Of a DNA stretch of 64,000 bases, positions 1 through 64,000 are shown piece after piece. The translations under genes were made by a program, and so were the position numbers. Position 1 is the first letter of the stretch, and every line of letters begins with the position of its first letter. The notes beneath the pieces are model-generated. The model saw nothing but the letters and a program-made list of their open reading frames with translations, was not told where the DNA came from and did not search any database. The DNA comes from Tsukamurella sp. 1534 (GTDB lineage: Bacteria; Actinomycetota; Actinomycetes; Mycobacteriales; Mycobacteriaceae), in assembly GCF_000312385.1 (NCBI RefSeq), contig NZ_HE997626.1, positions 1,332,572-1,396,571 of the forward strand, given 5' to 3'.

Positions 1-2
1 AC

Positions 3-2417
3 CCGAACAATCCCGCACCCGGCCCCTCCCGGGAGGGCGCGCCGATCGCCCCCCGTGCGGCGGCCACTCCGCCCCCGGCCGCGGGCGGCGGATCCGGAGG
101 CGACGGCCCGGGCGGTGACGGCCCCGGTGGTGACGGCCCCGGTGGCGGCGGACCGGGCGACGGGGACGGGCCCGACGAGCCGGACGATTCCGGCGACCCC
201 GACGACAAGACGGGCCTGCGGGCCCTGATGGGTGGATCGACTGTGCGACGTGTACTGACGGCAGGCGTGACCGCCGTCGCCGTGATCCTGGTGGTGGGCC
301 TCCTGGCGTTCGCCATCGGCTACTGGCGCGCGGACGTGCCCGAGCCCGGCGAGATCCCGACCAACCAGGTCGCGACGATCACGATGAAGGACGGCACGAC
401 GCCCCTGGCGCGCATCGTGCCGCCCGAGGGCAACCGCGAGATCATCCCCGCGCAGGACATCCCGCCGGTGATGAAGAACGCGATGATGGCCGCCGAGGAC
501 CGCGAGTTCGAGACGAACCCCGGCTTCTCCATGAAGGGCTTCATGCGCGCCGTGTGGAAGCGCGTGCCCGGCGTGGCCGGCGACGGGGAGGACGCCGGCG
601 GCGGCTCCACCATCACGCAGCAGTACGTGAAGAACGCCGTGGTCGGCGACGAGTCCTCCCTGACGCGCAAGTGGAAGGAGCTGATCATCTCGACCAAGAT
701 GTCGCGCTCCTGGGCCAAGGACGACATCATGGCGGCCTACCTCAACACCATCTACTTCGGACGCGGCGCCTACGGCGTGCAGTCCGCGGCCAAGGCCTTC
801 TTCAACGTCAACGCCAAGGACCTCAAGCCCGACCAGGCGGCGCTGCTGGCCGCCATGGTGCGCGCGCCGTCGATGTACGACCCGGCGACGAACCCCGAGT
901 ACGCGACGAACCGCTGGAACTACGTCCTCGACGGCATGGTCGGGATGAAGACCATCGATCCGGCGCAGCGGCAGAAGCTCGTCTTCCCCAAGACGCAGCC
1001 GATCAACAAGCAGAGCGGCGACGATCTCTCCGCCGGCCCCAACGGCCTGATCAAGAACCAGGTGCTGCGCGAGCTCAAGGACGCGGGCATCGACGAGGCG
1101 ACCCTCAACACCCAGGGCGTCAAGATCACCACGACCATCGACCCGCAGGCGCAGTCCTCGGCGGTCAAGGCCGCGCGGAACATGCGGGAGAACCAGCCCG
1201 ACGATCTGCGGACGGCGATCGTCTCCGTCGACCCGAAGACGGGCGGCGTGCTCGCCTACTACGGCGGCGAGGACGGCAACGGCTACGACCGCGTGCAGGC
1301 GGGCCTGCAGTCCGGTTCGTCGTTCAAGGTGTTCGCGCTGGTCGCCGCCCTCGAACAGGGCATCCCGCTGTCCCGCGTGTACTCCTCCTCGCCGTTCAAG
1401 GCGCAGGGCGTCACGGTGACCAACTCCGAGGGTGAGTCCTGCGGCAGCTGCAACCTGGCGACGGCGATGAAGATGTCGCTGAACACCGTGTACTACCGGC
1501 TGATGATGGACCTCAACGGCCAGGCACAAGCCGTCGCGGACGCGGCGCACAAGGCCGGCGTCGCCGAGAGCTTCGGCAGCATCGACAAGACGTTGCAGCA
1601 GCCCGAGGGCGGCGTCGAGGGCGGCGTCGTGCTCGGGCAGTACCAGAGCCGCCCGCTGGACATGGCCTCCGGCTACGCGACCCTCGCCGCGCAGGGCATC
1701 TACCGCGCCCCGCACCTGATCAGCAAGGTGGTCACGGCCGACGGCCGCACCCTGCTGGACCGCCAGAACGATCCGGGCGAGCGCCGGTTCAGCGCCGACG
1801 TGGCGAACAACACCACGGCCGCGCTGCAGCCGATCGCGTCCTACTCCAACGGCAACGCGCTGGCCGGTGGCCGCGCATCCGCCGCGAAGACCGGCACCGC
1901 GCAGTACCAGGAGACCGGCCAGAACAAGGACGCCTGGATGGTGGGCTACACCCCGTCGATCTCGACGGCCGTGTGGGTCGGCAACGACGAGGGCAAGCCG
2001 ATCGAGAACGCGTGGGGCGGCAACATCTACGGTTCCGGCGTCCCGGCCACCGTCTGGAAGCAGACGATGGACGGCGCGCTCTCCGGCTCCGACTACGAGT
2101 CCTTCCCGACGCCGGGCGCCATCGGCGGCCAGGCCGGCGTGCCGCAGGAGGCGGTCCGCACCACCACCCGGTCCTCCGGTTCGGGCTCGGCGTCCGCCGG
2201 CGCCAGCGGCTCGGAGACCAGCCGCACCGTCCCGGGCCTGCCTGGCGTGCCGATGCCGACCTTCCCGTGGGATCCGACGACGACCCAGCCGGGCAACGGG
2301 TACCCCACGTACCCGGGCCAGACCACGCCGCGGCCCCGCACCGGTGGCGCGACGGGCGGCACCGGCGGCAACCAGGGGCAGACGGTGCCTCCGAGGGTCC
2401 AGACACCGGTGCCGTGA
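3..2417 (+). CDS. ponA: Bifunctional class A penicillin-binding protein (transglycosylase/transpeptidase), 5'-truncated by the window
   Basis: Polymerises and cross-links peptidoglycan at the outer face of the membrane. The reading frame is open from base 3, so the start lies upstream. The first ~75 residues are a cytoplasmic tail rich in Pro, Gly and Asp with GDGPGG repeats, followed by one membrane segment (nt 255-330). A GT51 domain follows: an EDREF motif near nt 495 in which the usual His of EDxxFxxHxG is Asn, and GGGSTITQQ near nt 600. The transpeptidase has SSFK (nt 1317-1328, nucleophile Ser), SLN (1476-1484) and KTG (1887-1895). The C-terminus is a Pro/Thr/Gly-rich tail. The next gene starts inside its stop codon. 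Order and tail resemble mycobacterial PonA1. An internal ATG at 228 is less likely as the true start because the coding frame continues upstream. Confidence 0.93.
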   Translation, partial: PNNPAPGPSREGAPIAPRAAATPPPAAGGGSGGDGPGGDGPGGDGPGGGGPGDGDGPDEPDDSGDPDDKTGLRALMGGSTVRRVLTAGVTAVAVILVVGLLAFAIGYWRADVPEPGEIPTNQVATITMKDGTTPLARIVPPEGNREIIPAQDIPPVMKNAMMAAEDREFETNPGFSMKGFMRAVWKRVPGVAGDGEDAGGGSTITQQYVKNAVVGDESSLTRKWKELIISTKMSRSWAKDDIMAAYLNTIYFGRGAYGVQSAAKAFFNVNAKDLKPDQAALLAAMVRAPSMYDPATNPEYATNRWNYVLDGMVGMKTIDPAQRQKLVFPKTQPINKQSGDDLSAGPNGLIKNQVLRELKDAGIDEATLNTQGVKITTTIDPQAQSSAVKAARNMRENQPDDLRTAIVSVDPKTGGVLAYYGGEDGNGYDRVQAGLQSGSSFKVFALVAALEQGIPLSRVYSSSPFKAQGVTVTNSEGESCGSCNLATAMKMSLNTVYYRLMMDLNGQAQAVADAAHKAGVAESFGSIDKTLQQPEGGVEGGVVLGQYQSRPLDMASGYATLAAQGIYRAPHLISKVVTADGRTLLDRQNDPGERRFSADVANNTTAALQPIASYSNGNALAGGRASAAKTGTAQYQETGQNKDAWMVGYTPSISTAVWVGNDEGKPIENAWGGNIYGSGVPATVWKQTMDGALSGSDYESFPTPGAIGGQAGVPQEAVRTTTRSSGSGSASAGASGSETSRTVPGLPGVPMPTFPWDPTTTQPGNGYPTYPGQTTPRPRTGGATGGTGGNQGQTVPPRVQTPVP

Positions 2418-4075
2418 CGGCGGGCCAGGAGGAGCGCGAGGACGACCGGCTGCACGTCAGCCCGGGTCCGTACGACCCGGCGACGGCCGTCGAGCCCGAC
2501 CGCGACATCCCCAGTTACACCGACCCGGTCGCGCGGGACTTCTCGACGGCGCTGGGCGGCCCGGTCGGGGCCCACGCGCTGGTCGGGTTCCAGCGGTTCT
2601 TCACGCCGCTGCGGCTGATCCTGCTGGTGGCCGTCCTGTTCCTCGCCCTCGGCTGGACCACCAAAGCCGGTTGCCTGCAGCAGAAGTCGGAGAACGGCGA
2701 GCTGGTGCTCGACTGGTCGGGCAGCCGGCCGTACGTGTCGATGTGCTACTCGGACACCGTGCCGCTGTACTCGGCGGAGCGGCTCAACGAGGGCCTCATG
2801 CCCTACAAGACGCAGTTCACCGACACCGACGCCACGGGGGCCCCGCAGGAGCGGTACATGGAGTACCCGGTGCTCACGGGCATGTACCAGTACGCGTCGA
2901 TGAGGATCGCGAAGGCGTGGACGTACCTGCACGAGCAGTGGGGCGTCCCCGCGGCGATCGAGGTGGTGCTGTTCTTCACCGTCTCCGCGCTGGGCCTCGC
3001 GATGTTCTGGCTGCTCGCGATCTGGGCCACCACGCGATCGTCCGGCGCCGGACGGCGGCCCTGGGACGTGATGATCATGGCGGCGTCGCCGCTGGTGATC
3101 GTGCACGCGTTCACCAACTTCGACGCGATCGCCGTGGCCGCGACCGCCGTCGGGATGCTGTTGTGGGCGCGGCGACGACCCGGCTGGGCCGGCGTGGTTC
3201 TGGGGCTCGGCACCGCGGCCAAGCTGTACCCGGTGTTCATCCTCGTGGTGCTGTTGTTCCTGTGCCTGCGCGCGGGCAGGCTCCGCCCCTGGGTCACCGC
3301 CTCCGCCGCCGCCGCGGCGGCGTGGCTGGCGGTGAACCTGCCGGTCGCCGTGATGTGGCCGCAGGGTTGGTGGGAGTTCTTCCACCGCAACTCGATCCGC
3401 GCGGTCGACATGGATTCGATCTACGCCGTCGTCTCCTCGTTCACGGGGGGCTGGGTGTTCGGCGGGGAGGGCCCGCGCGGCGGCGCGTCGCCGCTGGCGA
3501 ACGGGATCACCTTCGTGCTCTTCCTGTTCGTGATCGCGGGCGTGGCCTACCTGGCGCTCAAGGCCCCGCGCCGTCCCCGCGTCGCGCAGTTGGCGTTCCT
3601 CATCGTCGCCGGGTTCCTCCTGGTGAACAAGGTGTGGAGCCCGCAGTACTCGCTGTGGCTGGTGCCGCTCGCGGTGCTGGCGATCCCGCACACGCGGATC
3701 CTGTTGGCGTGGATGACGATCGACGCCCTGGTGTGGGTGCCGCGGATGATGTACTTCCTCGGCATGCAGAACAAGGGCCTGCCCGAGCAGGCGTTCACCG
3801 TGACGGTCCTGCTCCGCGACATCGCGGTGATCGGGCTGTGCGCCTTGGTGATCCGACAGATCTACCGGCCGGAGGAGGACCTGGTGCGGTCGACCTTCCC
3901 GGGGCCGTACTCGCCGCCGCTCGACGATCCGGCCGGGGGAGTGCTCGACGGTGCGCCGGATTCGGAGTCGCTGCCGGGCCCGCTGCGCAGCCGGAGCGCG
4001 CAGCGGGGCAGGTACCAGACGAACACGGCCAGCAGCGCGGCCCGGCCCCATACGCCGATCCAGACGCCCCACTGA
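2414..4075 (+). CDS. GT-C family integral membrane glycosyltransferase (GT87/DUF2029-like)
   Basis: Predicted polyprenyl-phosphate-sugar-dependent mannosyl/arabinosyl-type transferase of the plasma membrane; the exact substrate is unknown. The GTG start at 2414 overlaps the stop of the upstream PBP gene (GTGA), which implies translational coupling. The ~553-residue product has a cytoplasmic N-terminus, a first membrane helix near residue 60, a Cys-containing extracellular loop ending in EYPVLTG, and about ten further hydrophobic helices with the conserved KVWSPQYSLWL segment. Mycobacteria carry a similar gene (Rv0051) after ponA1. About 38 residues at the extreme C-terminus (after nt ~3960) read antisense to the convergent neighbour and look non-native, as if the original stop has been lost. 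Confidence 0.85.
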   Translation: MTAGQEEREDDRLHVSPGPYDPATAVEPDRDIPSYTDPVARDFSTALGGPVGAHALVGFQRFFTPLRLILLVAVLFLALGWTTKAGCLQQKSENGELVLDWSGSRPYVSMCYSDTVPLYSAERLNEGLMPYKTQFTDTDATGAPQERYMEYPVLTGMYQYASMRIAKAWTYLHEQWGVPAAIEVVLFFTVSALGLAMFWLLAIWATTRSSGAGRRPWDVMIMAASPLVIVHAFTNFDAIAVAATAVGMLLWARRRPGWAGVVLGLGTAAKLYPVFILVVLLFLCLRAGRLRPWVTASAAAAAAWLAVNLPVAVMWPQGWWEFFHRNSIRAVDMDSIYAVVSSFTGGWVFGGEGPRGGASPLANGITFVLFLFVIAGVAYLALKAPRRPRVAQLAFLIVAGFLLVNKVWSPQYSLWLVPLAVLAIPHTRILLAWMTIDALVWVPRMMYFLGMQNKGLPEQAFTVTVLLRDIAVIGLCALVIRQIYRPEEDLVRSTFPGPYSPPLDDPAGGVLDGAPDSESLPGPLRSRSAQRGRYQTNTASSAARPHTPIQTPH

Positions 4076-5310
4076 ACCCACCAGGTGATGGGCTGCTCCG
4101 CCGCGTGCTCGGAGAAGTAGTTCCACACCGTGAGTTCGAGGCTCAGGTCGAACACCAGGTAGGTGGCGATGTACCGCCAGTCCACCTTGAGCAGGACGAA
4201 GAAGGGCAGCAGCCACAGCACGTACTGCGGTGAGTGCACCTTGTGGAAGAGCATGAACGCGGCCAGCATGGCGCCGCTCACGCCGAGCCACGGGTAGACG
4301 CCGGTGCGGCGGTAGCTGAACCACCCGGCCACGAGGACCACGACGAAGGCGATCAGGATGAGCAGCGGCGAGGCGCCGGCCACGAAGTCGTCGTAATCGC
4401 GGGGATCGCCGAACGCCTCCCGCACGCCCCAGTACCAGATGGAGTTGGTCGACAGGTCCGCCGTGCGCAGTTCCTGGAACTTCAGCGACGCGCGCCATCC
4501 CTCGTAGCCGAACACCATGAACGGCACGTTGATCGCGACGGCGACGACCACGGCCGTCGCGGCGGTCGCCGCGGCCCCGAACCAGTCGAGCAGCCGCAGG
4601 TCGACGCGGGCACGGCGCCCGGCACCGTCGGGTAGTGCGACGGTGCCGTTGCGCCCGTGCGTGAGCACGTACAGCACGAGGGGCGCGACGAAGATGCCCG
4701 GATAGATCTTGAGGTCGAAGCCGACGGCCAGGATCGCGGCGGCCGCCATCGCCGGTATCCGGATGGACCCGCCCGTGCGGTCCGCCCACGCCATCACGCC
4801 GAAGGCGGCGGTGGCCGCGGCCACGACGGGCAGCTCCATGTTGTGGAAGGCGTACATCGCGAGCGGCGGCGTGACCGCCCAGATGACCGCGGTGCGGCCC
4901 GACACCTTCGCCAGGATCCAACCGGTGAGCAGGCCGAACGGCGCCAGCAGGACCGCCATGTGCGCGAGGAACTGGGCGTCGTTGTGCGCGCCGATCGCGC
5001 CCACCCAGAACAGCAGGCCGCTGAGCACCGGGTACTCGATGGCGCCGCCCTGCAGCTTGCCGTCGCCGTCGATCCAGCCGGTCAGGTACGGGAAGACGTG
5101 GTTGTTGACGTCCCGGCCGCTCCACAGGAACTGCAGGTCGGAGTAGCAGATCCGCCCGGGGGTGTCGGCGAAACCCAGAGAGCGCCCGAACTCGTCGAAC
5201 GGCGCGCCGGTGCAGTGCGCCTTGATCAGGTAGCCGACGACGAGGGCGAGTGCGGTGAGCCCCAGAACGGTCCACGCGACCCGGTCGAGGCGGATCGCGG
5301 AACGGTGCAT
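3862..5310 (-). CDS. Second GT-C/GT87-like membrane glycosyltransferase, inverted paralogue of the preceding gene
   Basis: About 482 residues with 10-12 hydrophobic segments. It shares the landmarks of the neighbouring paralogue: a first helix followed by a Cys-rich loop with CYSDL, EYPVLSG, and HKVHSPQYVLWL near the C-terminal third. This suggests duplication within the locus and a related role in cell-envelope glycan or lipoglycan synthesis. The ATG at 5310 is preferred because AAGGTGA lies about 6 nt upstream; a GTG at 5319 is the alternative. The last ~26 residues (nt 3862 to ~3940) run antisense through the coding end of the opposite gene, giving a 214-bp tail-to-tail overlap. Confidence 0.82.
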   Translation of the reverse strand: MHRSAIRLDRVAWTVLGLTALALVVGYLIKAHCTGAPFDEFGRSLGFADTPGRICYSDLQFLWSGRDVNNHVFPYLTGWIDGDGKLQGGAIEYPVLSGLLFWVGAIGAHNDAQFLAHMAVLLAPFGLLTGWILAKVSGRTAVIWAVTPPLAMYAFHNMELPVVAAATAAFGVMAWADRTGGSIRIPAMAAAAILAVGFDLKIYPGIFVAPLVLYVLTHGRNGTVALPDGAGRRARVDLRLLDWFGAAATAATAVVVAVAINVPFMVFGYEGWRASLKFQELRTADLSTNSIWYWGVREAFGDPRDYDDFVAGASPLLILIAFVVVLVAGWFSYRRTGVYPWLGVSGAMLAAFMLFHKVHSPQYVLWLLPFFVLLKVDWRYIATYLVFDLSLELTVWNYFSEHAAEQPITWWVQWGVWIGVWGRAALLAVFVWYLPRCALRLRSGPGSDSESGAPSSTPPAGSSSGGEYGPGKVDRTRSSSGR

Positions 5311-5373
5311 GAGCGTCACCTTATCCTCTGCGGTCGCGGGCTCCTCCCGGCAGGCGCGGCGCGGGGGCCCCGG

Positions 5374-8739
<3,366 letters not shown>

Positions 8740-8769
8740 CCCGTACCTCAACCCCTCGAGGTACGCACG

Positions 8770-8798
8770 ACCCCGCGACGTGTGCCGCGTCGCGGGGT
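8770..8798 (+). terminator. Intrinsic terminator after the NMO-crotonase unit
   Basis: An 11-bp perfect stem (ACCCCGCGACG / CGTCGCGGGGT) with a 7-nt loop, 30 bp after the crotonase stop. There is no long U-tract, as is usual in this GC range. Confidence 0.75.
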
Positions 8799-8915
8799 TC
8801 GTGTATCCGGAGCCGGCCACGAGCTCCTCGTCACATCCCGCTACCCCGGTTGCGGTTAACCATCACTTGCCTTAAATTCAGCATCAGATATTTCGAGATG
8901 ATGAAAGGGGGCGCT

Positions 8916-9008
8916 ATGACCGTCGATCAGTCCGACGCCGCCGGGCGGGGTGTCCGTTTCGACGGTCCGACGGTGCCCGGCACCCCGGCGCGGGGCGCGG
9001 GATCGTGA
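8916..9008 (+). CDS. Possible 30-residue leader peptide coupled to the DUF805 gene
   Basis: An ATG with a good AAAGGGGG ribosome-binding site 4-5 nt upstream opens a 30-codon frame. Its TGA overlaps the GTG start of the next gene (GTGA). The peptide is Gly/Pro/Asp-rich with no recognisable motif. The ribosome-binding site and coupling argue for translation. It may serve to load ribosomes onto the downstream gene, which lacks its own site. Alternatively it is fortuitous. Confidence 0.4.
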   Translation: MTVDQSDAAGRGVRFDGPTVPGTPARGAGS

Positions 9009-9505
9009 CGGCCCGGGCGGATCTCGCACTGCCGCTGTACCGGGCGTCCTTCGGGGAGGCGCTGTCCCGGCTCTTCCGCAAGTACTTCGTGGGTGACGGC
9101 CGAGCCTCGCGCAGCGAGTTCTGGTGGCCGCAGCTGTTGATCACGGGGCTGTGGCTCGTGACCTACGGACTGTCGTGGGCAGGCGATTCCGTCGGCGAGA
9201 CCGCCGCGGTGTTCCTCACGGTGTCCGCGATCGCCGTGGCCCTCGCGACGATGGTCCTGTCGTTCGGCACGATCGCGCTCGGCGTCCGGCGGCTGCACGA
9301 CGCCAACGTCTCCGGCTGGTGGTACCTGGCGCTCCTCGTCGCCGGTCTCGCGCTCAGGGTGCTGGCGCCGGACATGGTGAGCACCGTGGTGGTGACCGCC
9401 GCGTTCGCGGTGATCGGCCTGCTCCCCACGAGCGCGGCGGGGAAGCGGTTCGACGAGATCGACTCCGCCGCTTCGGAAGCGTCGATCGAGGACGGCCCGC
9501 TGTGA
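9005..9505 (+). CDS. DUF805 family membrane protein
   Basis: A 166-residue protein with the family hallmark KYFVGDGRASRSEFWW near the N-terminus, then four hydrophobic helices (about residues 37-57, 66-92, 100-118 and 121-140) with IALGVRRLHDANVSGWW between the second and third. DUF805 proteins are small inner-membrane proteins of unknown function. The GTG at 9005 starts inside the stop of the 30-codon upstream frame. The gene converges on fadB, separated by a bidirectional terminator. Its presence among lipid genes need not be functional. Confidence 0.82.
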   Translation: MTARADLALPLYRASFGEALSRLFRKYFVGDGRASRSEFWWPQLLITGLWLVTYGLSWAGDSVGETAAVFLTVSAIAVALATMVLSFGTIALGVRRLHDANVSGWWYLALLVAGLALRVLAPDMVSTVVVTAAFAVIGLLPTSAAGKRFDEIDSAASEASIEDGPL

Positions 9506-9550
9506 CCGCCGACGCGTGATCGCAGCGGTCGATCGCGGCTGCGATGCCGG

Positions 9551-9586
9551 AAGGCCCGGCTCCGAGGATGATCGGAGCCGGGCCTT
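9551..9586. terminator. Bidirectional terminator between the DUF805 gene and fadB
   Basis: A 15-bp perfect stem (AAGGCCCGGCTCCGA and its complement) with a 6-nt loop. It is flanked by A-rich and T-rich ends that serve both convergent genes. Confidence 0.85.
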
Positions 9587-9611
9587 CCCGTGTGCTGAGG
9601 CGGGGTGAGTC

Positions 9612-11783
9612 CTACTCGTAGGTCTCGCCGGCCTCGGCCTTCGCGACCAGCGAGGCCGGCGGCTCGAACTGCGCGCCGTACTTCGTCAGCTCGCGGGCGC
9701 GGGCGACGAAGGCCTTCGGGCCCACCGTGCCGTCGGCAGCGGTGTAGCCGTTGATGTACTGCATGACGCCGCCGGTCCAGGCCGGGAAGCCGATGCCGAA
9801 GATCGAGCCGATGTTGGCGTCGGCCACCGAGGTGAGCACGCCCTCGTCGAAGCAGCGCACCGTCTCCAGCGACTCGGCGAACAGCATCCGATCGATCATG
9901 TCCTGCAACGGGATGTCCTGCCCCGCGGGGAACAGGTCCTTGAGGCCCGGCCACAGCGCGGTCCGCTTGCCGTCCACGTAGTCGTAGAAGCCGGCGCCGT
10001 CCTTGCGTCCGGTGCGGCCCGCGTCCACCATCGCGTCGACCACGGCGTCGGAGCCGTGCGCCGGGAGCGGGGTGCCCGCGGCCTCGGCCGCGGCGCGGGT
10101 CTCCTTGCGGATCTTCTGCGGCAGGGTCAGCGTGAGCTCGTCCATCAGCTGCAGCGGCGCCGCCGGGTAACCGGCCTGCTGGCCGGCCTGCTCGATCAGC
10201 ACGGGGCTCACGCCCTCGCCCACGGCGGCGATCGCCTCGTTGACGAACGTGCCGATCACCCGCGAGGTGAAGAAGCCGCGGCTGTCGTTGACCACGATCG
10301 GCGTCTTCTTGATCTGCAGGGTGTAGTCGATCACCTTGGCCAGCACCGCATCCGAGGTCTTCTCGCCGCGGATGATCTCGACCAGCGGCATCTTGTCCAC
10401 GGGGGAGAAGAAGTGGATGCCGATGAAGTCCTCCGAGCGCTTGACGCCCTCGGCCAGGATGGTGATCGGCAGCGTCGAGGTGTTCGACCCCAGGACGGCG
10501 TCGGGCTCGACGACGTCCTCGATCTCCTGGAAGACCTTGTTCTTGACCTCGACGGACTCGAACGCGGCCTCGATCACGAGGTCGACGCCTGCGAAATCGG
10601 CGGCGTCCACGGTGGGGGTGATCCGGCCCAGCAGCTCCGCCGACTTCTCGGCGGTGGTGCGGCCCTTGGCCAGAGCCTTCTCCTCGAGCTTCTCGGAGTA
10701 GGCCTTGCCCTTCTGCGCGGCCTCCAGCGAGACGTCCTTGAGCACCACGTCGATGCCGGCCTTGGCCGAGACGTAAGCGATGGCCGCGCCCATCATGCCG
10801 GCGCCGATGACGCCGACCTTCTTGGCCTGGTACTTGTCGTGCCCGTCGGGCCGCGAGCCGCCGCCGTTGATGTGCTGCAGGTCGAAGAAGAACGCCTTGA
10901 TCATGTTCTTCGAGACCTGGCCGGTGGCCAGCGAGGTGAAGTACCGGCCCTCGATCACGCTGGCGGTGTCGAAGTCGACGAGCGCGCCCTCGACGGCCGC
11001 GGCCATGATCGCGCGCGGCGCCGGCATCGGCGCGCCCTTGAGCTGCTTGCGCAGGTTCGACGGGAACGCGGGCAGGTTGGCGGCGATGGCGGGCGAGTTG
11101 GGGGAGCCGCCGGGGATCTTGAATCCCTTGACGTCCCAGGGCTGCACGCCGCCCTCGGGGTTCGCCTTGATCCACTCCTTGGCGGCGGGCACGAGCTCCT
11201 CGACGGTGCCGACGACCTCGTGGACCAGGCCCACCTCCTTGGCCTTCGCCGGCTTCATGCGGGTGCCCTGCAGCAGCACGCCCATGAGGGCGCCCTGCAG
11301 GCCGAGCAGCCGCACGGTGCGGACGATGCCGCCGCCGCCGGGGAGCAGGCCGAGGGTGACCTCGGGGAGGCCGATCTGCGAGCCACGGGCGTCCGCGGCG
11401 ATGCGGTGGTGCGTGGCCAGGGCGATCTCGAGGCCGCCGCCGAGCGCAGCGCCGTTGATCGCGGCCACGACCGGCTTGCCGAGGGTCTCCAGTCGGCGCA
11501 GCTGCGCCTTCATCGATTCGACGTTGTCGAAGACCTGCTGCGCCTCGGCCTTCGTGGCCTGGCGGATCATGCCCAGGTTGCCGCCGGCGAAGAAGGTCTT
11601 CTTCGCGGAGGTGATGACGACGCCGGTGATCGAGTCCTTCTCGGCCTCGAGGCGGTCGATGGTGGCGGCCATCGACTCGCGGTACAGGTCGTTCATGGTG
11701 TTCGCGGAGCTGGTGGGATCGTCCATCGTCAGCACGACGATGCCGTCGGCATCCTGGTCCCAGCGGATCATGTTGTCAGCCAT
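9612..11783 (-). CDS. fadB: Fatty acid oxidation complex alpha subunit: enoyl-CoA hydratase / 3-hydroxyacyl-CoA dehydrogenase
   Basis: Catalyses hydration of enoyl-CoA and NAD-dependent oxidation of 3-hydroxyacyl-CoA. The 723-residue protein has an N-terminal crotonase domain (SAKKTFFAGGNLG and GAALGGGLEIALA as the oxyanion hole, with PEVTLGLLPGGGG). A Rossmann domain follows from about residue 315 (KVGVIGAGMMGAAIA), with GIHFFSPVDKMPLVEII carrying the dehydrogenase His, and C-terminal HCDH repeats. It is second in an operon, 33 bp after fadA, as for the mycobacterial fadA-fadB pair (Rv0859-Rv0860). Expression probably starts from the operator-bearing region upstream of fadA. Confidence 0.95.
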   Translation of the reverse strand: MADNMIRWDQDADGIVVLTMDDPTSSANTMNDLYRESMAATIDRLEAEKDSITGVVITSAKKTFFAGGNLGMIRQATKAEAQQVFDNVESMKAQLRRLETLGKPVVAAINGAALGGGLEIALATHHRIAADARGSQIGLPEVTLGLLPGGGGIVRTVRLLGLQGALMGVLLQGTRMKPAKAKEVGLVHEVVGTVEELVPAAKEWIKANPEGGVQPWDVKGFKIPGGSPNSPAIAANLPAFPSNLRKQLKGAPMPAPRAIMAAAVEGALVDFDTASVIEGRYFTSLATGQVSKNMIKAFFFDLQHINGGGSRPDGHDKYQAKKVGVIGAGMMGAAIAYVSAKAGIDVVLKDVSLEAAQKGKAYSEKLEEKALAKGRTTAEKSAELLGRITPTVDAADFAGVDLVIEAAFESVEVKNKVFQEIEDVVEPDAVLGSNTSTLPITILAEGVKRSEDFIGIHFFSPVDKMPLVEIIRGEKTSDAVLAKVIDYTLQIKKTPIVVNDSRGFFTSRVIGTFVNEAIAAVGEGVSPVLIEQAGQQAGYPAAPLQLMDELTLTLPQKIRKETRAAAEAAGTPLPAHGSDAVVDAMVDAGRTGRKDGAGFYDYVDGKRTALWPGLKDLFPAGQDIPLQDMIDRMLFAESLETVRCFDEGVLTSVADANIGSIFGIGFPAWTGGVMQYINGYTAADGTVGPKAFVARARELTKYGAQFEPPASLVAKAEAGETYE

Positions 11784-11816
11784 GGTGGTTCGTATTCTCC
11801 GTAGTCTTCCGGCCGG

Positions 11817-13025
11817 TCAGAGGCGCTCGATGATGGTGGCGATGCCCATGCCGCCGCCGATGCAGAGGGTGATCAGGCCGTAGCGGCCACCGGTGCGCTC
11901 GAGCTCGTCGAGCACGGTGCCCACCAGCATGGCGCCGGTGGCGCCCAGGGGGTGGCCCAGCGCGATCGCGCCGCCGTTGACGTTGACCTGCTCGCGGTCG
12001 AGCTTGAAGTCCTTCATCCACTTCATGACGACGGACGCGAAGGCCTCGTTGAGCTCCCACACGTCGATGTCGTCCTTGGTGAGGCCCGCGAGCGCGAGGG
12101 CCTTCTCGGTGGCCGGGGTGGGGCCGGTGAGCATGATGGTGGGGTCCGAGCCGGTGACGGCGGTGGACACGATGCGGCCGCGCGGGGTGAGACCCGCCTT
12201 CTTGCCGCCCGCCTCGTTGCCGATCAGCAGCAGCGCGGCACCGTCGACGATGCCCGAGCTGTTACCGCCCGTGTGGACGTGGTTGATCTTCTCCACGGTG
12301 TAGTACTTCTGCAGCGCCACCGAGTCGAAGCCGCCCATCGCGCCGATGCCCTCGAAGGCCGGCTTGAGCTTGCCGAGGCTCTCGGCGGTGGTGCCGGGGC
12401 GGCGGTGCTCGTCGTTGTCCAGCACGGTGAGGCCGTTGATGTCCTTGACGGGGACGACGGACTTGGCGAAGCGGCCCTCGTCCCACGCCTTGGCGGCGTT
12501 GGCCTGCGACTGCGCGGCGAACTCGTCCACGTCGTCGCGGCTGAAGCCCTCGATGGTGGCGATCAGGTCGGCGCCGATGCCCTGCGGCACGAAGTACGTG
12601 TCGTAGTTGGTGGTGACGTCCTGGAACATCGGGCCACCGTCGGAGCCCATCGGTACGCGGGACATGGACTCCACGCCGCCGGCGAACACCAGCTGGTCCC
12701 AGCCCGAGCGCACCTTCTGCGCCGCGGTGTTGGTGGCCTCCAGGCCCGAACCGCAGAAGCGGTTGAGCTGCACGCCGGCCACGGTGTCCGGCAGGCCGCC
12801 GGCCATCGCGGCGGCCCGGGGGATCACGCCGCCCTGCTCGCCGATGGGGGAGACTACGCCCAGCACGATGTCGTCGACATCGGCGGGATCGAGCGTCGGA
12901 AAACGGGTCTTGACCTCGTCGATCAGGCCGACGACCAGGTCGATCGGCTTGGTGGCGTGCAGCGATCCGCCGCGCTGCTTGCCGCGTGGCGTACGGATGG
13001 CCTCGTAGATGTAAGCGTCGGACAC
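11817..13025 (-). CDS. fadA: Acetyl-CoA C-acyltransferase (3-ketoacyl-CoA thiolase)
   Basis: Cleaves 3-ketoacyl-CoA to acetyl-CoA and a shortened acyl-CoA, as the beta subunit of the trifunctional complex with FadB. It has 402 residues, typical of thiolases. The nucleophilic Cys is in [10 protein letters not shown] (residue ~93), the catalytic His in [15 protein letters not shown] and the C-terminal Cys in TLCIGGGMG. The start ATGTCCGAC is preceded by GGAAGGAAC. It is transcribed divergently from the FadD5-like ligase gene, across a 110-bp region containing several palindromes. Confidence 0.95.
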
Positions 13026-13064
13026 GGTGTTCCTTCCTGGTTCTGTCCGTCAGGGTTGGTTACA

Positions 13065-13123
13065 AGTGAATCACTATTCTCTAACTTTCAGCGATTCGGC
13101 CCCGGTCGAACATGTTCTAGAAC
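13065..13123. promoter_or_regulatory. Divergent fadA / fadD5 control region with several palindromes
   Basis: Three elements are visible. At 13065-13075 is AGTGA-A-TCACT. At 13067-13084 is a degenerate copy of the 18-bp mce-regulon motif with an intact right arm (TTCTCTAA). At 13106-13119 TCGAACATGTTCTA fits the published KstR consensus TnnAACnnGTTnnA exactly; it contains the perfect palindrome GAACATGTTC and overlaps a second one, GTTCTAGAAC (13114-13123). The KstR-like site ends 17 bp before the ligase ATG, a position suited to repression. Confidence 0.6.
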
Positions 13124-13135
13124 ACAATCGCATAC

Positions 13136-14719
13136 ATGACCGCTGAAGAGAACATCGCGTGGTTCCCCCGCTCCGAGGAGCCCCGCGCGTCGCAACGAAA
13201 CACGTGGAACAACCAGATCCGCAATCACGCCGTCATGCGCGGCGAGCAGACGGCGCTGCGGTTCCTCGACACCGACCGCACCTGGGCGCAGTTCGCCGAA
13301 CGCGTGGGCGCCTTCGCCGCCGCACTCGCCGCGCGCGGGATCGGCTTCGGTGACCGGGTGCTGATCCTCGGGCTCAACCGCATCGAATACGTGGAGGCCG
13401 CGCTCGGCGTCACGGCACTGGGCGCGATCGCGGTGCCGGTGAACTTCCGCATGGCCCCGCCCGAGGTCGCGTACCTGGTGCAGGACACGCGGTGCAGCGC
13501 CGTCGTCTACGAGGCCCCGTTCGACCCGCTGGTCGCGGGCGTCGCCGCCGGCGGCGCCGAGTTCGGCCTGCGCATCCGGTTCGACGGTGCCGACGAGGCC
13601 GCCGGGGCGCTCGGCTTCGAGGACCTCGTGGGGGAGGGGCGGCCCGATCCGCGGATCGACGTCCCCGAGGACTCGCCGGCCCTGATCATGTACACCTCCG
13701 GCACCACCGGCCGCCCGAAGGGCGCGGTGCTCACCCACGTCAACATGCTGGCGCAGGGCTGGAACAACCTGGTGGCCCCAGGCTCCGTCGACCCCGACGC
13801 GGTGGGCGCGATCGCCGTGCCCATGTTCCACATCGCGGGCTTCGGCGTGCTGTCCACCGCCTTCCTGCAGGGCCTGACCTCGGTGATCTTCCCGCTGGGG
13901 GCGTTCGATCCGGCACAGACGCTGGACGCGCTCGAGCGCGAGGGCATCACCAGCATGTTCATGGTGCCGATGCAGTGGCAGCTCGCGGTGGCCGAGCAGA
14001 AGGCCCGGCCGCGCGACCTCAAACTCCGGTTCGTCTGGTGGGGCGCGGCGGCGGCCAGCGAGACCCTCCTGCGCGACCTCGAGGCCACGTTCCCCGACGC
14101 CGAGATCTGCGCCGTGTTCGGCCAGACGGAGATGTCGCCGGTCACCTGTGCCCTGTCGGGAGCGGACGCCCTGCGCAAGTTCGGCTCCGTCGGCAAGGTG
14201 GTGCGCACTGTCGCCGCGCGCGTGGTCGACGCGGACGGCAACGACGTGCCGCGCGGCGAGATCGGCGAGATCGTCTACCGCGGGCCCAACATGATGTCGG
14301 GGTACTGGAACAACCTGGACGCCACCCGGGAGGCGTTCGACGGTGGCTGGTTCCACTCGGGCGACTTGGTGCGGATGGACGACGAGGGCTTCGTCTACGT
14401 CGTGGACCGAGCCAAGGACATGATCATCTCGGGCGGCGAGAACATCTATTCGCAGGAGGTCGAGAACGCGGTGGCCGCTCATCCGGACGTCACCGAGGTC
14501 GCCGTGATCGGCCGCCCCGACGAGCGCTGGGGCGAGGCCGTGGTGGCGGTCGTGCAGCTCAAGGAGGGGGCGGAGCTCGACACCGCCACGCTGTCCGAGT
14601 TCCTTACCGATCACATCGCCCGCTACAAGCATCCGCGCGATCTGGTGGTCGTCGAGGCCCTGCCCCGCAATCCCACGGGCAAGATCACCAAGCCGGCCCT
14701 CCGGCAGCAGTTCGGCTGA
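13136..14719 (+). CDS. fadD5: Acyl-CoA synthetase / fatty-acid-CoA ligase, FadD5-like
   Basis: Activates a carboxylic acid to its CoA thioester through an acyl-adenylate. The 527-residue ANL-family protein has YTSGTTGRPKGA (P-loop, residue ~185), FGQTEMSPVT, GWFHSGDLVRMD and the C-terminal hinge with DRAKDMIISGGENIYSQE. The catalytic Lys is in NPTGKITKP. Its wording closely matches mycobacterial FadD5, which lies next to mce1; this supports a link to Mce-imported lipids. No clear ribosome-binding site precedes the ATG, so the message may be leaderless. A KstR-like palindrome lies just upstream. Confidence 0.88.
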   Translation: MTAEENIAWFPRSEEPRASQRNTWNNQIRNHAVMRGEQTALRFLDTDRTWAQFAERVGAFAAALAARGIGFGDRVLILGLNRIEYVEAALGVTALGAIAVPVNFRMAPPEVAYLVQDTRCSAVVYEAPFDPLVAGVAAGGAEFGLRIRFDGADEAAGALGFEDLVGEGRPDPRIDVPEDSPALIMYTSGTTGRPKGAVLTHVNMLAQGWNNLVAPGSVDPDAVGAIAVPMFHIAGFGVLSTAFLQGLTSVIFPLGAFDPAQTLDALEREGITSMFMVPMQWQLAVAEQKARPRDLKLRFVWWGAAAASETLLRDLEATFPDAEICAVFGQTEMSPVTCALSGADALRKFGSVGKVVRTVAARVVDADGNDVPRGEIGEIVYRGPNMMSGYWNNLDATREAFDGGWFHSGDLVRMDDEGFVYVVDRAKDMIISGGENIYSQEVENAVAAHPDVTEVAVIGRPDERWGEAVVAVVQLKEGAELDTATLSEFLTDHIARYKHPRDLVVVEALPRNPTGKITKPALRQQFG

Positions 14720-14760
14720 GCCCGGGCGGAGGCGTGGGCGCGTGGTCGGCCTTGCAGAAG

Positions 14761-14778
14761 TTAGAGAGCATTCTCTAA
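14761..14778. promoter_or_regulatory. Perfect 18-bp operator upstream of the acyl-CoA dehydrogenase gene
   Basis: TTAGAGA-GCAT-TCTCTAA has perfectly symmetrical 7-bp arms and lies 34 bp before the fadE start. It is the best copy of the motif shared with the NMO and mce promoters. Confidence 0.78.
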
Positions 14779-14812
14779 CCTGGAACGGGCGGACGCCCAC
14801 GGAAGGAGATCC

Positions 14813-15949
14813 ATGACCCTCACCGACGAGCAGCGCGCGTTCGGCGCTGCCATCGACGATCTGTGCCAGCGCGAGGCCGGCACCCGGGCGCAGCGCGACG
14901 CGCTCACCGACGGCGGCCGAGAGCTGCACAGCCAGGCGTTCTACGACAAGCTCGCCGAGCTCGGCTATCTCGGGGTGACGGTGCCGGAGGAGTACGGCGG
15001 CTCGGCGGGGGACGCCGTCGACATGGTGGTACTGCTCGAACACCTCGCGTACAACCTGGCGCCGGTCGGGGGCATCGGGCCCACCATCATCACCGGCGCC
15101 GCCTACGAGAAGTTCGGCACCGACGCCCAGAAGAAGGAGGTGCTCTCGGGCATCGTCCGCGGGGCCTCGCAGTCGATCTCGATGTCCGAGCCCGAGGCGG
15201 GCTCCGACGTGGGCGGGTTGGTCTGCAAGGCGGAGAAGACGTCGAACGGCTGGCTGATCAACGGCCAGAAGACGTGGTGCTCCAACGCTCACTTCGCCGA
15301 GAACATCCTGTTGGTGGCCCGAACCACCCGCGGCGAGAACAAGCACGAGGGGCTCACGATGTTCCACGTGCCCCGGGAGACCCCGGGGCTGACCATCAAA
15401 GGCATCGACACCCTGGGCGGGCGCGAGGTGAACGACCTCTACTTCGCCGATTGCGAGCTCCCCGAGGACGCGGTGGTCGGCACCGTCGACCAGGGCTGGC
15501 GGCAGCTGATGGCCGGGCTCAACACCGAGCGGCTCATCCTGGGTGCCATGCAGCTCGGCGTCGCCCGTCGCGCGTTCGACGACACCCTGAAGTTCGTCAC
15601 CGAGCGCAAGCAGTTCGGCCGGCCCGTGGGCGGCTTCCAAGCGCTCAAGCACCGTCTGGCCGACCATGCGACCGAGATCGAGTGCACCCGGCTGCTCGTG
15701 CACGACGTGGCGCGCCAGGTCGCGGCGAATCCCGCCGCGCTGCTGCCGCGGCAGGCGTCGATGGCCAAACTCAAGGCCACTGAGGTGTCCAAGAAGATGG
15801 CGATCGACGGGATGCAGATGATGGGCGGCTACGGCTACGCCACCGAGTTCGACATGGAGGCGATCATGCGCGGGGCGATCATCTCCACCGTCTACGGCGG
15901 CACGAACGAGATCCAGCGCGACATCATCGGCAAGACCTACGGTCTCTGA
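14813..15949 (+). CDS. fadE: Acyl-CoA dehydrogenase
   Basis: FAD-dependent alpha,beta-dehydrogenation of an acyl-CoA. The 378-residue protein has normal family length: SMSEPEAGSDVGGL and WLINGQKTWCSNAHFA in the middle domain, QFGRPVGGFQALKHRLAD, and the catalytic base Glu in YGGTNEIQRDIIGKTYGL at the C-terminus. GGAAGGAG sits 5-6 nt before the ATG. It is a single-gene unit with its own operator and a strong terminator. Substrate chain length cannot be told. The neighbourhood (FadD5-like ligase, fadAB, Mce importer) suggests long-chain or sterol-derived acyl-CoA. Confidence 0.93.
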   Translation: MTLTDEQRAFGAAIDDLCQREAGTRAQRDALTDGGRELHSQAFYDKLAELGYLGVTVPEEYGGSAGDAVDMVVLLEHLAYNLAPVGGIGPTIITGAAYEKFGTDAQKKEVLSGIVRGASQSISMSEPEAGSDVGGLVCKAEKTSNGWLINGQKTWCSNAHFAENILLVARTTRGENKHEGLTMFHVPRETPGLTIKGIDTLGGREVNDLYFADCELPEDAVVGTVDQGWRQLMAGLNTERLILGAMQLGVARRAFDDTLKFVTERKQFGRPVGGFQALKHRLADHATEIECTRLLVHDVARQVAANPAALLPRQASMAKLKATEVSKKMAIDGMQMMGGYGYATEFDMEAIMRGAIISTVYGGTNEIQRDIIGKTYGL

Positions 15950-15963
15950 ATCGCGTGAACGAC

Positions 15964-15996
15964 GAAGGCGCCCACCGGATCCCGGTGGGCGCCTTC
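15964..15996. terminator. Bidirectional terminator between fadE and the MpaB-type oxygenase
   Basis: A 15-bp perfect stem (GAAGGCGCCCACCGG and its complement) with a 3-nt loop between two convergent genes. Confidence 0.85.
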
Positions 15997-16006
15997 CTCT
16001 GTCGGC

Positions 16007-16936
16007 TCAGACGAGCGGGCGGCCCAGGCGGTTGCGCACGCGCATGTCGGTCAGCAGCAGCTGGTACGGCAGGCGGCGGAGCACCTGCGGCGTGAACCGG
16101 TTGCCCACGGCGACGATCCGCCAGAACAGGTCGAACCTGCGCTGGTCGGAGTCGGTCCACCGCACCTCCATCGCCTCGCGGAACGCCGGGGCGAGGAAGC
16201 CGGCCGTCTGGAACCGGGAGAAGACCTTGAGCGGCGCCGGGACGGCGCCCACGAACGTGAGGTCCACGAGCTGCCGGAGGTAGTCCCGGGTCTCGTCGGT
16301 GGGCGCGATCCGCTGCTCGCACATCTCGATCCACAGCGTGTCGAACGCCTCCGGGGTGGCGGGCCACTGGTCGGGGTGCACCTGGAGCGTGGTGCCGAGC
16401 GGCGCCGCGTCCCGGTAGAACAGGGCGCGTTGTTCCGGGCTCATCCGGCCGTGCAGCAGCTGGTGGGTGTCCTCGAACCCGATGTAGAGGCACATCGCGA
16501 CCCACAGCTGCAGGTCACGGTTCATCGCGTTGTACTTCACGGGGCTCTTGTCGGTGCTGCGCACCTGCCGGTGCGAGGTGTCCACCGCGGCCCGGTACAC
16601 GGCCTTGTCCGCGGCGTTCCCGAGGATCGCGACCGCCAGGTAGGTGAAGGTGGTGCGGCTGCGCTTGATCGGGTGCTTGTAGAGAGCGCCGGACTCGACC
16701 GGCGACTCCATGACGCCGTAGGCGACGGGGGGATCGATCAGCTGCATGACGACGTTGGCCGGGCCGGCGGTGGCCGACGGCGAGTCCAGCGCGTCCGCCA
16801 GGGTGGTCAACAGGTCGGAGCGCCGCTGCGGCACCCGGAGGGGGATGCGGTACCCGGCGGCGACGGGGTCGGCCGGCTTCGACGGGGCGGCGGGCACGGC
16901 GGCAACGCCCGGCAGCGGCTCAGCGCTCGTGGTCAT
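16007..16936 (-). CDS. MpaB / latex-clearing-protein-like oxygenase (DUF2236 family)
   Basis: A 309-residue protein matching the oxygenase MpaB/rubber-oxygenase catalytic domain. Visible hallmarks are DPPVAYGVMESP, RTTFTYLAVAILG with later His residues (DTSHRQV), NAMNRDLQLWVAMCLYIGFEDTHQLLHG and FRQTAGF-like segments. Family members are haem or metal oxygenases; the substrate in lipid islands is unknown. The ATG at 16936 is chosen for the GGAGGA 7-8 nt upstream; a start at 16963 would lie almost in the operator. It is divergent from the double-TetR regulator, which probably controls it. Confidence 0.8.
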   Translation of the reverse strand: MTTSAEPLPGVAAVPAAPSKPADPVAAGYRIPLRVPQRRSDLLTTLADALDSPSATAGPANVVMQLIDPPVAYGVMESPVESGALYKHPIKRSRTTFTYLAVAILGNAADKAVYRAAVDTSHRQVRSTDKSPVKYNAMNRDLQLWVAMCLYIGFEDTHQLLHGRMSPEQRALFYRDAAPLGTTLQVHPDQWPATPEAFDTLWIEMCEQRIAPTDETRDYLRQLVDLTFVGAVPAPLKVFSRFQTAGFLAPAFREAMEVRWTDSDQRRFDLFWRIVAVGNRFTPQVLRRLPYQLLLTDMRVRNRLGRPLV

Positions 16937-16971
16937 GTGCGATTTCCTCCGAGTTGTTCGCACCGAAGCGG

Positions 16972-16989
16972 TGTGTGAATGTTCACTTA
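16972..16989. promoter_or_regulatory. Candidate operator between the MpaB-type oxygenase and the double-TetR regulator
   Basis: TGTGTGAATGTTCACTTA contains the perfect inverted repeat GTGAA-TG-TTCAC. It matches 12 of 18 positions of the NMO-promoter copy of the recurring motif. It lies 36 bp upstream of the oxygenase start, a likely site of autoregulation. Confidence 0.5.
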
Positions 16990-17070
16990 CTTATACCCTT
17001 GACGGTACACCGCGATCGCACGAGCGTCAGTGAGTACGCTCGTACGCGGACCTCGAAAAGGAGACGGCTA

Positions 17071-18267
17071 GTGACCCAGGTGCGGCGGAAGCGCCCGAAG
17101 GACCGGCGCGAACAGATCGCGCGGGTGGCGGCGGAGGACTTCTCCCGGCGGGGGTATCACGGGGTCGGCATCGAGGAGATCGCCGCCTCCCTGGACATCT
17201 CCGGGCCGGCCGTCTACCGGCACTTCCCGAACAAGTACGCGCTGCTCGAGCACGCGATCACCACCGCGTCCGACGCGCTGACCTCGGCGGTATCCGACGC
17301 CTCGGAGGCCACGGAGGGGCAGCCCGCGCCCGCGCGGGTGGACGCGATGCTCGACGCGGCGCTCAAGGTCTCGTTCGAGCGCCGCAACACCGGTGGCCTG
17401 TTCCGCTGGGAGCAGCGCCTCCTCGAGGGCGACGACAGGGCCCGGATCCGGGCCCAGCTCACGCAGATGGTGCACACGGTGGCCGACGGTGCCGAGCCCG
17501 CGCTACCGGGTGTCGCCCGGTCCGACCTGGAGCTGCGCAGCGTCGCGGCGATCAGCGTGACGGGCAGCGTCACCGCGCACCGAACCATCCTCGCCCAGAA
17601 GCGCGCGGAGGCGGTCCTGCTGGACGCGGCGCGTGCGGTGCTCGCGCTGCCGGCGCCGCCCACCGCGTACGCCGTGGCGCCGGAGCCCGCGCCCGAGCCC
17701 GATGCCGGGCGGCAGGGCCAGGTCCTCGACGAGGCGATCGAGCTGATCTTCGCGCACGGCTTCCACAACGTGAGCATGGGCCAGATCGGGCAGGCGGCCG
17801 GCATCGTCCCGTCGGGCATGTACCGGTACTTCCCGAACAAGGCGGGCATCCTGGTGGCCGCATTGGAGCGGGCGGGGCAGGCCACCTCGAGCGCCATCGA
17901 GAAGGTGCTGAGCAGCGAAGCGGACCCGCGGGACCGGCTCGCGGAACTCGCTCAGGCGTACGTGCAGTTGTCGTTCCAGTCGTCGAAGGTGATGACGGTC
18001 TACTTCCGCGAGATCGGCAACGTGCCCGACGCGGAGCGCAGTCGCCTCGCGGCCGTGCAGCGCGCCAACATCGCCGCATTCGCCGATGCCGTGGTCGCGG
18101 TGCGTCCCGAGATCAGCGCCGCCGAGGCCACCTTCCTCGTGCACGCCGCGTTCGCGGTCGTCTTCGACGTCGGCCGCACCCGCCGCTTCGACGACGAGCC
18201 GGCCTTCCAGGCGGAGGTCTTCGCCATGGTCTGTGCCGTCCTCATCGGGTCCACGCCCGCGGAGTAA
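17071..18267 (+). CDS. Transcriptional regulator with two TetR-type DNA-binding domains (Mce3R-like)
   Basis: A 398-residue protein that carries two complete TetR modules in one chain. The first (residues ~10-60) has FSRRGYHGVGIEEIAASLDI followed by AVYRHFPNKYALLEHA. The second (residues ~215-265) has IFAHGFHNVSMGQIGQAAGI followed by GMYRYFPNKAGILVAAL. Mycobacterial Mce3R (406 residues) has the same double architecture and represses mce3 and lipid-catabolic genes. The GTG at 17071 is chosen because AAGGAG lies 7-8 nt upstream; longer frames would run into the operator. It is the best candidate regulator for the 18-bp palindromes scattered over this island. Confidence 0.85.
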   Translation: MTQVRRKRPKDRREQIARVAAEDFSRRGYHGVGIEEIAASLDISGPAVYRHFPNKYALLEHAITTASDALTSAVSDASEATEGQPAPARVDAMLDAALKVSFERRNTGGLFRWEQRLLEGDDRARIRAQLTQMVHTVADGAEPALPGVARSDLELRSVAAISVTGSVTAHRTILAQKRAEAVLLDAARAVLALPAPPTAYAVAPEPAPEPDAGRQGQVLDEAIELIFAHGFHNVSMGQIGQAAGIVPSGMYRYFPNKAGILVAALERAGQATSSAIEKVLSSEADPRDRLAELAQAYVQLSFQSSKVMTVYFREIGNVPDAERSRLAAVQRANIAAFADAVVAVRPEISAAEATFLVHAAFAVVFDVGRTRRFDDEPAFQAEVFAMVCAVLIGSTPAE

Positions 18268-18281
18268 CGGCGTCCGGCCGG

Positions 18282-19424
18282 TCACGGCCTCCAGTCCTGT
18301 ATCCGGGCGACCTGCCGTGCCGCCACCGCGCCCGGAGCGATCCGCATGAGGGCGTCACGGGTCATCGCGATCGGCCCCGCGGCCTGCGCCACACGACCCA
18401 GTGTTCGGGCCTGGGCGGCGATCGCCTGGCTCCGGCGGCGTCGTCGCCGGTCGTAGTCCTGCAGCGCCGCGTCGACGGTGCCCTCGTGGGGTGCCGCCGC
18501 CGACGGCGCGAGTACGGATGCGAGTACCGCGGCGTCCTCCAGCGCCTGGTTGGCGCCCTGGCCGAGATCGGGCGTCATGGCATGCGCCGCGTCGCCGAGC
18601 AGCACGCGGCGGCCGTGCACGTAGCGACGGAGCGGCGGGGCGAGGAACTCGATCGGGAGATAGGAGATCGCGTCCTCGTCGGTCGCGGCGAGGACGGCGC
18701 CGATCGGATCGTGCCAGCCCCCGAAAGTGGAGCGCAGGACCGCGAGGCCGGGCCGTGCGTGCTCCGGTGCGGAGATCGAGGCGAACCAGTACACCCGGCC
18801 GTCTCGGAGTGGGACCATGCCGAAACGTCGTCCCCTGCCCAGAGTCTCGCCACCACCGTCGAGCTGGATGGCATGCCGGGTGATCCCGCGCCACGAGCCG
18901 TATCCCGCGTATGCGGGGCGCGGGGTGCCCGGCCATCCGGCGCGCACCCCGCTGCGCAACCCGTCGGCGCCCACCACGAGGTCGAAGCCGCCGAGTCGTC
19001 CTCCGCCCTCGAGCCGAACGCCCGTGTCATCGGCGCCGACGACCGCCGCACCGGTGAGGATCTCCACCCCGTCGGCACCCGCGAGCAGCGCCGCGTGCAG
19101 TTCGGTGCGGTCCACGACGCGGAGCTCGGAGACGGTGCGCGGCGGAAAGCGGACCAGCCAGGTGCCGTCCGGGGTGCGGCTCCCGGAGGTGCCGGTCGGT
19201 GGACCGTCGGCCACGGTCCCGCGCACCAGATCGCCGATGCCCAGCGCGTCGATCGCGCGGAATCCGTTGCCGAACAGGGATAGCCCGGACCCGGCCTGAC
19301 CGAAACACTCGGCACGTTCGACGACGGTGACGCGCGCGCCCGCCCGGTGCAGGGCGCCGGCGAGTGCGAGCCCGCCGATCCCGGCACCGGCGATGAGGAC
19401 GCTCAGGGAGTCGTTTCTCCGCAT
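18282..19424 (-). CDS. FAD-dependent monooxygenase (PHBH-fold)
   Basis: Flavoprotein hydroxylase of 380 residues. It has an N-terminal dinucleotide-binding GAGIGGLALAGALHRAGA, the middle VVGADGLRSGVR (DG motif) and the C-terminal LLGDAAHAMTPDLGQGANQALEDA (GD motif). It probably hydroxylates an aromatic or related small molecule using NAD(P)H; the substrate is unknown. It is divergent from a small TetR regulator, and a palindrome is centred on its start codon. Pairing with that regulator suggests substrate-induced expression, independent of the mce regulon. Confidence 0.9.
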   Translation of the reverse strand: MRRNDSLSVLIAGAGIGGLALAGALHRAGARVTVVERAECFGQAGSGLSLFGNGFRAIDALGIGDLVRGTVADGPPTGTSGSRTPDGTWLVRFPPRTVSELRVVDRTELHAALLAGADGVEILTGAAVVGADDTGVRLEGGGRLGGFDLVVGADGLRSGVRAGWPGTPRPAYAGYGSWRGITRHAIQLDGGGETLGRGRRFGMVPLRDGRVYWFASISAPEHARPGLAVLRSTFGGWHDPIGAVLAATDEDAISYLPIEFLAPPLRRYVHGRRVLLGDAAHAMTPDLGQGANQALEDAAVLASVLAPSAAAPHEGTVDAALQDYDRRRRRRSQAIAAQARTLGRVAQAAGPIAMTRDALMRIAPGAVAARQVARIQDWRP

Positions 19425-19463
19425 GGAGAAAGGCTAACACGGTATCTTCTCCATATGGAGAAA
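19414..19463. promoter_or_regulatory. Twin TetR operators centred on two divergent start codons
   Basis: TTTCTCC-GCAT-GGAGAAA (19414-19431) spans the start of the FAD monooxygenase gene. TTCTCC-ATAT-GGAGAA (19447-19462) spans the start of the TetR gene. The centres are 32 bp apart, about three helical turns. Their position over start codons implies leaderless transcripts or direct blocking of initiation. Confidence 0.75.
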
Positions 19464-19961
19464 TCGACGCCCGATCGCCTGCTCGACGCCGGGCTCGAAC
19501 TGCTCGGTGGCGTGGGATTCCGGGGCTGGTCGGTGCGGGCGGCGGAGGACGTGGCGGGGGTGCCGCACGGCAGCGCGCGACACCACTTCGGGGATCAGCG
19601 CGGACTCGTGCGAGCCATGGTCGCGCGCCTGCTGGAGCTCGACCGGCCCCGCAAGGGAGAGACTCCCGAAGAGCAGGTCCGTCGCTGGGTGGGGCCGGAC
19701 GCCGCGTTCACCCGTGCGCGGTACGAACTGATCGTGGCGTCCTTCCACGACGCCGAGCTGGCAGCGGACCTGACTCGTGGCAGGGACGCCTTCGTCACCG
19801 CTCTCGAGGAGAGGGGGATGGCGGCGGCCGATGCGGCCTCGCTGGTCGCCGCGCTCGACGGTCACCTTCTCGACGCGGTCCTCCGCCGCCACGGTCCGAC
19901 CGACCCGGCGGTCGATCCGCGGCCGATCATCGAGCGGTTCGTCGGGGGCCGGCCGTCGTGA
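19455..19961 (+). CDS. TetR family transcriptional regulator
   Basis: A 168-residue repressor. Residues 5-45 form the TetR helix-turn-helix, with FRGWSVRAAEDVAGVPHGSA followed by RHHFGDQRGLVRAM. The rest is the helical ligand-binding domain. The ATG at 19455 lies inside the second palindrome, so the protein probably represses both itself and the divergent FAD monooxygenase. It ends 18 bp from the convergent Mce-associated gene. Confidence 0.88.
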   Translation: MEKSTPDRLLDAGLELLGGVGFRGWSVRAAEDVAGVPHGSARHHFGDQRGLVRAMVARLLELDRPRKGETPEEQVRRWVGPDAAFTRARYELIVASFHDAELAADLTRGRDAFVTALEERGMAAADAASLVAALDGHLLDAVLRRHGPTDPAVDPRPIIERFVGGRPS

Positions 19962-19979
19962 TGCCCGCGACGGCGTCGG

Positions 19980-20843
19980 TCAGCCGCCCGGAGCGGGCGC
20001 GGGGGCGGCGGGGGACGACGGGGTGGCACCGCCGGGCGCGGCACCCGTTCCGGGGAAACCGCCGGCCTGTGTCCCGACGTCGGTGATCTTCCAGTCCTGG
20101 TCCCGGTCCACGGTGATGTCGTAGGCCGTGGTGGCGACGGTGCCCTGAGGCGCCACCACGGTGGTCGCGGACACCTCCACCACTGCGGTCACCTTGTAGG
20201 TCCCGTCGGCCTCGTTCGTCACCTTGGTGACGACGAGTTTGCTCCCCGTGGCGACGTAGCGCATGGGGACGAGGATCTGCCGCATGGTCTCGGCGATGGC
20301 GTCGAACCGCTTCGCGACGTCCTCGGAGGCATTGGCCTTCAACGCCGAGAGCCACGGCGCGAGGTCGTTGTAGTTCGGGCTCGACACGCTGGTGGCGTAC
20401 TTCCCCGCGACGTCCTCGGCGTGCGTCCGGTCCGCCGCAGCCTGCTGGGTGTCCCGCAGCTCGCCGTGATAGCGGAACGCGAAGAAGGTGGAGACGCCGG
20501 CCAGGATCGCGAGGAGCGTGACCACGACGGTGAGTGCCACGGTCCGCGTCGACGACGGTGCCGCAGCGCGCGCGGGCTCCGCGGCCGCGCGGGCGGGCGC
20601 CCTCCCGGCGGTGTCACCGGGGGCCGACCGCTTCGGGGTGCTGACGGCCTTCTTCTCCGACGCCTTCTCGGCGTTCGGGGAGGGAGTCCCGGTGTCGGCC
20701 TTCGCGTCCGCGGCGTCACCGTCGGCGGCCTCCTCCTGAGGCGTGGGGGAGTCCGCGTCCGCGGCGGCGCCCTCCGGCTCCGGGCTCTCCGGGGCCTCCG
20801 CATCGGCGGTCTCGGGGTTCTCGGGCGTGGCGTCGTCGGTCAT
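19980..20843 (-). CDS. Mce-associated membrane protein
   Basis: A 287-residue protein with an acidic, Ala/Pro/Glu-rich cytoplasmic N-terminus (~95 residues), one membrane helix (about residues 100-122), and an extracytoplasmic domain resembling mycobacterial Mam/Mas proteins (YATSVSSPNYNDLAPWLS and DRDQDWKITDVGTQ). Such proteins stabilise or assist Mce complexes. It starts with an ATG preceded by GAGGTGAG, 2 bp after the last mce gene, and closes the operon. The C-terminus is a Pro/Ala/Gly tail. Confidence 0.82.
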   Translation of the reverse strand: MTDDATPENPETADAEAPESPEPEGAAADADSPTPQEEAADGDAADAKADTGTPSPNAEKASEKKAVSTPKRSAPGDTAGRAPARAAAEPARAAAPSSTRTVALTVVVTLLAILAGVSTFFAFRYHGELRDTQQAAADRTHAEDVAGKYATSVSSPNYNDLAPWLSALKANASEDVAKRFDAIAETMRQILVPMRYVATGSKLVVTKVTNEADGTYKVTAVVEVSATTVVAPQGTVATTAYDITVDRDQDWKITDVGTQAGGFPGTGAAPGGATPSSPAAPAPAPGG

Positions 20844-20845
20844 TC

Positions 20846-21946
20846 TCACCTCGGGATCGGGGTCTGGTTCGGTGTCGATGTCGCGGAGGAGCGGGGTGTG
20901 GGAACCGTACTCGACGAGGCCCGTGACGGAGCGGTCGACGAGGACGGGGCGGCGCTCGGCGCCGCCGGCTTGGGCGCACCCACCGTGCCGGGGACGGGGA
21001 TCGTGACCGCGAGGCGCGGCGTACCGTCGGGCCCCACCATCGCGAGCGCCGACGAGAGGAACGCGCTGAGGTCGATGATCGGGAGGGTGTTGTCCACGGC
21101 CTTGAGGATCGCGAGGCTGGGCCCCATGATCTCGGCGATCTTCGGCATCAGCTCCCGCAGGTACGGGTCGAGCCGCTGGGCGAACGGGTGCAGGTTCTCG
21201 GTGAAGGGGCGGGGCAGGTCGAGTTCGCCCACCACGTCCTGGACCTTGTCGACGGCCGGCCTGATCGCGTCGATGGTGCCGCGGAAGGCCGGGCCGAAGT
21301 CGCCGATCGCGGAGCCCATCCATCCCATGTCGGCCGAGTAGACCTGGGTCTGCGTGAACATGGTGCGGATCTGGGGCATCCGCGAGACGAGGGTGGTGGT
21401 CAGCAGGTTGCCCGCCTCCGTGAGGCGGGGCATGGCGGCGTCGGTGCCCGTGGTCGCCTGCCACATGGTCTTCACGAGGTCGGCGAGCGGTCCCGCCTCG
21501 GCGATCCTGCTCATCGCGGACAGTGAGCGGAAGATGTCGGGGATGGAGGTGGGCACCGACACCCGCTTCGCGTCGAGCACCGCTCCGTCGGCCAGGAACG
21601 GCCCGTCCGTTCCGTCCGGTGCGAACTCGACGTACGGTTCCCCGAGCGCCGTGAGCTGTTCGATGGTGACCGCCGACGTCACAGGAACCTTGTTCGTGTC
21701 AGGGTATTTGATCCGCACCGCGACGCCGCGGGTCTCCGCGTCGACGCGTTCGACCTCACCGATCCGCACTCCGCGCATGAGCACCGATGAGCCCGTGACC
21801 AGTTGCGCGGACTGGGGCAGTTGCATCGTGACGGTGGTGTACTTCGTGCCGGGCCGGACGCCCATGTAGCCGAAGACGAGTGCGCTCACACCGAGCGTGA
21901 GCACGACGACGAACGTGATGACGTTGGCGATCAGTTCGCGTTTCAT
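20846..21946 (-). CDS. mceF: Mce family protein, sixth of the operon (MceF position)
   Basis: A 366-residue periplasmic-facing subunit of a lipid-import Mce complex. A single N-terminal membrane helix (residues ~8-28) precedes the MlaD/Mce domain (GSSVLMRGVRIGEVERVD, then ALGEPYVEFAP), followed by a long helical region thought to form the lipid tunnel. The C-terminal ~45 residues are Ser/Pro/Ala/Thr-rich. It overlaps the preceding gene by 4 nt (ATGA). Confidence 0.9.
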   Translation of the reverse strand: MKRELIANVITFVVVLTLGVSALVFGYMGVRPGTKYTTVTMQLPQSAQLVTGSSVLMRGVRIGEVERVDAETRGVAVRIKYPDTNKVPVTSAVTIEQLTALGEPYVEFAPDGTDGPFLADGAVLDAKRVSVPTSIPDIFRSLSAMSRIAEAGPLADLVKTMWQATTGTDAAMPRLTEAGNLLTTTLVSRMPQIRTMFTQTQVYSADMGWMGSAIGDFGPAFRGTIDAIRPAVDKVQDVVGELDLPRPFTENLHPFAQRLDPYLRELMPKIAEIMGPSLAILKAVDNTLPIIDLSAFLSSALAMVGPDGTPRLAVTIPVPGTVGAPKPAAPSAAPSSSTAPSRASSSTVPTPRSSATSTPNQTPIPR

Positions 21947-22980
21947 CGCACCACTCCGAGCATCCGCAGGGTCTTGACCGCCTGGTCGGCCCGCTCTCCG
22001 CTGGGCATCTCGTCCCCGATGCCGAGCCGTACGAGGTTGATCTTGGGGCCCTGCTGGAGATACGGGATGACGGTGTCGCGCAGCAGGTTGCGCAGGTTCA
22101 CCAGGTTGTCGGGACGGGTGGAACCGGACGGACGGTCGAACAGCATGATCGGCCGCACGACCGCCTTGAGGAGGGTGTTGGTCTCCCGCAGGGTGGGCAC
22201 GAGGAAGGTGGCGTTGCTCATCGTGGGCGCGAGTGCGGCGAAGATCGACACGATGTCGCCGGTCTCGATGATGGTGCGCCACCGCTTCATCGAGCCCTCC
22301 TCGAGGTACTGCCCCAGCGTCGCCCGCTGCGCGTTGAGCTCGTTGGTGATGTCGACGATCGAGGAGAGCGCGGTGTCCAGGCTGCGCTGGTCGTCGGACC
22401 AGGCCTTCACCGTGGTGGTGAGGTTGCCGACGATCTTGCGGGTCGCCGCGGGATCTTCGGGGAAACTGCTGTTGAGCCGGTCGAAGGTGTTGCCCATCTG
22501 GCTGAGGCTGCCGCTGCCGAGGAATTCCGAGAGGCTGGTGAGCATCTGCTCCATCTGCACCGCGGCGCGCGTCTGCGACTGGGGGACGGTGTCGCCGTTC
22601 GCGAAGAAGGTCCCGTCCTTCGCATCGGGCGGGGTGAGGGCGACGTAGATGTCGCCCAGGGGCGTGTCCTGGCGCAGCTCGGCGACCGCGGAGCGGGGGA
22701 TCCTGGTGTCGGACTGGATGTTCAGCGTGGCCTCGGCGGCCTTGTCCTTGAGCTGGACCCGGTTGAGCGACCCGACGTCCCGGCCGAGCAGGCGGACCTT
22801 CGCCTGGTCGGGCAGGTTCAGCACGTCGGGGAACAGCACCTTGAGCTGCCACCCCGAGGTGCCCGCTCCCGGGGTCGGCAACGCCGACGGGCCCAGGTTA
22901 CGGAATCCCCAGAACCCCGCGATCGCCACCACGATCACCGCGAGCAGCGCCGGGAGCACCCGGCGGACCGTGCGCGTCAT
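21943..22980 (-). CDS. mceE: Mce family protein, fifth of the operon (MceE position, no lipobox)
   Basis: A 345-residue Mce subunit with an N-terminal helix (residues ~8-28), an MCE domain (VLNLPDQAKVRLLGRDVGSL, then DTPLGDIYVALTP) and a helical C-terminal region. In canonical operons the E position is a lipoprotein; here the N-terminus has no Cys and so no lipobox. It is linked by ATGA overlaps to the genes on both sides. Confidence 0.88.
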   Translation of the reverse strand: MTRTVRRVLPALLAVIVVAIAGFWGFRNLGPSALPTPGAGTSGWQLKVLFPDVLNLPDQAKVRLLGRDVGSLNRVQLKDKAAEATLNIQSDTRIPRSAVAELRQDTPLGDIYVALTPPDAKDGTFFANGDTVPQSQTRAAVQMEQMLTSLSEFLGSGSLSQMGNTFDRLNSSFPEDPAATRKIVGNLTTTVKAWSDDQRSLDTALSSIVDITNELNAQRATLGQYLEEGSMKRWRTIIETGDIVSIFAALAPTMSNATFLVPTLRETNTLLKAVVRPIMLFDRPSGSTRPDNLVNLRNLLRDTVIPYLQQGPKINLVRLGIGDEMPSGERADQAVKTLRMLGVVR

Positions 22981-24089
22981 TTCGCCGCCCCCGTTCCCTG
23001 CAACACCGCTGAGATGACGTCGACCCGGATCTTGTCGCCGCCGATGACCGTGCACTGGCCCGGTGCGATGCGATTGATGTTCGTGCACGTGAGCTGCGGG
23101 TTGGCCGCCGGGAAGGCGGTGTTCGGCAGCGGCTGGTACCCGATCTTCAGGCGGGCGTTCGGCTGGTCGTAATCGATCTTGAAGGCTTCGATGAGAGGCG
23201 GGATCAGGCGCAGCAGGTCGCCGTAGTTGCGGACGCCGGCCGCCACCAGCCGGGTGATCGGGACGGTCGCGTCGAGCACGGGGAAGATGGTCTCGCCGTA
23301 CCGCCCGATCAGCTGGAACAGCGACTTCCCCAGGGGGATCAGGGCATCGCCGAGGGCGTAGGTGGTGTTCGCGAGCGGTGTCATCACGTTGGTCAGGTAG
23401 AACGGCATCCGGCTGAACAGGCCCTTGATCTCGCCCCAGTTCGACGTCATGCCGCCGGTGAGGGGTGCGAGGGCGTCGAACGCGCGGGCCAGATCGTCCA
23501 TACCGGGTCCCGGGTCGTCGAGCACGGCGGACAGCTGCATCAGGACGCCGTTGATCTTCGGTCCGCTGCCGTCGGTCTCCCGGGCCAGGGCGGTGAGCGC
23601 CTGTTGCGCCTGCTTGGTCTGCTCCGGGCCTCCGCCCGCGGTGACCTCGGAGGTGAGCCGGTTCGCGCCCTCGAGCGACTTGGTGATCGACAGCGGCGTC
23701 TTCGAATCCGTGATGCAGGCGCCCGGCTTGAGGGTGGGCCCGCCGTCGTCGTCGCCGATCAGCGCCAGTTGCCGGGACGCGATGAGCGATTTCGCGACTG
23801 TCACCGCCCCGACCTTGACCGGGATCCTTTGGTCCGCATCGACGTCCAGCTGGACCCGCGCTTTCGCGCCCTCGGCGGCGATCGACGTGACCTTGCCGAT
23901 GGTGACGCCGCGGCGCATCACGGGGTTGCCCTCGAAGAGCCCGATGGCGTCGGGCATCAGGGCGCAGTACGAGACGGTGCGCTCGGCGCCGCCGCGGGCG
24001 TACCACGCCGCGCCGATGCCGACGACGACGGACATGGCGATCGCGAGACCGCTGATCAGCCACTTGGATCCGAGGAGCTTGCGGAGCAT
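22977..24089 (-). CDS. mceD: Mce family protein, fourth of the operon (MceD position)
   Basis: A 370-residue Mce subunit. An N-terminal helix is followed by TVSYCALMPDAIGLFEGN and PVMRRGVTIGKVTSI, a variant of the MCE domain with a conserved Cys, then a long helical segment and a C-terminal domain with two Cys (near LTCTNINRIAPGQCTV). The ATG at 24089 shares one base with the upstream TGA (TGATG) and has a GGGGGTG site at normal spacing. A GTG 6 nt earlier (24095) is the alternative. Confidence 0.86.
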   Translation of the reverse strand: MLRKLLGSKWLISGLAIAMSVVVGIGAAWYARGGAERTVSYCALMPDAIGLFEGNPVMRRGVTIGKVTSIAAEGAKARVQLDVDADQRIPVKVGAVTVAKSLIASRQLALIGDDDGGPTLKPGACITDSKTPLSITKSLEGANRLTSEVTAGGGPEQTKQAQQALTALARETDGSGPKINGVLMQLSAVLDDPGPGMDDLARAFDALAPLTGGMTSNWGEIKGLFSRMPFYLTNVMTPLANTTYALGDALIPLGKSLFQLIGRYGETIFPVLDATVPITRLVAAGVRNYGDLLRLIPPLIEAFKIDYDQPNARLKIGYQPLPNTAFPAANPQLTCTNINRIAPGQCTVIGGDKIRVDVISAVLQGTGAAK

Positions 24090-25168
24090 CAGCACGTCAC
24101 CCCCGCCATCGGGATGCAGAACGAGGACGCCAGCACGGTGTTGCCGTTGATCACGATGCTCCCGTCGGGCTGGACGGCCTTATTGGCGTCGGCCAGCAGC
24201 TTCTTCGCGTTGTCGATCATCGGCTCGAACTTCACGAGGAGCTCCTCCATCTGATCGGCGATCAAGCGGAACTGCTTCTCGAAAGCGTCCACTTCGGTGA
24301 GGTAGAGAACTGCCAGCGGTTTGATCCTGCGGAGGGTGAGCTCGAGGCCCTTCATGAAGGCCTTGTAGCCGTTGATGTTCACCGAGGCGGTCGCCAGGAA
24401 CAGGCTCATGTCCCGCATGAGCGCGGTCAGGTGGTCGCCGTTCCTGTTCAGCTCGGTGGTGTACTCGGAGACGACCGTGATGAAGCGGCCGATCTGGTCC
24501 TTCTGCCGGCCCAGGCTGTTCACCATGCCCGAGAGCGTGTTGATCACGTGGCCGAGCTGGCCGGGCCGGCCGTTCGCCGCCTGCGAGATCTGCACGAGCG
24601 ACTCGCGGAGGGGCTGCGCGTCGACGGCGTCGAGCTTGGGGCCCGCGGTCTGGAAGGTCTCGGTGAGGGAGTAGGGCAGGCGCACGCGGGACGCGGGGAT
24701 CGCGTCGTCGCGGCCGAGCGACGCGCTCCCCATGGAGTCGATGTCCAGGTAGCTGCCGCCGACCGCGGTGAGCATCTTCACCGCGGCGCTCGACTTGTCG
24801 CCGATGAAGGAGCCCCGGGACACCCGGATCGTGGCGCGGACGTCGTTGCGGCGCAGCTCCATCTTCGTCACCTCGCCCACGGGGACGCCGGCCACGCGGA
24901 CCTCGTCGTTCGCCCGGAGCTGCCCGGACTCCGCCATGTCGACGTGGTAGATCGTCGTGCGGGGAGGGGAGAACGAGAGGAACGCGGCGACGAGGACGAG
25001 GACCACCGCCATGAACACGGACAGGAAGCCCCACGCCAACTGGCGGTTCGACTCGGCGCCGAAGCGGAACCACGTGCGGCGCCACACCCGCCGGGGCGGG
25101 CGACGCCGCAGCGCCCCGGCGACCGCGCGGGTCGCCAGGTCGGGCTGGTCCGGATCCGGTCCGGTCAC
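24089..25168 (-). CDS. mceC: Mce family protein, third of the operon (MceC position)
   Basis: A ~359-residue subunit with a longer cytoplasmic N-terminus rich in Arg (RRRPPRRVWRRTW), a membrane helix near residues 43-65, the MCE domain (RANDEVRVAGVPVGEVTKME, then TAVGGSYLDID) and a helical region ending in SSFCIPMAGVTC. The GTG at 25168 overlaps the previous stop (GTGA), matching the other junctions in this operon. A GTG at 25183 would add five residues. Confidence 0.85.
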   Translation of the reverse strand: MTGPDPDQPDLATRAVAGALRRRPPRRVWRRTWFRFGAESNRQLAWGFLSVFMAVVLVLVAAFLSFSPPRTTIYHVDMAESGQLRANDEVRVAGVPVGEVTKMELRRNDVRATIRVSRGSFIGDKSSAAVKMLTAVGGSYLDIDSMGSASLGRDDAIPASRVRLPYSLTETFQTAGPKLDAVDAQPLRESLVQISQAANGRPGQLGHVINTLSGMVNSLGRQKDQIGRFITVVSEYTTELNRNGDHLTALMRDMSLFLATASVNINGYKAFMKGLELTLRRIKPLAVLYLTEVDAFEKQFRLIADQMEELLVKFEPMIDNAKKLLADANKAVQPDGSIVINGNTVLASSFCIPMAGVTC

Positions 25169-26193
25169 TTCGGGTTGTTGCACAGCGTGACCTTCAGACC
25201 TCGGATGAGCATGTGGACATCGGGCGGCAACGCGGCCTCTCCCTTACTGCAGCGGGTGTCCCCCTTGGGTTTCGGTATGCCCTGCCCCGTCAGGAGAGCG
25301 AACACGCCGGGGACGAGCGCGGCCAGGTCCACGAGCGGACCCAGCTTCTTGGCCTCCGGTGAGACCAGGTCCGCGAGCCAGGGATTGCTGTCCGGGGTCA
25401 TCCCGAGGTTCGCCAGCAGCGCGTCGGCCGCGGTGATGACCTGCGCCCCGTCGCTCGCGAGCACCTGGAACGCGGGCCCCGACGCGGCCATGACCCGGCC
25501 GAGCCGGTTCAGGTAGGCGATGATCGTGGCCATCGAGGAGGACTTGCCGCCGATGGATTCCGACAGGTTCGAGAAGTTCTGGATCAGCGTCTCGAACAGC
25601 GCGGCCCGGTTGTCGGTGAACGTCGCCAGCTGGTCGATGGCGTCGAGCATCGGGCCGAGGCCGCTGCCGTCGCCGTTCATGGCGACCTCCACCGACTGCG
25701 CGAAGTGGTTGATGTCCTCCGGGCGCATGGCGGCGAGCACGGGCTGCAGCCCGTTGAACACCGTCGTGATGTCGAACGACGGCACCGTCTGCGCGGTGCG
25801 GACGGTGGAGCCCACCGGCAGGGTCTCGGCGGGGGCCTTGTCGCGTTGCAGGTCGACGTACCGCTGCCCCGTGAGGTTCTGGAACCGGATCGCCAGCCGC
25901 GAGTTCTTGTAGATCTCCTGCTCCCGCTCGACGGTGAGCGCCACCTCGGCGAACGAGCCGCGGCCGCCCTCGCCGCGCCGGAGGTCGATCGTCTTCACCT
26001 TCCCCACCTGCACGCCGAGTACCCGCACGTCGTCGCCGGGGCGCAGGCCGGATGCGTTGGTGAACTGCGCCGTGTACTCGACCTGCGACCCGGGTGCGGG
26101 GCGCTGCAACGCGCGCACCGTGAACGTGGTGCCGAGGGCGACCACGACCACGAAGACGATCAGGCGGATGGTGGATGCGCGGAACCGGGTCAT
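25165..26193 (-). CDS. mceB: Mce family protein, second of the operon (MceB position)
   Basis: A 342-residue Mce subunit with an N-terminal membrane helix (residues ~8-27), the MCE domain (GLRPGDDVRVLGVQVGKVKT, then NLTGQRYVDLQ) and a helical tunnel-forming region. Near the C-terminus are two Cys residues (RCSKGEAAL and TLCNNPK) that could form a disulfide. It overlaps its neighbour by 4 nt (ATGA). Confidence 0.88.
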   Translation of the reverse strand: MTRFRASTIRLIVFVVVVALGTTFTVRALQRPAPGSQVEYTAQFTNASGLRPGDDVRVLGVQVGKVKTIDLRRGEGGRGSFAEVALTVEREQEIYKNSRLAIRFQNLTGQRYVDLQRDKAPAETLPVGSTVRTAQTVPSFDITTVFNGLQPVLAAMRPEDINHFAQSVEVAMNGDGSGLGPMLDAIDQLATFTDNRAALFETLIQNFSNLSESIGGKSSSMATIIAYLNRLGRVMAASGPAFQVLASDGAQVITAADALLANLGMTPDSNPWLADLVSPEAKKLGPLVDLAALVPGVFALLTGQGIPKPKGDTRCSKGEAALPPDVHMLIRGLKVTLCNNPK

Positions 26194-27218
26194 CGGCCAC
26201 CTCCCTGCTGCGCGGCCGGCGACGCCGGGATCGGCACGGGGCGCGCCTGCACGTCGAGGTCGAGGACCTTGCCGTTCGGGGTGTCCTTGATCGCCTTGCG
26301 GATCGTCTCGATGAGGTCCGAGATCTGCCGGCCGTTGTGTGCGGCGTCCGGCATGGACTTCACCATGCGGCGGTCGATGTCGACCACGCTGTTCAGCACG
26401 GGCTCCAGGGGTTGCAGGTTCTTGACCAGGTTCGCCAGGTCGGGGGCGGTGAGATCGCGGAGCGCCGTGATCGTCGCCGTCTGCTTCTCGGCGTACCCGG
26501 GCACGTCGGGGGCGGGCCAGTCCCACAACATCTTCAGGGCGGACAGCAGGTCGTTGCTCGAGGCTCCGACCCCCTGCAGGGCGCTCGCCAGGATGGGCAG
26601 TGTCTGGGACGTGGGCACGGTCTGGGTGTCGGCGTTGGCCTCCGCCACCGCGCCCAGCGCCCGCACCATCGGCAGGAAGCCCGTGGTCGCGGTGTCGGCC
26701 TGCCGGATCAGCTCGGACATGTACGGCCGCAGCGCCGTCGACTCGACATCGGCCAGCGAGCGCAGCAGGTTCGACATCGAGGAGTCACCGGGCGTGGCGA
26801 CGGGGGTGATGACGGCACCGTCGCGCAGGGGTGTCCCGTCGGAGGCGGGGATCACCTGCATCGAGGTGACGCCGAAGAGGTTGTTGGGGGCGAAGTCCGC
26901 ACGGAACTTGTCCGTGAGTTTCCGGCCCTGATCGGGGTCGAGGTCCATCACCACGCCGAGCCGACCCGAGCCCAGCTGGTCGACCCCGGACACGGTGCCG
27001 ATGCGCACGCCGTTCATCTCGATGACGGTGCGGTTGCTGACGCCCGGAGCGACGGAGGACGCCGCGAGCGTGACGCGCATCGGCGAGGGCCGCAACAGCG
27101 CGGTGATCCCCCACGCCACGAGCGCGACGACGGCGACGACGGCGACGGTGATGGCGCCCCGTCGAACCAGCTGACGGGGCTCGACGGTCATGCCCGGTAC
27201 GGATGCGATCGTTGACAT
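26190..27218 (-). CDS. mceA: Mce family protein, first of the operon (MceA position)
   Basis: A 342-residue Mce subunit. A membrane helix lies at about residues 22-43, then the MCE domain (TVIEMNGVRIGTVSGVDQLG, then NNLFGVTSMQVIPAS). The helical C-terminal part ends in an Ala/Pro/Gln tail. The ATG at 27218 follows the yrbEB stop by 2 bp. A second in-frame ATG at 27191 would shorten the N-terminus by nine residues. Confidence 0.88.
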   Translation of the reverse strand: MSTIASVPGMTVEPRQLVRRGAITVAVVAVVALVAWGITALLRPSPMRVTLAASSVAPGVSNRTVIEMNGVRIGTVSGVDQLGSGRLGVVMDLDPDQGRKLTDKFRADFAPNNLFGVTSMQVIPASDGTPLRDGAVITPVATPGDSSMSNLLRSLADVESTALRPYMSELIRQADTATTGFLPMVRALGAVAEANADTQTVPTSQTLPILASALQGVGASSNDLLSALKMLWDWPAPDVPGYAEKQTATITALRDLTAPDLANLVKNLQPLEPVLNSVVDIDRRMVKSMPDAAHNGRQISDLIETIRKAIKDTPNGKVLDLDVQARPVPIPASPAAQQGGGR

Positions 27219-27220
27219 GC

Positions 27221-28078
27221 CTACCCCCGGAACACCACGTTCGAATTGAATCCCCAGATCGCGGCCGTGAGCAGCATGTCCAGCACGACGATCGCGACCA
27301 TCGACGCGCGGACCGCGCGGCCCGAGGCCACGCCCACGCCCTCGGGGCCGCCCGCGGCGAAGAAGCCCTGGTAGCAGTGGATCAGGATGACCACGATGAG
27401 GAACACGACCACCTTGAGGGTCGCGGCCAGGATGTCCGGGCCAGAGAGGAACTGCTGGAAGTAGTGCTCGTAGGCGCCGGCGGACTCGCCCTGCGCCACG
27501 GTGACGATCAGGCTGCAGGCGAAGAAGCTCACCACGATGGCGATGAGGAACGTGGGGACCACGGCGATCAGGCCGGCCAGCACGCGGGTGCTCACCACGA
27601 ACGAGATCGAGCGCAGGCCCAGCGATTCCAGGGCGTCGATCTCCTCGTTGATCCGCATGGCGCCGATCTCCGCCGTCATCCGGCAGCCCGCCTGCACCGC
27701 GAATCCGGAGGCCGCGAGGATCGGCGCGAACTCGCGGGTGTTGGCGAGGGCGCTCACCGTGCCGGTGAGCGGCCCCATCCCGAGCAGGTCGAGGGTGGCG
27801 AACGCCTGCACGGCGACGGTGCCGCCGACCGCGAGTCCCAGGACGACCATCATCAGGGAGGTGCCGCCGCCCACGATGACGGCGCCGCGGCCCCACGTGA
27901 GGTCCGTGACGGTGCTGATCGTCTGGCGGCTGTAGTGCCGCGCAGCGTGCGGGATCATGGCGACCGCCGAGATGCAGAATCCCGCCATGTGGCCCAGGCG
28001 GGCCAGCAGGGAGCGGAACCAGGCGGCGATCCTCGCGAGGGTGCGGGTGCCCCGGGGGCGGTACGTCGCTACGGCCAT
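27221..28078 (-). CDS. yrbEB: YrbE/MlaE-type ABC permease, second copy (YrbEB)
   Basis: A 285-residue integral membrane permease of the Mce lipid importer. It has an Arg-rich N-terminus, about five membrane helices, and the MlaE signature around AAGSGFAVQ-like ASGFAVQAGCRMTAEIGAMRINEE, with DALESLGL as the loop that contacts the ATPase (MceG/Mkl, not encoded in this window). It lies 5 bp downstream of yrbEA. Confidence 0.92.
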   Translation of the reverse strand: MAVATYRPRGTRTLARIAAWFRSLLARLGHMAGFCISAVAMIPHAARHYSRQTISTVTDLTWGRGAVIVGGGTSLMMVVLGLAVGGTVAVQAFATLDLLGMGPLTGTVSALANTREFAPILAASGFAVQAGCRMTAEIGAMRINEEIDALESLGLRSISFVVSTRVLAGLIAVVPTFLIAIVVSFFACSLIVTVAQGESAGAYEHYFQQFLSGPDILAATLKVVVFLIVVILIHCYQGFFAAGGPEGVGVASGRAVRASMVAIVVLDMLLTAAIWGFNSNVVFRG

Positions 28079-28083
28079 CGGCG

Positions 28084-28944
28084 TCAGCCCATTCTCATTG
28101 GGAAAAAGACCGTGTACGCCTGGGTGAGGGCGAAGTTGAGGACGATGATCGCCACCGTCGACACGACGACGGTCGCGTTGACCGCGTCCGCCACACCCCG
28201 CGCTCCGCCCTTGGCCTCGAGCCCGTGCTGGCAGCCGACGATCGCGATGATCGAACCGAAGAGCGCGGCCTTGACCATGGAGAAGCCGAGGTCGCGGACC
28301 GTGGCGAAGGAGCCGAAGCTGAGCCAGTAGCTGCCGGGCGTCACGTCCTGCCCGAGCACCGCGACGTAGAACGCGGCGAGGATCCCGACCACCACGATGA
28401 ACAGGTTGAGGAGGGGCGCCACCACCACGGCCGCGATGAGCCGGGGCGCGACGAGACGATGCACCGGGTCGATGCCCATGGTGCGCAGCGCGTCCACCTC
28501 GTCGCGGATGGTGCGGGCCCCGAGGTCGGCGGCGATGGCGGAGGCCCCGGCGCCGCCGAGCAGGAGACCGGCCGCGAGGGGCGCCGCCTGTTGGATCACG
28601 GCCAGTCCGCTGGCCGCGCCGAGCAGCGATTCGGCGCCGATCTGGGCGACGATGCTGCCCACCTGGATGGTGACGATGACGCCGAACGGGATGGCCATGA
28701 GGAAGGCGGGGACGGCGGTGACGGAGATCAGGAACCACGCCTGGATCACGGTCTCCCGGAACGCGAGACGGCCACGGACGGTGTCGCTGACCGCTGCGGC
28801 GATCGTGGTGGCGGCGAGCTGGGCGGTCCGGCCGAGGGTGCGGACGGGGCCGAGCGCGTTGCGGTCCAGGTTGTCGACGAGGATCCGAGCGTCGCTCGGT
28901 CTCGACGCCGGCCGGGCCGCCGACGGCGCGGTATCCGCACCCAT
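28084..28944 (-). CDS. yrbEA: YrbE/MlaE-type ABC permease, first copy (YrbEA)
   Basis: A 286-residue permease and the first gene of the yrbE-mce operon. It has four to five membrane helices and the MlaE signature LLGGAGASAIAADLGARTIR followed by DEVDALRTMGIDP. The ATG at 28944 is preceded by GGAGGGAG. An 18-bp palindrome 33 bp upstream is a near-perfect copy of the regulon motif and should control the whole nine-gene operon. Confidence 0.93.
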   Translation of the reverse strand: MGADTAPSAARPASRPSDARILVDNLDRNALGPVRTLGRTAQLAATTIAAAVSDTVRGRLAFRETVIQAWFLISVTAVPAFLMAIPFGVIVTIQVGSIVAQIGAESLLGAASGLAVIQQAAPLAAGLLLGGAGASAIAADLGARTIRDEVDALRTMGIDPVHRLVAPRLIAAVVVAPLLNLFIVVVGILAAFYVAVLGQDVTPGSYWLSFGSFATVRDLGFSMVKAALFGSIIAIVGCQHGLEAKGGARGVADAVNATVVVSTVAIIVLNFALTQAYTVFFPMRMG

Positions 28945-28976
28945 GAACTCTCCCTCCAGACGGAACGGGCTCTATG

Positions 28977-28994
28977 TTAGGGAATATTCTCTAA
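28977..28994. promoter_or_regulatory. 18-bp operator in front of the yrbE-mce operon
   Basis: TTAGGGA-ATAT-TCTCTAA has 7-bp arms with one mismatch. It lies in the promoter of yrbEA, 33 bp before its ATG. It joins the mce importer to the beta-oxidation genes that carry the same motif. Confidence 0.75.
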
Positions 28995-29153
28995 GCCCGT
29001 GTGAGTTTACGCACATATATGTGATCGAGGCGTCAAGGGCGCGATTTCGCAGGTGGCGAGCGGTTGGGGTAGCCTAGGGCGGTTGCCGATACGGCGACAC
29101 TCCTGCCGCGGAGAGTCCGCGGCCGCATAGTCCATAGGAGGAGGCGAAAGCCC

Positions 29154-29438
29154 ATGCGTAAGTACGAACTGATGGTGATCCTGGATCCGAGCCTGGATGA
29201 GCGCACCGTCGCACCCTCGCTGGAGACCTTCCTGAACGTGGTCCGTAAGGACGGCGGTTCGATCGCGAACATCGACATCTGGGGCAAGCGTCGTCTGGCC
29301 TACGAGATCTCGAAGAACGCCGAGGGTATCTACGCGGTCATCGATCTGACCGCCGAGCCGGCCACCGTGAACGAGCTCGATCGTCAGCTCAAGCTGAATG
29401 AGTCGGTGCTTCGCACTAAGGTGCTGCGGCAGAACTAG
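29154..29438 (+). CDS. rpsF: 30S ribosomal protein S6
   Basis: The 94-residue S6 protein binds S18 in the platform of the small subunit. It has the N-terminus [16 protein letters not shown], the central [11 protein letters not shown] and the C-terminal [19 protein letters not shown] lies 10 nt before the ATG. It starts the rpsF-ssb-rpsR-rplI operon, and the promoter must lie in the 28995-29150 gap that also serves the divergent mce operon. Confidence 0.98.
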
Positions 29439-29466
29439 CCGTACCGATACAGCAGGGAGAATCACC

Positions 29467-30000
29467 ATGGCAGGCGAGACGGTCATCACGGTCATCGGGA
29501 ACCTGACGGCGGATCCGGAGCTGCGCTTCACCCCGTCGGGTGCGGCGGTGGCCAACTTCACCGTCGCGTCCACGCCCCGGACCTTCGATCGGAACACGAA
29601 CGAGTGGAAGGACGGCGAGGCGCTGTTCCTGCGGTGCAACATCTGGCGTGAGGCGGCCGAGAACGTCGCCGAATCGCTCACGAAGGGCACCCGGGTCGTC
29701 GTCTCCGGCCGTCTGAAGCAGCGGTCGTACGACGACCGCGAGGGTCAGCGGCGCACCGTGGTGGAGCTCGAGGTCGACGACATCGGCCCCTCCCTCAAGT
29801 ACGCGACGGCCAAGCCGGTGCGCACCCCGCGCGGCGGTGGCGGCGGCGGTTTCAGCGGCGGCGGCCAGGGCGGCGGTGGCGGTTTCAGCCAGCAGCCCGC
29901 TCAGCAGGCTCCGCGGCAGAACCAGCCGCAGGAAGATCCGTGGGGCAGCGCCCCCGCGGCCGGGAACTTCGGCGGCGGCAGCGACGATCCGCCGTTCTGA
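29467..30000 (+). CDS. ssb: Single-stranded DNA-binding protein
   Basis: A 177-residue SSB. The OB-fold (residues 1-110) has [20 protein letters not shown], the aromatic ssDNA-binding positions and the mycobacterial-type extension. A Gly-rich linker ([12 protein letters not shown]) and Gln/Pro-rich stretch lead to the acidic tip SDDPPF, which recruits partner proteins. GGGAGA lies 6-8 nt before the ATG. It lies between rpsF and rpsR as in mycobacteria. Confidence 0.97.
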
Positions 30001-30067
30001 TCCCCGGGATCGATGACTGTGCCGGGCCCTCGTGGCCCGGATATACCAATCAAGGAGTACCAACACC

Positions 30068-30325
30068 ATGGCCGGTAAGGGCAATGGCCGGAAGGTGCGC
30101 GTCGAGAAGGCCGTCAAGGCCAAGGCGTGCACGTTCTGCAAGGAGAAGAACACCGCGATCGATTACAAGGACACCACGCTGCTGCGTCGTTTCCTGTCGG
30201 AGCGGGGCAAGATCCGCAGCCGTCGCGTGACGGGCAACTGCGTCCAGCACCAGCGCGACATCGCGATCGCCGTCAAGAACGCGCGTGAGGTGGCCCTGCT
30301 GCCGTTCACGTCGACCACTCGATAA
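30068..30325 (+). CDS. rpsR: 30S ribosomal protein S18, zinc-binding (C+) form
   Basis: An 85-residue S18. ACTFCKEK supplies a CxxC pair and TGNCVQHQ a further Cys and His, so this is the zinc-binding paralogue, usually replaced by a Cys-free copy under zinc starvation. The ATG at 30068 is preferred over an upstream in-frame ATG at 30032 because AAGGAG lies about 12 nt upstream and the conserved N-terminus begins there. Confidence 0.96.
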
Positions 30326-30337
30326 GGGAGAGAAGTC

Positions 30338-30790
30338 ATGAAGCTGATTCTCACCGCCGACGTCGACAACCTGGGTGGCCCCGGCGACACCGTCGAGGTC
30401 AAGGACGGCTACGGCCGCAACTTCCTGCTGCCCCGCGGCCTGGCCATCGTGGCCACCCGTGGCGCCGAGAAGCAGGTCGAGGGCATCCGCCGCAGCCAGG
30501 AGGCCAAGCGCGTGCGCGGCCTCGACCACGCCAACGAGCTGAAGCAGGCCATCGAGGGCCTCGACAGCGTCGCCCTCGGCGTGAAGACCGCCGAGTCGGG
30601 CAAGCTGTTCGGCTCGGTCACCACGGCCGACGTGGCGGGCGCCCTCAAGGCCGCCGGCGGCCCGGTCGTCGACAAGCGCAGCATCGAGCTGCCGCAGGGC
30701 CACATCAAGGCGACGGGCACGTTCCCGGTCGTCGTGGCGCTGCACCCCGAGGTCCGCGCGAAGTTCTCGCTGACCGTCGCGGCCGAGTAG
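30338..30790 (+). CDS. rplI: 50S ribosomal protein L9
   Basis: A 150-residue L9 with the N-terminal rRNA-binding domain ([20 protein letters not shown] and [13 protein letters not shown]), a connecting helix, and the C-terminal domain ending in [27 protein letters not shown] precedes the ATG. It is the last gene of the ribosomal operon, followed by a strong terminator. Confidence 0.98.
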
Positions 30791-30805
30791 CCGACGAACA
30801 CGAAG

Positions 30806-30843
30806 AAGTCCCCGTCGCCTCCCAGGGAGGTGACGGGGACTTT
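30806..30843. terminator. Terminator after rplI, shared with the convergent secreted-protein gene
   Basis: A long hairpin with AAGTCCCCGTC and CCTCCC on one arm and GGGAGG and GACGGGGACTT on the other (one mismatch, 1-nt loop), followed by TT. Confidence 0.85.
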
Positions 30844-30862
30844 CTCGTATGCGCGCGCGGCG

Positions 30863-31360
30863 TCAGAGGTTGATGGTGCCCACGCAGGGGGTGCTGGTCT
30901 GGGTGCCGATCCACTCGGTTCCGGCGCCCGCCTTGATGACGATGTTGAACGTGACCGCGCCCTTACCGGTGGTGACCGGGGTCTTGTTCAGGACGGGCGA
31001 CGGGCCGTTGCCCGACAGCTGTGCGCTGCCGAACTTGCCGGTCGTGGTGTTGTTCCAGGACAGAGTGGCCCTGGACGAGAACTGGTTGAGCACGAAATCG
31101 CGCCCGCCCGCGCCGCCGACCGCGGAGAAGAGGACCTGGCCCGGCGCTCCGGGAGCGGCCGTGACCTTCCAGGTCAGCATGTCGTTGCCGACCACGAACA
31201 TGGGGTTCGGGCTGGAGCAGGTGGCCGTGACCGTCTTCGGCTTGGGGGGCGCGGGCTTGGGAGCCGGATCGGCCCCGACGGGCCCGATGGCGCACGTGGC
31301 CACTGCCGCGAGCGCGACCGCGACGCCTGCAGCGCGCGTCGTGATCTTCGAGGTGTTCAT
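30863..31360 (-). CDS. Small secreted protein of unknown function
   Basis: A 165-residue product with a Sec signal peptide: a charged start (MNTSKITTR), an Ala/Val-rich core and a likely cleavage near residue 30 (GPVGA-DPAP). The mature part begins with a Pro/Lys-rich stretch and has two Cys (ATCSSPN and STPCVGT) that could form a disulfide joining its ends, consistent with a small beta-sandwich. AGGACT precedes the ATG; an ATG 15 nt earlier is possible. No family is recognised with confidence. It converges on the ribosomal operon. Confidence 0.72.
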   Translation of the reverse strand: MNTSKITTRAAGVAVALAAVATCAIGPVGADPAPKPAPPKPKTVTATCSSPNPMFVVGNDMLTWKVTAAPGAPGQVLFSAVGGAGGRDFVLNQFSSRATLSWNNTTTGKFGSAQLSGNGPSPVLNKTPVTTGKGAVTFNIVIKAGAGTEWIGTQTSTPCVGTINL

Positions 31361-31889
31361 CGGGAGTCCTTCCATTGCAGTTGTGCCCGGTTCAGGGTAC
31401 GCGTCGCGCGCGTGGGGAAGAAGTCCGTCCGGCGGGAAGTGACGCGTCCGTGCTGGTAGGGGCTCCGCGGGGTGACCGGCGGGTAACAACGAGGGGTGGT
31501 TTTGCCTCCGCGCAGGGGAACGATTCACTCGCGACACGCCCGAATGTCGGATCGATGCGACACGCTGAGCAATGTTGATCCACAGCCGGTGCACGAATCC
31601 CGAACGCTCTGACCTGTGCGTTCTCCGATGTCCGATGTTTGTTTCCACAGGTTTTCCCCATCGGTCCACACGGGCGTCCCCACGATGACCGCGCTCAGTG
31701 CACACAGATTGCACAGGTTCATCCACAGGGGGGCTTTGCGATCGGGTCGACTGCGCCTAGCGTTCACGTGCGTCGGTCGTGAGCTATGCGTGGGATCTCG
31801 AACATGTCAGCCCCTGCCGATAGACCTGAGAACGGATGGACGGTTCCGTGCGGTATCCACCGCGCGGCGCGAGTGTGAGGTGGTACGCG
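31361..31889. promoter_or_regulatory. Non-coding region upstream of dnaB with DnaA-box-like repeats
   Basis: No convincing gene is seen. Between 31576 and 31727 four TCCACA-cored 9-mers lie on the + strand: TGATCCACA (31576-31584), GTTTCCACA (31641-31649), CGGTCCACA (31662-31670) and TCATCCACA (31719-31727). The first and last differ by one base from TTATCCACA, the others by two or more. The stretch is also less GC-rich than its surroundings. It may be a DnaA-responsive dnaB promoter. Confidence 0.5.
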
Positions 31890-33293
31890 GTGTCGGTCAC
31901 GGACGAGCAGGAGTACACGCCGGGGCCCGCGGACCGCGCGCCCTCCGCGGACGCTCCGCCCGCCGAGGACTTCGGCCGCCAGCCCCCGCAGGACGTCGCC
32001 GCGGAGCAGTCCGTGCTCGGCGCCATGATGCTCTCCAAGGACGCGATCGCCGACGTGCTCGAGGTGCTGACCCCCGGCGACTTCTACCGGCCGGCGCACC
32101 AGTCGGTGTACGACGCGATCCTCGACCTCTACGGCGCCGGTGAGCCGGCGGACGCCGTCACCGTGTCCGCCACTCTGGACCGCAAGGGCGAGCTCAAGCG
32201 CGTCGGCGGCGCCCCGTACCTGCACACTCTGATCTCCACGGTGCCCACCGCGGCCAACGCCGGCTTCTACGCCGAGATCGTGGCGGAGAAGGCCATCCTG
32301 CGGCGCCTCGTGGAGGCGGGAACGCGGATCGTCCAGTTCGGGTACTCGGGGTCCGACGGTGCGGACGTCGCCGAGGTGGTCGACCGCGCGCAGGCGGCCG
32401 TCTACGACGTCACCGAGCGCAAGGCGTCCGAGGACTACGTGGTGCTGGAGGAGCTGCTCCAGCCGACCATGGACGAGATCGACGCGATCGCCTCGCGCGG
32501 CGGCGTCAGCATGGGCGTGCCCACCGGCTTCACGGACTTCGACGCGCTCACCAACGGCCTGCACGCCGGGCAGATGATCATCATCGCCGGGCGTCCCGGC
32601 GCCGGTAAGTCCACCGTCGCGCTGGACATCCTGCGGTCCTGTGCCATCACCAACGGCATGGCCGGCGCCCTGTTCAGCCTCGAGATGGGCAAGACCGAGG
32701 TCGTCATGCGCCTGCTGTCCGCCGAGGCACGGATCAAGCTCGCGGACATGCGTTCCGGCACGATGTCCGACGACGACTGGACCCGCCTGGCCCGCCGCAT
32801 GTCGGAGGTGTCCGAGGCGCCGCTGTACATCGACGATTCGCCCAACCTCACGATGATGGAGATCCGCGCCAAGGCCCGCCGCCTCAAGCAGCGGCACGAT
32901 CTCAAGCTGATCGTGATCGACTACCTGCAGCTGATGACGTCCGGCAAGAAGGTCGAGTCCCGCCAGCAGGAGGTCTCGGAGTTCTCCCGCCAGCTCAAGC
33001 TGCTGGCCAAGGAGCTCGAGGTGCCGCTGATCGCCGTCGCGCAGCTCAACCGTGGCCCCGAGCAGCGCACCGACAAGAAGCCCCAGGTGGCCGACCTCCG
33101 TGAGTCCGGCTCGCTGGAGCAGGACGCCGACATGGTGGTCCTCGTGCACCGCCCCGACGCCTACGAGCGCGACGATCCCCGTGCGGGCGAGGCCGACTTC
33201 ATCCTCGGCAAGCACCGTGCCGGCCCCACCGGCACGGTCACCGTGGCCCACCAGCTGCACTACTCCCGCTTCGTGGACATGGCCAAGGGCTGA
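31890..33293 (+). CDS. dnaB: Replicative DNA helicase DnaB
   Basis: Hexameric 5'-3' helicase of the replication fork. From the GTG at 31890 the product has 467 residues. The N-terminal domain (PPQDVAAEQSVLGAMMLSKD) is followed by the RecA-like domain with GRPGAGKSTVALD (Walker A), VIDYLQLM (Walker B), AQLNRGPE and RADLRESGSLEQDAD-like motif 4. No intein interrupts it, unlike in M. tuberculosis. The GTG is preferred because GAGGTGG lies about 8 nt upstream; an in-frame ATG at 31836 would add 18 residues. The transposon end begins about 8 bp after its stop. Confidence 0.96.
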   Translation: MSVTDEQEYTPGPADRAPSADAPPAEDFGRQPPQDVAAEQSVLGAMMLSKDAIADVLEVLTPGDFYRPAHQSVYDAILDLYGAGEPADAVTVSATLDRKGELKRVGGAPYLHTLISTVPTAANAGFYAEIVAEKAILRRLVEAGTRIVQFGYSGSDGADVAEVVDRAQAAVYDVTERKASEDYVVLEELLQPTMDEIDAIASRGGVSMGVPTGFTDFDALTNGLHAGQMIIIAGRPGAGKSTVALDILRSCAITNGMAGALFSLEMGKTEVVMRLLSAEARIKLADMRSGTMSDDDWTRLARRMSEVSEAPLYIDDSPNLTMMEIRAKARRLKQRHDLKLIVIDYLQLMTSGKKVESRQQEVSEFSRQLKLLAKELEVPLIAVAQLNRGPEQRTDKKPQVADLRESGSLEQDADMVVLVHRPDAYERDDPRAGEADFILGKHRAGPTGTVTVAHQLHYSRFVDMAKG

Positions 33294-33301
33294 CGCCCCT
33301 C

Positions 33302-33370
33302 TGTAGGGTCCCAGATTCCGTGGCGGAATCCCAAGCTACGTGGCGGACAGTTGGCGGATCCGCCAACTGT
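33302..33370. repeat. Putative Tn7-like right-end sequence: TnsB-site-like repeats and a 24-bp palindrome
   Basis: Starting at TGTAGGGTCCC just after dnaB, TGGCGGA occurs at 33321, 33341 and 33352. A perfect 24-bp palindrome occupies 33347-33370 (left arm ACAGTTGGCGGA), giving the same core in the opposite orientation. A further inverted repeat, GATTCCG-TGG-CGGAATC, lies at 33314-33330. Closely spaced copies of a short core between a TGT terminus and tnsA are expected of a Tn7-type right end. The matching left end was not found. Confidence 0.6.
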
Positions 33371-33428
33371 TTGGGACACGCCGGGGCACGTCCCCGCATC
33401 TGAGGGCGGAAGTGGCACCGTCAAGACC

Positions 33429-34163
33429 ATGTCGCCCGGCAGCTCCGCGGGGACCGCGGTGGAAGTATCGTTCCGCCGCGGTGAGGACCTCTGTGAGCGG
33501 ACCGTGGAGTGGAAGTCGGCCGCAATGGAGGACCTTCGCGAGGCAGCGCCGTGGCGCACATTTCGCTGGTATCGAGGGCAGAAACACTACTCGGGGTGGT
33601 ACTGGTCGAGCACTACCCGCGATCTGGTGATCTATGAGTCCCGCCTGGAGCTCGCTAACCTGATGCTCGCAGACTTCGACGATCGGGTTCGGGGCATCGT
33701 GGCCCAGCCTTTCCTTCTCGCGACTGAGGCCGATGGTGTCCTGCGGAGGCACGTTCCGGACTTCCTACTCGATACTGATTCCGGCCCGGTCGTCGTTGAC
33801 GTAAAGCCTGCTCGACGGCTTGATAATGATGATGTTGCAAGGGTTTTGAACTTGACTCGGGATGTCGTCGAGGCCAAGGGGTGGCGATACGAGGTCGCCA
33901 CCGAGCCGCCGCCGCGGAGGGCCGCGAATGTCAGATTCCTCGCTGGCTATCGGCGCGAGAGTGCAATCGTGCCTGACCATTGCGAGGCGGTTCAGGCGGT
34001 CGCTCAGGTGGGATTGACGATTGGTGCTCTCATCGATCGGATGCCAGATCGTCCTGACGCGAGCGTGCGAGCGGCGGTGCTGCACTTGATATGGCGGCGT
34101 CGGCTGCACGTCGACATTGACGCCGCAATCACTAGTCGCACTCAGATTTCGAGGGTCTTGTGA
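33429..34163 (+). CDS. tnsA: TnsA-like transposase endonuclease
   Basis: Cuts the 5' strands at the transposon ends with TnsB to allow cut-and-paste movement. From the ATG at 33429 it has 244 residues. The restriction-like core is visible as YESRLELANLMLADFD, IVAQPFLL, HVPDFLLDTDSG and VVVDVKPARR, giving the E...PD...DxK acid-Lys constellation at about residues 64, 110 and 123. The C-terminal part resembles the TnsA domain that contacts TnsC. The frame is open upstream to a TTG inside the 24-bp palindrome, so the start is uncertain. It overlaps tnsB by 4 nt (GTGA). Confidence 0.85.
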   Translation: MSPGSSAGTAVEVSFRRGEDLCERTVEWKSAAMEDLREAAPWRTFRWYRGQKHYSGWYWSSTTRDLVIYESRLELANLMLADFDDRVRGIVAQPFLLATEADGVLRRHVPDFLLDTDSGPVVVDVKPARRLDNDDVARVLNLTRDVVEAKGWRYEVATEPPPRRAANVRFLAGYRRESAIVPDHCEAVQAVAQVGLTIGALIDRMPDRPDASVRAAVLHLIWRRRLHVDIDAAITSRTQISRVL

Positions 34164-36307
34164 GTGGCGTTGAGCGGGTTGAGGTTGGCGGACGGTACAT
34201 GTACGACGGCGAGGCGTTCGAGATCGTGGAGCTCGCCACGGCTAAGGGCGTCGTCGATGTGCTGGGGAAAAGCGCTGCAGGGCAGTACATGCGAGTTGGC
34301 CTCGCGGAGTTGCTGTCTTCGGTCCGGGGTCGGGTCCTCCCGACCGGCCCTGGCGTTTCGAGCACTGATGCAACCGAGCCTGCAGGCGTCATCTTCGGTG
34401 AGTTGTCCGCGGCAGAGCTTCAGAAGGTGACGGAACGCGCGGGGCACGTACGCGAGATTCTTACCGGGTACAGATCTGGCAGCGCGGAGACTGCGAGCAA
34501 GGGGGAGCCCAGGCCGGAGTTTTCCGGCGACCGCCCGCTCACTGACCGCTACGCAGCGAAGGCGCGCGAACTGGGCGTCGGCTTGCGATCTGTGGAGCGG
34601 TGGGTGTCCAAGTTCCGCACTGAAGGGCCCGCAGGCCTGGTAGACGCGCGACGTACGAGAGAGGCGGAGCCCTTCCCGTCTGTCGATCGGCGGTGGTTAG
34701 ACACAGCTGTCGAAGTCATGGTTGAGCACGCCACCGAGTCGAAACCGTCCCGCACGATGGTGATGGCACGCGCGGAGGCACGGGTCTTGGCGCGATTCGG
34801 AGAAGGGGTCGTCGCCATCCCGTCTCGGACAAATGCTTTCCGCGTTCTCGAGTATCTGGAACAGCGCTATCCCACATTTCGACTGTCTGCCAAGCGAAAT
34901 CGCGACATCGCTGAGCGGCCAGAAGGCGTGTACGGCAAGCTCCGTCCAACTCGGCCTGGCGAGTACATGCTGATGGACACAACCAGGCTCGATGTCTTCG
35001 GGCTCGATCCTCTGACGCTGCGATGGGTGCAGGTCGAACTGACCGTCGCGATGGACTGGTACACCCGCTGCATCACCGGGTTGCGATTGACCCCGGTTTC
35101 CACGAAATCGGTTGATGTAGCGACCGTGATGTACGAGGTTTTCAGCCCACGTCCGGCCGGCGCGGACTGGCCGGAATACGCGGTGTGGCCAGCTCACGGA
35201 GTACCGCGGTCGGTACTTGTAGATGTCACCGCGGAGCGGCCAGCGGATGCGGCCGCTGGACCAGCTATTGTCCCTGAGACACTGGTCGTGGACCATGGCA
35301 AGGTCTACCTCTCGAACCACGTGATGAGTGTGTGCCAGCGCTTCGGGATTTCGGTGCAGCCAGCTCGGCTCCGAACCGGCCGCGACAAAGGGCCAGTTGA
35401 GCGGTTCTTTCGTACTATTCGTGAAGATCTCCTCCAGGCCTTGCCGGGGTACAAGGGACCTGATGTCCACTCCCGCGGCGAGGATCCTGAGGGCGGAGCG
35501 TTCTTCTACATCGACGAGCTCGAAAGCATCATCCGCGAGTGGGTTGCGCAGGTCTACCACCACCGCCAGCATTCGAGCCTGCTCGACCCGCGAGTTCCGG
35601 GCTTACGTATGTCGCCCGCCGCGATGTTCGAGCACGGTGTTTCTCGCGCCGGATACATTGAGGCGCCTCGCGATCCGGACCTGGCATTCGAGTTCCTCAA
35701 GCCGGTATGGCGGAAAATTCTTCACTACGGTGTCGAGATCGGAGGCCGCCGCTACAACGGAGACGGGCTCAACGGCTACCGTAACCTCGCGAGCCGGTTC
35801 ACCGGCGAGGCCAAGGGACGATGGCCGATCCACTTCGATCCCGACGACATCACCAAGGTGTACTTCCGGCGCCCAGATGAGCGGACCTGGCACACATTGG
35901 TGTGGGAGCACGCACCGTCGATCGATATGCCGTTCAGCGAGGATGCACTGCTCTACGCAAGGAAGCTAGCAGCATCGAAGTACCGATTCCCCAACGACCG
36001 CCTTGCGGTAGCTGACTTGTTGGAGCGGTGGAACATCGGCCTGGGCTCGACCCGAGTGGAACGGCGCATTGCATTGAGAATGTCACGCGAGACCGAACTG
36101 TCGCAGCGACCGCAGGGCGAAGCGCGTGTGGATCGACTGCCGTCGGTCGCCCGCGTGCTCGCTCCCGACCAGGACGAAAGCGATGTGCAAGCAGAGGACA
36201 CCGCGATTGATCGCGGTCTCGACTACGCCGGCGAGGAAGGTGACGACGATCGATTCGACCAGGAAAACATCGATGACTTCTACTCCGACGCGCTGGAGGA
36301 CGTATGA
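34160..36307 (+). CDS. tnsB: TnsB-like DDE transposase
   Basis: Binds the transposon ends and catalyses 3'-strand cleavage and joining. The 715-residue protein has an N-terminal Mu/Tn7-type DNA-binding region with HTH (KARELGVGLRSVERWVSKF) and an RNase H-like core. The catalytic triad can be placed at Asp ~272 (YMLMDTTRLDVF), Asp ~378 (TLVVDHGKVYLSN) and Glu ~414 (KGPVERFFRTIRED), followed by the usual YHHRQHSSL region. The C-terminal ~60 residues are acidic and probably interact with TnsC. The start and stop both overlap neighbouring genes by 4 nt. All catalytic residues are intact. Confidence 0.93.
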   Translation: MSGVERVEVGGRYMYDGEAFEIVELATAKGVVDVLGKSAAGQYMRVGLAELLSSVRGRVLPTGPGVSSTDATEPAGVIFGELSAAELQKVTERAGHVREILTGYRSGSAETASKGEPRPEFSGDRPLTDRYAAKARELGVGLRSVERWVSKFRTEGPAGLVDARRTREAEPFPSVDRRWLDTAVEVMVEHATESKPSRTMVMARAEARVLARFGEGVVAIPSRTNAFRVLEYLEQRYPTFRLSAKRNRDIAERPEGVYGKLRPTRPGEYMLMDTTRLDVFGLDPLTLRWVQVELTVAMDWYTRCITGLRLTPVSTKSVDVATVMYEVFSPRPAGADWPEYAVWPAHGVPRSVLVDVTAERPADAAAGPAIVPETLVVDHGKVYLSNHVMSVCQRFGISVQPARLRTGRDKGPVERFFRTIREDLLQALPGYKGPDVHSRGEDPEGGAFFYIDELESIIREWVAQVYHHRQHSSLLDPRVPGLRMSPAAMFEHGVSRAGYIEAPRDPDLAFEFLKPVWRKILHYGVEIGGRRYNGDGLNGYRNLASRFTGEAKGRWPIHFDPDDITKVYFRRPDERTWHTLVWEHAPSIDMPFSEDALLYARKLAASKYRFPNDRLAVADLLERWNIGLGSTRVERRIALRMSRETELSQRPQGEARVDRLPSVARVLAPDQDESDVQAEDTAIDRGLDYAGEEGDDDRFDQENIDDFYSDALEDV

Positions 36308-37407
36308 CCGAAACCGCCGCGACACTCGACAATCTGACCCTCGCCCGAAAGGAAGGGTGGCAGAAGTTCGTCAACACCCCCGCACGTGTTCCACCGGAGG
36401 CGTTGAACCGCGATGAACTCGACAGACTGACCGACAAGGAGCGCACCGACTACGACCGTGAGCGCCGCGAGTGGCACGCGAACCTCGGGCCCCTCAAGAC
36501 CAGACAGCTGGTCGAGGTGCACGAAAACCTCTGGGATGTCATCGACTCCAACGCCCAGGACGGAGACAAACCGAAAGGCGCCGTTGCGATCGACGCAGTA
36601 CCCGGACTAGGGAAGACCACCGCGGTATTGAGCTTCGCCCGCGCGTTCCACCGCCGCGAAGTAGCCGAGAACGGCACTACGACCGAGGAAGGTCATGAAC
36701 GGTGGCCGGTGTGCCGGGTGGGACTGACCGGCAACACTGGCCTACGCGAGTTCAACCGGGCGATGCTCGCGTTCTACGCCCACCCAGGCGGCCGCCGCGG
36801 CAACGCCGCCGACTTCGCCCACCGAGCCCTGGACTGCGTGCTGGCATGCGAAACGAAGATCCTCATCGTCGATGATCTGCACTTCCTGCGGCTGCAGTCC
36901 ACCTCCGGTGTCGAGGTCAGCAACCACTTCAAGTACATCGCCAACGAGTTCCCGTTGACGGTGATCTTCGCTGGCGTCGGTTTGGAGGCGCGGGGACTGT
37001 TCTCCGAGGGCAGTAGTGACCGAGATGCTCTTCTCGCGCAGACCGGCCGGCGTACAACGCGGCTGACAATGGATCCTTTCGGTGTCACCAATGATGCTGG
37101 GCGCCGGGCATGGCGTCAGACGCTCAAGGCGATCGAGCAGCGGGTGGTTCTGGCCGAAAAGTATCCGGGCATGATCGCCGACGATCTCTCTGACTACCTG
37201 TATGCCCGGTGTACCGGCCAGATCGGCTCACTGATGACCCTGATCAACCGGGGATGTCAGCGCGCGGTCCGGACTGGGTATGAGCGCCTCGACGAGGAAC
37301 TGCTCGATCGGGTCAAGATCGACGAGGCATCGGAGAAGGCTCGCGAAGAACTGCGCCTGGCATTCGACAACGGCTGCCTGAGAACTCGCATCGGCAGGGC
37401 CGGATGA
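36304..37407 (+). CDS. tnsC: TnsC-like AAA+ ATPase
   Basis: Transposition regulator that links target-site proteins to the transposase. The 367-residue protein has Walker A in AVPGLGKTTAVLSFA (residue ~100) and Walker B in ILIVDDLHFLRLQ (residue ~187). Downstream are FAGVGLEARGLF (sensor-like Asn replaced) and the TniB/TnsC-type lid with YARCTGQIGSLMTLINRG. Motifs are intact, so it is probably active. ATGA overlaps link it to tnsB and tnsD. Confidence 0.93.
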   Translation: MTETAATLDNLTLARKEGWQKFVNTPARVPPEALNRDELDRLTDKERTDYDRERREWHANLGPLKTRQLVEVHENLWDVIDSNAQDGDKPKGAVAIDAVPGLGKTTAVLSFARAFHRREVAENGTTTEEGHERWPVCRVGLTGNTGLREFNRAMLAFYAHPGGRRGNAADFAHRALDCVLACETKILIVDDLHFLRLQSTSGVEVSNHFKYIANEFPLTVIFAGVGLEARGLFSEGSSDRDALLAQTGRRTTRLTMDPFGVTNDAGRRAWRQTLKAIEQRVVLAEKYPGMIADDLSDYLYARCTGQIGSLMTLINRGCQRAVRTGYERLDEELLDRVKIDEASEKAREELRLAFDNGCLRTRIGRAG

Positions 37408-39998
37408 CAGTGCCACGTTCGCTTCCCTTCAGGGTGGACCCGGTGCCGGGCGAAGCGATCGATTCCTGGCTCGAAGCGATCGCCTTCCGCGCCGACTCAG
37501 CGTGGGGAGACCTTCTCGACGCAGTCGACATACCTGCGCCTGCAGGTCTTGGGTACCCGCCCTGGACGATCGCACTCAGCGAGGCCGAAGTAGCCAGCCT
37601 GTGTGCCGCCACGGGCAGCGACGTCGAATTTTCGATGATGACCCTCACCCGGTTCGACGGGACCGCGGTGCGCATCGACTCGCAGTCGCGGAGTTTGCGC
37701 CGCGAAGTGGCATGGACCCGCCGCACCGGATCCCGCTTCTGCCCGCACTGCCTCCGAAGCAACGGCGGCCGATGGAAGCTCGAATGGCGACTCGGCTGGG
37801 CGTTTGCCTGCACCGACCATCGTTGTTTGCTGTCCGACGAATGCCCTCGCTGCCATAGAATTCCACGCCGCCGCCCGCTCCCGGGCCACTGCACCCCGAT
37901 CCCCGGCCGATGTGCATCGCCGGCGCAGGAAGGAGGCATTGGACGGGAGGCCCGACGGTGCGGCGCCGATCTCACGGCTGCCGAGGTCCTCGACCTTCCT
38001 GGTGCGCACCCCGCTCTTCGGGCACAGGCCCTCATCGATCGAATCATCGACGACGGAGTCGTGCGGTTCGGGGTCTACGCGCGCCTTCCACAGCCTGCGG
38101 CTTCTGTGCTTGCCGACATTCGCGCCATCGGCGGCCGAGTACTGTCCTACGCCACCGACGAAGAGCTCTTAGCGCGAGTGGGACCCGAACTGGCGGTTGA
38201 GTACCGGGCAGTCGATGAACAAGGTGGTGCACGATCCGGACAAGTCCGACAGAGCCGCACGAAGCCGGCCCTCGAAGCGCCAGCGAGAGCCGTCACAGCT
38301 GCGATTGGCGTCAGTGCCGCGATCGACGTTCTGCACTGCTCGGACCTCGCAGCCGCAGCTGATCGCCTGCGATGGTTAGTGACCTCGGCCCGGGAGACAG
38401 GCCTCAGTGTTCAACCGACGAACATCGGCTGGGGGACGCGAATCTCACCAATCCTGACCGGTGTCCAGCTCGCCGCGCTATCCCCGATGCTCGACCCGTC
38501 CGACCAACTTCGCTACCGCACTCACTCCGACCTTCCCACCTTGGTGACCAGTGGGCGCGCAGAGCTACTAGCGCGTCACACGCCGACGCAATTTTGGGCC
38601 GGAATCAGTTTGCCCTTCACGGTCCCGGCGGCGAGGCGCACAATGATGCGCCTGGCATTGTCTGCGGCCTTACAGTTGGTGGGCACTCGGTTGAATCTGA
38701 CGGCCGCTGGTCAGCAGGTCGGAGGTCACCTGGCTGGCCATGCCCTATCCCGATTCCTACAGATTCTGGAGTCCGATCAACACTGGAGCGATGTGTGCGC
38801 GGGTCTGACACGCGTTGCCGATTACGTTGTCGAGCGCGGCGTACCGATCGACTATCAGCGCCGACGGGCACTCGATTGCACCGGTTTGCTTCCGGACGAT
38901 GAGTGGAGGCAGATCTGCCACCGCACCGGAACGCCGTCACAGGGCGGCTCCGCCCGGGCGGCTGTTGTTCGGGCGTTTCTTCGCGAGGAGCTCACAGGCG
39001 TCCCCACGGTTGACGGGTCCGCAGACTTGCTCGCTAAGATCGCCGCGTTTCCCCGCGATCTGACACCCGGCCTTCGGGACGAGCTGATCAACCACGCACG
39101 GGTGTTCTTGGACGCCGCGGGCATCGATGAGGAACCAATTGCCTGGGAGCCGCCAATTGAGCTCCTCGCTGGTCTCGACCTCCCTGGCCCGCGACCAGGA
39201 CTGATCGACCGTGATCGCCTTCGAAAGCTCATCCGAGAACGCGACCTTCCCATCGGCGCCGCCGCCCGCGACCTCGGCACCACTGGCGAGGCGGTTCGCC
39301 TTGAGCTGATCGTCAATCCCCTCCCTGTCGATACCGGCCGCCGGAAGTACGCCAGCGCTCGAACGCAGCTCCCCCCGGAGGCTTTGACCCAGCTCTATCA
39401 TCACGATCGCCTCACCTTGCGACAGATCGCTAACCGTATTGGAGTCAGTCGTCAGGTGATCCGTCGACTCCTCACCGAATACGAGATCCCGACGATCCCC
39501 GCTACCGAGCGCGCGAAGATCATCATCGACCGCGACTGGCTCTACCAGCAATATGTCACCAACAGCAGGGCCCTCCCTGACATAGCCCGAGAACTGGGCA
39601 TGAGCACGGCGAACCTGGCTCGGTGGGCGAACAAACACGAGATTCCGATGAGACCCCGCGGCGGACCCAGTCACACCGCGGCCCTCGACGCCGCGGCCGC
39701 CGCGAAAACGGTGCCGCCGATCTTGCGCACAGCTGTTGCGGCCCAGGGCGGGCGCGACCGACTGGAACGGGCGAAAGCAGCATCGCGATTCCCCACGCTG
39801 ACCGAGGCTGCACACGCGTTAGGAACCAGCCAGGCAACCCTCACGAACCAGTTTCTCCGGCTCGAACGCGAGACCGGCGGAGCTCTGTTCGACCGTGCCG
39901 AGCGCAATCGCCCTATGACCCTGACCGCCCACGGACGGAGGGTGATCGACGCCATTCGAAAGCTGGACGGAACTGCTAGCGAGTCTCCCGGTGGGTAA
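37404..39998 (+). CDS. tnsD: TnsD/TniQ-like target-selection protein with multiple C-terminal HTH units
   Basis: Predicted site-specific DNA-binding selector of the Tn7-like element. The 864-residue protein begins with a TniQ domain containing the zinc motif FCPHC...CTDHRCLLSDECPRC (residues ~112-150). The C-terminal third carries at least four helix-turn-helix-like units: near 605 (PIGAAARDLGTTGEAV), 665 (TLRQIANRIGVSRQVIRRLL), 715 (ALPDIARELGMSTANLARWA) and 798 (TLTEAAHALGTSQATLTNQF, LysR-like, then GGALFDRAERN). This is longer than Tn7 TnsD (508 residues) and fits recognition of an extended site, probably within dnaB. The last gene of the operon. Confidence 0.88.
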   Translation: MTVPRSLPFRVDPVPGEAIDSWLEAIAFRADSAWGDLLDAVDIPAPAGLGYPPWTIALSEAEVASLCAATGSDVEFSMMTLTRFDGTAVRIDSQSRSLRREVAWTRRTGSRFCPHCLRSNGGRWKLEWRLGWAFACTDHRCLLSDECPRCHRIPRRRPLPGHCTPIPGRCASPAQEGGIGREARRCGADLTAAEVLDLPGAHPALRAQALIDRIIDDGVVRFGVYARLPQPAASVLADIRAIGGRVLSYATDEELLARVGPELAVEYRAVDEQGGARSGQVRQSRTKPALEAPARAVTAAIGVSAAIDVLHCSDLAAAADRLRWLVTSARETGLSVQPTNIGWGTRISPILTGVQLAALSPMLDPSDQLRYRTHSDLPTLVTSGRAELLARHTPTQFWAGISLPFTVPAARRTMMRLALSAALQLVGTRLNLTAAGQQVGGHLAGHALSRFLQILESDQHWSDVCAGLTRVADYVVERGVPIDYQRRRALDCTGLLPDDEWRQICHRTGTPSQGGSARAAVVRAFLREELTGVPTVDGSADLLAKIAAFPRDLTPGLRDELINHARVFLDAAGIDEEPIAWEPPIELLAGLDLPGPRPGLIDRDRLRKLIRERDLPIGAAARDLGTTGEAVRLELIVNPLPVDTGRRKYASARTQLPPEALTQLYHHDRLTLRQIANRIGVSRQVIRRLLTEYEIPTIPATERAKIIIDRDWLYQQYVTNSRALPDIARELGMSTANLARWANKHEIPMRPRGGPSHTAALDAAAAAKTVPPILRTAVAAQGGRDRLERAKAASRFPTLTEAAHALGTSQATLTNQFLRLERETGGALFDRAERNRPMTLTAHGRRVIDAIRKLDGTASESPGG

Positions 39999-40377
39999 AA
40001 CGGTGCACCAAGTTCCTGAACCTGGCCTCTCAGGTGGTGAAGACGTGGTTCGGAATGCCCTAGCCTCCACGCACGTCGTCGCGTCGGTAGGGTCAGGAGC
40101 GAACCGCGATTCCACGTCCCGGAACCTGTCATGGTGAGGCTCTAGAATAGAGACAGCTAAGCCCGGCTCGTTTGCCGACGAACCGGGCTCAGCTGAACAA
40201 CCGAATCACCACTCCGAGGGTTCGCCCCTCGATACCGTGACCGTTGCGAATGTCTTTGGATGACGCCTCCGATGGTAGACGGTGTGCGCGGGTTCGCCAA
40301 ACACCGGAACGCTGGTGTGGGCGAGCGATGCGGACCTTGGCGTGGTGGCTCATCCACACTGCCTTGAGGAGGCACCG
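39999..40377. other. Non-coding gap between tnsD and the TGT-like gene
   Basis: No convincing gene is seen on either strand. It holds the hairpin listed at 40155-40194 and, at its end, the GAGGAGG ribosome-binding site of the next gene. No copy of the TGGCGGA transposon-end repeats was found here, so the element does not end after tnsD. Confidence 0.6.
40155..40194 (+). terminator. Hairpin terminator candidate downstream of tnsD
   Basis: AGCTAAGCCCGG-TCGT and ACGA-CCGGGCTCAGCT form a stem of about 17 bp with two mismatches and a 6-nt loop, 157 bp after the tnsD stop. Confidence 0.6.
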
Positions 40378-41535
40378 TTGACCAACGACAGTCGCGACTC
40401 TGATCGCACAACCGATACCACCAGCACTGAACGGGCTGGAGGTGCCCGGCCCATCCAGGTCGGGCAGCACCGGCTCGAGGGCATGTCGACGGACCTGTTC
40501 GTTCAGGTCCCGACGACCTTGATCGACCCGACTCGCGCGCTGATCGCGTCGGAAGGTGTCGGCGCGGTCTACTCCGTGCCGTGGCAGTCCCGGACCCACC
40601 GCTCCGCGGTGGCGAGGACCGCGGCGGATCAGACCCGCAAGAAGTGCCCCGAAGCAGCGTTGCTGCTCGACGCGAACCTCTACAGCGGCCGGCAGCGGAA
40701 GGTGGCGACGGCGGAGCCGACCCGCGACTGGATCACCGTGCAACGTAGCGCGGGCCTGACGTGGGCATTGACCGATTCCGGCTATGTGGCCAAGGGCGAC
40801 ACCGCTGGGCTGCGGACCACCCTGAAGACGGCGGCCCGCTTCGGTGGACAGGTGATTGCGGCGCTGCCGATCGCGAGCTGGTGGCTTTCGCACGCCGCCG
40901 ATTCGCTCCGGTCTGAGATCAACGCGCACGGCATCCCCGTGGCGTTGATGGTCGAAGACACCGACGACCCGTTCGACCGGACCAACGTCGTGACCGGGCT
41001 GGTGCACGTCCTCACCGCAGATGTCCCGGTGCTGCTCCTGCGCAGTGACACGGCGGGGTTGGGGGCGCTGGCGTACGGCGCCGCAGGCGCGGCGATGGGG
41101 TCATCGACCACCTACCGGCACATCTACCCCGACATCGGCGGGGGCGGCACCAGCGGGTCGGTGTCGTTCATCCTCCCGGAGCTTCTCGCGTACACGTCGC
41201 TGACCGCGTTCGAGCGGCATTACCTCAAGGACAAGTCCCACGCCGCGTGGTGCTGCGACTGCGCACTCTGCGGTGGACGGGACCTGACCTGGATCCGCAC
41301 GGCTGACATCCCGAAGGCAGCAGCGTTCTCGCATTCGGTCTCCGCGGTCGCGATGCTCGGTCGCGGTTTGGCCACCGCTATCGCCGCCCACAACGGCCCG
41401 CAGGCGTGGACGGCGATGTGCGAGGCCGCCCACGAGAGCAACATCGAGATCGAGAAGCTCACCGGCGGGGACTGGAAGCGCAAACGCGCCCTGTCCGCCT
41501 GGATCGGCGCTACGCCGGAGCCGGCTGCGGCGTGA
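40378..41535 (+). CDS. Divergent tRNA-guanine transglycosylase (TGT)-like protein
   Basis: A 385-residue protein from a TTG with GAGGAGG 5 nt upstream. It reads like a TIM barrel: LLLDANLYSG, WALTDSGYVAKGD, VIAALPIASWW, VALMVEDTDDPF and VPVLLLRSD. TDSG matches the TGT substrate-binding TDSGGF motif. CDCALC followed ~20 residues later by His resembles the TGT zinc site (CxCxxC...H), and MLGRGLATAIAAHN mimics the conserved C-terminal helix. The usual nucleophile segment (FDCVxPTR) appears as MGSSTTYR, without Asp. The fold assignment is an inference by eye. It could belong to a DpdA-like or other base-exchange/binding system, or be a catalytically inactive relative. It overlaps the convergent next gene by 26 nt. 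Confidence 0.55.
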   Translation: MTNDSRDSDRTTDTTSTERAGGARPIQVGQHRLEGMSTDLFVQVPTTLIDPTRALIASEGVGAVYSVPWQSRTHRSAVARTAADQTRKKCPEAALLLDANLYSGRQRKVATAEPTRDWITVQRSAGLTWALTDSGYVAKGDTAGLRTTLKTAARFGGQVIAALPIASWWLSHAADSLRSEINAHGIPVALMVEDTDDPFDRTNVVTGLVHVLTADVPVLLLRSDTAGLGALAYGAAGAAMGSSTTYRHIYPDIGGGGTSGSVSFILPELLAYTSLTAFERHYLKDKSHAAWCCDCALCGGRDLTWIRTADIPKAAAFSHSVSAVAMLGRGLATAIAAHNGPQAWTAMCEAAHESNIEIEKLTGGDWKRKRALSAWIGATPEPAAA

Positions 41536-42133
41536 TCGGCACCCCTGTCGCGAGGGCGTGAGCGAATAGCCGCTCCTCCCAGTACCGCACCGCGACGATC
41601 CGCGGAGGATCGGCAACCTTCGATCCCCGCACCAGTAGTTCCTCGCCGGCGTGAGAGGTATGCACCACGCTCACGTCGGCGAGGTCCGCCGCCGTCAAGC
41701 TCAGCGCCGTGGGCCGCCGCTCGGTCAGCACCACGGTCTCGCCGAACCCGCGAAGCTCACTGGCGACATACAGGGCCCTCTTCCACTGCCCGGTGGCGAC
41801 GAACCCGACGATGCTCAACGGCGCCGCCGGCGGCGCCCCCGCGCCCTCCGCCGGGCACATCTCCCACAGCTCGAGGACCTGCGCGTCGAGCATCGGTCCC
41901 GCCCCGGACGACATCCGTTCGGCGACGGTCGACGACCATCGGACCACCGGATACCCGCGAAGCCCCGACAGTTCGGTCCGCGGCAACACCGACACCGAGC
42001 TATCGAGGACGAGCTCCGCAGCCGCGACCACGGCCGCGTCGACCAGATCCGCAGACCGGACGACAGGGACCTCGAACAGCGGGATCTGACCCGCCTCTGC
42101 GCGCTCCTGCCGGGTACGTCGCCGCGCCGTCAC
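41510..42133 (-). CDS. Hypothetical protein, partner of the AbrB-like gene
   Basis: A 207-residue soluble protein with a basic N-terminus (TARRRTRQERAEAGQ) and mixed alpha/beta content; no known family is recognised. A central segment (SIVGFVATGQWKRALYVASEL then VVLTERRP) alternates strand and helix like a Rossmann-type fold. Its GTG start overlaps the stop of the double-AbrB gene (GTGA), so the two are co-translated. Its 3' end overlaps the convergent TGT-like gene, so the three may form one functional module. Confidence 0.6.
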   Translation of the reverse strand: MTARRRTRQERAEAGQIPLFEVPVVRSADLVDAAVVAAAELVLDSSVSVLPRTELSGLRGYPVVRWSSTVAERMSSGAGPMLDAQVLELWEMCPAEGAGAPPAAPLSIVGFVATGQWKRALYVASELRGFGETVVLTERRPTALSLTAADLADVSVVHTSHAGEELLVRGSKVADPPRIVAVRYWEERLFAHALATGVPITPQPAPA

Positions 42134-42501
42134 TGGTCTTCCTGTTCCACGGGGGTGGGCTCCGGGGCGATGACCCGTGACGCATCGAACAGGTGAATGC
42201 GGTCCTCCAGGGCCAGGAACGCCACGACGCTCCCTATGTCCAGGCCGGCCGAGTCCAGGACCGCCGCCGGCAACGCGATCTGTCGTGACGTCCGCAGCCG
42301 CCGCGGGCGATCCGGGTTACTTCGTACGGACGGCTTCTTTCCGCGCGGGCCGCGAGTGGGAACGATCTCGACGATCCTCTGGCCGGCGACGACACCGATC
42401 CGGACCCACGAAGGCTGCCGCACTCCGGCCACCTTCGCCACCTTCGCCGGGATGGTGATCCGGCGGAAGCTGTCGATCGTCCGGGGACCCGTGGGAAGCA
42501 T
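42130..42501 (-). CDS. Tandem AbrB/SpoVT-type DNA-binding protein
   Basis: About 123 residues from the ATG at 42501. Two swapped-hairpin-like units are visible: SFRRITIPAKVAKVAGV with WVRIGVVAGQRIVEIVPT, and SRQIALPAAVLDSAGLDIGS with VVAFLALEDRIHLF. The linker is basic (GKKPSVRSNPDRPRRLR). Both units have the AbrB pattern R-x-I-x-(I/L)-P. A GTG at 42537 would add 12 residues but would run over the inverted repeat at 42502-42519, a likely operator. It probably regulates itself and the downstream gene. Confidence 0.65.
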   Translation of the reverse strand: MLPTGPRTIDSFRRITIPAKVAKVAGVRQPSWVRIGVVAGQRIVEIVPTRGPRGKKPSVRSNPDRPRRLRTSRQIALPAAVLDSAGLDIGSVVAFLALEDRIHLFDASRVIAPEPTPVEQEDQ

Positions 42502-42519
42502 ACTGCTGATTTTAGCAGT
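42502..42519. promoter_or_regulatory. Inverted repeat at the start of the AbrB-like gene
   Basis: ACTGCT-N6-AGCAGT is a perfect repeat that directly abuts the preferred ATG of the double-AbrB gene. It is a candidate autoregulatory operator. Confidence 0.5.
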
Positions 42520-42585
42520 CAAAGACCGAACAGACACTGGTACTGTGGATTACAGCGCATGATCGTCGTGCCGACCGCTGTCCCG

Positions 42586-42717
42586 CTAAGGCACGGAAAC
42601 GCCGTCGGAAGAGACGGCATCGAGGGCTTCGAGGACGGCGCGGAGGAACTCGGTCGCGGTGAGGGGGATGCCGCGTTCGCGGAGCTGTTGCTCTAGCTGC
42701 TGCTCGATGTGGTCCAC
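42586..42717 (-). CDS. Possible small protein (43 residues)
   Basis: A GTG opens a 43-codon frame with good composition for coding: an amphipathic Gln/Glu-rich helix (HIEQQLEQQLRERGIPL) followed by TATEFLRAVLEALDAV. In-frame coding-like sequence continues upstream for about 20 codons to a stop, with no better start. No ribosome-binding site is obvious. It could be a remnant of a larger gene. Confidence 0.35.
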   Translation of the reverse strand: MDHIEQQLEQQLRERGIPLTATEFLRAVLEALDAVSSDGVSVP

Positions 42718-42806
42718 GTCTGTCGATCCTGCCGCAGGCGATACCGGCGATGCAGTGCCCGAGAGCCTCGCGACGGTGTCGTGCAGCCGTTACCTGCGCG
42801 TTCGCT

Positions 42807-43160
42807 CTAGCAGCACGTGGCCAGGACGGCCCGGAGCGCTTCGAGGGAGTCGGGTTCGGCGCGGTAGAAGACGTTGATCCCCCGCCGCTCGGAGCTGACG
42901 AGGCCGGCCTTCTTGAGCTGGCTCAGGTGGTGACTGACGGTCGCCGACGACAGGCCCACGGTGTCGGCGAGATCGCCCGTGCTGACGTCGCCTGGACGTG
43001 CGGCCATGAGGAGCGAGATCAGCTGGATCCGGGCCGGGTCGGCGAGCGCCTTGAGGCGCAGGGCGAGCTCAAGCGCCGCCGCCTCGTCCATCACGCCGGC
43101 AGCGAGCGGAGCGCAGCAGATCGGGGCGCTGATGTCGACGACGGGGAGCGTCTTGGGCAT
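42807..43160 (-). CDS. arsR: ArsR/SmtB family metalloid-responsive repressor
   Basis: A 117-residue winged-helix repressor (ALADPARIQLISLL, LADTVGLSSATVSHHLSQLKKAGLV). A Cys pair at residues 15-16 (APICCAP) matches the position of the N-terminal Cys pair known for corynebacterial As(III) sensors. A second pair ends the protein (ATCC). The recognition helix has no Cys. It is divergent from the ArsI/CadI-like gene with a palindrome between them, and probably represses both. Confidence 0.88.
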   Translation of the reverse strand: MPKTLPVVDISAPICCAPLAAGVMDEAAALELALRLKALADPARIQLISLLMAARPGDVSTGDLADTVGLSSATVSHHLSQLKKAGLVSSERRGINVFYRAEPDSLEALRAVLATCC

Positions 43161-43180
43161 GACTCCAATCTACCCACTCG

Positions 43181-43194
43181 TTGACATATGTCAA
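43181..43194. promoter_or_regulatory. Palindrome between arsR and arsI, candidate ArsR operator
   Basis: TTGACATATGTCAA is a perfect 14-bp palindrome 20 bp upstream of arsR, and TTGACA could itself be a -35 element. Confidence 0.6.
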
Positions 43195-43256
43195 AACGTG
43201 GTCTAGAACTGAACCCGCACACCAATTAGATGTATGTCGAAGCCTCGGAGGTTCTC

Positions 43257-43724
43257 ATGTCCCGCGTCCAGCTCGCCCTCAACGTCGACGACCTCGATCA
43301 GTCGATCGCGTTCTACACCAAGCTGTTCGGCACCGGACCGGCGAAGGTCAAGCCCGGCTACGCCAACTTCGCCGTCGCCGACCCGGCGCTCAAGCTGGTC
43401 CTGCTGGAGAACCCCGGCCAGGGCGGCAGCATCAACCACCTCGGCGTCGAGGTCGACTCCAGCGAGAAGGTGCACGCCGAGATCGCCCGCCTGACCGAGG
43501 AGCAGCTGTTCACCGAGGAGGAGATCGGCGCCACCTGTTGCTTCGCCACCCAGGACAAGGTCTGGGTCACCGCCCCCGACGCCGAACGCTGGGAGGTCTA
43601 CACCGTCCTGGCTGACGCCGAGACCTTCAACGGAGAGCCCGTTGCCTCGAGTACTGCCGCCGACGCCGACGCCGACGCGACGCCGGCGGCGTGCTGCACC
43701 CCTACCGCGGCGAACTGCTGCTGA
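43257..43724 (+). CDS. arsI: ArsI/CadI-type vicinal-oxygen-chelate protein (C-As lyase or cadmium-induced protein)
   Basis: A 155-residue protein nearly identical in wording to mycobacterial CadI and to ArsI lyases: MSRVQLALNVDDLDQSIAFY, KPGYANFAVADPALKLVL, NHLGVEVDSS, the vicinal Cys pair in GATCCFATQDKVWVTAPD and WEVYTVLAD. ArsI uses Fe(II) and O2 to break the C-As bond of methyl- and aryl-arsenicals, with the Cys pair binding substrate. The C-terminus adds AACCTP and NCC, extra metalloid-binding Cys. GGAGG lies 6 nt before the ATG. The ars context favours ArsI. Confidence 0.85.
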   Translation: MSRVQLALNVDDLDQSIAFYTKLFGTGPAKVKPGYANFAVADPALKLVLLENPGQGGSINHLGVEVDSSEKVHAEIARLTEEQLFTEEEIGATCCFATQDKVWVTAPDAERWEVYTVLADAETFNGEPVASSTAADADADATPAACCTPTAANCC

Positions 43725-44060
43725 CCGACGCAGCCACGGAGTAGTCGCCCGAGAACCGAGCAGACCGACGACGGCGCCCTTCGAGTTGCGTCGCCGATCG
43801 CAACTACAACCGGTAGTGCTGATGCGACACGCTCGACACAAGTGCTTGTGCTCCGCAAAGGTGTCAGGGTGCTCGAATAAGATCGAACACAGGTGCAGAA
43901 GGCGCCGGGACCCCTCGGCCGCTTGAAGCGGCGAAGAGGTCCCGGGTCCGATCTGTGAGAGGATTCGTACCCTAATCTCCGTCGCTTCCCGTCACAACTC
44001 GACGCGCTACCAGCTTGTCCCGGTCTGCCCCTGGACAAGACGCGCAGAAGAGGCTCAACG
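43725..44060. other. Non-coding gap with a hairpin
   Basis: No gene is supported. A strong complex hairpin lies at about 43906-43944 (CGGGACC-CCTC paired with GAGG-TCCCG, with an inner CCGCTT/AAGCGG stem); it may terminate transcription from arsI, although it is 180 bp downstream. Confidence 0.5.
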
Positions 44061-44306
44061 ATGAGCAATCAGAATCGACGCAGCGTCGTTCCGAACCCCG
44101 GCGGTGGCTGGGATGTCACGAAGCCCGGTGGCAGTCGTGCCAGTGCCCACACCGACACCCAGGTGGAGGCCATCTCCCGCGCTCGGGAGATCGTCACCAA
44201 CGCCGGGGGAGGTGAGGTGCAGATCCACGGGCGCGACGGTCGGATCCGCGATTCCGACACCATCGCCCCTGGCAACGACCCGTTTCCGCCGCGCGACAAG
44301 CGGTAG
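44061..44306 (+). CDS. DUF2188 family small protein
   Basis: An 81-residue protein with the DUF2188 pattern: VVPNPGGGWDVTKPGGSRAS, HTDTQVEAISRAREI and EVQIHGRDGRIRDSDTI, ending in NDPFPPRDKR. The family is a widespread small alpha/beta protein of unknown function. It stands alone between a hairpin and a perfect 15-bp-stem terminator, and does not appear to belong to the ars operons on either side. Confidence 0.85.
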   Translation: MSNQNRRSVVPNPGGGWDVTKPGGSRASAHTDTQVEAISRAREIVTNAGGGEVQIHGRDGRIRDSDTIAPGNDPFPPRDKR

Positions 44307-44325
44307 CCACGGCAGCTGATACGCA

Positions 44326-44360
44326 CGAGGCGCCTCTCCGGAATTCGGAGAGGCGCCTCG
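44326..44360 (+). terminator. Terminator after the DUF2188 gene
   Basis: A perfect 15-bp stem (CGAGGCGCCTCTCCG and its complement) with a 5-nt loop, 20 bp after the stop. Confidence 0.85.
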
Positions 44361-44416
44361 TCGTGGAGCCGCGGCTCGGCCTTGCCATCCGAATCGATAT
44401 CTGTCAATATCGATGT

Positions 44417-44791
44417 GTGTCGAATTCGATTCCGTTGACCGACGTGACCGTGCGGTGTTCACCGCTGGTCCGCGAGCCCCTGTCGGAGGGGCAGTCCGTC
44501 GACCTCGCGGCGGTGTTCAAGGCCCTGGCTGACCCGATCCGCCTGCGCCTGTTCAGCCTGATCGCCAGCCACGAGGGCGGCGAGGCCTGCGTCTGCGACA
44601 TCTCCCCGGCGGTCGACGTCTCGCAACCCACGATCTCGCACCACCTCAAGGTCCTCAAGACTGCCGGCCTGCTCGAGTCCGAGCGCCGCGCCTCGTGGGT
44701 GTACTACCGCGTCATCCCCGAAGTCCTGTCCTCGCTCGCCGGGATCCTGCAGTCCGGCGAACCCGCCACCTCGTTGGAGGTTCTCTCGTGA
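44417..44791 (+). CDS. arsR: ArsR family repressor of the acr3-arsC operon
   Basis: A 124-residue repressor. EACVCDIS at about residues 55-62 carries the CxC As(III) motif of classical ArsR (ELCVCDL), followed by the recognition helix VDVSQPTISHHLKVLKTAGL. The GTG at 44417 has no ribosome-binding site but lies in a repeat of TATCGAT sequences (44395-44415) that may be the operator, so translation may be leaderless. It overlaps acr3 by 4 nt (GTGA), making an arsR-acr3-arsC-arsC order. Confidence 0.88.
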   Translation: MSNSIPLTDVTVRCSPLVREPLSEGQSVDLAAVFKALADPIRLRLFSLIASHEGGEACVCDISPAVDVSQPTISHHLKVLKTAGLLESERRASWVYYRVIPEVLSSLAGILQSGEPATSLEVLS

Positions 44792-45903
44792 CCAGCCCCG
44801 CCCCGACCACCGAGCATCAGCCGGTCGTCGGCAAGCTCTCCACCCTCGACCGGTTCCTACCGGTGTGGATCGGCGTCGCGATGGTCGCCGGACTGCTGCT
44901 CGGCCGGATGATCCCGGGCCTGAACACCGCGCTGGAGAAGATCCAGGTCGACGGCGTCTCCCTGCCGATCGCACTCGGGCTGCTGATCATGATGTACCCG
45001 GTGCTGGCGAAGGTCCGCTACGACCGCCTCGACACCGTCACCGGCGACCGCAAGCTCCTCCTGGGCTCGCTGCTGCTGAACTGGGTCCTCGGACCGGCGC
45101 TGATGTTCGCCCTCGCGTGGATCTTCCTGCCCGACCTGCCCGAATACCGGACCGGGCTGATCCTCGTCGGCCTGGCCCGGTGCATCGCGATGGTGATCAT
45201 CTGGAACGACCTCGCCTGCGGCGACCGGGAGGCCGCCGCGGTCCTCGTGGCGCTGAACTCGGTGTTCCAGGTGATCATGTGCGCCGTCCTCGGCTGGTTC
45301 TACCTCTCGATCCTGCCCGGCTGGCTCGGCCTCGAACAGACCACCATCAGCACCTCGCCGTGGCAGATCGCCAAGTCCGTGCTGATCTTCCTGGGCATCC
45401 CGCTGCTCGCCGGCTACCTCTCCCGCCGGATCGGGGAGAAGACCAAGGGCCGCGACTGGTACGAGGCGAAGTTCCTCCCGCGCATCGGACCGTGGGCCCT
45501 GTACGGGCTGCTGTTCACCATCGTCATCCTCTTCGCCCTGCAGGGCGAGCAGATCACCTCCCGCCCCTGGGACGTCGCCCGCATCGCCCTGCCGCTGCTG
45601 GCGTACTTCGCCGTGATGTGGGGTGGTGGGTACCTCCTCGGCGCCGCCATGGGCCTGGGCTACGAGCGCACCACCACCCTCGCGTTCACCGCCGCGGGCA
45701 ACAACTTCGAGCTCGCCATCGCCGTCGCGATCGCCACCTACGGCGCCACCTCCGGGCAGGCCCTGGCCGGGGTGGTCGGACCGCTCATCGAGGTACCCGT
45801 CCTGGTGGCCCTGGTCTATGTCTCGCTGGCCCTGCGCAAGCGCTTCCCCCTCACCACATCGTCTACCGCCGCTAGCGCGGATCCGTCCAGGAGTGTGAAC
45901 TGA
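44788..45903 (+). CDS. acr3: Arsenite efflux permease Acr3
   Basis: Exports As(OH)3 from the cytosol using the proton gradient. The 371-residue protein has ten predicted helices, of normal length for Acr3. [18 protein letters not shown] includes the essential Cys of helix 4, and [17 protein letters not shown] marks helix 9. GGAGG lies 7 nt before the GTG. It is translationally coupled to arsR upstream and arsC downstream (TGATG). Confidence 0.94.
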
Positions 45904-46328
45904 TGCCCGACAACGAAACCCGCACGCCGAGCGTGTTGTTCGTGTGCGTGAAGAACGGCGGCAAGTCCCAGATGGCCGCCGGACTGATGCGCAAGACCGC
46001 CGGCGATGCCGTCGAGGTCCACTCGGCCGGCACCAAGCCCGGAAGCGCGGTCAACGGCCTGTCCGCCGAATCCCTGGCCGAGATCGGCGTCGACATCACC
46101 GGCGAGACCCCCAAGCCCATCGACCCCGAGCTGCTCGCCCGGGTGGACCTGGTGGTCACGCTCGGCCGCGAAGCCGTCGTCGACACCCCGGACGGCGTCG
46201 CGCTGGTCAACTGGGACACCGACGAGCCGTCGGAGCGGGGCATCGACGGGATCGAACGGATGCGCCTCGTGCGCGACGACATCGCCGCCCGCGTCACCGC
46301 GCTGGCAGCCGAACTCACCACCCGGTAG
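45903..46328 (+). CDS. arsC: ArsC-type arsenate reductase/LMW-phosphatase-fold protein with a CX5K loop
   Basis: A 141-residue LMW-PTPase-fold protein. The active-site loop reads [14 protein letters not shown], so the Arg of the CX5R signature is Lys. [12 protein letters not shown] and [10 protein letters not shown] follow. Related actinobacterial single-Cys ArsC proteins with VKNGGKSQ loops reduce arsenate with mycothiol and mycoredoxin, and the family assignment rests on that resemblance. It overlaps acr3 by one base. It feeds arsenite to the pump. Confidence 0.85.
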
Positions 46329-46370
46329 CGCCCCAGCAGGCCGGGAAGCCCGAGAAGCGGGAGAAGTCGG

Positions 46371-47036
46371 ATGAACGCCAACGCCTCTACCGAGTCGGCC
46401 GGAACACCAGAACTGCTGATGCCCCAGGCCCTGCTGGCGCGGACCGCGGAGCGGCTCGCCGCCCAGTACCGCGGGATCGTCTCCGAGCAGACAGTCGAAC
46501 GGGTCGTCTTCGAGTCCTACACCGCGCTGCGGCGCACCGCCCGCATCCACACCCACCTGGTGACTCTCGCCGGCCGGTTCGCCGCCGAGCGCCTCTCCGC
46601 CCTGGCGCAGTCGACGGGTGCGAGCACCAAGACCGTGCCCGAGGTGCTGTTCATCTGCGTCCACAACGCGGGCCGCTCGCAGATGGCCGCCGCGCTCCTG
46701 ACGCACCACGCCGCCGGGGCGGTACACGTGCGCTCCGCCGGATCGCTTCCTGCCGCGGTGATCAACCCGATCGTCGAGCAGGCCATGACCGAGGTCGGAC
46801 TCGACCTGGCCGCCGAGTTCCCCAAGCCTCTCACCGACGACGCGGTCGCGGCCGCGGACGTCGTGATCTCCATGGGCTGCGGCGACGCCTGCCCGGTCTA
46901 CCCGGGCAAGCGGTACCTGGACTGGCAGGTCGCCGACCCCGACAACCACCCCATCGAGACCGTCCGCCTGATCCGCGACGACCTCGACCGCCGCGTCAAA
47001 GCCCTCCTCACCGAGCTCCATCCCGCCACCACCTGA
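46371..47036 (+). CDS. arsC: ArsC-type arsenate reductase with N-terminal three-helix domain
   Basis: A 221-residue protein. The first ~80 residues form a helical domain (LLARTAERLAAQYRGIVSEQ, VERVVFESYTAL) common in actinobacterial ArsC. The LMW-PTPase domain follows, with a standard CX5R loop in FICVHNAGRSQMAAALL and VISMGCGDACPVYPGKRY carrying two more Cys. It lies 42 bp after the first arsC with GGGAGAAG before the ATG. Two reductases of different loop type in one operon may use different thiols. Confidence 0.88.
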   Translation: MNANASTESAGTPELLMPQALLARTAERLAAQYRGIVSEQTVERVVFESYTALRRTARIHTHLVTLAGRFAAERLSALAQSTGASTKTVPEVLFICVHNAGRSQMAAALLTHHAAGAVHVRSAGSLPAAVINPIVEQAMTEVGLDLAAEFPKPLTDDAVAAADVVISMGCGDACPVYPGKRYLDWQVADPDNHPIETVRLIRDDLDRRVKALLTELHPATT

Positions 47037-47141
47037 CCCAACCCGTGATCGACCTGCTCGACACTCCTGATCGCAGGCTGTCGGCACCGCTTGTGCCTGC
47101 CACACCTCATTCGCCTGTTCTTGGAAGGGAACCGACACCCC

Positions 47142-48563
47142 ATGTCTGCACGCAAGATCATCGCCATCGGCGGATCGGACGCCGGGATCTCCGCCGCCCT
47201 GCGGGCCCGCGAACTCGACCCCACCAGTGAGGTCACCGTGGTCGTCGCCGACGCCTACCCGAACTTCTCCATCTGCGGCATCCCGTACTACGTCTCCGGC
47301 GAGGTCACCCACTGGAGCAACCTCGCCCACCGCACCGCCGCCGACCTCGCCGCCACCGGCATGACCGTGCACACCGACACCAGAGCGACCGCCATCGACG
47401 CGGACGGGCACCGCCTGACCGTCACCGGCCCCGACGGCGCCGCCCGGGACCTCGACTACGACACCCTCGTCATCGGTACCGGCGCCGTCTCCGTGCGGCC
47501 GCCGATCACCGGCCTCGACCACCTCGGCCCGGACGACGGCGTGCACCTGCTGCACTCGATGGGCGACACCTTCGCCGTGATGAACACCCTCACCACGAAG
47601 GATCCCAAGACCGCGATCATCATCGGCGCCGGCTACATCGGCCTCGAAATGGCCGAAGGTCTCACCGCCCGCGGCATCACCGTCACCCAGATCGAAGCCC
47701 TCCCCGAGGTGCTCCCCACCGTCGAACCCGAACTCGGCGCCCTCGTCCACGACGAACTGGTCCGCAACCGGGTCGACGTCCGCACCCACACCCTGGTCAC
47801 CGCCGTCGACCGCACCGACACCGGCGCCCTGACCGTCACCACCAGCAGCGACGGCCAGACCGACCACCTCACCGCCGATCTCGTGCTCGTCGTCGTGGGC
47901 GTGCGCCCCGACACCACTCTCGCCGCCGCAGCCGGCGCGCATCTCGGCATCAAGAACACCATCGCCGTCGACGAGCAGATGCGCACCAACCTGCCCGACG
48001 TCTTCGCCGCCGGCGACGCCGTGCACACCCACCACCGCCAGCTCGGCATCACCTGGCTCCCACTCGGCACCACCGCGCACAAGCAGGGCCGCGTCGCCGG
48101 CGAGAACGCCCTCGGCGGCACCGCCCGCTACACCGGCTCCCTAGGCACCCAAGTCGTGAAGATCTTCGACCTCGTCGCCGCCCGCACCGGCCTCAAAGCC
48201 ACCGAAGCCCTCGCCGCCGCCCGCGGCTGGGTACCGGTGTCGACGACCTCCACACCGGACGATCACAAGGCCTACTACCCGGGCGCCACCACCATCAGCA
48301 TCCGGATCACCGGCGACCAGAACACCGGCGCACTGCTCGGCGCCCAGCTCATCGGGCACCGCACGGCCGAGATCTCCAAGCGCGTCGACACCTACGCCAC
48401 CGCCCTGCACCACGGAATGACCGTCGACGCCCTCTCCGAGCTCGACCTGTCCTACACCCCGCCCCTCGGGTCCCCCTGGGACGCCGTGCAGGTCGCCGCC
48501 CAGAACTGGGTCCGCGAACACCAGCTGCACCACCAGCGCAGCGCCCTTAGCCTGAACAGGTGA
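47142..48563 (+). CDS. FAD/NAD(P)-dependent oxidoreductase, CoA-disulfide-reductase/NADH-oxidase-like
   Basis: A 473-residue pyridine nucleotide-disulfide oxidoreductase. FAD-binding GGSDAGISAALRARELDP, redox-active Cys in FSICGIPYYVSGE, NAD-binding IIIGAGYIGLEMAEGL and DVFAAGDAVHTHH are visible, with a C-terminal dimerisation domain. Single-Cys enzymes of this type reduce CoA disulfide or persulfides, or O2. In ars operons such flavoproteins are frequent but of debated role. GGAAGG precedes the ATG. It overlaps the acetyltransferase gene by 4 nt. Confidence 0.87.
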   Translation: MSARKIIAIGGSDAGISAALRARELDPTSEVTVVVADAYPNFSICGIPYYVSGEVTHWSNLAHRTAADLAATGMTVHTDTRATAIDADGHRLTVTGPDGAARDLDYDTLVIGTGAVSVRPPITGLDHLGPDDGVHLLHSMGDTFAVMNTLTTKDPKTAIIIGAGYIGLEMAEGLTARGITVTQIEALPEVLPTVEPELGALVHDELVRNRVDVRTHTLVTAVDRTDTGALTVTTSSDGQTDHLTADLVLVVVGVRPDTTLAAAAGAHLGIKNTIAVDEQMRTNLPDVFAAGDAVHTHHRQLGITWLPLGTTAHKQGRVAGENALGGTARYTGSLGTQVVKIFDLVAARTGLKATEALAAARGWVPVSTTSTPDDHKAYYPGATTISIRITGDQNTGALLGAQLIGHRTAEISKRVDTYATALHHGMTVDALSELDLSYTPPLGSPWDAVQVAAQNWVREHQLHHQRSALSLNR

Positions 48564-49087
48564 CCACCAGCGACCACGACACCCCCGGGCCCGCCGCATC
48601 GGCGGCGGCCCCGGCGATCGTCGCGATGCGGCCCGAGCACGGGCCACAGGTCCTCGCGATCTACCAAGCCGGCATGGACACCGGCAACGCCACCTTCGAA
48701 ACCACCGCACCCAGCTGGACGGACTTCGACCAACGACACCTACCCGAGCACCGATTCGTCGCTCTCACCCCGACCGGGCAGGTCACCGGGTGGGTCGCCG
48801 CGGCGCCCGTCTCGGGGCGCTGCGTCTACGCCGGCGTCATCGAGCACAGCATCTACGTCCACCCCGACCACACCGGCCACCGTGTCGGGGCAACATTGCT
48901 GCAGGCCCTCATCGTCTCCGCCGACGCCGCCGGGGTGTGGACCATCCAGACCGGGATCTTCCCCGAGAACCACGCCAGCCTCGCCCTGCACCGGCGCGCC
49001 GGATTCCGCACCGTCGGCACCCGCGAACGCATCGGCCAACGCGACGGCCGCTGGCGCGACGTCGTCCTCATCGAACGACGCAGCTGA
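48560..49087 (+). CDS. arsN: GNAT acetyltransferase, phosphinothricin/arsinothricin type (ArsN-like)
   Basis: A 175-residue GNAT protein. AIYQAGMDTGNATFETTAPS, EHSIYVHPDHTGHRVGATLL (acetyl-CoA loop) and GIFPENHASLALHRRAGFRT match the phosphinothricin N-acetyltransferase group. Members inside ars operons (ArsN1) acetylate the arsenical antibiotic arsinothricin; that role is inferred from family and position. The GTG overlaps the preceding stop (GTGA), so it belongs to the ars operon. Confidence 0.82.
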   Translation: MTTSDHDTPGPAASAAAPAIVAMRPEHGPQVLAIYQAGMDTGNATFETTAPSWTDFDQRHLPEHRFVALTPTGQVTGWVAAAPVSGRCVYAGVIEHSIYVHPDHTGHRVGATLLQALIVSADAAGVWTIQTGIFPENHASLALHRRAGFRTVGTRERIGQRDGRWRDVVLIERRS

Positions 49088-49109
49088 CTGCCGCCTACAC
49101 CTACCGGAC

Positions 49110-49502
49110 TCAGCCGGCGTCACCGACTTCAGAACCGTCTGGTTCTTCATCCGCCAGCTCTGGGGCGCGGGTGATCGACACGATCACCGACGAGCGGCGG
49201 AACTGCTCGGTGTCGAAGGGGCTCGCGGGATCGTCGAACCAGACCAGTGACTGGTCACCGACACGCGGCCAGCGGGTGACCCTTGTGATCCGGTGCGCGA
49301 TGCCGTCGTAGTCGAACGCCCCAGACGGGCTGGCGGGGCCGGGACGACGCGTGTACGTCAACGCATCCAGGTCCCACAGGTGCGTTGATCCCTGCGAGGC
49401 CACCACCCACCGGCCGCGCATACCGTCCGTGAGCTCATCCACCGTCTCCGACGGTGGATCGTTGCCGTCGGGCGGCTGCTGGACATCCGGTTCATCCGTC
49501 AT
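49110..49502 (-). CDS. Hypothetical protein
   Basis: A 130-residue acidic protein, convergent with the arsN-like gene. The N-terminus is disordered (PDVQQPPDGNDPPSE). The core alternates strands and aromatic residues (GRWVVASQGSTHLWDLDALT, HRITRVTRWPRVGDQSLVWF), typical of small beta-rich proteins carried on actinobacterial plasmids. No function can be named. It is probably the second gene after the zinc-finger protein. Confidence 0.6.
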   Translation of the reverse strand: MTDEPDVQQPPDGNDPPSETVDELTDGMRGRWVVASQGSTHLWDLDALTYTRRPGPASPSGAFDYDGIAHRITRVTRWPRVGDQSLVWFDDPASPFDTEQFRRSSVIVSITRAPELADEEPDGSEVGDAG

Positions 49503-49631
49503 GGGACTCCTCGTATAGGGGTATAGGGTCAGGCTCACTGTCCCGAACGCTAGGCGGAGTTGATTTGGGGCGCCGCTGCCGGGTGCGCCCATGATTTTGG
49601 GCCTGGGGTTCGCGTGCCGTCCTTGGCGGAT

Positions 49632-50408
49632 CTACTCGGCGGGCTCGAGGACGCGAGGATGGATCAGTTCGATCCGCGGGACGTGGATCTCGGCTCCACC
49701 GAGAACCCGCACACGGGGCCACTCGCCGTCGACCATCGTCAGGCCGGCCTGGGCGGGAGTGAGGCCGTCCTCGGTGGGGATCAAGCACGCCTCGCCAGGC
49801 CCGGCCTTGCACCCCGGACAACCGGTCTTGGTCTCGATGGCGATACGCGACTTCTCCAGCTCGAGCTTCTCGTCGTCGGTGGCATGGCGCCAGCAACCGA
49901 ACCCGTCCTGGTGGCCCACTCCGGCCTGATACAGCGGCCGCATCTGACACGGTTTCCCGTTCGTCTTCGGCCGCAGGCACTTCCTCTTGAGGCTGCGGTC
50001 GAGGTCGTCCTTCTTGGCCTTGATCCGCTCGACGTTGAGAGCCATCTGCGTCAGGTAGTCAGCGGTGTTGTCGCCGGCCGCCTCGTACAGCGCGAACACC
50101 TGCCGCGGAGACCGGGCGCCGGTCCAGCGCCGGCCGTCCGACCCATACACCGCCACGGGAAGCTTACGTGCGACGATGCCGATCGCGACCTCGATGTAGT
50201 GTGCCAGGCCAGTGGTCTCGGGAGTGTTGACGACCCGCTCGGGACAGATGGCGATGCCGTACTCGCTCTCGATCCGCGCGGCCTCGCGGTTGAACCCGGC
50301 GACGGCGATCTCCACCTGCCGCAATGCCGTCATCAGCGGTGTGTGATCCAGCGGTGCGGGCGCGGGCTTCGGGCGAGGGGTGCGGTTGCGATCTGATCTC
50401 CGGGACAT
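49632..50408 (-). CDS. Hypothetical protein with phage-type zinc-finger motifs
   Basis: A 258-residue basic protein. A helical N-terminal half (LMTALRQVEIAVAGFNREAA, then YLTQMALNVERIKAKKDDLD) leads to KCLRPKTNGKPCQM...GCWRH and CPGCKAGPGEACLIPTEDG. The last is the short CxxC...GExC zinc element common in phage and plasmid proteins. It may bind nucleic acid. The ATG at 50408 has no strong ribosome-binding site; longer in-frame starts exist but have poor coding character. Confidence 0.62.
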   Translation of the reverse strand: MSRRSDRNRTPRPKPAPAPLDHTPLMTALRQVEIAVAGFNREAARIESEYGIAICPERVVNTPETTGLAHYIEVAIGIVARKLPVAVYGSDGRRWTGARSPRQVFALYEAAGDNTADYLTQMALNVERIKAKKDDLDRSLKRKCLRPKTNGKPCQMRPLYQAGVGHQDGFGCWRHATDDEKLELEKSRIAIETKTGCPGCKAGPGEACLIPTEDGLTPAQAGLTMVDGEWPRVRVLGGAEIHVPRIELIHPRVLEPAE

Positions 50409-50726
50409 TGGTACAAGCGTGCCAGTAACCAATTCGGAGGTTGCTCGACGGTGGCCCGCCGCTTGGTAGGAGCGGTGTGCGAAATGCGCGCGCGAAATAC
50501 CAGGGACATCCCTCGAACCCAAACGAACGGACCGAGCCGCGCATGTTTCGGTGACGGCGAGCAGAGCACCGAGCACAAGCGACTGTCCTTCCTCGGTGTC
50601 CCCTGAAATCCCGAAGGACACCGAGCAGCTCACCCGCCCGGACCTGAGTCCGCGAACGCAAGCCGCACCGCCCGCAGACCGCACTGATCCCGCCCCAGTA
50701 CCCGCGCGGAGGCCCGTGGCGTGGCG
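50409..50726. other. Non-coding gap
   Basis: Nothing convincing was seen: no gene with a start and coding bias, no strong hairpin, no transposon-end repeat. It lies between two minus-strand genes, so it must hold the promoter of the zinc-finger gene. Confidence 0.5.
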
Positions 50727-52742
50727 CTACACCGCTTGCTGAATCGTCGGCCGCCGGCTCGTTGCTGGGGGAGCCGGCGGGAGCGCGGTGACGCGGCCGG
50801 CGCGGACGCCGTTGGCGATGACGACGATCTCGGCGAGTTCGTGGACGGCGACGACGGCGGCGAGGCCGAGGACGCCGAACAGTGCGAGCGGGATGAGGAT
50901 CGCGATCAGCCCGAGGGACAGGGCCACGTTCTGCAGCATGATGTTCCGGGCCCGGCGGGCGTGATCGAGGGCCTGCGGCAGGGTCCGTAGGTCCTCACCC
51001 ATGAGCGCGATGTCGGCAGTTTCGATCGCGACGTCCGAGCCCATGGCGCCCATGGCGATGCCGAGGTCCGCGGTGGCGAGGGCGGGGGCGTCGTTGACGC
51101 CGTCGCCGACCATCGCGGTGAACCGGTCTTTGCGGAGCTCGCCGATGATCCGGGCCTTGTCCTCGGGCCGCAGGTCGGCGTGTACGTCGTCGATCCCGGC
51201 GATCTTCGCCAGGGCGGTGGCGGTGGCGGTGTTGTCGCCGGTGAGCATCGCGACGGTGGCGCCGCCGCGGTGCAGGTGATCGATGACCTCGCGGGCTTCA
51301 GGACGCAGCTCGTCGCGGACGGCGACCGCCCCGATGACCTGCCCGTCGTCTTCGACGAGGACCGCGGTGGCGCCGCCGGCTTGCATGGCCGCGACCCGCG
51401 CTGCAAGTGGGCCCGGGTCGATCCAGCCGGGCCGGCCGAGCCGGGCGGGCCGCCCGTCGACGAGCCCGGTCAGCCCGGCCCCGGGGACGGCCTGCACATC
51501 GACCGCCGCCGGTATGCGGTCGCCATTGGCGGTGAGGATCGCCCGGGCGAGGGGATGTTCACTGTGGGCTTCGAGCGCCGCGGCGACGGCGAGCACCCGG
51601 TCCTGTTCCGGCGACCGGACGCCCGAGCCGAGGTCGCTCGCCTCGACGGAGGGGCCGGCCGGGTCGGTGGCCGGGTCGGTGATGGTGGCGATGTCGACGA
51701 CGGCGGGGCGGTTCGCGGTCAGGGTGCCGGTCTTGTCGAGGGCGACCGTCCGCACCCGGCCGAGGGCCTCGAGGGCGGCGCCGCCCTTGACCAGGACGCC
51801 GATCTTGCTGGCGGCGCCGATCGCGGCGACGACGGTGACGGGGACGGAGATCGCCAGTGCGCAGGGGGAGGCGGCGACCAGCACGACCAGGGCCCGTTCG
51901 ATCCACGTTGCGGGGTCACCGAGCAGGGACCCGAGGATCGCGATCGCGGCGGCGAAGATCATGATCGCCGGGACCAGGGGCTTGGCGATGGTGTCGGCGA
52001 GGCGTTGTGCGTCGCCCTTGCGGGACTGTTCGGCCTCGACGATCTGCACGATCTTGGCCAGCGAGTTGTTCTCCGCGGTGGTGGTGACTTCGACCGTGAG
52101 GGCGCCGGTGCCGTTGATCGTCCCGGCGAACACCTCGTCGCCGGGTCCGGCCTCGACGGGCACGGATTCGCCGGTGATCGCCGAGACGTCCAGGGCGGTG
52201 CGGCCGTCGCGGATCACGCCGTCGGTGGCGATCCGCTCGCCGGGCTTGACCAGCATCCGGTCTCCGACCGCCAGCTCGGCCGGGGAGATGGTGGCCGGGG
52301 TGCCGTCGCGCAGGACGGTCGCGGTGTCGGGGACGAGGTTGAGCAGCGCCCGCAGGCCGCGGCGGGTCCGTGAGACGGCGTACTCCTCGAGGCCCTCGCT
52401 GATGGCGAACAGCACGGCGAGCATCGCCGCCTCGCCGACCTCGCCGAGGATCACCGCGCCGACGGCGGCGATCGTCATCAGTATCCCGACGCCGATCTTG
52501 CCCTGGGCCAGGCGCCGCAGCGTGGACGGCACGAAAGTCCACGCCCCGATCAGCAGCGCGATCCACTCCAGCACCAGTGACAGGCGCTGCGGGCCGCCGG
52601 CCCACCCGACGATGTATGCGGCGAGTAGGAACACCGCCGCGGCCGCGGCGGCCTGCAATTCCCGCACCTGCCACCACTGCCCGGGAGCCTGCTCGTCCTC
52701 GCCGGCGGGCTCGTCGTGCCCGCAGCCGCACGCGTCACTCAT
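50727..52742 (-). CDS. Heavy-metal P1B-type ATPase with an SPC motif (Cd/Zn/Co efflux type)
   Basis: Exports divalent metal ions at the expense of ATP. The 671-residue protein has a short His/Cys N-terminus (CGCGHDEP) rather than a full metal-binding domain, six to eight helices, TGES ([10 protein letters not shown]), SPCALAISVP in the membrane (residue ~292), DKTGT (phosphorylated Asp, ~335), SEHPLA and [10 protein letters not shown] (~544). SPC, rather than CPC, is typical of the P1B-4 group (CtpD/CoaT/CzcP). The matching HEGxx motif of the last helices reads HELAE. It overlaps the CmtR-like sensor gene by 4 nt. Confidence 0.9.
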   Translation of the reverse strand: MSDACGCGHDEPAGEDEQAPGQWWQVRELQAAAAAAVFLLAAYIVGWAGGPQRLSLVLEWIALLIGAWTFVPSTLRRLAQGKIGVGILMTIAAVGAVILGEVGEAAMLAVLFAISEGLEEYAVSRTRRGLRALLNLVPDTATVLRDGTPATISPAELAVGDRMLVKPGERIATDGVIRDGRTALDVSAITGESVPVEAGPGDEVFAGTINGTGALTVEVTTTAENNSLAKIVQIVEAEQSRKGDAQRLADTIAKPLVPAIMIFAAAIAILGSLLGDPATWIERALVVLVAASPCALAISVPVTVVAAIGAASKIGVLVKGGAALEALGRVRTVALDKTGTLTANRPAVVDIATITDPATDPAGPSVEASDLGSGVRSPEQDRVLAVAAALEAHSEHPLARAILTANGDRIPAAVDVQAVPGAGLTGLVDGRPARLGRPGWIDPGPLAARVAAMQAGGATAVLVEDDGQVIGAVAVRDELRPEAREVIDHLHRGGATVAMLTGDNTATATALAKIAGIDDVHADLRPEDKARIIGELRKDRFTAMVGDGVNDAPALATADLGIAMGAMGSDVAIETADIALMGEDLRTLPQALDHARRARNIMLQNVALSLGLIAILIPLALFGVLGLAAVVAVHELAEIVVIANGVRAGRVTALPPAPPATSRRPTIQQAV

Positions 52743-53158
52743 CGCCGCACCACCTTCGCCGCCGAAGCCTCCTCGGTCGTCACAGCGTCCGGGCTGCAGC
52801 AGGTGGCGCTGTCGGTGCCGTAGTTCGGGCACAACGCGACCGCGTTGCCGGTCGCCGCGAGCAGCGTCTCCGCCGCCGCGAGCAGGTCCATCAGCTCCGG
52901 GCGGGCGAGGCTGTAGAACACCTGCCGCCCCTGCGGGCGGCCCTGCACCAGACCGCAGTCCCGCAGGCACGCCACGTGCGCCGACACCGTCGACTGCGCC
53001 AGGCCCAGCTCGGCCATCAGGTCCGCCACCCGGGCCTCGCCACCGTGGGCAAGCCGCGTCGCGATCGCCAGCCGGGTCCCGTCGGAGAGGCTGTGGAACA
53101 ACGCGACCGCGGGATCGAGCTGCGCGCCCGTCGCCACCGAACACTCATTCATCGTCAT
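52739..53158 (-). CDS. cmtR: CmtR-like Cd/Pb-sensing ArsR-family repressor
   Basis: A 139-residue winged-helix repressor. The recognition helix VSAHVACLRDCGLV carries the CxxxC pair that in M. tuberculosis CmtR (Cys57, Cys61) binds Cd(II) or Pb(II), and VALCPNYG supplies the third Cys (Cys102 equivalent). A later CC (SATCCSP) is extra. It is the first gene of a two-gene operon with the ATPase and divergent from the methyltransferase-cyclase-cadD operon, so it probably controls both. Confidence 0.88.
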   Translation of the reverse strand: MTMNECSVATGAQLDPAVALFHSLSDGTRLAIATRLAHGGEARVADLMAELGLAQSTVSAHVACLRDCGLVQGRPQGRQVFYSLARPELMDLLAAAETLLAATGNAVALCPNYGTDSATCCSPDAVTTEEASAAKVVRR

Positions 53159-53253
53159 ACGACGATGATAGCGGTATTCTGTGGTGTAATCGAGTTCTCG
53201 CGAGGAACAGGCCGCCGATCGGTGGCCGTGAGCGGTGTTGGGAGCTGCTGGGT

Positions 53254-53853
53254 ATGCCATCGATGTCGACGATCGAGTCCCTGTTCTGCCGCAGCACGCC
53301 GTGGGAGGCAGCGACACGGCGGTGGGTGTTGCCGTGGGCCTTGCAGGGCGTGCGCCCTACGGGGAGGGTGCTGGAGATCGGCGGCGGCGGCGGCGCGATG
53401 GCCGCGCAGCTGCTGGCGGCGAGCGCCCCTGCGGATCAGGTGCAGCTCACCGTCACCGACTTCGACCCGGTGATGGTCGCCGCCGCGCAGGATCGGTTGC
53501 AGCGCTTCGGTGACCGAGCGCAGGCGAGGGTGGCCGACGCCGCCGCGTTGCCCTTCGGCGACGACGAGTTCGACACCGTCGTCTCGTTCATCATGTTGCA
53601 CCACGTCGTCGACTGGGAGCAGGCCCTCCGCGAAGCCGTCCGGGTGCTGCGCCCCGGCGGAACCCTGGTCGGCTACGACCTGCTCGGCACCGCGCCGGCG
53701 CGGATCCTGCACCGGCTCGAAGGCGCACCGCACCGGTTCATCGACCGCGGCCAGCTGCGCCCGCACCTGGCAGGCCTGCCGCTGCGGGAGGTCACCGTCC
53801 GGGAGAACGCGGCACTGACCCGCTTCCGCGCGACCCGCACCGCAGGCCGATGA
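53254..53853 (+). CDS. Class I SAM-dependent methyltransferase
   Basis: A 199-residue methyltransferase. VLEIGGGGGAMAAQLLA is motif I, VTDFDPVMVAAAQDRL motif II, VADAAALPFGDDEFDTVVSF motif III and VLRPGGTLVGYDLL the post-III segment. There is no ArsM-type Cys set, so arsenite methylation is not supported. The substrate is unknown; it may be a small molecule or lipid. The ATG at 53254 has GGGAG about 9 nt upstream; an ATG at 53263 is possible. It overlaps the next gene by 4 nt. Confidence 0.85.
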   Translation: MPSMSTIESLFCRSTPWEAATRRWVLPWALQGVRPTGRVLEIGGGGGAMAAQLLAASAPADQVQLTVTDFDPVMVAAAQDRLQRFGDRAQARVADAAALPFGDDEFDTVVSFIMLHHVVDWEQALREAVRVLRPGGTLVGYDLLGTAPARILHRLEGAPHRFIDRGQLRPHLAGLPLREVTVRENAALTRFRATRTAGR

Positions 53854-54632
53854 CCACGCCAGGGCCCGAACACCGGCTCGGCCGCGGCCATCACCACGGT
53901 GCGCGGCCCGAGCTGGACGGCCTCGAACAGGTGGAGGTCGCCGTGGCATTCGTCGACCTCGCCGGCTACAGCGTGCTCACCGAGATGTGCGGCGACCACG
54001 AAGCCGCCGAGCTTGCGCTCCGGTTGGCTGAGCACGCCCGTCGAGCCCTGCACCCGCAGGCCCGGCTGGTCAAGACCATCGGCGATGCGGTGATGCTCAC
54101 CGCCGACACCACCGATGCGATGCTGGCCACGATCACCGCGCTCGCCGGGCACGCCGCCGACGAGGACGGATTCCTCGCCCTCCGCGCCGGAATCCACCAC
54201 GGCACCGCCCTCCGACGCGACGGCGACCTGTACGGGCACGCGGTCAACATCGCCGCCCGCATCACCGCCCTCGCCGGCGCCGGCCACGCCGTCCTCACCG
54301 ACCCGCTCCTGCCCGCCGCCACCCGCGCCGGTGTGCCCACCACCGCCCTCGGCCCGCGAAACCTGCGCAACATCAGCACCCCAATCGAACTGCACAGCAT
54401 CACCTTCACCGACACCCGGCACCCGCACGACCCGATCTGCGGCGCCCGCATCGACCCGGCGACCGCCCCCGCACACCGGCACACCGACACCGGCCGATGG
54501 TGGTTCTGCTCAGCCGACTGCGCCCGCCGATTCGACCGCGCGACCGCCCCGGCCACCACCACTGCCGCTGCGACGACCTACGTCACGTCACCCGCCGGGT
54601 CAGCGCTCACATCACGGGCAGGTGGCCGGTGA
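53850..54632 (+). CDS. Class III nucleotidyl cyclase-domain protein fused to a YHS metal-binding domain
   Basis: A 260-residue protein. Residues ~25-190 form a guanylate/adenylate-cyclase-type domain: VAFVDLAGYSVLTEM (first metal Asp), VKTIGDAVMLTA (second Asp) and DLYGHAVNIAARI (Asn/Arg). Residues ~195-240 form a YHS domain: DPICGARIDPATAPAHR and WWFCSADCARRFD. This joins a possible second-messenger output to a domain that binds soft metals. It lies between the methyltransferase and cadD, overlapping both. Its product (cAMP or other) cannot be told. Confidence 0.8.
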   Translation: MTTPGPEHRLGRGHHHGARPELDGLEQVEVAVAFVDLAGYSVLTEMCGDHEAAELALRLAEHARRALHPQARLVKTIGDAVMLTADTTDAMLATITALAGHAADEDGFLALRAGIHHGTALRRDGDLYGHAVNIAARITALAGAGHAVLTDPLLPAATRAGVPTTALGPRNLRNISTPIELHSITFTDTRHPHDPICGARIDPATAPAHRHTDTGRWWFCSADCARRFDRATAPATTTAAATTYVTSPAGSALTSRAGGR

Positions 54633-55246
54633 TGATCTCGACCGTGCTGCAAGCCGTGGGCCTGTTCGTGGCCACCAACATCGACGACATCATCGTGATC
54701 TCCCTGTTCTTCGCCCGCGGCGCGGGCCAGCGGCACCTGACGGCCAAGATCACCGCCGGGCAGTACCTCGGATTCGCCGGCATCCTCGCTGCCGCAGTGC
54801 TGATCGCCCTCGGCGCCGGCGCCTTCCTCCCCGTCGCGGCGATCCCGTACTTCGGGCTCGTCCCCCTGATCCTGGGGCTGCGGGCAGCGTGGTCGAGCTG
54901 GCGCGAATACCGCGGCAGCGGCAGCGGCGATGGTGACTGCGCGACGGGGAAGGGGGCGGGCAACGCGGTCGGCGTCCTGGGCGTGGCGGGCGTGACCTTC
55001 GCCAACGGCGGCGACAACATCGGCGTGTACGTGCCCGTCTTCGCCAGCATCAACCACACCGCGATCGCCGCCTACTGCGTGGTCTTCGTGATCTTGGTGG
55101 GGGCACTGGTGTCCATTGCCCGGTACGTCGCCACCCGCCGCCGCATCGCCGAGATCCTCGAACGAGGGGAAAGCGTGCTGTTTCCCCTGGTGCTGATCAC
55201 CCTCGGGGTCATCGTCCTCGTCTCGGGCGGCGCATTCGGCCTGTAG
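54632..55246 (+). CDS. cadD: CadD-family cadmium resistance transporter
   Basis: A 204-residue membrane protein of the CadD/LysE-like superfamily. The two family repeats are clear: VATNIDDIIVISLFFA near the N-terminus and TFANGGDNIGVYVPVFA near residue 120, with five to six helices and an Arg/Gly-rich central loop. Family members export or bind Cd(II). The ATG shares a base with the cyclase stop; a GTG 3 nt earlier is possible. It is the last gene of the operon. Confidence 0.88.
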   Translation: MISTVLQAVGLFVATNIDDIIVISLFFARGAGQRHLTAKITAGQYLGFAGILAAAVLIALGAGAFLPVAAIPYFGLVPLILGLRAAWSSWREYRGSGSGDGDCATGKGAGNAVGVLGVAGVTFANGGDNIGVYVPVFASINHTAIAAYCVVFVILVGALVSIARYVATRRRIAEILERGESVLFPLVLITLGVIVLVSGGAFGL

Positions 55247-55403
55247 GCAGGGTGGTCGGGGTCGCAGTGCGTCGGCACGGATCCATCGCTTCCCCGGGGT
55301 TGTGGGTAGTTCCCCGGCGGTGATTGCGCACCGAACCGGTGGAGTCGGGGGTGGTGCCGGGCCTGTCACTCCGCGGTGCAGGCGTCCTGGCAGGCTGGCC
55401 TGC

Positions 55404-55790
55404 ATGGCCGACGAAGTGAGTGAGGATGATCTGGCGGGGATCCGTGCCCGGTTCCTTCCGGGGTGGTACGGGTCCCTGGATGTGGGGCCTGGCTGGTACC
55501 GGTTGATCGTCGATCTCGACCGGGAGCTGGCGGCGATCGACCCCGGCTACCAGCTGATTCAGATCAAGGAGAAGTTCGGCGGCCTGCGGTACTACGTCGA
55601 GTTCGAACCGGACCGGCCCCGGCCGGGTTTCGACGAGTTGATCCGGGCGGCGGAACGGCGGTCCGAGCGTATGTGCGAGCAGTGCGGCGGTGACGGTGGC
55701 CTCACGCGCCGCGGGAGCTGGGTCCGGACCCTGTGCGCCGCGGACGCCGAGGCGAGCGGATTCACCCTCGACGAGTCCGCACCGGACTAG
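55404..55790 (+). CDS. Hypothetical protein with a C-terminal Cys cluster
   Basis: A 128-residue acidic protein. A conserved-looking core (PGWYGSLDVGPGWYRLIVDL, IDPGYQLIQIKEKFGGLRYY) is followed by MCEQCGGDGGLTRR and RTLCAAD, a CxxC...C zinc-ribbon-like tail. Such proteins are frequent in actinobacterial genomes without known role. No strong ribosome-binding site is seen. It is probably transcribed from its own promoter in the gap after cadD. Confidence 0.65.
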   Translation: MADEVSEDDLAGIRARFLPGWYGSLDVGPGWYRLIVDLDRELAAIDPGYQLIQIKEKFGGLRYYVEFEPDRPRPGFDELIRAAERRSERMCEQCGGDGGLTRRGSWVRTLCAADAEASGFTLDESAPD

Positions 55791-55821
55791 AAGGGTCGGT
55801 GTGGGTCCGGGTGCACGGTGA

Positions 55822-56165
55822 TCAGTCGTCGGTGTCTGGCAGGCGATGTCCGGCGAACCGGATCCACGGCACCGTCACGTCGTGATCGCCGAATGTGAGC
55901 GTGATGCTGACCTCGCGGACGCCCGCGGCGGTGAGGTGACGCTGGAGTGCGGTGAGGACCGCGGCGGTCGCGCGGGCGCCGACCTCTGCGGCTGTCGTGG
56001 CACCGCGTCGTCGAGCAGCTGGGCGGCCGTGCGGTACCGCTGATCGATCAGGTCCATCTCGGCGGTGATGGCGTCCACCCGGGCCCGCCGCTGCGGGTCG
56101 GCGAGAATCCGCGCCAGTCGCTCATCGCCGGAGATGAACCGCACTTCGTCGCCGCTTTCCGTCAT
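55822..56165 (-). pseudogene. Small hypothetical gene broken by one frameshift
   Basis: The ATG at 56165 opens MTESGDEVRFISGDERLARI and a helical stretch (RVDAITAEMDLIDQRYRTAA) ending QLLDDAVP. Coding-like sequence then continues in another frame: TAAEVGARATAAVLTALQRH, VREVSITLTFGDHDVTVPW, stop at 55822. A single missing base near 56000 would join them into one ~115-residue protein. It is a paralogue of the broken gene at 56965-57175. A sequencing error is possible. Confidence 0.65.
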
Positions 56166-56252
56166 GGTCGTCAGTATCCACTTCTGGGCCAGCTCTGGGT
56201 GCGGGTCATTTCGGGTGGACAAGTGCACCGGCCGCGCGGATCATCACCTTGC

Positions 56253-56663
56253 GTGGACGAGACGAGCGCCGGCGCCGCTGCGGCAGCGATACTCGACGAG
56301 CTCGTCGGTCCCTTCTACGACGCCGATGGTGTCACCGGGTACCTCGGTCTAGATGGCGATGACCTGGCGCGGATGGTCGCCGCGGAGCAGGTGATCTGGG
56401 TGCCGCTGGCCGGCGGCACACCGGTGTTCCCTGCGTGGCAGTTCCCCGACGGTCGCTGGGTGGATGAGCGGCTGCTGACCGTCTGGCAGGCCCTGCGGCG
56501 CGCCGCCGAGCCGTGGACGGCGGCGTGCTGGATGTGCGCGCCGTCGGCGGACCTCGATGACCAGACGGCGATCACCTACCTCACCCGCGGCCCGCGTGAT
56601 CCCCGCCGCCTGGACACCGTCCTGGCACGTGCATCCGAGGACGGCGCCCGCTGGCTGCAGTAG
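56253..56663 (+). CDS. Hypothetical protein resembling MbcA/ParS/Xre-type antitoxin C-terminal domains
   Basis: A 136-residue protein from a GTG, divergent from the broken gene before it. The pattern FYDADGVTGYLGLD, GGTPVFPAWQFPDGRWVDER and EPWTAACWMCAPSADLDDQT followed by a short C-terminal helix resembles the DUF2384-like domain that binds RES-type toxins. No RES toxin gene lies next to it, so a toxin-antitoxin role is unsupported here. Confidence 0.55.
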   Translation: MDETSAGAAAAAILDELVGPFYDADGVTGYLGLDGDDLARMVAAEQVIWVPLAGGTPVFPAWQFPDGRWVDERLLTVWQALRRAAEPWTAACWMCAPSADLDDQTAITYLTRGPRDPRRLDTVLARASEDGARWLQ

Positions 56664-56682
56664 GGGCGTGGCACCGGAGCGG

Positions 56683-56964
56683 TTACCTGGTACCGGTTTC
56701 GGCGGACCCTTCCTCGAGGACCTTCGCGGTGAGACCGCGGGCGTGTGCTGCGCTCCAGGCGGCGGCGAGGTTGTCGGCGCGGCTCTGCCAGGTCATCTCG
56801 CCGAGGTACTCGGCGTGCTGCTTCGTCGCATCGGTCCACCGCAGTTCCGCGTATAGGCGCCGGTATTGGCACCGGAGGACCACCCGCCCGAGAGCGTGGG
56901 GCGCGGTGCGGATGACGCGGTTGTGGCGGCCGCCTGCGGCGTCGTCCTGCTCTTTGGCCTGCAC
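56683..56964 (-). CDS. Hypothetical protein or 3' fragment
   Basis: A 93-residue frame from a GTG with strong coding character: LGRVVLRCQYRRLYAELRWT, KQHAEYLGEMTWQSRADNLA and SAAHARGLTAKVLEEGSAET. It may be intact, or be the frameshifted 3' part of the broken gene immediately upstream (56965-57175). No family is recognised. Confidence 0.45.
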   Translation of the reverse strand: MQAKEQDDAAGGRHNRVIRTAPHALGRVVLRCQYRRLYAELRWTDATKQHAEYLGEMTWQSRADNLAAAWSAAHARGLTAKVLEEGSAETGTR

Positions 56965-57175
56965 TGCCTTGTTCGAACCTTGGGGGACTCGCCAGTGGTG
57001 GTCTTCGCGGCTAGCGCGCCGTCGAGGAGCCGTACAGCCGCGCGGTATTGACGGTCGAGCAAGGCCATCTCTGTGGTGATGGCGTCTACGCGCGTCCGGC
57101 GCTCCGGATCGGACAGGATCTGGGCCAGCCGGCATTGCCTGAAACGAACTGCGCAGCCTCGTCGCTTGTCGCCAT
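56965..57175 (-). pseudogene. Second copy of the small hypothetical gene, frameshifted
   Basis: The ATG at 57175 gives MATSDEAAQFVSGN, then the frame shifts near 57130 and continues as RLAQILSDPERRTRVDAITT and ALLDRQYRAAVRLLDGALA. These parts align residue by residue with the broken paralogue at 55822-56165. The first frame ends in a stop at 57086. Both copies have lost the frame at different points. Confidence 0.6.
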
Positions 57176-57306
57176 AGCGTCAGTATCCACCCACCGGACG
57201 GTGGTGAGCGGGGCGGCCAGCTTGTACGGATCAGGATTGGTTGCCTGCCATAGACGAGGCGGCCGCGATGGGACGGCGCAGGTGCTGGAATTTCGTCGCC
57301 TGGGCG

Positions 57307-58632
57307 TTACGCGGCTTGTGTGCATGTACACTGGCACTCGGTCAGGGTCCCGTCGGCGGCCGCAGCGTGACGCCATGCCTGATCGGGTGGGACCGCGCCG
57401 CCTTCCTCCGCGGGGGCCGGTACCTGCGTGCCAGCGGGCAGGGCACCGCGCCGCCAGAGCAGCGGCGCGGCGATCGCACCGGCGGCGGCGATCAGCGCGA
57501 GTACACCCCACGCGGGTACGAGACCGAATCGTGTGGCCCCCCAACCCGCGATCGGGTAGGCAATGAGCCAAGCGAGGTGCGAGAGCGAGAACTGCGCCGC
57601 GAACACGGAAGCAACGTTTGCCGGCGCCACAGCAGACCGCAGCACCTTTCCGGTCGGGGTGATAGCCAGCGCTGAGCCGGCACCGCTCGCCAGCCAGATC
57701 GCCGCGGTCACCGCCCAGCTCGGCCGGTCCACCGCAGCCATGGCAACCGCCGCAGTAGCCGCGGCGGTGAGCAGGCCCGCTCCGGTGAGCATCACGGCGC
57801 GGGCGGTCACCCGGTCGAGCAAGCGTGGTACCGCTAGTGCCACAGCTAGGGTCCCACCGCCGGACGCCGCCATCATCCACGCGACGTCGGACTCGGACCC
57901 GCTCAGTCGGTCACGGACGTAGTTGACGGTGTTCACCACCACGATCGAACCGGCCGCGGCGACAGCGAAATTGACCGCGATGACTCCTCGCAGGCTGGCG
58001 GTACCTGTGAAAATCCGCAGACCGGCGAAGATCCGGTCCGTTGGCCGCGTGGCGCCCGACGGTTTCGCGTTGGGTACCTTGGCTTGCAGCACCAGCACCG
58101 CGGACAGGACGAACCCGATCGCGGTACCGACGAAGAGCACATTGAACTCGATCACCAGCAACGCCAGCGCCGCCACGACCGGGCTGACCAGACTCTCCAT
58201 CGTGTAGGCAACTTGCGAGGCCGACAACGCAGTGGTGTACTCGCGCTCATCGGTGATGATGTCGGGGATCACGGCTTGGAACGTAGGCGTGAACGCGGCC
58301 GACGCCGCCTGCAGTGATCCGATGAGCACGTAGATCTGCCAGACCTCAGTGACGAACGGCAACGCCAGCACGATCGCCGCACGGAACAGGTCCAGCGCAA
58401 TCAGGAACGCGCGTCGCGGCAGCCGGTCGACGTACGCCGCCGCCACCGGTGCGATAACGACATAGAGAACCATCTTGATCGTCAGCGCCGTTCCCAGGAC
58501 GACCGCTGCGGACGAGCCAGCGATGTCGTAGGCGAGCAGCCCGAGGGCGACCGTCGCTAGCCCGGTGCCGAGCAGCGCAACGATCTGCGCACTGAACAAC
58601 AGGCGGAAATCGCGATGAGAAAAAGGCCCCAC
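57307..58632 (-). CDS. Major facilitator superfamily transporter
   Basis: A ~441-residue, 12-helix transporter. The N-terminus VGPFSHRDFRLLFSAQIVAL and AAYVDRLPRRAFLIALDLFR (loop 2-3 motif) fit the enterobactin-exporter-like MFS group. The C-terminal cytoplasmic tail ends TECQCTCTQAA, three Cys in five residues, unusual for the family and suggestive of metal binding. The GTG at 58632 is chosen because GGGAG lies 7 nt upstream; a TTG at 58644 is possible. Substrate unknown; the metal-resistance setting suggests a metal or metal-complex exporter. Confidence 0.83.
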   Translation of the reverse strand: MGPFSHRDFRLLFSAQIVALLGTGLATVALGLLAYDIAGSSAAVVLGTALTIKMVLYVVIAPVAAAYVDRLPRRAFLIALDLFRAAIVLALPFVTEVWQIYVLIGSLQAASAAFTPTFQAVIPDIITDEREYTTALSASQVAYTMESLVSPVVAALALLVIEFNVLFVGTAIGFVLSAVLVLQAKVPNAKPSGATRPTDRIFAGLRIFTGTASLRGVIAVNFAVAAAGSIVVVNTVNYVRDRLSGSESDVAWMMAASGGGTLAVALAVPRLLDRVTARAVMLTGAGLLTAAATAAVAMAAVDRPSWAVTAAIWLASGAGSALAITPTGKVLRSAVAPANVASVFAAQFSLSHLAWLIAYPIAGWGATRFGLVPAWGVLALIAAAGAIAAPLLWRRGALPAGTQVPAPAEEGGAVPPDQAWRHAAAADGTLTECQCTCTQAA

Positions 58633-58730
58633 GATGGCTCCCAACTAGTTTGGCGACGACGTCGATCGAACAGGGCCCGCAGCGCACGCCACCCCGGGCT
58701 CCGGAAAACCTAGTACTGCCTGAATCAGCG

Positions 58731-59549
58731 CTACTGATGGTGGTGCGCGCTCGCACCGCCAGTGACTGCACCGGTGGTGCCTCCGGTGGCAACGAGGGTG
58801 AAGTCCGCGGTCCGGACGGTGTCCTGATGTCGGAAATCCAGGAACAGCCGGTAGGTTCCCACGGAGGGAGCGACCGCGTGGAACCGGATCCGGGGACCTG
58901 CAGGCGTCTGCGGGTCCGACGGGCTCCCCTCGGGATGGATATGCAGGTAAGCGAGGTCACCGGCCCGCAACGCCACCAGGTGGCCGTACGCAGCAAGATA
59001 GGGCTGCAGATCGGTCACCGGGACGCCATTCCAGGTGACGACGGCCTGCAGCTCCCCGGCTTGGGCGGCAACGAGATCGCCCTCGAGCGTGACGGTGTAG
59101 TCGCCGCCGGTCCAGGCCCTTCTCAACTCAGGCAAGGGCCGAGGATGGAACCCGCCAGGCACGAACAGGTCGGCACCGAGCGTGAGCCCGTCCGGCGCGC
59201 CCTGCGGCACGAAATCGGCCAAGACCCGCCACACTCCCGGCGTGAGCGCCAGCTGCACAGTCCAGGACCCGGCACTGTCCATCGACGGATGGACGTGGTG
59301 AAAGACGCTGGTGTCGCGGCTCACAACGATCAAGTGCAACTGCTTGTCGTGACGTTCCTCGAAGGTGACTAGCGGCTCGCCGTCGGGCCCGAGGATCACA
59401 AAGCGAAGTTCCACGGTCCCGGCGTCGACGATCTGGATCGCCGGTTCGAAGCGATAGCCTCGAGCGGCGACCTGCAGCCCCTGTGGCACTTCGGGCCCAA
59501 CGCCGTGACCGGCGTGTCCTGTGTGATCGGTATGCGAACCGTGCTCCAT
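58731..59549 (-). CDS. His-rich copper-module protein with two cupredoxin-like His motifs
   Basis: A 272-residue protein. The N-terminus is His-rich (HTDHTGHAGHG). Two similar segments follow, KQLHLIVVSRDTSVFHHVHP and YGHLVALRAGDLAYLHIHPE, each within a beta-rich domain, and the C-terminus ends AHHHQ. There is no clear signal peptide. This looks like a duplicated FixH/YtkA-type copper-binding fold and is probably a copper chaperone or buffer. AAGGAG lies 6 nt before the ATG. It lies 52 bp after csoR and is probably co-transcribed. Confidence 0.7.
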   Translation of the reverse strand: MEHGSHTDHTGHAGHGVGPEVPQGLQVAARGYRFEPAIQIVDAGTVELRFVILGPDGEPLVTFEERHDKQLHLIVVSRDTSVFHHVHPSMDSAGSWTVQLALTPGVWRVLADFVPQGAPDGLTLGADLFVPGGFHPRPLPELRRAWTGGDYTVTLEGDLVAAQAGELQAVVTWNGVPVTDLQPYLAAYGHLVALRAGDLAYLHIHPEGSPSDPQTPAGPRIRFHAVAPSVGTYRLFLDFRHQDTVRTADFTLVATGGTTGAVTGGASAHHHQ

Positions 59550-59601
59550 AACGTGCTCCTTCGCGGAAACGACAGCCACCGGGACGACACCCCGGGTGGA
59601 C

Positions 59602-59937
59602 TCATGATCGGACGAGACGGGTGATCGCGGCAGTCGCTTCGTTCAGCTTGGTGTCGAGTTCCTGCTGGTCTGAGCGGGCGGCCTGGACGACGCAGTGCCG
59701 CATGTGGTCATCCAGCAACGCCAAGGCGAGCCCTTGCAGGGCGCTCGTCGCGGCACTGATCTGGGTCAGGATGTCGATGCAATACTGGTCCTCATCGATC
59801 ATCCGCTCAATGCCACGCACCTGTCCCTCGATCCGCTTCGCCCGCATCAGATAGCGCGACTTATCGGTCAAATACCCGTGCTGCGCCGCACAGCACTCGG
59901 CCCGCTCGACCGCAACCGCGGGGATATCGGTGCTCAC
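59602..59937 (-). CDS. csoR: CsoR-family Cu(I)-sensing repressor
   Basis: A 111-residue four-helix repressor with RAKRIEGQVRGIERMIDEDQ and the Cu(I) ligand set: Cys in QYCIDILTQISAAT, then His and Cys in DHMRHCVV. An extra CC (AECCAAQH) precedes the domain. It releases DNA when Cu(I) binds. The GTG start overlaps the YHS gene stop by 4 nt. The GC-rich ATACCC...GGGTAT palindromes upstream are its likely targets. Confidence 0.92.
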   Translation of the reverse strand: MSTDIPAVAVERAECCAAQHGYLTDKSRYLMRAKRIEGQVRGIERMIDEDQYCIDILTQISAATSALQGLALALLDDHMRHCVVQAARSDQQELDTKLNEATAAITRLVRS

Positions 59938-60209
59938 GCCGAGGCCGCCGTAACGTACTTGTGTGGGTCGGCGTCGAACCGAGGCCCGCACCCGGCGCAG
60001 CACAGGTAGTACCGCGTGCCCTCGAAGTCGCGGTAGAGGCCCTTGCTGACAGCGGCAGACTTGTCCACCACCGTGCCGGTCATGACGGGGCACTCCGCCG
60101 TGTCGGTACCGCCTGTGCCCGCCTGCCGGGCGCTGCGGGTCAGCTCGAGCGACTGCTCGCCGGGGCCGGTGTGCCCACAGCAAGACTGTCGGTGTGCATT
60201 GTCGGTCAT
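59934..60209 (-). CDS. YHS-domain metal-binding protein
   Basis: A 91-residue protein. An N-terminal SCCGHTG Cys/His cluster is followed by a YHS domain: ECPVMTGTVVDKSAAVSKGL and YYLCCAGCGPRFDADPHKY. It is likely a cytosolic copper or soft-metal carrier. It is the first gene of the csoR operon and is divergent from copZ-copA across the operator-rich region. Confidence 0.85.
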   Translation of the reverse strand: MTDNAHRQSCCGHTGPGEQSLELTRSARQAGTGGTDTAECPVMTGTVVDKSAAVSKGLYRDFEGTRYYLCCAGCGPRFDADPHKYVTAASA

Positions 60210-60260
60210 CGTCGAACTCCTTCATCTCAGGCCCCCCGACCGTCTCACATTCACCTGAAC

Positions 60261-60434
60261 GGGTACCCCAGCCGGGTACCCCGAATATATACCCCGGCGG
60301 GGTATTGACCGCAAGGGTTGCTCGGGATCGGCCGCGCGACCACCGCTCCGGCGCACTCGCCGCGACAGGAGGGCCTAGACATACCCGCCTGGGGTATGTT
60401 AAGCATGATTTGGAGATACCCACAGGGGGTATCT
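60261..60434. promoter_or_regulatory. CsoR operator array between the csoR operon and copZ-copA
   Basis: Three perfect palindromes are visible: ATACCCC-GGC-GGGGTAT (60289-60305), CATACCC-N5-GGGTATG (60380-60398) and AGATACCC-N5-GGGTATCT (60414-60434). In addition GGGTACCCC is directly repeated at 60261 and 60274. The G/C-tract palindromes with TA flanks are typical of CsoR operators. The first serves the leftward operon, the last two the rightward one. Confidence 0.82.
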
Positions 60435-60454
60435 GAACTGGGTAGGAGAAGGCG

Positions 60455-60667
60455 ATGACGACCAGCGAATACCAGGTGACAGGCATGACCTGCGGCCACT
60501 GCGAAATGTCCATCCGTGAGGAGGTCAGCCTTATCCCCGGTGTCGAGTCCATCGAGGTCAGCGCGCAGACGGGTCGGCTGCGTGTCACGGGAGCGCAGCA
60601 GGTGACCGACGAGCGGGTTCTCGCCGCGGTGGAAGAGGCTGGCTACTCGGCAGTGCGCAATCCATGA
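60455..60667 (+). CDS. copZ: CopZ-like copper chaperone (HMA domain)
   Basis: A 70-residue ferredoxin-fold HMA domain with the Cu(I)-binding GMTCGHC loop near residue 11 and EEAGYSAV at the end. It delivers Cu(I) to the CopA ATPase. GTAGGAG precedes the ATG, and the stop overlaps the next gene by 4 nt. Confidence 0.93.
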   Translation: MTTSEYQVTGMTCGHCEMSIREEVSLIPGVESIEVSAQTGRLRVTGAQQVTDERVLAAVEEAGYSAVRNP

Positions 60668-60855
60668 GTGCCATGCGCAGGCTGATCGTCTACGTGGTTG
60701 CGGTGACCGGTGTCTTCGCCAGCGCGTATGTGATCGGTGGGGTGGCAGTACCCGACTCGGCGGTCGCGCGGTGGGAGCACCGTGCCCCCGGTGGATCGCC
60801 CGCCGTGCCGGCGAGTGAACCGGGCGCCCCGCACGGTGGCGGCCACCAGCAGTGA
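60664..60855 (+). CDS. Small membrane-anchored or secreted protein of the copper operon
   Basis: A 63-residue protein with one hydrophobic segment (LIVYVVAVTGVFASAYVIGG, residues ~7-27) and an extracytoplasmic tail rich in Pro, Ala and Gly that ends with His residues (PHGGGHQQ). It overlaps copZ by 4 nt. It may be a copper-binding accessory peptide; no family is recognised. Confidence 0.65.
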   Translation: MSAMRRLIVYVVAVTGVFASAYVIGGVAVPDSAVARWEHRAPGGSPAVPASEPGAPHGGGHQQ

Positions 60856-60915
60856 CGCAATGAAGCAGCGCGGGCCACAGGCCTGGCGATAGACCGCAAG
60901 TACGGATCGAGGAAA

Positions 60916-63186
60916 ATGATGAGTGTGTCAGCGCCGTCGGGCGGCCGTAGTGTCGAGCTGGACATCGGCGGGATGACGTGCGCCTCGTGCGCGAACCGGA
61001 TCGAGCGCAAACTCAACGGGCTCGATGGGGTCGAGGCCACGGTGAACTACGCCACGGAGAAGGCGAAGGTGCACGTCCCCGAGGGTTTCGATGCGCAGGC
61101 GCTGATCGACGAGGTGGCAAAGACCGGCTACTCGGCGACTCTCCCGCGGTCCTCGACGCCGGGGGCTGGAGGACCTGGTGCTGGGGTTGCCGGCGAGGAC
61201 ATGGACCCGGAGCTGACGTCCCTGAGGCAGCGGCTGATCGGCTCGGCTGTGCTGGCGGTGCCGGTAGTCGCGATGGCGATGGCACCGGCCCTACAGTTCA
61301 CCTATTGGCAGTGGGCATCGCTCACGCTCGCTGCGCCAGTGATCGTCTGGGGTGCCTATCCGTTCCATCGGGCGGCGTGGATGAACCTCAAACACGGAAC
61401 CGCCACCATGGACACCCTCATCTCGATGGGCACCCTAACAGCGTTCCTGTGGTCGCTGTACGCGTTGTTCCTCGGCACCGCCGGCACGCCCGGGATGACA
61501 CACGGGTTCGAGTTCTCGATCGCTCCGTCGGACGGAGCAGGCAACATCTACCTCGAGGTCGGCGCAGGGGTCACGGTGTTCGTGCTCGCCGGCCGCTACT
61601 TCGAGAAGAGGTCCAAGCGGCAGGCCGGAGCAGCATTGCGCGCGCTCCTCGAGCTCGGCGTCAAGGACGTGGCAGTGCTGCGTGACGGCGCGGAGGTTCG
61701 GATCCCGGTCGCCGAGCTGGCCGTCGGCGACACCTTCGTGGTCCGACCGGGGGAGAAGGTCGCCACCGACGGGGTGGTCACGTCCGGATCCTCGGCCATC
61801 GATGCGTCGATGCTGACCGGCGAGTCCGTCCCGGTCGAGGTCTCCGTTGGGGACACGGTGACCGGAGCGACGGTCAATTCCGGAGGACGGCTTGAGGTGC
61901 GCGCCACCCGGGTCGGAGCGGATACGCAGCTCGCGCAGATGGCCAAGCTCGTCGAGGACGCGCAGACGGGGAAGGCCGAGGTGCAACGGCTCGCGGACCG
62001 GATCTCGGGTGTGTTCGTGCCGATCGTCATCGCGATCGCGTTCGCCACCCTCGGCGCGTGGCTCGGTGCTGGCTTCCCCGTCGCGGCCGCGTTCACTGCC
62101 GCGGTCGCCGTGCTCGTGATCGCCTGCCCGTGTGCACTTGGACTGGCCACGCCGACAGCGCTTCTCGTGGGAACGGGTCGTGGAGCCCAGATGGGTGTAC
62201 TGATCAAGGGCCCGGAAGTGCTCGAGTCCACCCGCAAAGTCGACACCATCGTGCTCGACAAGACCGGAACGGTCACGACCGGCAAGATGACGCTGGCCGA
62301 GGTGATTGCAGAGGACGGCACCGACTCTGACGAACTGCTACGGCTAGCCGGTGCATTGGAGAACGCCTCCGAGCATCCGATCGCCCAGGCCATTGCCGCC
62401 GCGGCTCGCGACAGTGGCGGAGAACTGCCCACACCGGAAGGTTTCGCCAACGTCGAAGGACAAGGGGTGCAGGGCGTGGTCGACGGGCATGCCGTGATCG
62501 TGGGCCGCGAGAGTTTCCTGGCTGACTGGGCACTCGAACTGTCCCCTCGGACGGCGGCCGCGAAACGGGACGCCGAATCGGACGGTAAGACCGTCGTGGC
62601 GGTTGGCTGGGACGGTCAGGCGAAGGGCATCCTCGTTGTCGCCGACGCGGTCAAGCCGACCAGCGCCCAGGCCATCAGCGAACTGCGGGCCCTGGGCCTG
62701 AAGCCGGTGCTGCTCACCGGTGACAACGCCGCCGTCGCACAACGAATCGCGGCTGAAGTCGGCATCGACGAGGTCATCTCCGAGGTGATGCCGCAGGACA
62801 AGGTGTCGGTGGTCAAGCGCCTGCAGGATCAGGGCAAGGTCGTCGCCATGGTCGGCGACGGCGTCAACGACGCACCTGCGCTGGCCCAGGCCGACCTGGG
62901 CCTGGCAATGGGAACCGGCACCGACGTCGCGATCGAAGCCTCTGACATCACGCTGGTGCGCGGCGACCTGCGCAGCGCCGTTGACGCGATCAGGCTCTCT
63001 CGCAAAACGCTGAGCACGATCAAGACGAACCTGTTCTGGGCATTCGCCTACAACACCGCTGCGATACCGGTCGCTGCGGCGGGCATGCTCAACCCGATGC
63101 TGGCCGGGGCCGCGATGGCCTTCTCCAGCGTCTTCGTCGTCGGCAACAGCCTGCGGCTGCGTGGCTTCACCAGCGTCGCCAACTAA
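60916..63186 (+). CDS. copA: Cu(I)-exporting P1B-1 ATPase
   Basis: Pumps Cu(I) out of the cytosol. The 756-residue protein has one N-terminal HMA domain with GMTCASC (residue ~20), eight helices, ITGES-type [21 protein letters not shown] (residue ~403), [10 protein letters not shown] (~447), SEHPIAQ and [10 protein letters not shown] (~645). The late helices have [12 protein letters not shown] and [15 protein letters not shown], the YN and MxxSS signature of copper pumps. GAGG lies 6-7 nt before the double ATG. It is the third gene of the copZ operon. Confidence 0.96.
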
Positions 63187-63202
63187 CGTCGCCCCGGCCC
63201 CG

Positions 63203-63235
63203 GCCCCGGCCCTCCACCGCGGAGGGACCGGGGCC
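63203..63235. terminator. Terminator after copA
   Basis: GGCCCCGG-CCCTCC and GGAGGGA-CCGGGGCC form a GC-rich stem of about 14 bp around a short loop, 17 bp after the copA stop and between convergent genes. Confidence 0.75.
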
Positions 63236-63276
63236 CTGCGTATCGGAACACCGCAGCACAGACTCCTGACAGCAGG

Positions 63277-64000
63277 TCACCGACGATGCATTCCCGCCGC
63301 AGCGGCCACGTCCGCTTCGCGGGCCGCGGGATCGGGCACACTCAGTGCGCCGGCTCGATGGAGCGCCCGCAACGCGAGTGCCGCGCCGGAACCGACGATG
63401 ATGAGCACCAGCCAGATCAGCGCCGGGAACCCGAGCCGGTCCCCCAATGACATGAGCGCCCCGGTGCCGAGGTTGCCGGCCAGGATCCCCACGCCGACCA
63501 CCGTGTTGTAGAGCCCGTAGTGGGTAGCGACGAGTCGATTGCCGGAGAGGCTGACGACCGTGTCCATCTCGAATGGGAAGACGGTCGCCGTGGCTATCGC
63601 CAGGCCCGCTGCCGCCAGCAACAGCGCCGCGATGGCGGCGACCTGCCCGGTCAGCGTTGCGGTCGGCACTGCTAGTAGCGGCACGAACGCCACCGTCATG
63701 AGCGCCATCCCGAGGCTGAGGCTGCGGGTGGGCCCGAACCGGCTCCGGAACCAAGCGGTGATCCGCAGCTGCCCGGCCACGGCGATCACACCGGTTACCA
63801 CGAATACGGCCGCCACAAGGTAGGTCGACGCTTGCTCGCTGCTGGTGATCGACGCCGCGTGCAGTGGCAGCGCTAGATAGACCTGGAAAGAGAGCACGTA
63901 GGAGCCGATCATCGCGCACGAGAACAGCACGAACCGCCGGTTGCTGGCCACGGTCCGCCAGTCGGCAAGCACCGACGGCCGCGGCTCGGCTGTGGCTCTG
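63277..64000 (-). CDS. MFS transporter, 5' part outside the window
   Basis: The frame is open to the window edge (in-frame residues RATAEPRPSVLADWRTV precede the first possible GTG at 63972), so only the C-terminal half is seen. It has about six helices, with FVLFSCAMIGSYVLSFQVYL as the seventh helix region of a 12-helix carrier. FPFEMDTVVSLSGNRLVATH and YGLYNTVVGVGILAGNLGTG resemble multidrug exporters of the MdtH type. It converges on copA. Whether it is still transposon cargo cannot be judged. Confidence 0.8.
   Translation of the reverse strand, partial: RATAEPRPSVLADWRTVASNRRFVLFSCAMIGSYVLSFQVYLALPLHAASITSSEQASTYLVAAVFVVTGVIAVAGQLRITAWFRSRFGPTRSLSLGMALMTVAFVPLLAVPTATLTGQVAAIAALLLAAAGLAIATATVFPFEMDTVVSLSGNRLVATHYGLYNTVVGVGILAGNLGTGALMSLGDRLGFPALIWLVLIIVGSGAALALRALHRAGALSVPDPAAREADVAAAAGMHRR

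Follow-up and report, generated by a model that had tools for sequence, protein, structure and literature searches.

A Tn7-like metal-resistance transposon of Tsukamurella and its relatives: the 3' coding end of dnaB as a very likely attachment site

The tns operon and its element

In the 64,000-nucleotide stretch of Tsukamurella sp. 1534 chromosomal DNA that was analysed here (the window), dnaB is followed by tnsA, tnsB, tnsC and tnsD, which form one operon with a 4-bp overlap at each junction (Table 1). The D-D-E residues are readable in the translation of TnsB, and the Walker motifs in that of TnsC. An rve profile search of the genome gave no match because the TnsB of the element scores below the cut-off. 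The first-pass annotation, made from sequence alone, had described an overlapping operon of tnsA, tnsB, tnsC and a tnsD/tniQ gene reading away from dnaB, as well as a TGT-started, repeat-containing sequence about 8 bp past the dnaB stop. Both claims held, the former by domain matches and the 4-bp overlaps, the latter by the position of the TGT (33302) and the TnsB-site-like repeats that follow it. The span that it gave, 33294-39998, covers the transposition genes only and is corrected here to the whole element.

Table 1. Features at the dnaB-tns locus, in window numbering (extended coordinates continue this numbering past 64000)
Feature	Position	Strand	Evidence or remark
dnaB, replicative DNA helicase; 3' end is the proposed attachment site	31836..33293	+	Pfam DnaB_C E 1.4e-100, DnaB N E 1.4e-34
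Conserved coding end of dnaB (TCNCGNTT...ACATGGC...stop); stretch likely read by TnsD	33257..33293	+	Position-wise conservation over 38 insertions and codon-based ruler; inferred, no biochemical data
Target-site duplication CCCTC, first copy	33297..33301		Second copy at extended 80773-80777 (L001:16773-16777)
Right end: 11-bp terminal inverted repeat TGTAGGGTCCC and three TnsB-site-like repeats	33302..33428	+	Repeats start at 33309+, 33329+ and 33376-
tnsA, endonuclease subunit	33429..34163	+	PF08722 (Tn7_TnsA-like_N) E 2.4e-7; D111, D124 and K126 invariant in family alignment
tnsB, DDE transposase	34160..36307	+	rve and HTH matches; relatives in 23 loci
tnsC, AAA+ regulator	36304..37407	+	AAA_22 E 9.4e-10, TniB E 4.6e-8
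tnsD, TniQ-domain target selector; C-terminal helix-turn-helix array, the last one LysR-like	37404..39998	+	TniQ E 5e-19, HTH_1 E 1.8e-8
Cargo within the window: arsenic set (acr3, arsC, ArsI/CadI, ArsN1-like), P-type metal ATPases, CadD-type transporter	40282..64000		Element runs on to extended 80772

The right, tnsA-proximal end opens with TGT 8 bp past the dnaB stop (sequence TGTAGGGTCCCAG). The left end is TGTAGGGTCCC on the reverse strand and closes the element at extended 80772 (L001:16772), 16.8 kb outside the window; it was found neither by searching the window only nor through simple repeats in 124 kb. It was located by predicting its sequence from the right end, as GGGACCCTACA followed by CCCTC, and this string has a single occurrence in the 124 kb. 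The whole element is thus 47,471 bp long, with an 11-bp terminal inverted repeat and a 5-bp duplication, CCCTC. The pattern TCCCA-N6/7-TGGC(G/A) has six matches in the 124 kb, five of them at the two element ends. These end repeats are read as TnsB sites, the binding of TnsB being inferred. The element meets the criteria of a Tn7-like transposon: TnsA, TnsB and TnsC together, a TniQ/TnsD selector, mirrored TGT ends with TnsB-site-like arrays, and a 5-bp duplication.

The cargo encodes an ACR3 arsenite efflux protein, an arsenate-reductase-like protein, ArsI/CadI and an ArsN1-like acetyltransferase, together with cadmium-type and copper-type P-type ATPases, a CadD-type transporter, a multicopper oxidase and redox proteins. 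The element is a metal-resistance transposon of the Tn7 kind, with arsenic, cadmium and copper genes. No CRISPR-like short direct repeats were found in the cargo, and no Cas proteins in partial Pfam/NCBIfam scans of it, which did not cover every ORF. No match to the TnsE_C profile was found, in a search without a working positive control (no control genome matched either).

Insertions downstream of dnaB in other genomes

In total, 38 right ends of this family were gathered at dnaB from Tsukamurella, mycobacteria, Streptomyces and other Actinomycetes. Beyond Tsukamurella, dnaB is followed by such a right end in Mycobacterium, Mycolicibacillus, several Streptomyces, metagenome-assembled genomes, and genomes G123 and G195; this is also the case in G510, although the TnsD of that genome is only 33% identical. 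When ATGGC-N16..22-TGTAGGKTYYC was searched in 395 class-wide genomes, 12 of the 15 matches fell at the 3' end of a dnaB gene; with the pattern reversed, there were 11 matches altogether. Relatives of TnsA occur in 53 genomes, and of 30 loci examined, eight, including the window element, are at dnaB; therefore, most TnsA relatives lie elsewhere. In phages, nothing was found beyond distant TnsB relatives.

Exact 5-bp duplications were read in seven further elements, six chromosomal (G404 CCCGG, G410 TGTTG, G405 ACCGC, G166 GCGGC, G510 TCTTG, G195 GATTT) and one on a Mycobacterium aubagnense plasmid (GATGA). G402 shows no target duplication, and in G870 four of the five bases match. Two side observations were made at these loci. 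The dnaB genes at L038, L042, L045, L092, L101, L107, L142, G314 and G407 look intein-split, with DnaB matches in at least two separated pieces. In the mycobacterial elements L091 and L092, the interval between the right end and tnsA holds two small genes that by eye look XRE-like and ribbon-helix-helix-like.

Distances were measured on 27 insertions at dnaB that had been gathered with no filter on distance. Their right ends lie 6-14 bp from the dnaB stop (sd 2.19) and 22-29 nt from a conserved Met/Leu-Ala codon close to the 3' end of the gene (mean 24.0, sd 1.48). Where the dnaB tail is one codon shorter, the stop distance is 11-14 instead of mostly 7-10 (p=0.0008), whereas the codon distance is unchanged (p=0.30); the rows are related by descent, and the p-value is a guide only. 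All 38 insertions give the same result in one orientation, some of them having been found through a distance-limited pattern. On contig 39 of G195, the reading frame of a second dnaB runs into the right end, 26 nt from the codon. Since the codon distance is better fixed than the stop distance, TnsD probably reads the coding sequence. A reading of the dnaB coding sequence, like that of Tn7 at glmS, is likely; which protein does the reading is not proven. In many hosts, the insertions lie at one distance and in one orientation relative to the end of a conserved gene, as expected of a fixed-site element.

Of 16 Tsukamurella genomes, ten have an element in the dnaB flank and six do not. Tsukamurella species whose DnaB differs by 3-8% share Tns proteins with 99.6-100% identity; in the window-type elements of G400, G402 and G408, TnsB, TnsC and TnsD are 99.9-100% identical to those of the window element, and DnaB differs. 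The spacers differ among these near-identical elements, and so do the duplications where both ends are readable (CCCTC in the window element, CCCGG in G404, TGTTG in G410). Near-identical elements with different duplications, together with six empty genomes, therefore point to repeated insertion and not to inheritance, and the pattern in Tsukamurella is one of recent horizontal spread with independent insertions. Past the left ends of G402, G404 and G410, the DNA shows synteny with the region that lies downstream of dnaB in species free of the element. For the flanks of the window element, no exact empty site was matched, and immediate downstream synteny was seen only for other species; the DNA 3' of dnaB varies among Tsukamurella species. 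As a separate observation, tnsB of T. tyrosinosolvens is disrupted by the insertion of an IS21 element (L100 6459-9288). The same record, named 'plasmid 14', was considered as a plasmid insertion and rejected, since it carries rpsF-ssb-rpsR-dnaB, a chromosomal gene order; it was not counted.

Two elements lie behind a plasmid-encoded dnaB, on M. alvei pJCM12272 and on a 181-kb plasmid of M. aubagnense. On the M. aubagnense plasmid, a matching left end closes the element, which takes up about 58.1 kb of the record; on the M. alvei plasmid, no left end was found in the 67 kb read. Contig 39 of G195, whose sole plasmid match is an M. avium plasmid dnaB, is likely a third such insertion. Nine other plasmid dnaB genes were read, and no right end was found on any of them.

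Elements also occur in tandem. In T. asaccharolytica, two different dnaB-type elements lie beyond dnaB, with TCGT(T) between them and TCGTT past the outer end (L035 9030-9150; G399 contigs 14 and 21). Past the left end in G195 comes GATT-TGTAGGG, and past one of those in G510 comes TCT-TGTAGG; in both, the first one or two bases of the adjoining element seem to form part of the duplicated 5 bp. Most simply, a newcomer would have gone in between dnaB and the element already there, this succession being inferred. Such dnaB-adjacent arrays look like natural records of successive insertions.

TnsD and its targets

TnsD, the product of the sole TniQ gene in the genome, has 864 aa, with an N-terminal TniQ domain, a long helical part, helix-turn-helix domains near 610-755 and a LysR-like winged helix at 797-845. 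A fold search with its structure model (mean pLDDT 72.8) returned LysR domains and weak CAST TniQ matches, and nothing on target DNA. The C-terminal LysR-like domain was considered as the determinant of dnaB targeting and rejected, since L102 and L106, which are not at dnaB, have it and L092, which is at dnaB, does not. The target is therefore set by something other than this domain.

At least three changes of the dnaB target label are required by the TnsD tree; target and phylogeny are therefore not one-to-one, and a single origin of dnaB targeting is unsupported. One TnsD branch, on large Rhodococcus plasmids, belongs to elements 17 bp past a cutinase-family gene, apparently another fixed site (L102, L110, L137, L138, upstream of tnsA); its TnsD is similar over the full length, with 43% identity. 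In another plasmid branch, the elements follow NlpC/P60 or lytic transglycosylase genes, at 23-26 bp in two cases (L143, L145, L154, upstream of tnsA). Since other TnsD branches follow other plasmid genes, each branch apparently recognises the end of a gene of its own. One Streptomyces plasmid element lies away from dnaB, and its TnsD is close to the dnaB-type TnsDs.

The first-pass annotation had inferred that the element uses the dnaB 3' end as its safe site, and this is supported. In close homologues, the tnsA-proximal end stays just past dnaB within the distances given above, exact duplications accompany the window element and the seven others, and sister genomes with empty dnaB sites exist. 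Homologues at unrelated loci, which it had named as refuting evidence, do occur on the Rhodococcus and Streptomyces plasmids. Since these are mostly other TnsD branches with their own sites, the claim is limited to part of the family and is not refuted.

Interpretation and significance

The element is bounded by two mirrored ends and a 5-bp duplication, and it lies immediately past dnaB in a position and orientation that recur in many actinobacteria. The best explanation, held with high confidence, is that a cut-and-paste transposon of the Tn7 kind finds its attachment site in the 3' coding end of dnaB through its TnsD; there is no experiment, and binding by TnsD is inferred from the codon ruler. 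In the proposed scheme, TnsD would bind the conserved last codons of dnaB and recruit TnsC and then TnsAB, and insertion would take place about 24 nt downstream of the conserved codon, leaving the essential dnaB intact. Some plasmids carry their own dnaB; therefore, this mode of recognition can bring the element onto plasmids as well, and plasmid-borne copies could carry it to new hosts. A bolder reading takes dnaB as a two-compartment target, a single TnsD serving chromosomes as safe home and plasmids as vehicle, so that one route would do the work that other Tn7-like elements divide between TnsD and TnsE or guide-RNA pathways. This remains tentative, and the balance lies slightly against it.

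One alternative is a single ancestral insertion past dnaB that was inherited vertically and is now a resident island, in which case the clustering would be uninformative on targeting. The same place in many species of one genus would agree with this, but species with almost identical Tns proteins carry different duplications, six sister genomes have a free dnaB site, and tandem pairs and plasmid dnaB insertions occur; vertical inheritance can be all but ruled out. The dnaB 3' flank may instead be a merely permissive, neutral spot, targeting being loose and selection leaving only these insertions. The variable DNA 3' of dnaB among Tsukamurella species is what would be expected of a tolerant region. 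However, 38 right ends in one orientation fall within an 8-nt span from the codon irrespective of the position of the stop, and plasmid copies of dnaB are also hit in different surroundings, which makes this account most improbable.

It is also conceivable that targeting of dnaB is RNA-guided or works through another selector, with TnsD as a mere adaptor, as some Tn7-like elements use guide RNAs at fixed sites (PMC11406308). Against this stand the lack of CRISPR-like short direct repeats in the cargo, the size of TnsD with its several C-terminal helix-turn-helix domains, as in direct selectors, and the presence of only one TniQ gene in the genome, and there is very little likelihood that it is correct.

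In Tn7, the coding sequence of glmS is read by TnsD (PMC2918618). The dnaB element shares with Tn7 (TnsABCD, attTn7 at glmS) the order and roles of TnsA, TnsB, TnsC and TnsD, the tnsA-proximal end beside the target gene, the 5-bp duplication, the fixed orientation and the fixed distance downstream of a conserved coding end. It differs in its target, in its ends (TGTAGG...), and in a larger TnsD with a LysR-like domain at its end. Other fixed-site Tn7-like elements use parE, tRNA genes, comM with TnsF, or guaC, yciA, ffs and rsmJ with guide RNA (PMC11406308, PMC10293859), and like them the dnaB element has one safe chromosomal site per element group; dnaB is not named as a target in the main texts of these two papers. 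The dnaB element probably belongs to the same large group as an uncharacterised actinobacterial Tn7-like clade (Benler et al. 2021, PMC8649781), for which the main text does not give a dnaB site (supplementary tables were outside the scope). No mention of dnaB as a Tn7-family site was found in the literature searched, including the main texts of two large surveys and a 2024 review, with supplementary tables and subscription papers outside the scope.

Within the literature searched, dnaB is apparently a previously unlisted homing site, offered by chromosomes and plasmids alike. The few homing sites listed for the Tn7 family gain an essential, conserved replication gene, and they do so in a large actinobacterial clade of which no member is reported to have been characterised by experiment. 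For mycobacteria and Streptomyces, the finding would indicate a safe landing site of natural origin, and the existence of the same gene on plasmids offers a simple account of how these elements move between hosts.

Follow-up and report, generated by a model that had tools for sequence, protein, structure and literature searches.

The window analysed here is a stretch of 64,000 nucleotides from Tsukamurella sp. 1534 that carries the transposition genes of a Tn7-like element, namely tnsA (33351-34163, start uncertain), tnsB (34160-36307), tnsC (36304-37407) and tnsD/tniQ (37404-39998), all on the plus strand. The right end of the element (33301-33370) has a terminus reading TGT at 33301, followed by repeats at 33309-33370 with GTGGCGGA. 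It begins 8 bp past the stop codon of dnaB, and in related species that lack the element DNA homology ends at the right-end position. An insertion 8 bp after dnaB (33293-33370) suggests dnaB as a candidate attachment gene in Tsukamurella. For the Tn7-like setting proposed in an initial annotation of this DNA, the tns genes and the right end were found, but the left end was not located. The TniQ (TnsD) protein has several C-terminal helix-turn-helix domains, the last of which matches the LysR-type HTH_1 domain (residues 797-845). Between tniQ and the cargo lies a strong hairpin (40154-40195) with an 18-bp terminator-like stem (z -6.3), which probably separates the tns operon from the cargo genes.

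Three cargo genes are found at the positions given by the initial annotation, with the motifs reading as written there. The first, TGTL (40378-41535, plus strand), encodes 385 residues with the predicted fold of tRNA-guanine transglycosylases (TGTs) and without the TGT nucleophile. It begins with a TTG codon, to which the RefSeq start of the Tsukamurella tyrosinosolvens copy corresponds, and its reading frame is open from a GTG at 40282 upstream. P207 (41510-42133, minus strand), a conserved convergent partner of 207 residues with a weak PD-(D/E)XK-like fold, overlaps TGTL tail to tail by 26 bp (41510-41535). Upstream of P207, and overlapping it by 4 bp, a gene on the minus strand (42130-42537) encodes an AbrB/MazE-type protein of 135 residues. 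The TGTL motifs are TDSG (residues 132-135), MGSSTTYR (240-247) and the zinc-type set C293-x-C295-x-x-C298...H319; because homologues at 20-48% identity retain them, comparison of the sequences marks the three genes as clearly coding. No match of TGTL was accepted in Pfam or NCBIfam (both at E 1), in PHROGs or in PADLOC, and the family is missing from all four collections. Searches of the PDB by sequence, with the single sequence and with a profile, returned nothing usable, and no relatives were found in phage records or IMG/VR. Matches of the TGTL profile to Lon proteases were taken as chance.

The structure of TGTL, predicted by AlphaFold2 with ten relatives (pTM 0.80, mean pLDDT 76.5), shows a TGT-type (beta/alpha)8 barrel, in line with the TIM barrel that the initial annotation had expected. 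Among the VIA-align matches listed against the PDB, 50 of 50 are tRNA-guanine transglycosylases; the best is archaeosine TGT (1iq8; Z 17.8, rmsd 3.7, ~306 aligned), and the Zymomonas TGT reaches a Z of about 17. In Foldseek the first rank goes to mouse TGT (E 4.5e-6) and the fourth to DpdA; a search of BFVD returned no more than weak TIM-barrel matches, some phage queuine tRNA-ribosyltransferases among them. The likeness to bacterial and archaeosine TGTs thus extends over about 300 residues (Z 17-18) and includes the C-terminal CxCxxC...H set and, by strand order, an Asp where beta3 ends. In contrast to TGTs, TGTL has no match to the Pfam TGT family (PF01702), no nucleophile Asp after beta8 and no significant profile similarity, and 12 of 18 TGTL hosts lack a canonical TGT. 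Because hhalign found no significant similarity between the TGTL profile and bacterial TGTs (E 0.014, probability 3%), homology between TGTL and TGTs rests on the fold.

In 26 of 26 diverse members of the TGTL family G62, D98, P164, W169, P198, C293, C295, C298, H319 and W344 are invariant, which upholds, at the level of sequence, the CxCxxC...H feature first read from the window alone; D224 and R247 (25 members each), R222 (24) and H248 (23) are near-invariant. The loss of the nucleophile, also reported initially, extends to nearly the whole family: the position of TGT Asp280 (FDCVxPTR) reads AMGSSTTYR in TGTL, which is non-acidic, and A/S-hydrophobic-G in nearly all members. The TDSG sequence is present as described, but its proposed equivalence to the TDSGG motif of TGTs is probably wrong, since a weak profile alignment together with strand order places D133 (ALTDSGY) at TGT Asp156 and D98 (LLLDANLY, end of beta3) at Asp102, the base-binding residue of TDSGG. 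Members of a Streptomyces-type branch also lack D133, with TPTG in place of TDSG. By strand, the polar residues are Asp98 (beta3; codon 40669-40671), Arg222/Asp224 (beta7; D224 codon 41047-41049) and Arg247-His248 (after beta8; codons 41116-41121), and from conservation and strand order these charged residues look like an active site unlike that of TGTs.

A nucleophile missing from nearly all members, and D133 lost as well in the Streptomyces-type branch, would also fit a non-catalytic TGT-fold protein that serves, together with P207, as a sensor or scaffold by binding tRNA, DNA or a nucleotide. QTRT2, a non-catalytic subunit of the eukaryotic TGT, sets the precedent, as it keeps the barrel and zinc site with its catalytic residues replaced (PMC6165067), and TGTL shares with it the TGT barrel, the zinc site and altered catalytic residues. 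However, QTRT2 is partnered by a catalytic TGT, whereas the partner of TGTL is the unrelated P207, and TGTL has a conserved polar residue set of its own. Even among highly divergent members D98, R222, D224, R247 and H248 are near-invariant at the barrel-strand ends, a set that a pure scaffold would hardly be expected to keep. We consider a QTRT2-like role a serious rival, though not the probable reading.

P207 is a conserved companion of TGTL. The two genes converge at 24 of 30 distinct loci; in an independent collection of named genomes (Tsukamurella, Nocardia, Arthrobacter, Mycobacterium, Mycolicibacterium, Gordonia and Jiangella), P207 is downstream and convergent in 16/16 intact loci. The 3' ends of the two genes overlap in 21 of the 24 convergent loci, by 4 to 86 bp, compared with 19 of 78 background convergent pairs (24%) in the same loci; because a script of ours made the background gene calls, and because the loci are related to one another, the nominal p-value is indicative only. 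A search with P207 alone turned up new TGTL neighbours, and the link between the two therefore holds both ways. The expectation that the genes would co-occur elsewhere is thus borne out for TGTL and P207, with the AbrB gene joining them in five lineages. P207 was not found at six of the 30 TGTL loci (L014, L078, L080, L081, L086 and L125), at one of which (L080) the gene overlapping TGTL is unrelated to P207, and it was seen in three of eight further TGTL loci held out from the analysis (flanks of about 1.5 kb).

For P207, too, nothing acceptable came from Pfam, NCBIfam, PHROGs or PADLOC; a weak AbiEii match (E 0.024) was taken as chance. Its structure model (pTM 0.76) gave nothing significant with Foldseek, and the top ten VIA-align rows are mostly PD-(D/E)XK-fold proteins at weak scores, from Z 7.5 down to about 5. 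The matches include MmcB-like 3dnx, YaeQ, SfsA, Can2 and XisH, all of which we take to be proteins of this fold. The likeness is weak (Z under 8), and, unlike PD-(D/E)XK-fold proteins, P207 lacks the catalytic motif: the alignment of its relatives contains no conserved residues of the D...(D/E)xK type. The reading of P207 as an active nuclease was rejected on that ground. Relatives of P207 also occur without TGTL (L045-L067 and L090-L102) as a conserved solo chromosomal gene, apparently in Pseudonocardiaceae, next to genes for NAD-binding and FAD-type oxidase proteins.

The AbrB gene is a less constant part. It matches the swapped-hairpin, DNA-binding domain of Pfam PF04014 at 32 bits (cut-off 24.7) in two MazE/AbrB stretches, which confirms the double-AbrB protein described at the outset. 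Its start is uncertain and may be 42537, an ATG at 42501 or the still later start given by RefSeq. An inverted repeat does exist at the start of the gene as reported (ACTGCT-6-AGCAGT, about 42502-42519), but its arms are just 6 nt and could be at chance level. AbrB-like genes lie directly upstream of P207 in five lineages (the window, L115, L074, L089 and L070); for the tandem form, Pfam supports the copies of the window and of Arthrobacter ISL-48, those in L074/L075 and L089 are apparent by eye, and Mycolicibacterium wolinskyi (L070) has a single short AbrB with a weak PrlF match. This recurrence, the overlap of AbrB with the start of P207 in the window, and the classic order of an AbrB/MazE gene followed by a toxin gene would suit a self-contained toxin-antitoxin pair, with AbrB as antitoxin, P207 as toxin and TGTL as a third, modulating part. 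However, most loci have TGTL and P207 without AbrB, and the P207 relatives of Pseudonocardiaceae are stable solo genes beside housekeeping genes, which is unusual for a toxin. We regard such a pair as unlikely.

A different regulator accompanies TGTL elsewhere. At 10 of 30 distinct loci the same-strand gene immediately upstream of TGTL is RmrA-like; at the loci inspected, it overlaps or abuts TGTL. A profile of our own found such a gene at three of the eight held-out loci. The protein combines an XRE helix-turn-helix with an M78 (ImmA/IrrE) peptidase in a single fusion (Pfam: M78 and HTH), and PADLOC models of RmrA matched it in five tested loci at E 1e-50 to 1e-60. The association of RmrA with TGTL is new here; the initial annotation did not see it because the copy in the window, like those at 20 of the 30 distinct loci, has no adjacent RmrA, and the host genome of the window holds only distant, unlinked RmrA-like relatives.

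RmrA is the protease-domain antitoxin of RosmerTA, where it pairs with 'different toxins (RmrTs)', and a version from a Gordonia phage depolarises membranes and gives phage protection (PMC10440598). The M78 domain is typical of RosmerTA, and such systems block phages (PMC12322248); the published RmrT toxins are diverse (PMC10440598, PMC12322248), and three-part systems that include XRE-COG2856 proteins were put forward as a general idea in 2009 (PMC2701414). With an RmrA-like gene directly upstream in at least 10 lineages, as in RosmerTA, TGTL occupies the RmrT toxin position. The module differs from RosmerTA in that neither TGTL nor P207 matched the PADLOC models of RmrT or any other PADLOC model, in the extra convergent P207 and sometimes AbrB, and, for the copy in the window, in the lack of RmrA.

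Further defence genes occur near some TGTL loci, including GajA and GajB (Gabija), a PglX-BrxC-PglZ-BrxD cluster (BREX) and DpdE- and DrmD-like helicases. At some loci only, the module was observed within defence islands. Together with RmrA, these neighbours support the suggested link to defence more than could be seen from the window. The Jiangella endophytica locus (L123; L073:1822-5163, minus strand) encodes a full-length DpdE-like helicase (E 8e-227) two genes away from TGTL, and a DUF2726 helicase is encoded between the two.

This helicase, the fourth Foldseek rank of DpdA, the resemblance of P207 to nuclease folds and the TGT homologues reported in BREX-related systems (PMC12839542) all favour an enzyme akin to DpdA, the DNA preQ0 insertase, which would mark self DNA by inserting a 7-deazaguanine base, P207 being the matching restriction component; TGTL shares a TGT fold in a defence setting with DpdA and with these systems. 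However, the hosts of TGTL mostly lack preQ0 synthesis. A true QueC is present in only 4 of 18 hosts and a canonical TGT in only 6 of 18, the nucleophile position is empty, a PD...(D/E)xK motif is missing from P207, and no relatives of DpdB or DpdC were noticed in the loci read. Nor are HerA, PglZ, DUF6079 and GNAT, the components of the BREX-related BRC systems with TGT (PMC12839542), the fixed partners of TGTL. The comparison with DpdA drawn in the initial annotation is therefore not supported: preQ0-dependent chemistry is unlikely because most hosts (14 of 18) lack QueC, and the self-mark reading as a whole is very unlikely. Modification of DNA or tRNA by TGTL is a conjecture.

Arsenic-resistance genes lie close to the module in three separate lineages, those of the window (42807-48563), of M. 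wolinskyi (L070) and of a streptomycete-like genome (L163/L077). As ars genes flank the module in all three, it could in principle be a metal or arsenic resistance function belonging to the surrounding ars/mer islands. However, ars genes are not near most other loci, the RmrA, Gabija and BREX neighbours point elsewhere, and islands collect unrelated cargo, so that a role in resistance is hardly probable at all.

The distribution of TGTL is that of a mobile gene. Copies are 100% identical between Tsukamurella species, compared with about 90% identity in the dnaB region, and broken copies exist. Two TGTL loci adjoin tRNA-Leu(CAG) near fhaA-type genes, and one lies on an Arthrobacter plasmid. Relatives are patchy across Actinomycetes, in 14 of 301 genomes of a family sample and 23 of 395 of a class sample. 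A second type of TGTL-P207 pair is identical in T. spumae, Mycobacterium sp. D16Q14, Gordonia polyisoprenivorans and T. conjunctivitidis (L119, L120, L121 and L122), and its identity across genera therefore indicates recent inter-genus transfer; in T. spumae it adjoins tRNA-Leu and fhaA. The module is real, conserved and mobile, and its parts, at most four (RmrA, TGTL, P207 and AbrB), vary by locus.

The host genome also contains TGT domains of another kind. One (G000:C1:1512322-1513500; L131:1-2712, plus strand) is a canonical TGT domain (PF01702, E 3e-115) C-terminal to an MMPL-family exporter (E 5e-33) in one frame, and long open frames suggest the same fusion in most Tsukamurella species. 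This TGT has kept TDSGG and FDCV and lost the CxCxxC zinc cysteines. A second TGT domain (E 2e-71; G000:C1:772529-773629; L155:1489-4101, minus strand) is joined to an MFS exporter (E 6e-19) and no longer has the FDCV nucleophile segment. Fusion of a TGT to a transporter is unexpected.

Our preferred reading, on which we judge the case evenly balanced, is that TGTL is the effector, unprecedented in its TGT fold and in the toxin position, of a mobile actinobacterial RosmerTA-like module with a putative defence or toxin-antitoxin function. RmrA, a repressor of the XRE type with a protease, would keep TGTL in check, and in the window, which has no RmrA, the AbrB-P207 operon would restrain it instead. 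Phage infection would lift the block, and TGTL would then use its TGT-type pocket to act on a nucleotide or on nucleic acid. More speculatively, N-glycosidic chemistry (base removal or exchange) by relocated residues may persist, because Asp98, Arg222/Asp224 and Arg247-His248 are near-invariant despite the lost beta8 nucleophile, and damage by TGTL to tRNA, DNA or nucleotides might stop growth. P207 probably serves as a binding partner or as a second regulator, and the overlapping convergent genes would also permit antisense control. The most specific form of this proposal, a TGT-fold enzyme with relocated catalytic residues as the base-removing or base-exchanging toxin of an RmrA-controlled anti-phage module, with a degenerate nuclease-fold convergent partner, is tentative, and its likelihood falls well short of even.

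RosmerTA toxins are diverse and mostly without known action, and a partner gene that overlaps tail to tail is an unusual arrangement among toxin-antitoxin-like systems. TGTs are structurally very well studied, so that the substrate and mechanism of TGTL are directly testable. A TGT-fold toxin, if true, would extend base-exchange folds from RNA and DNA modification to toxin and effector roles.
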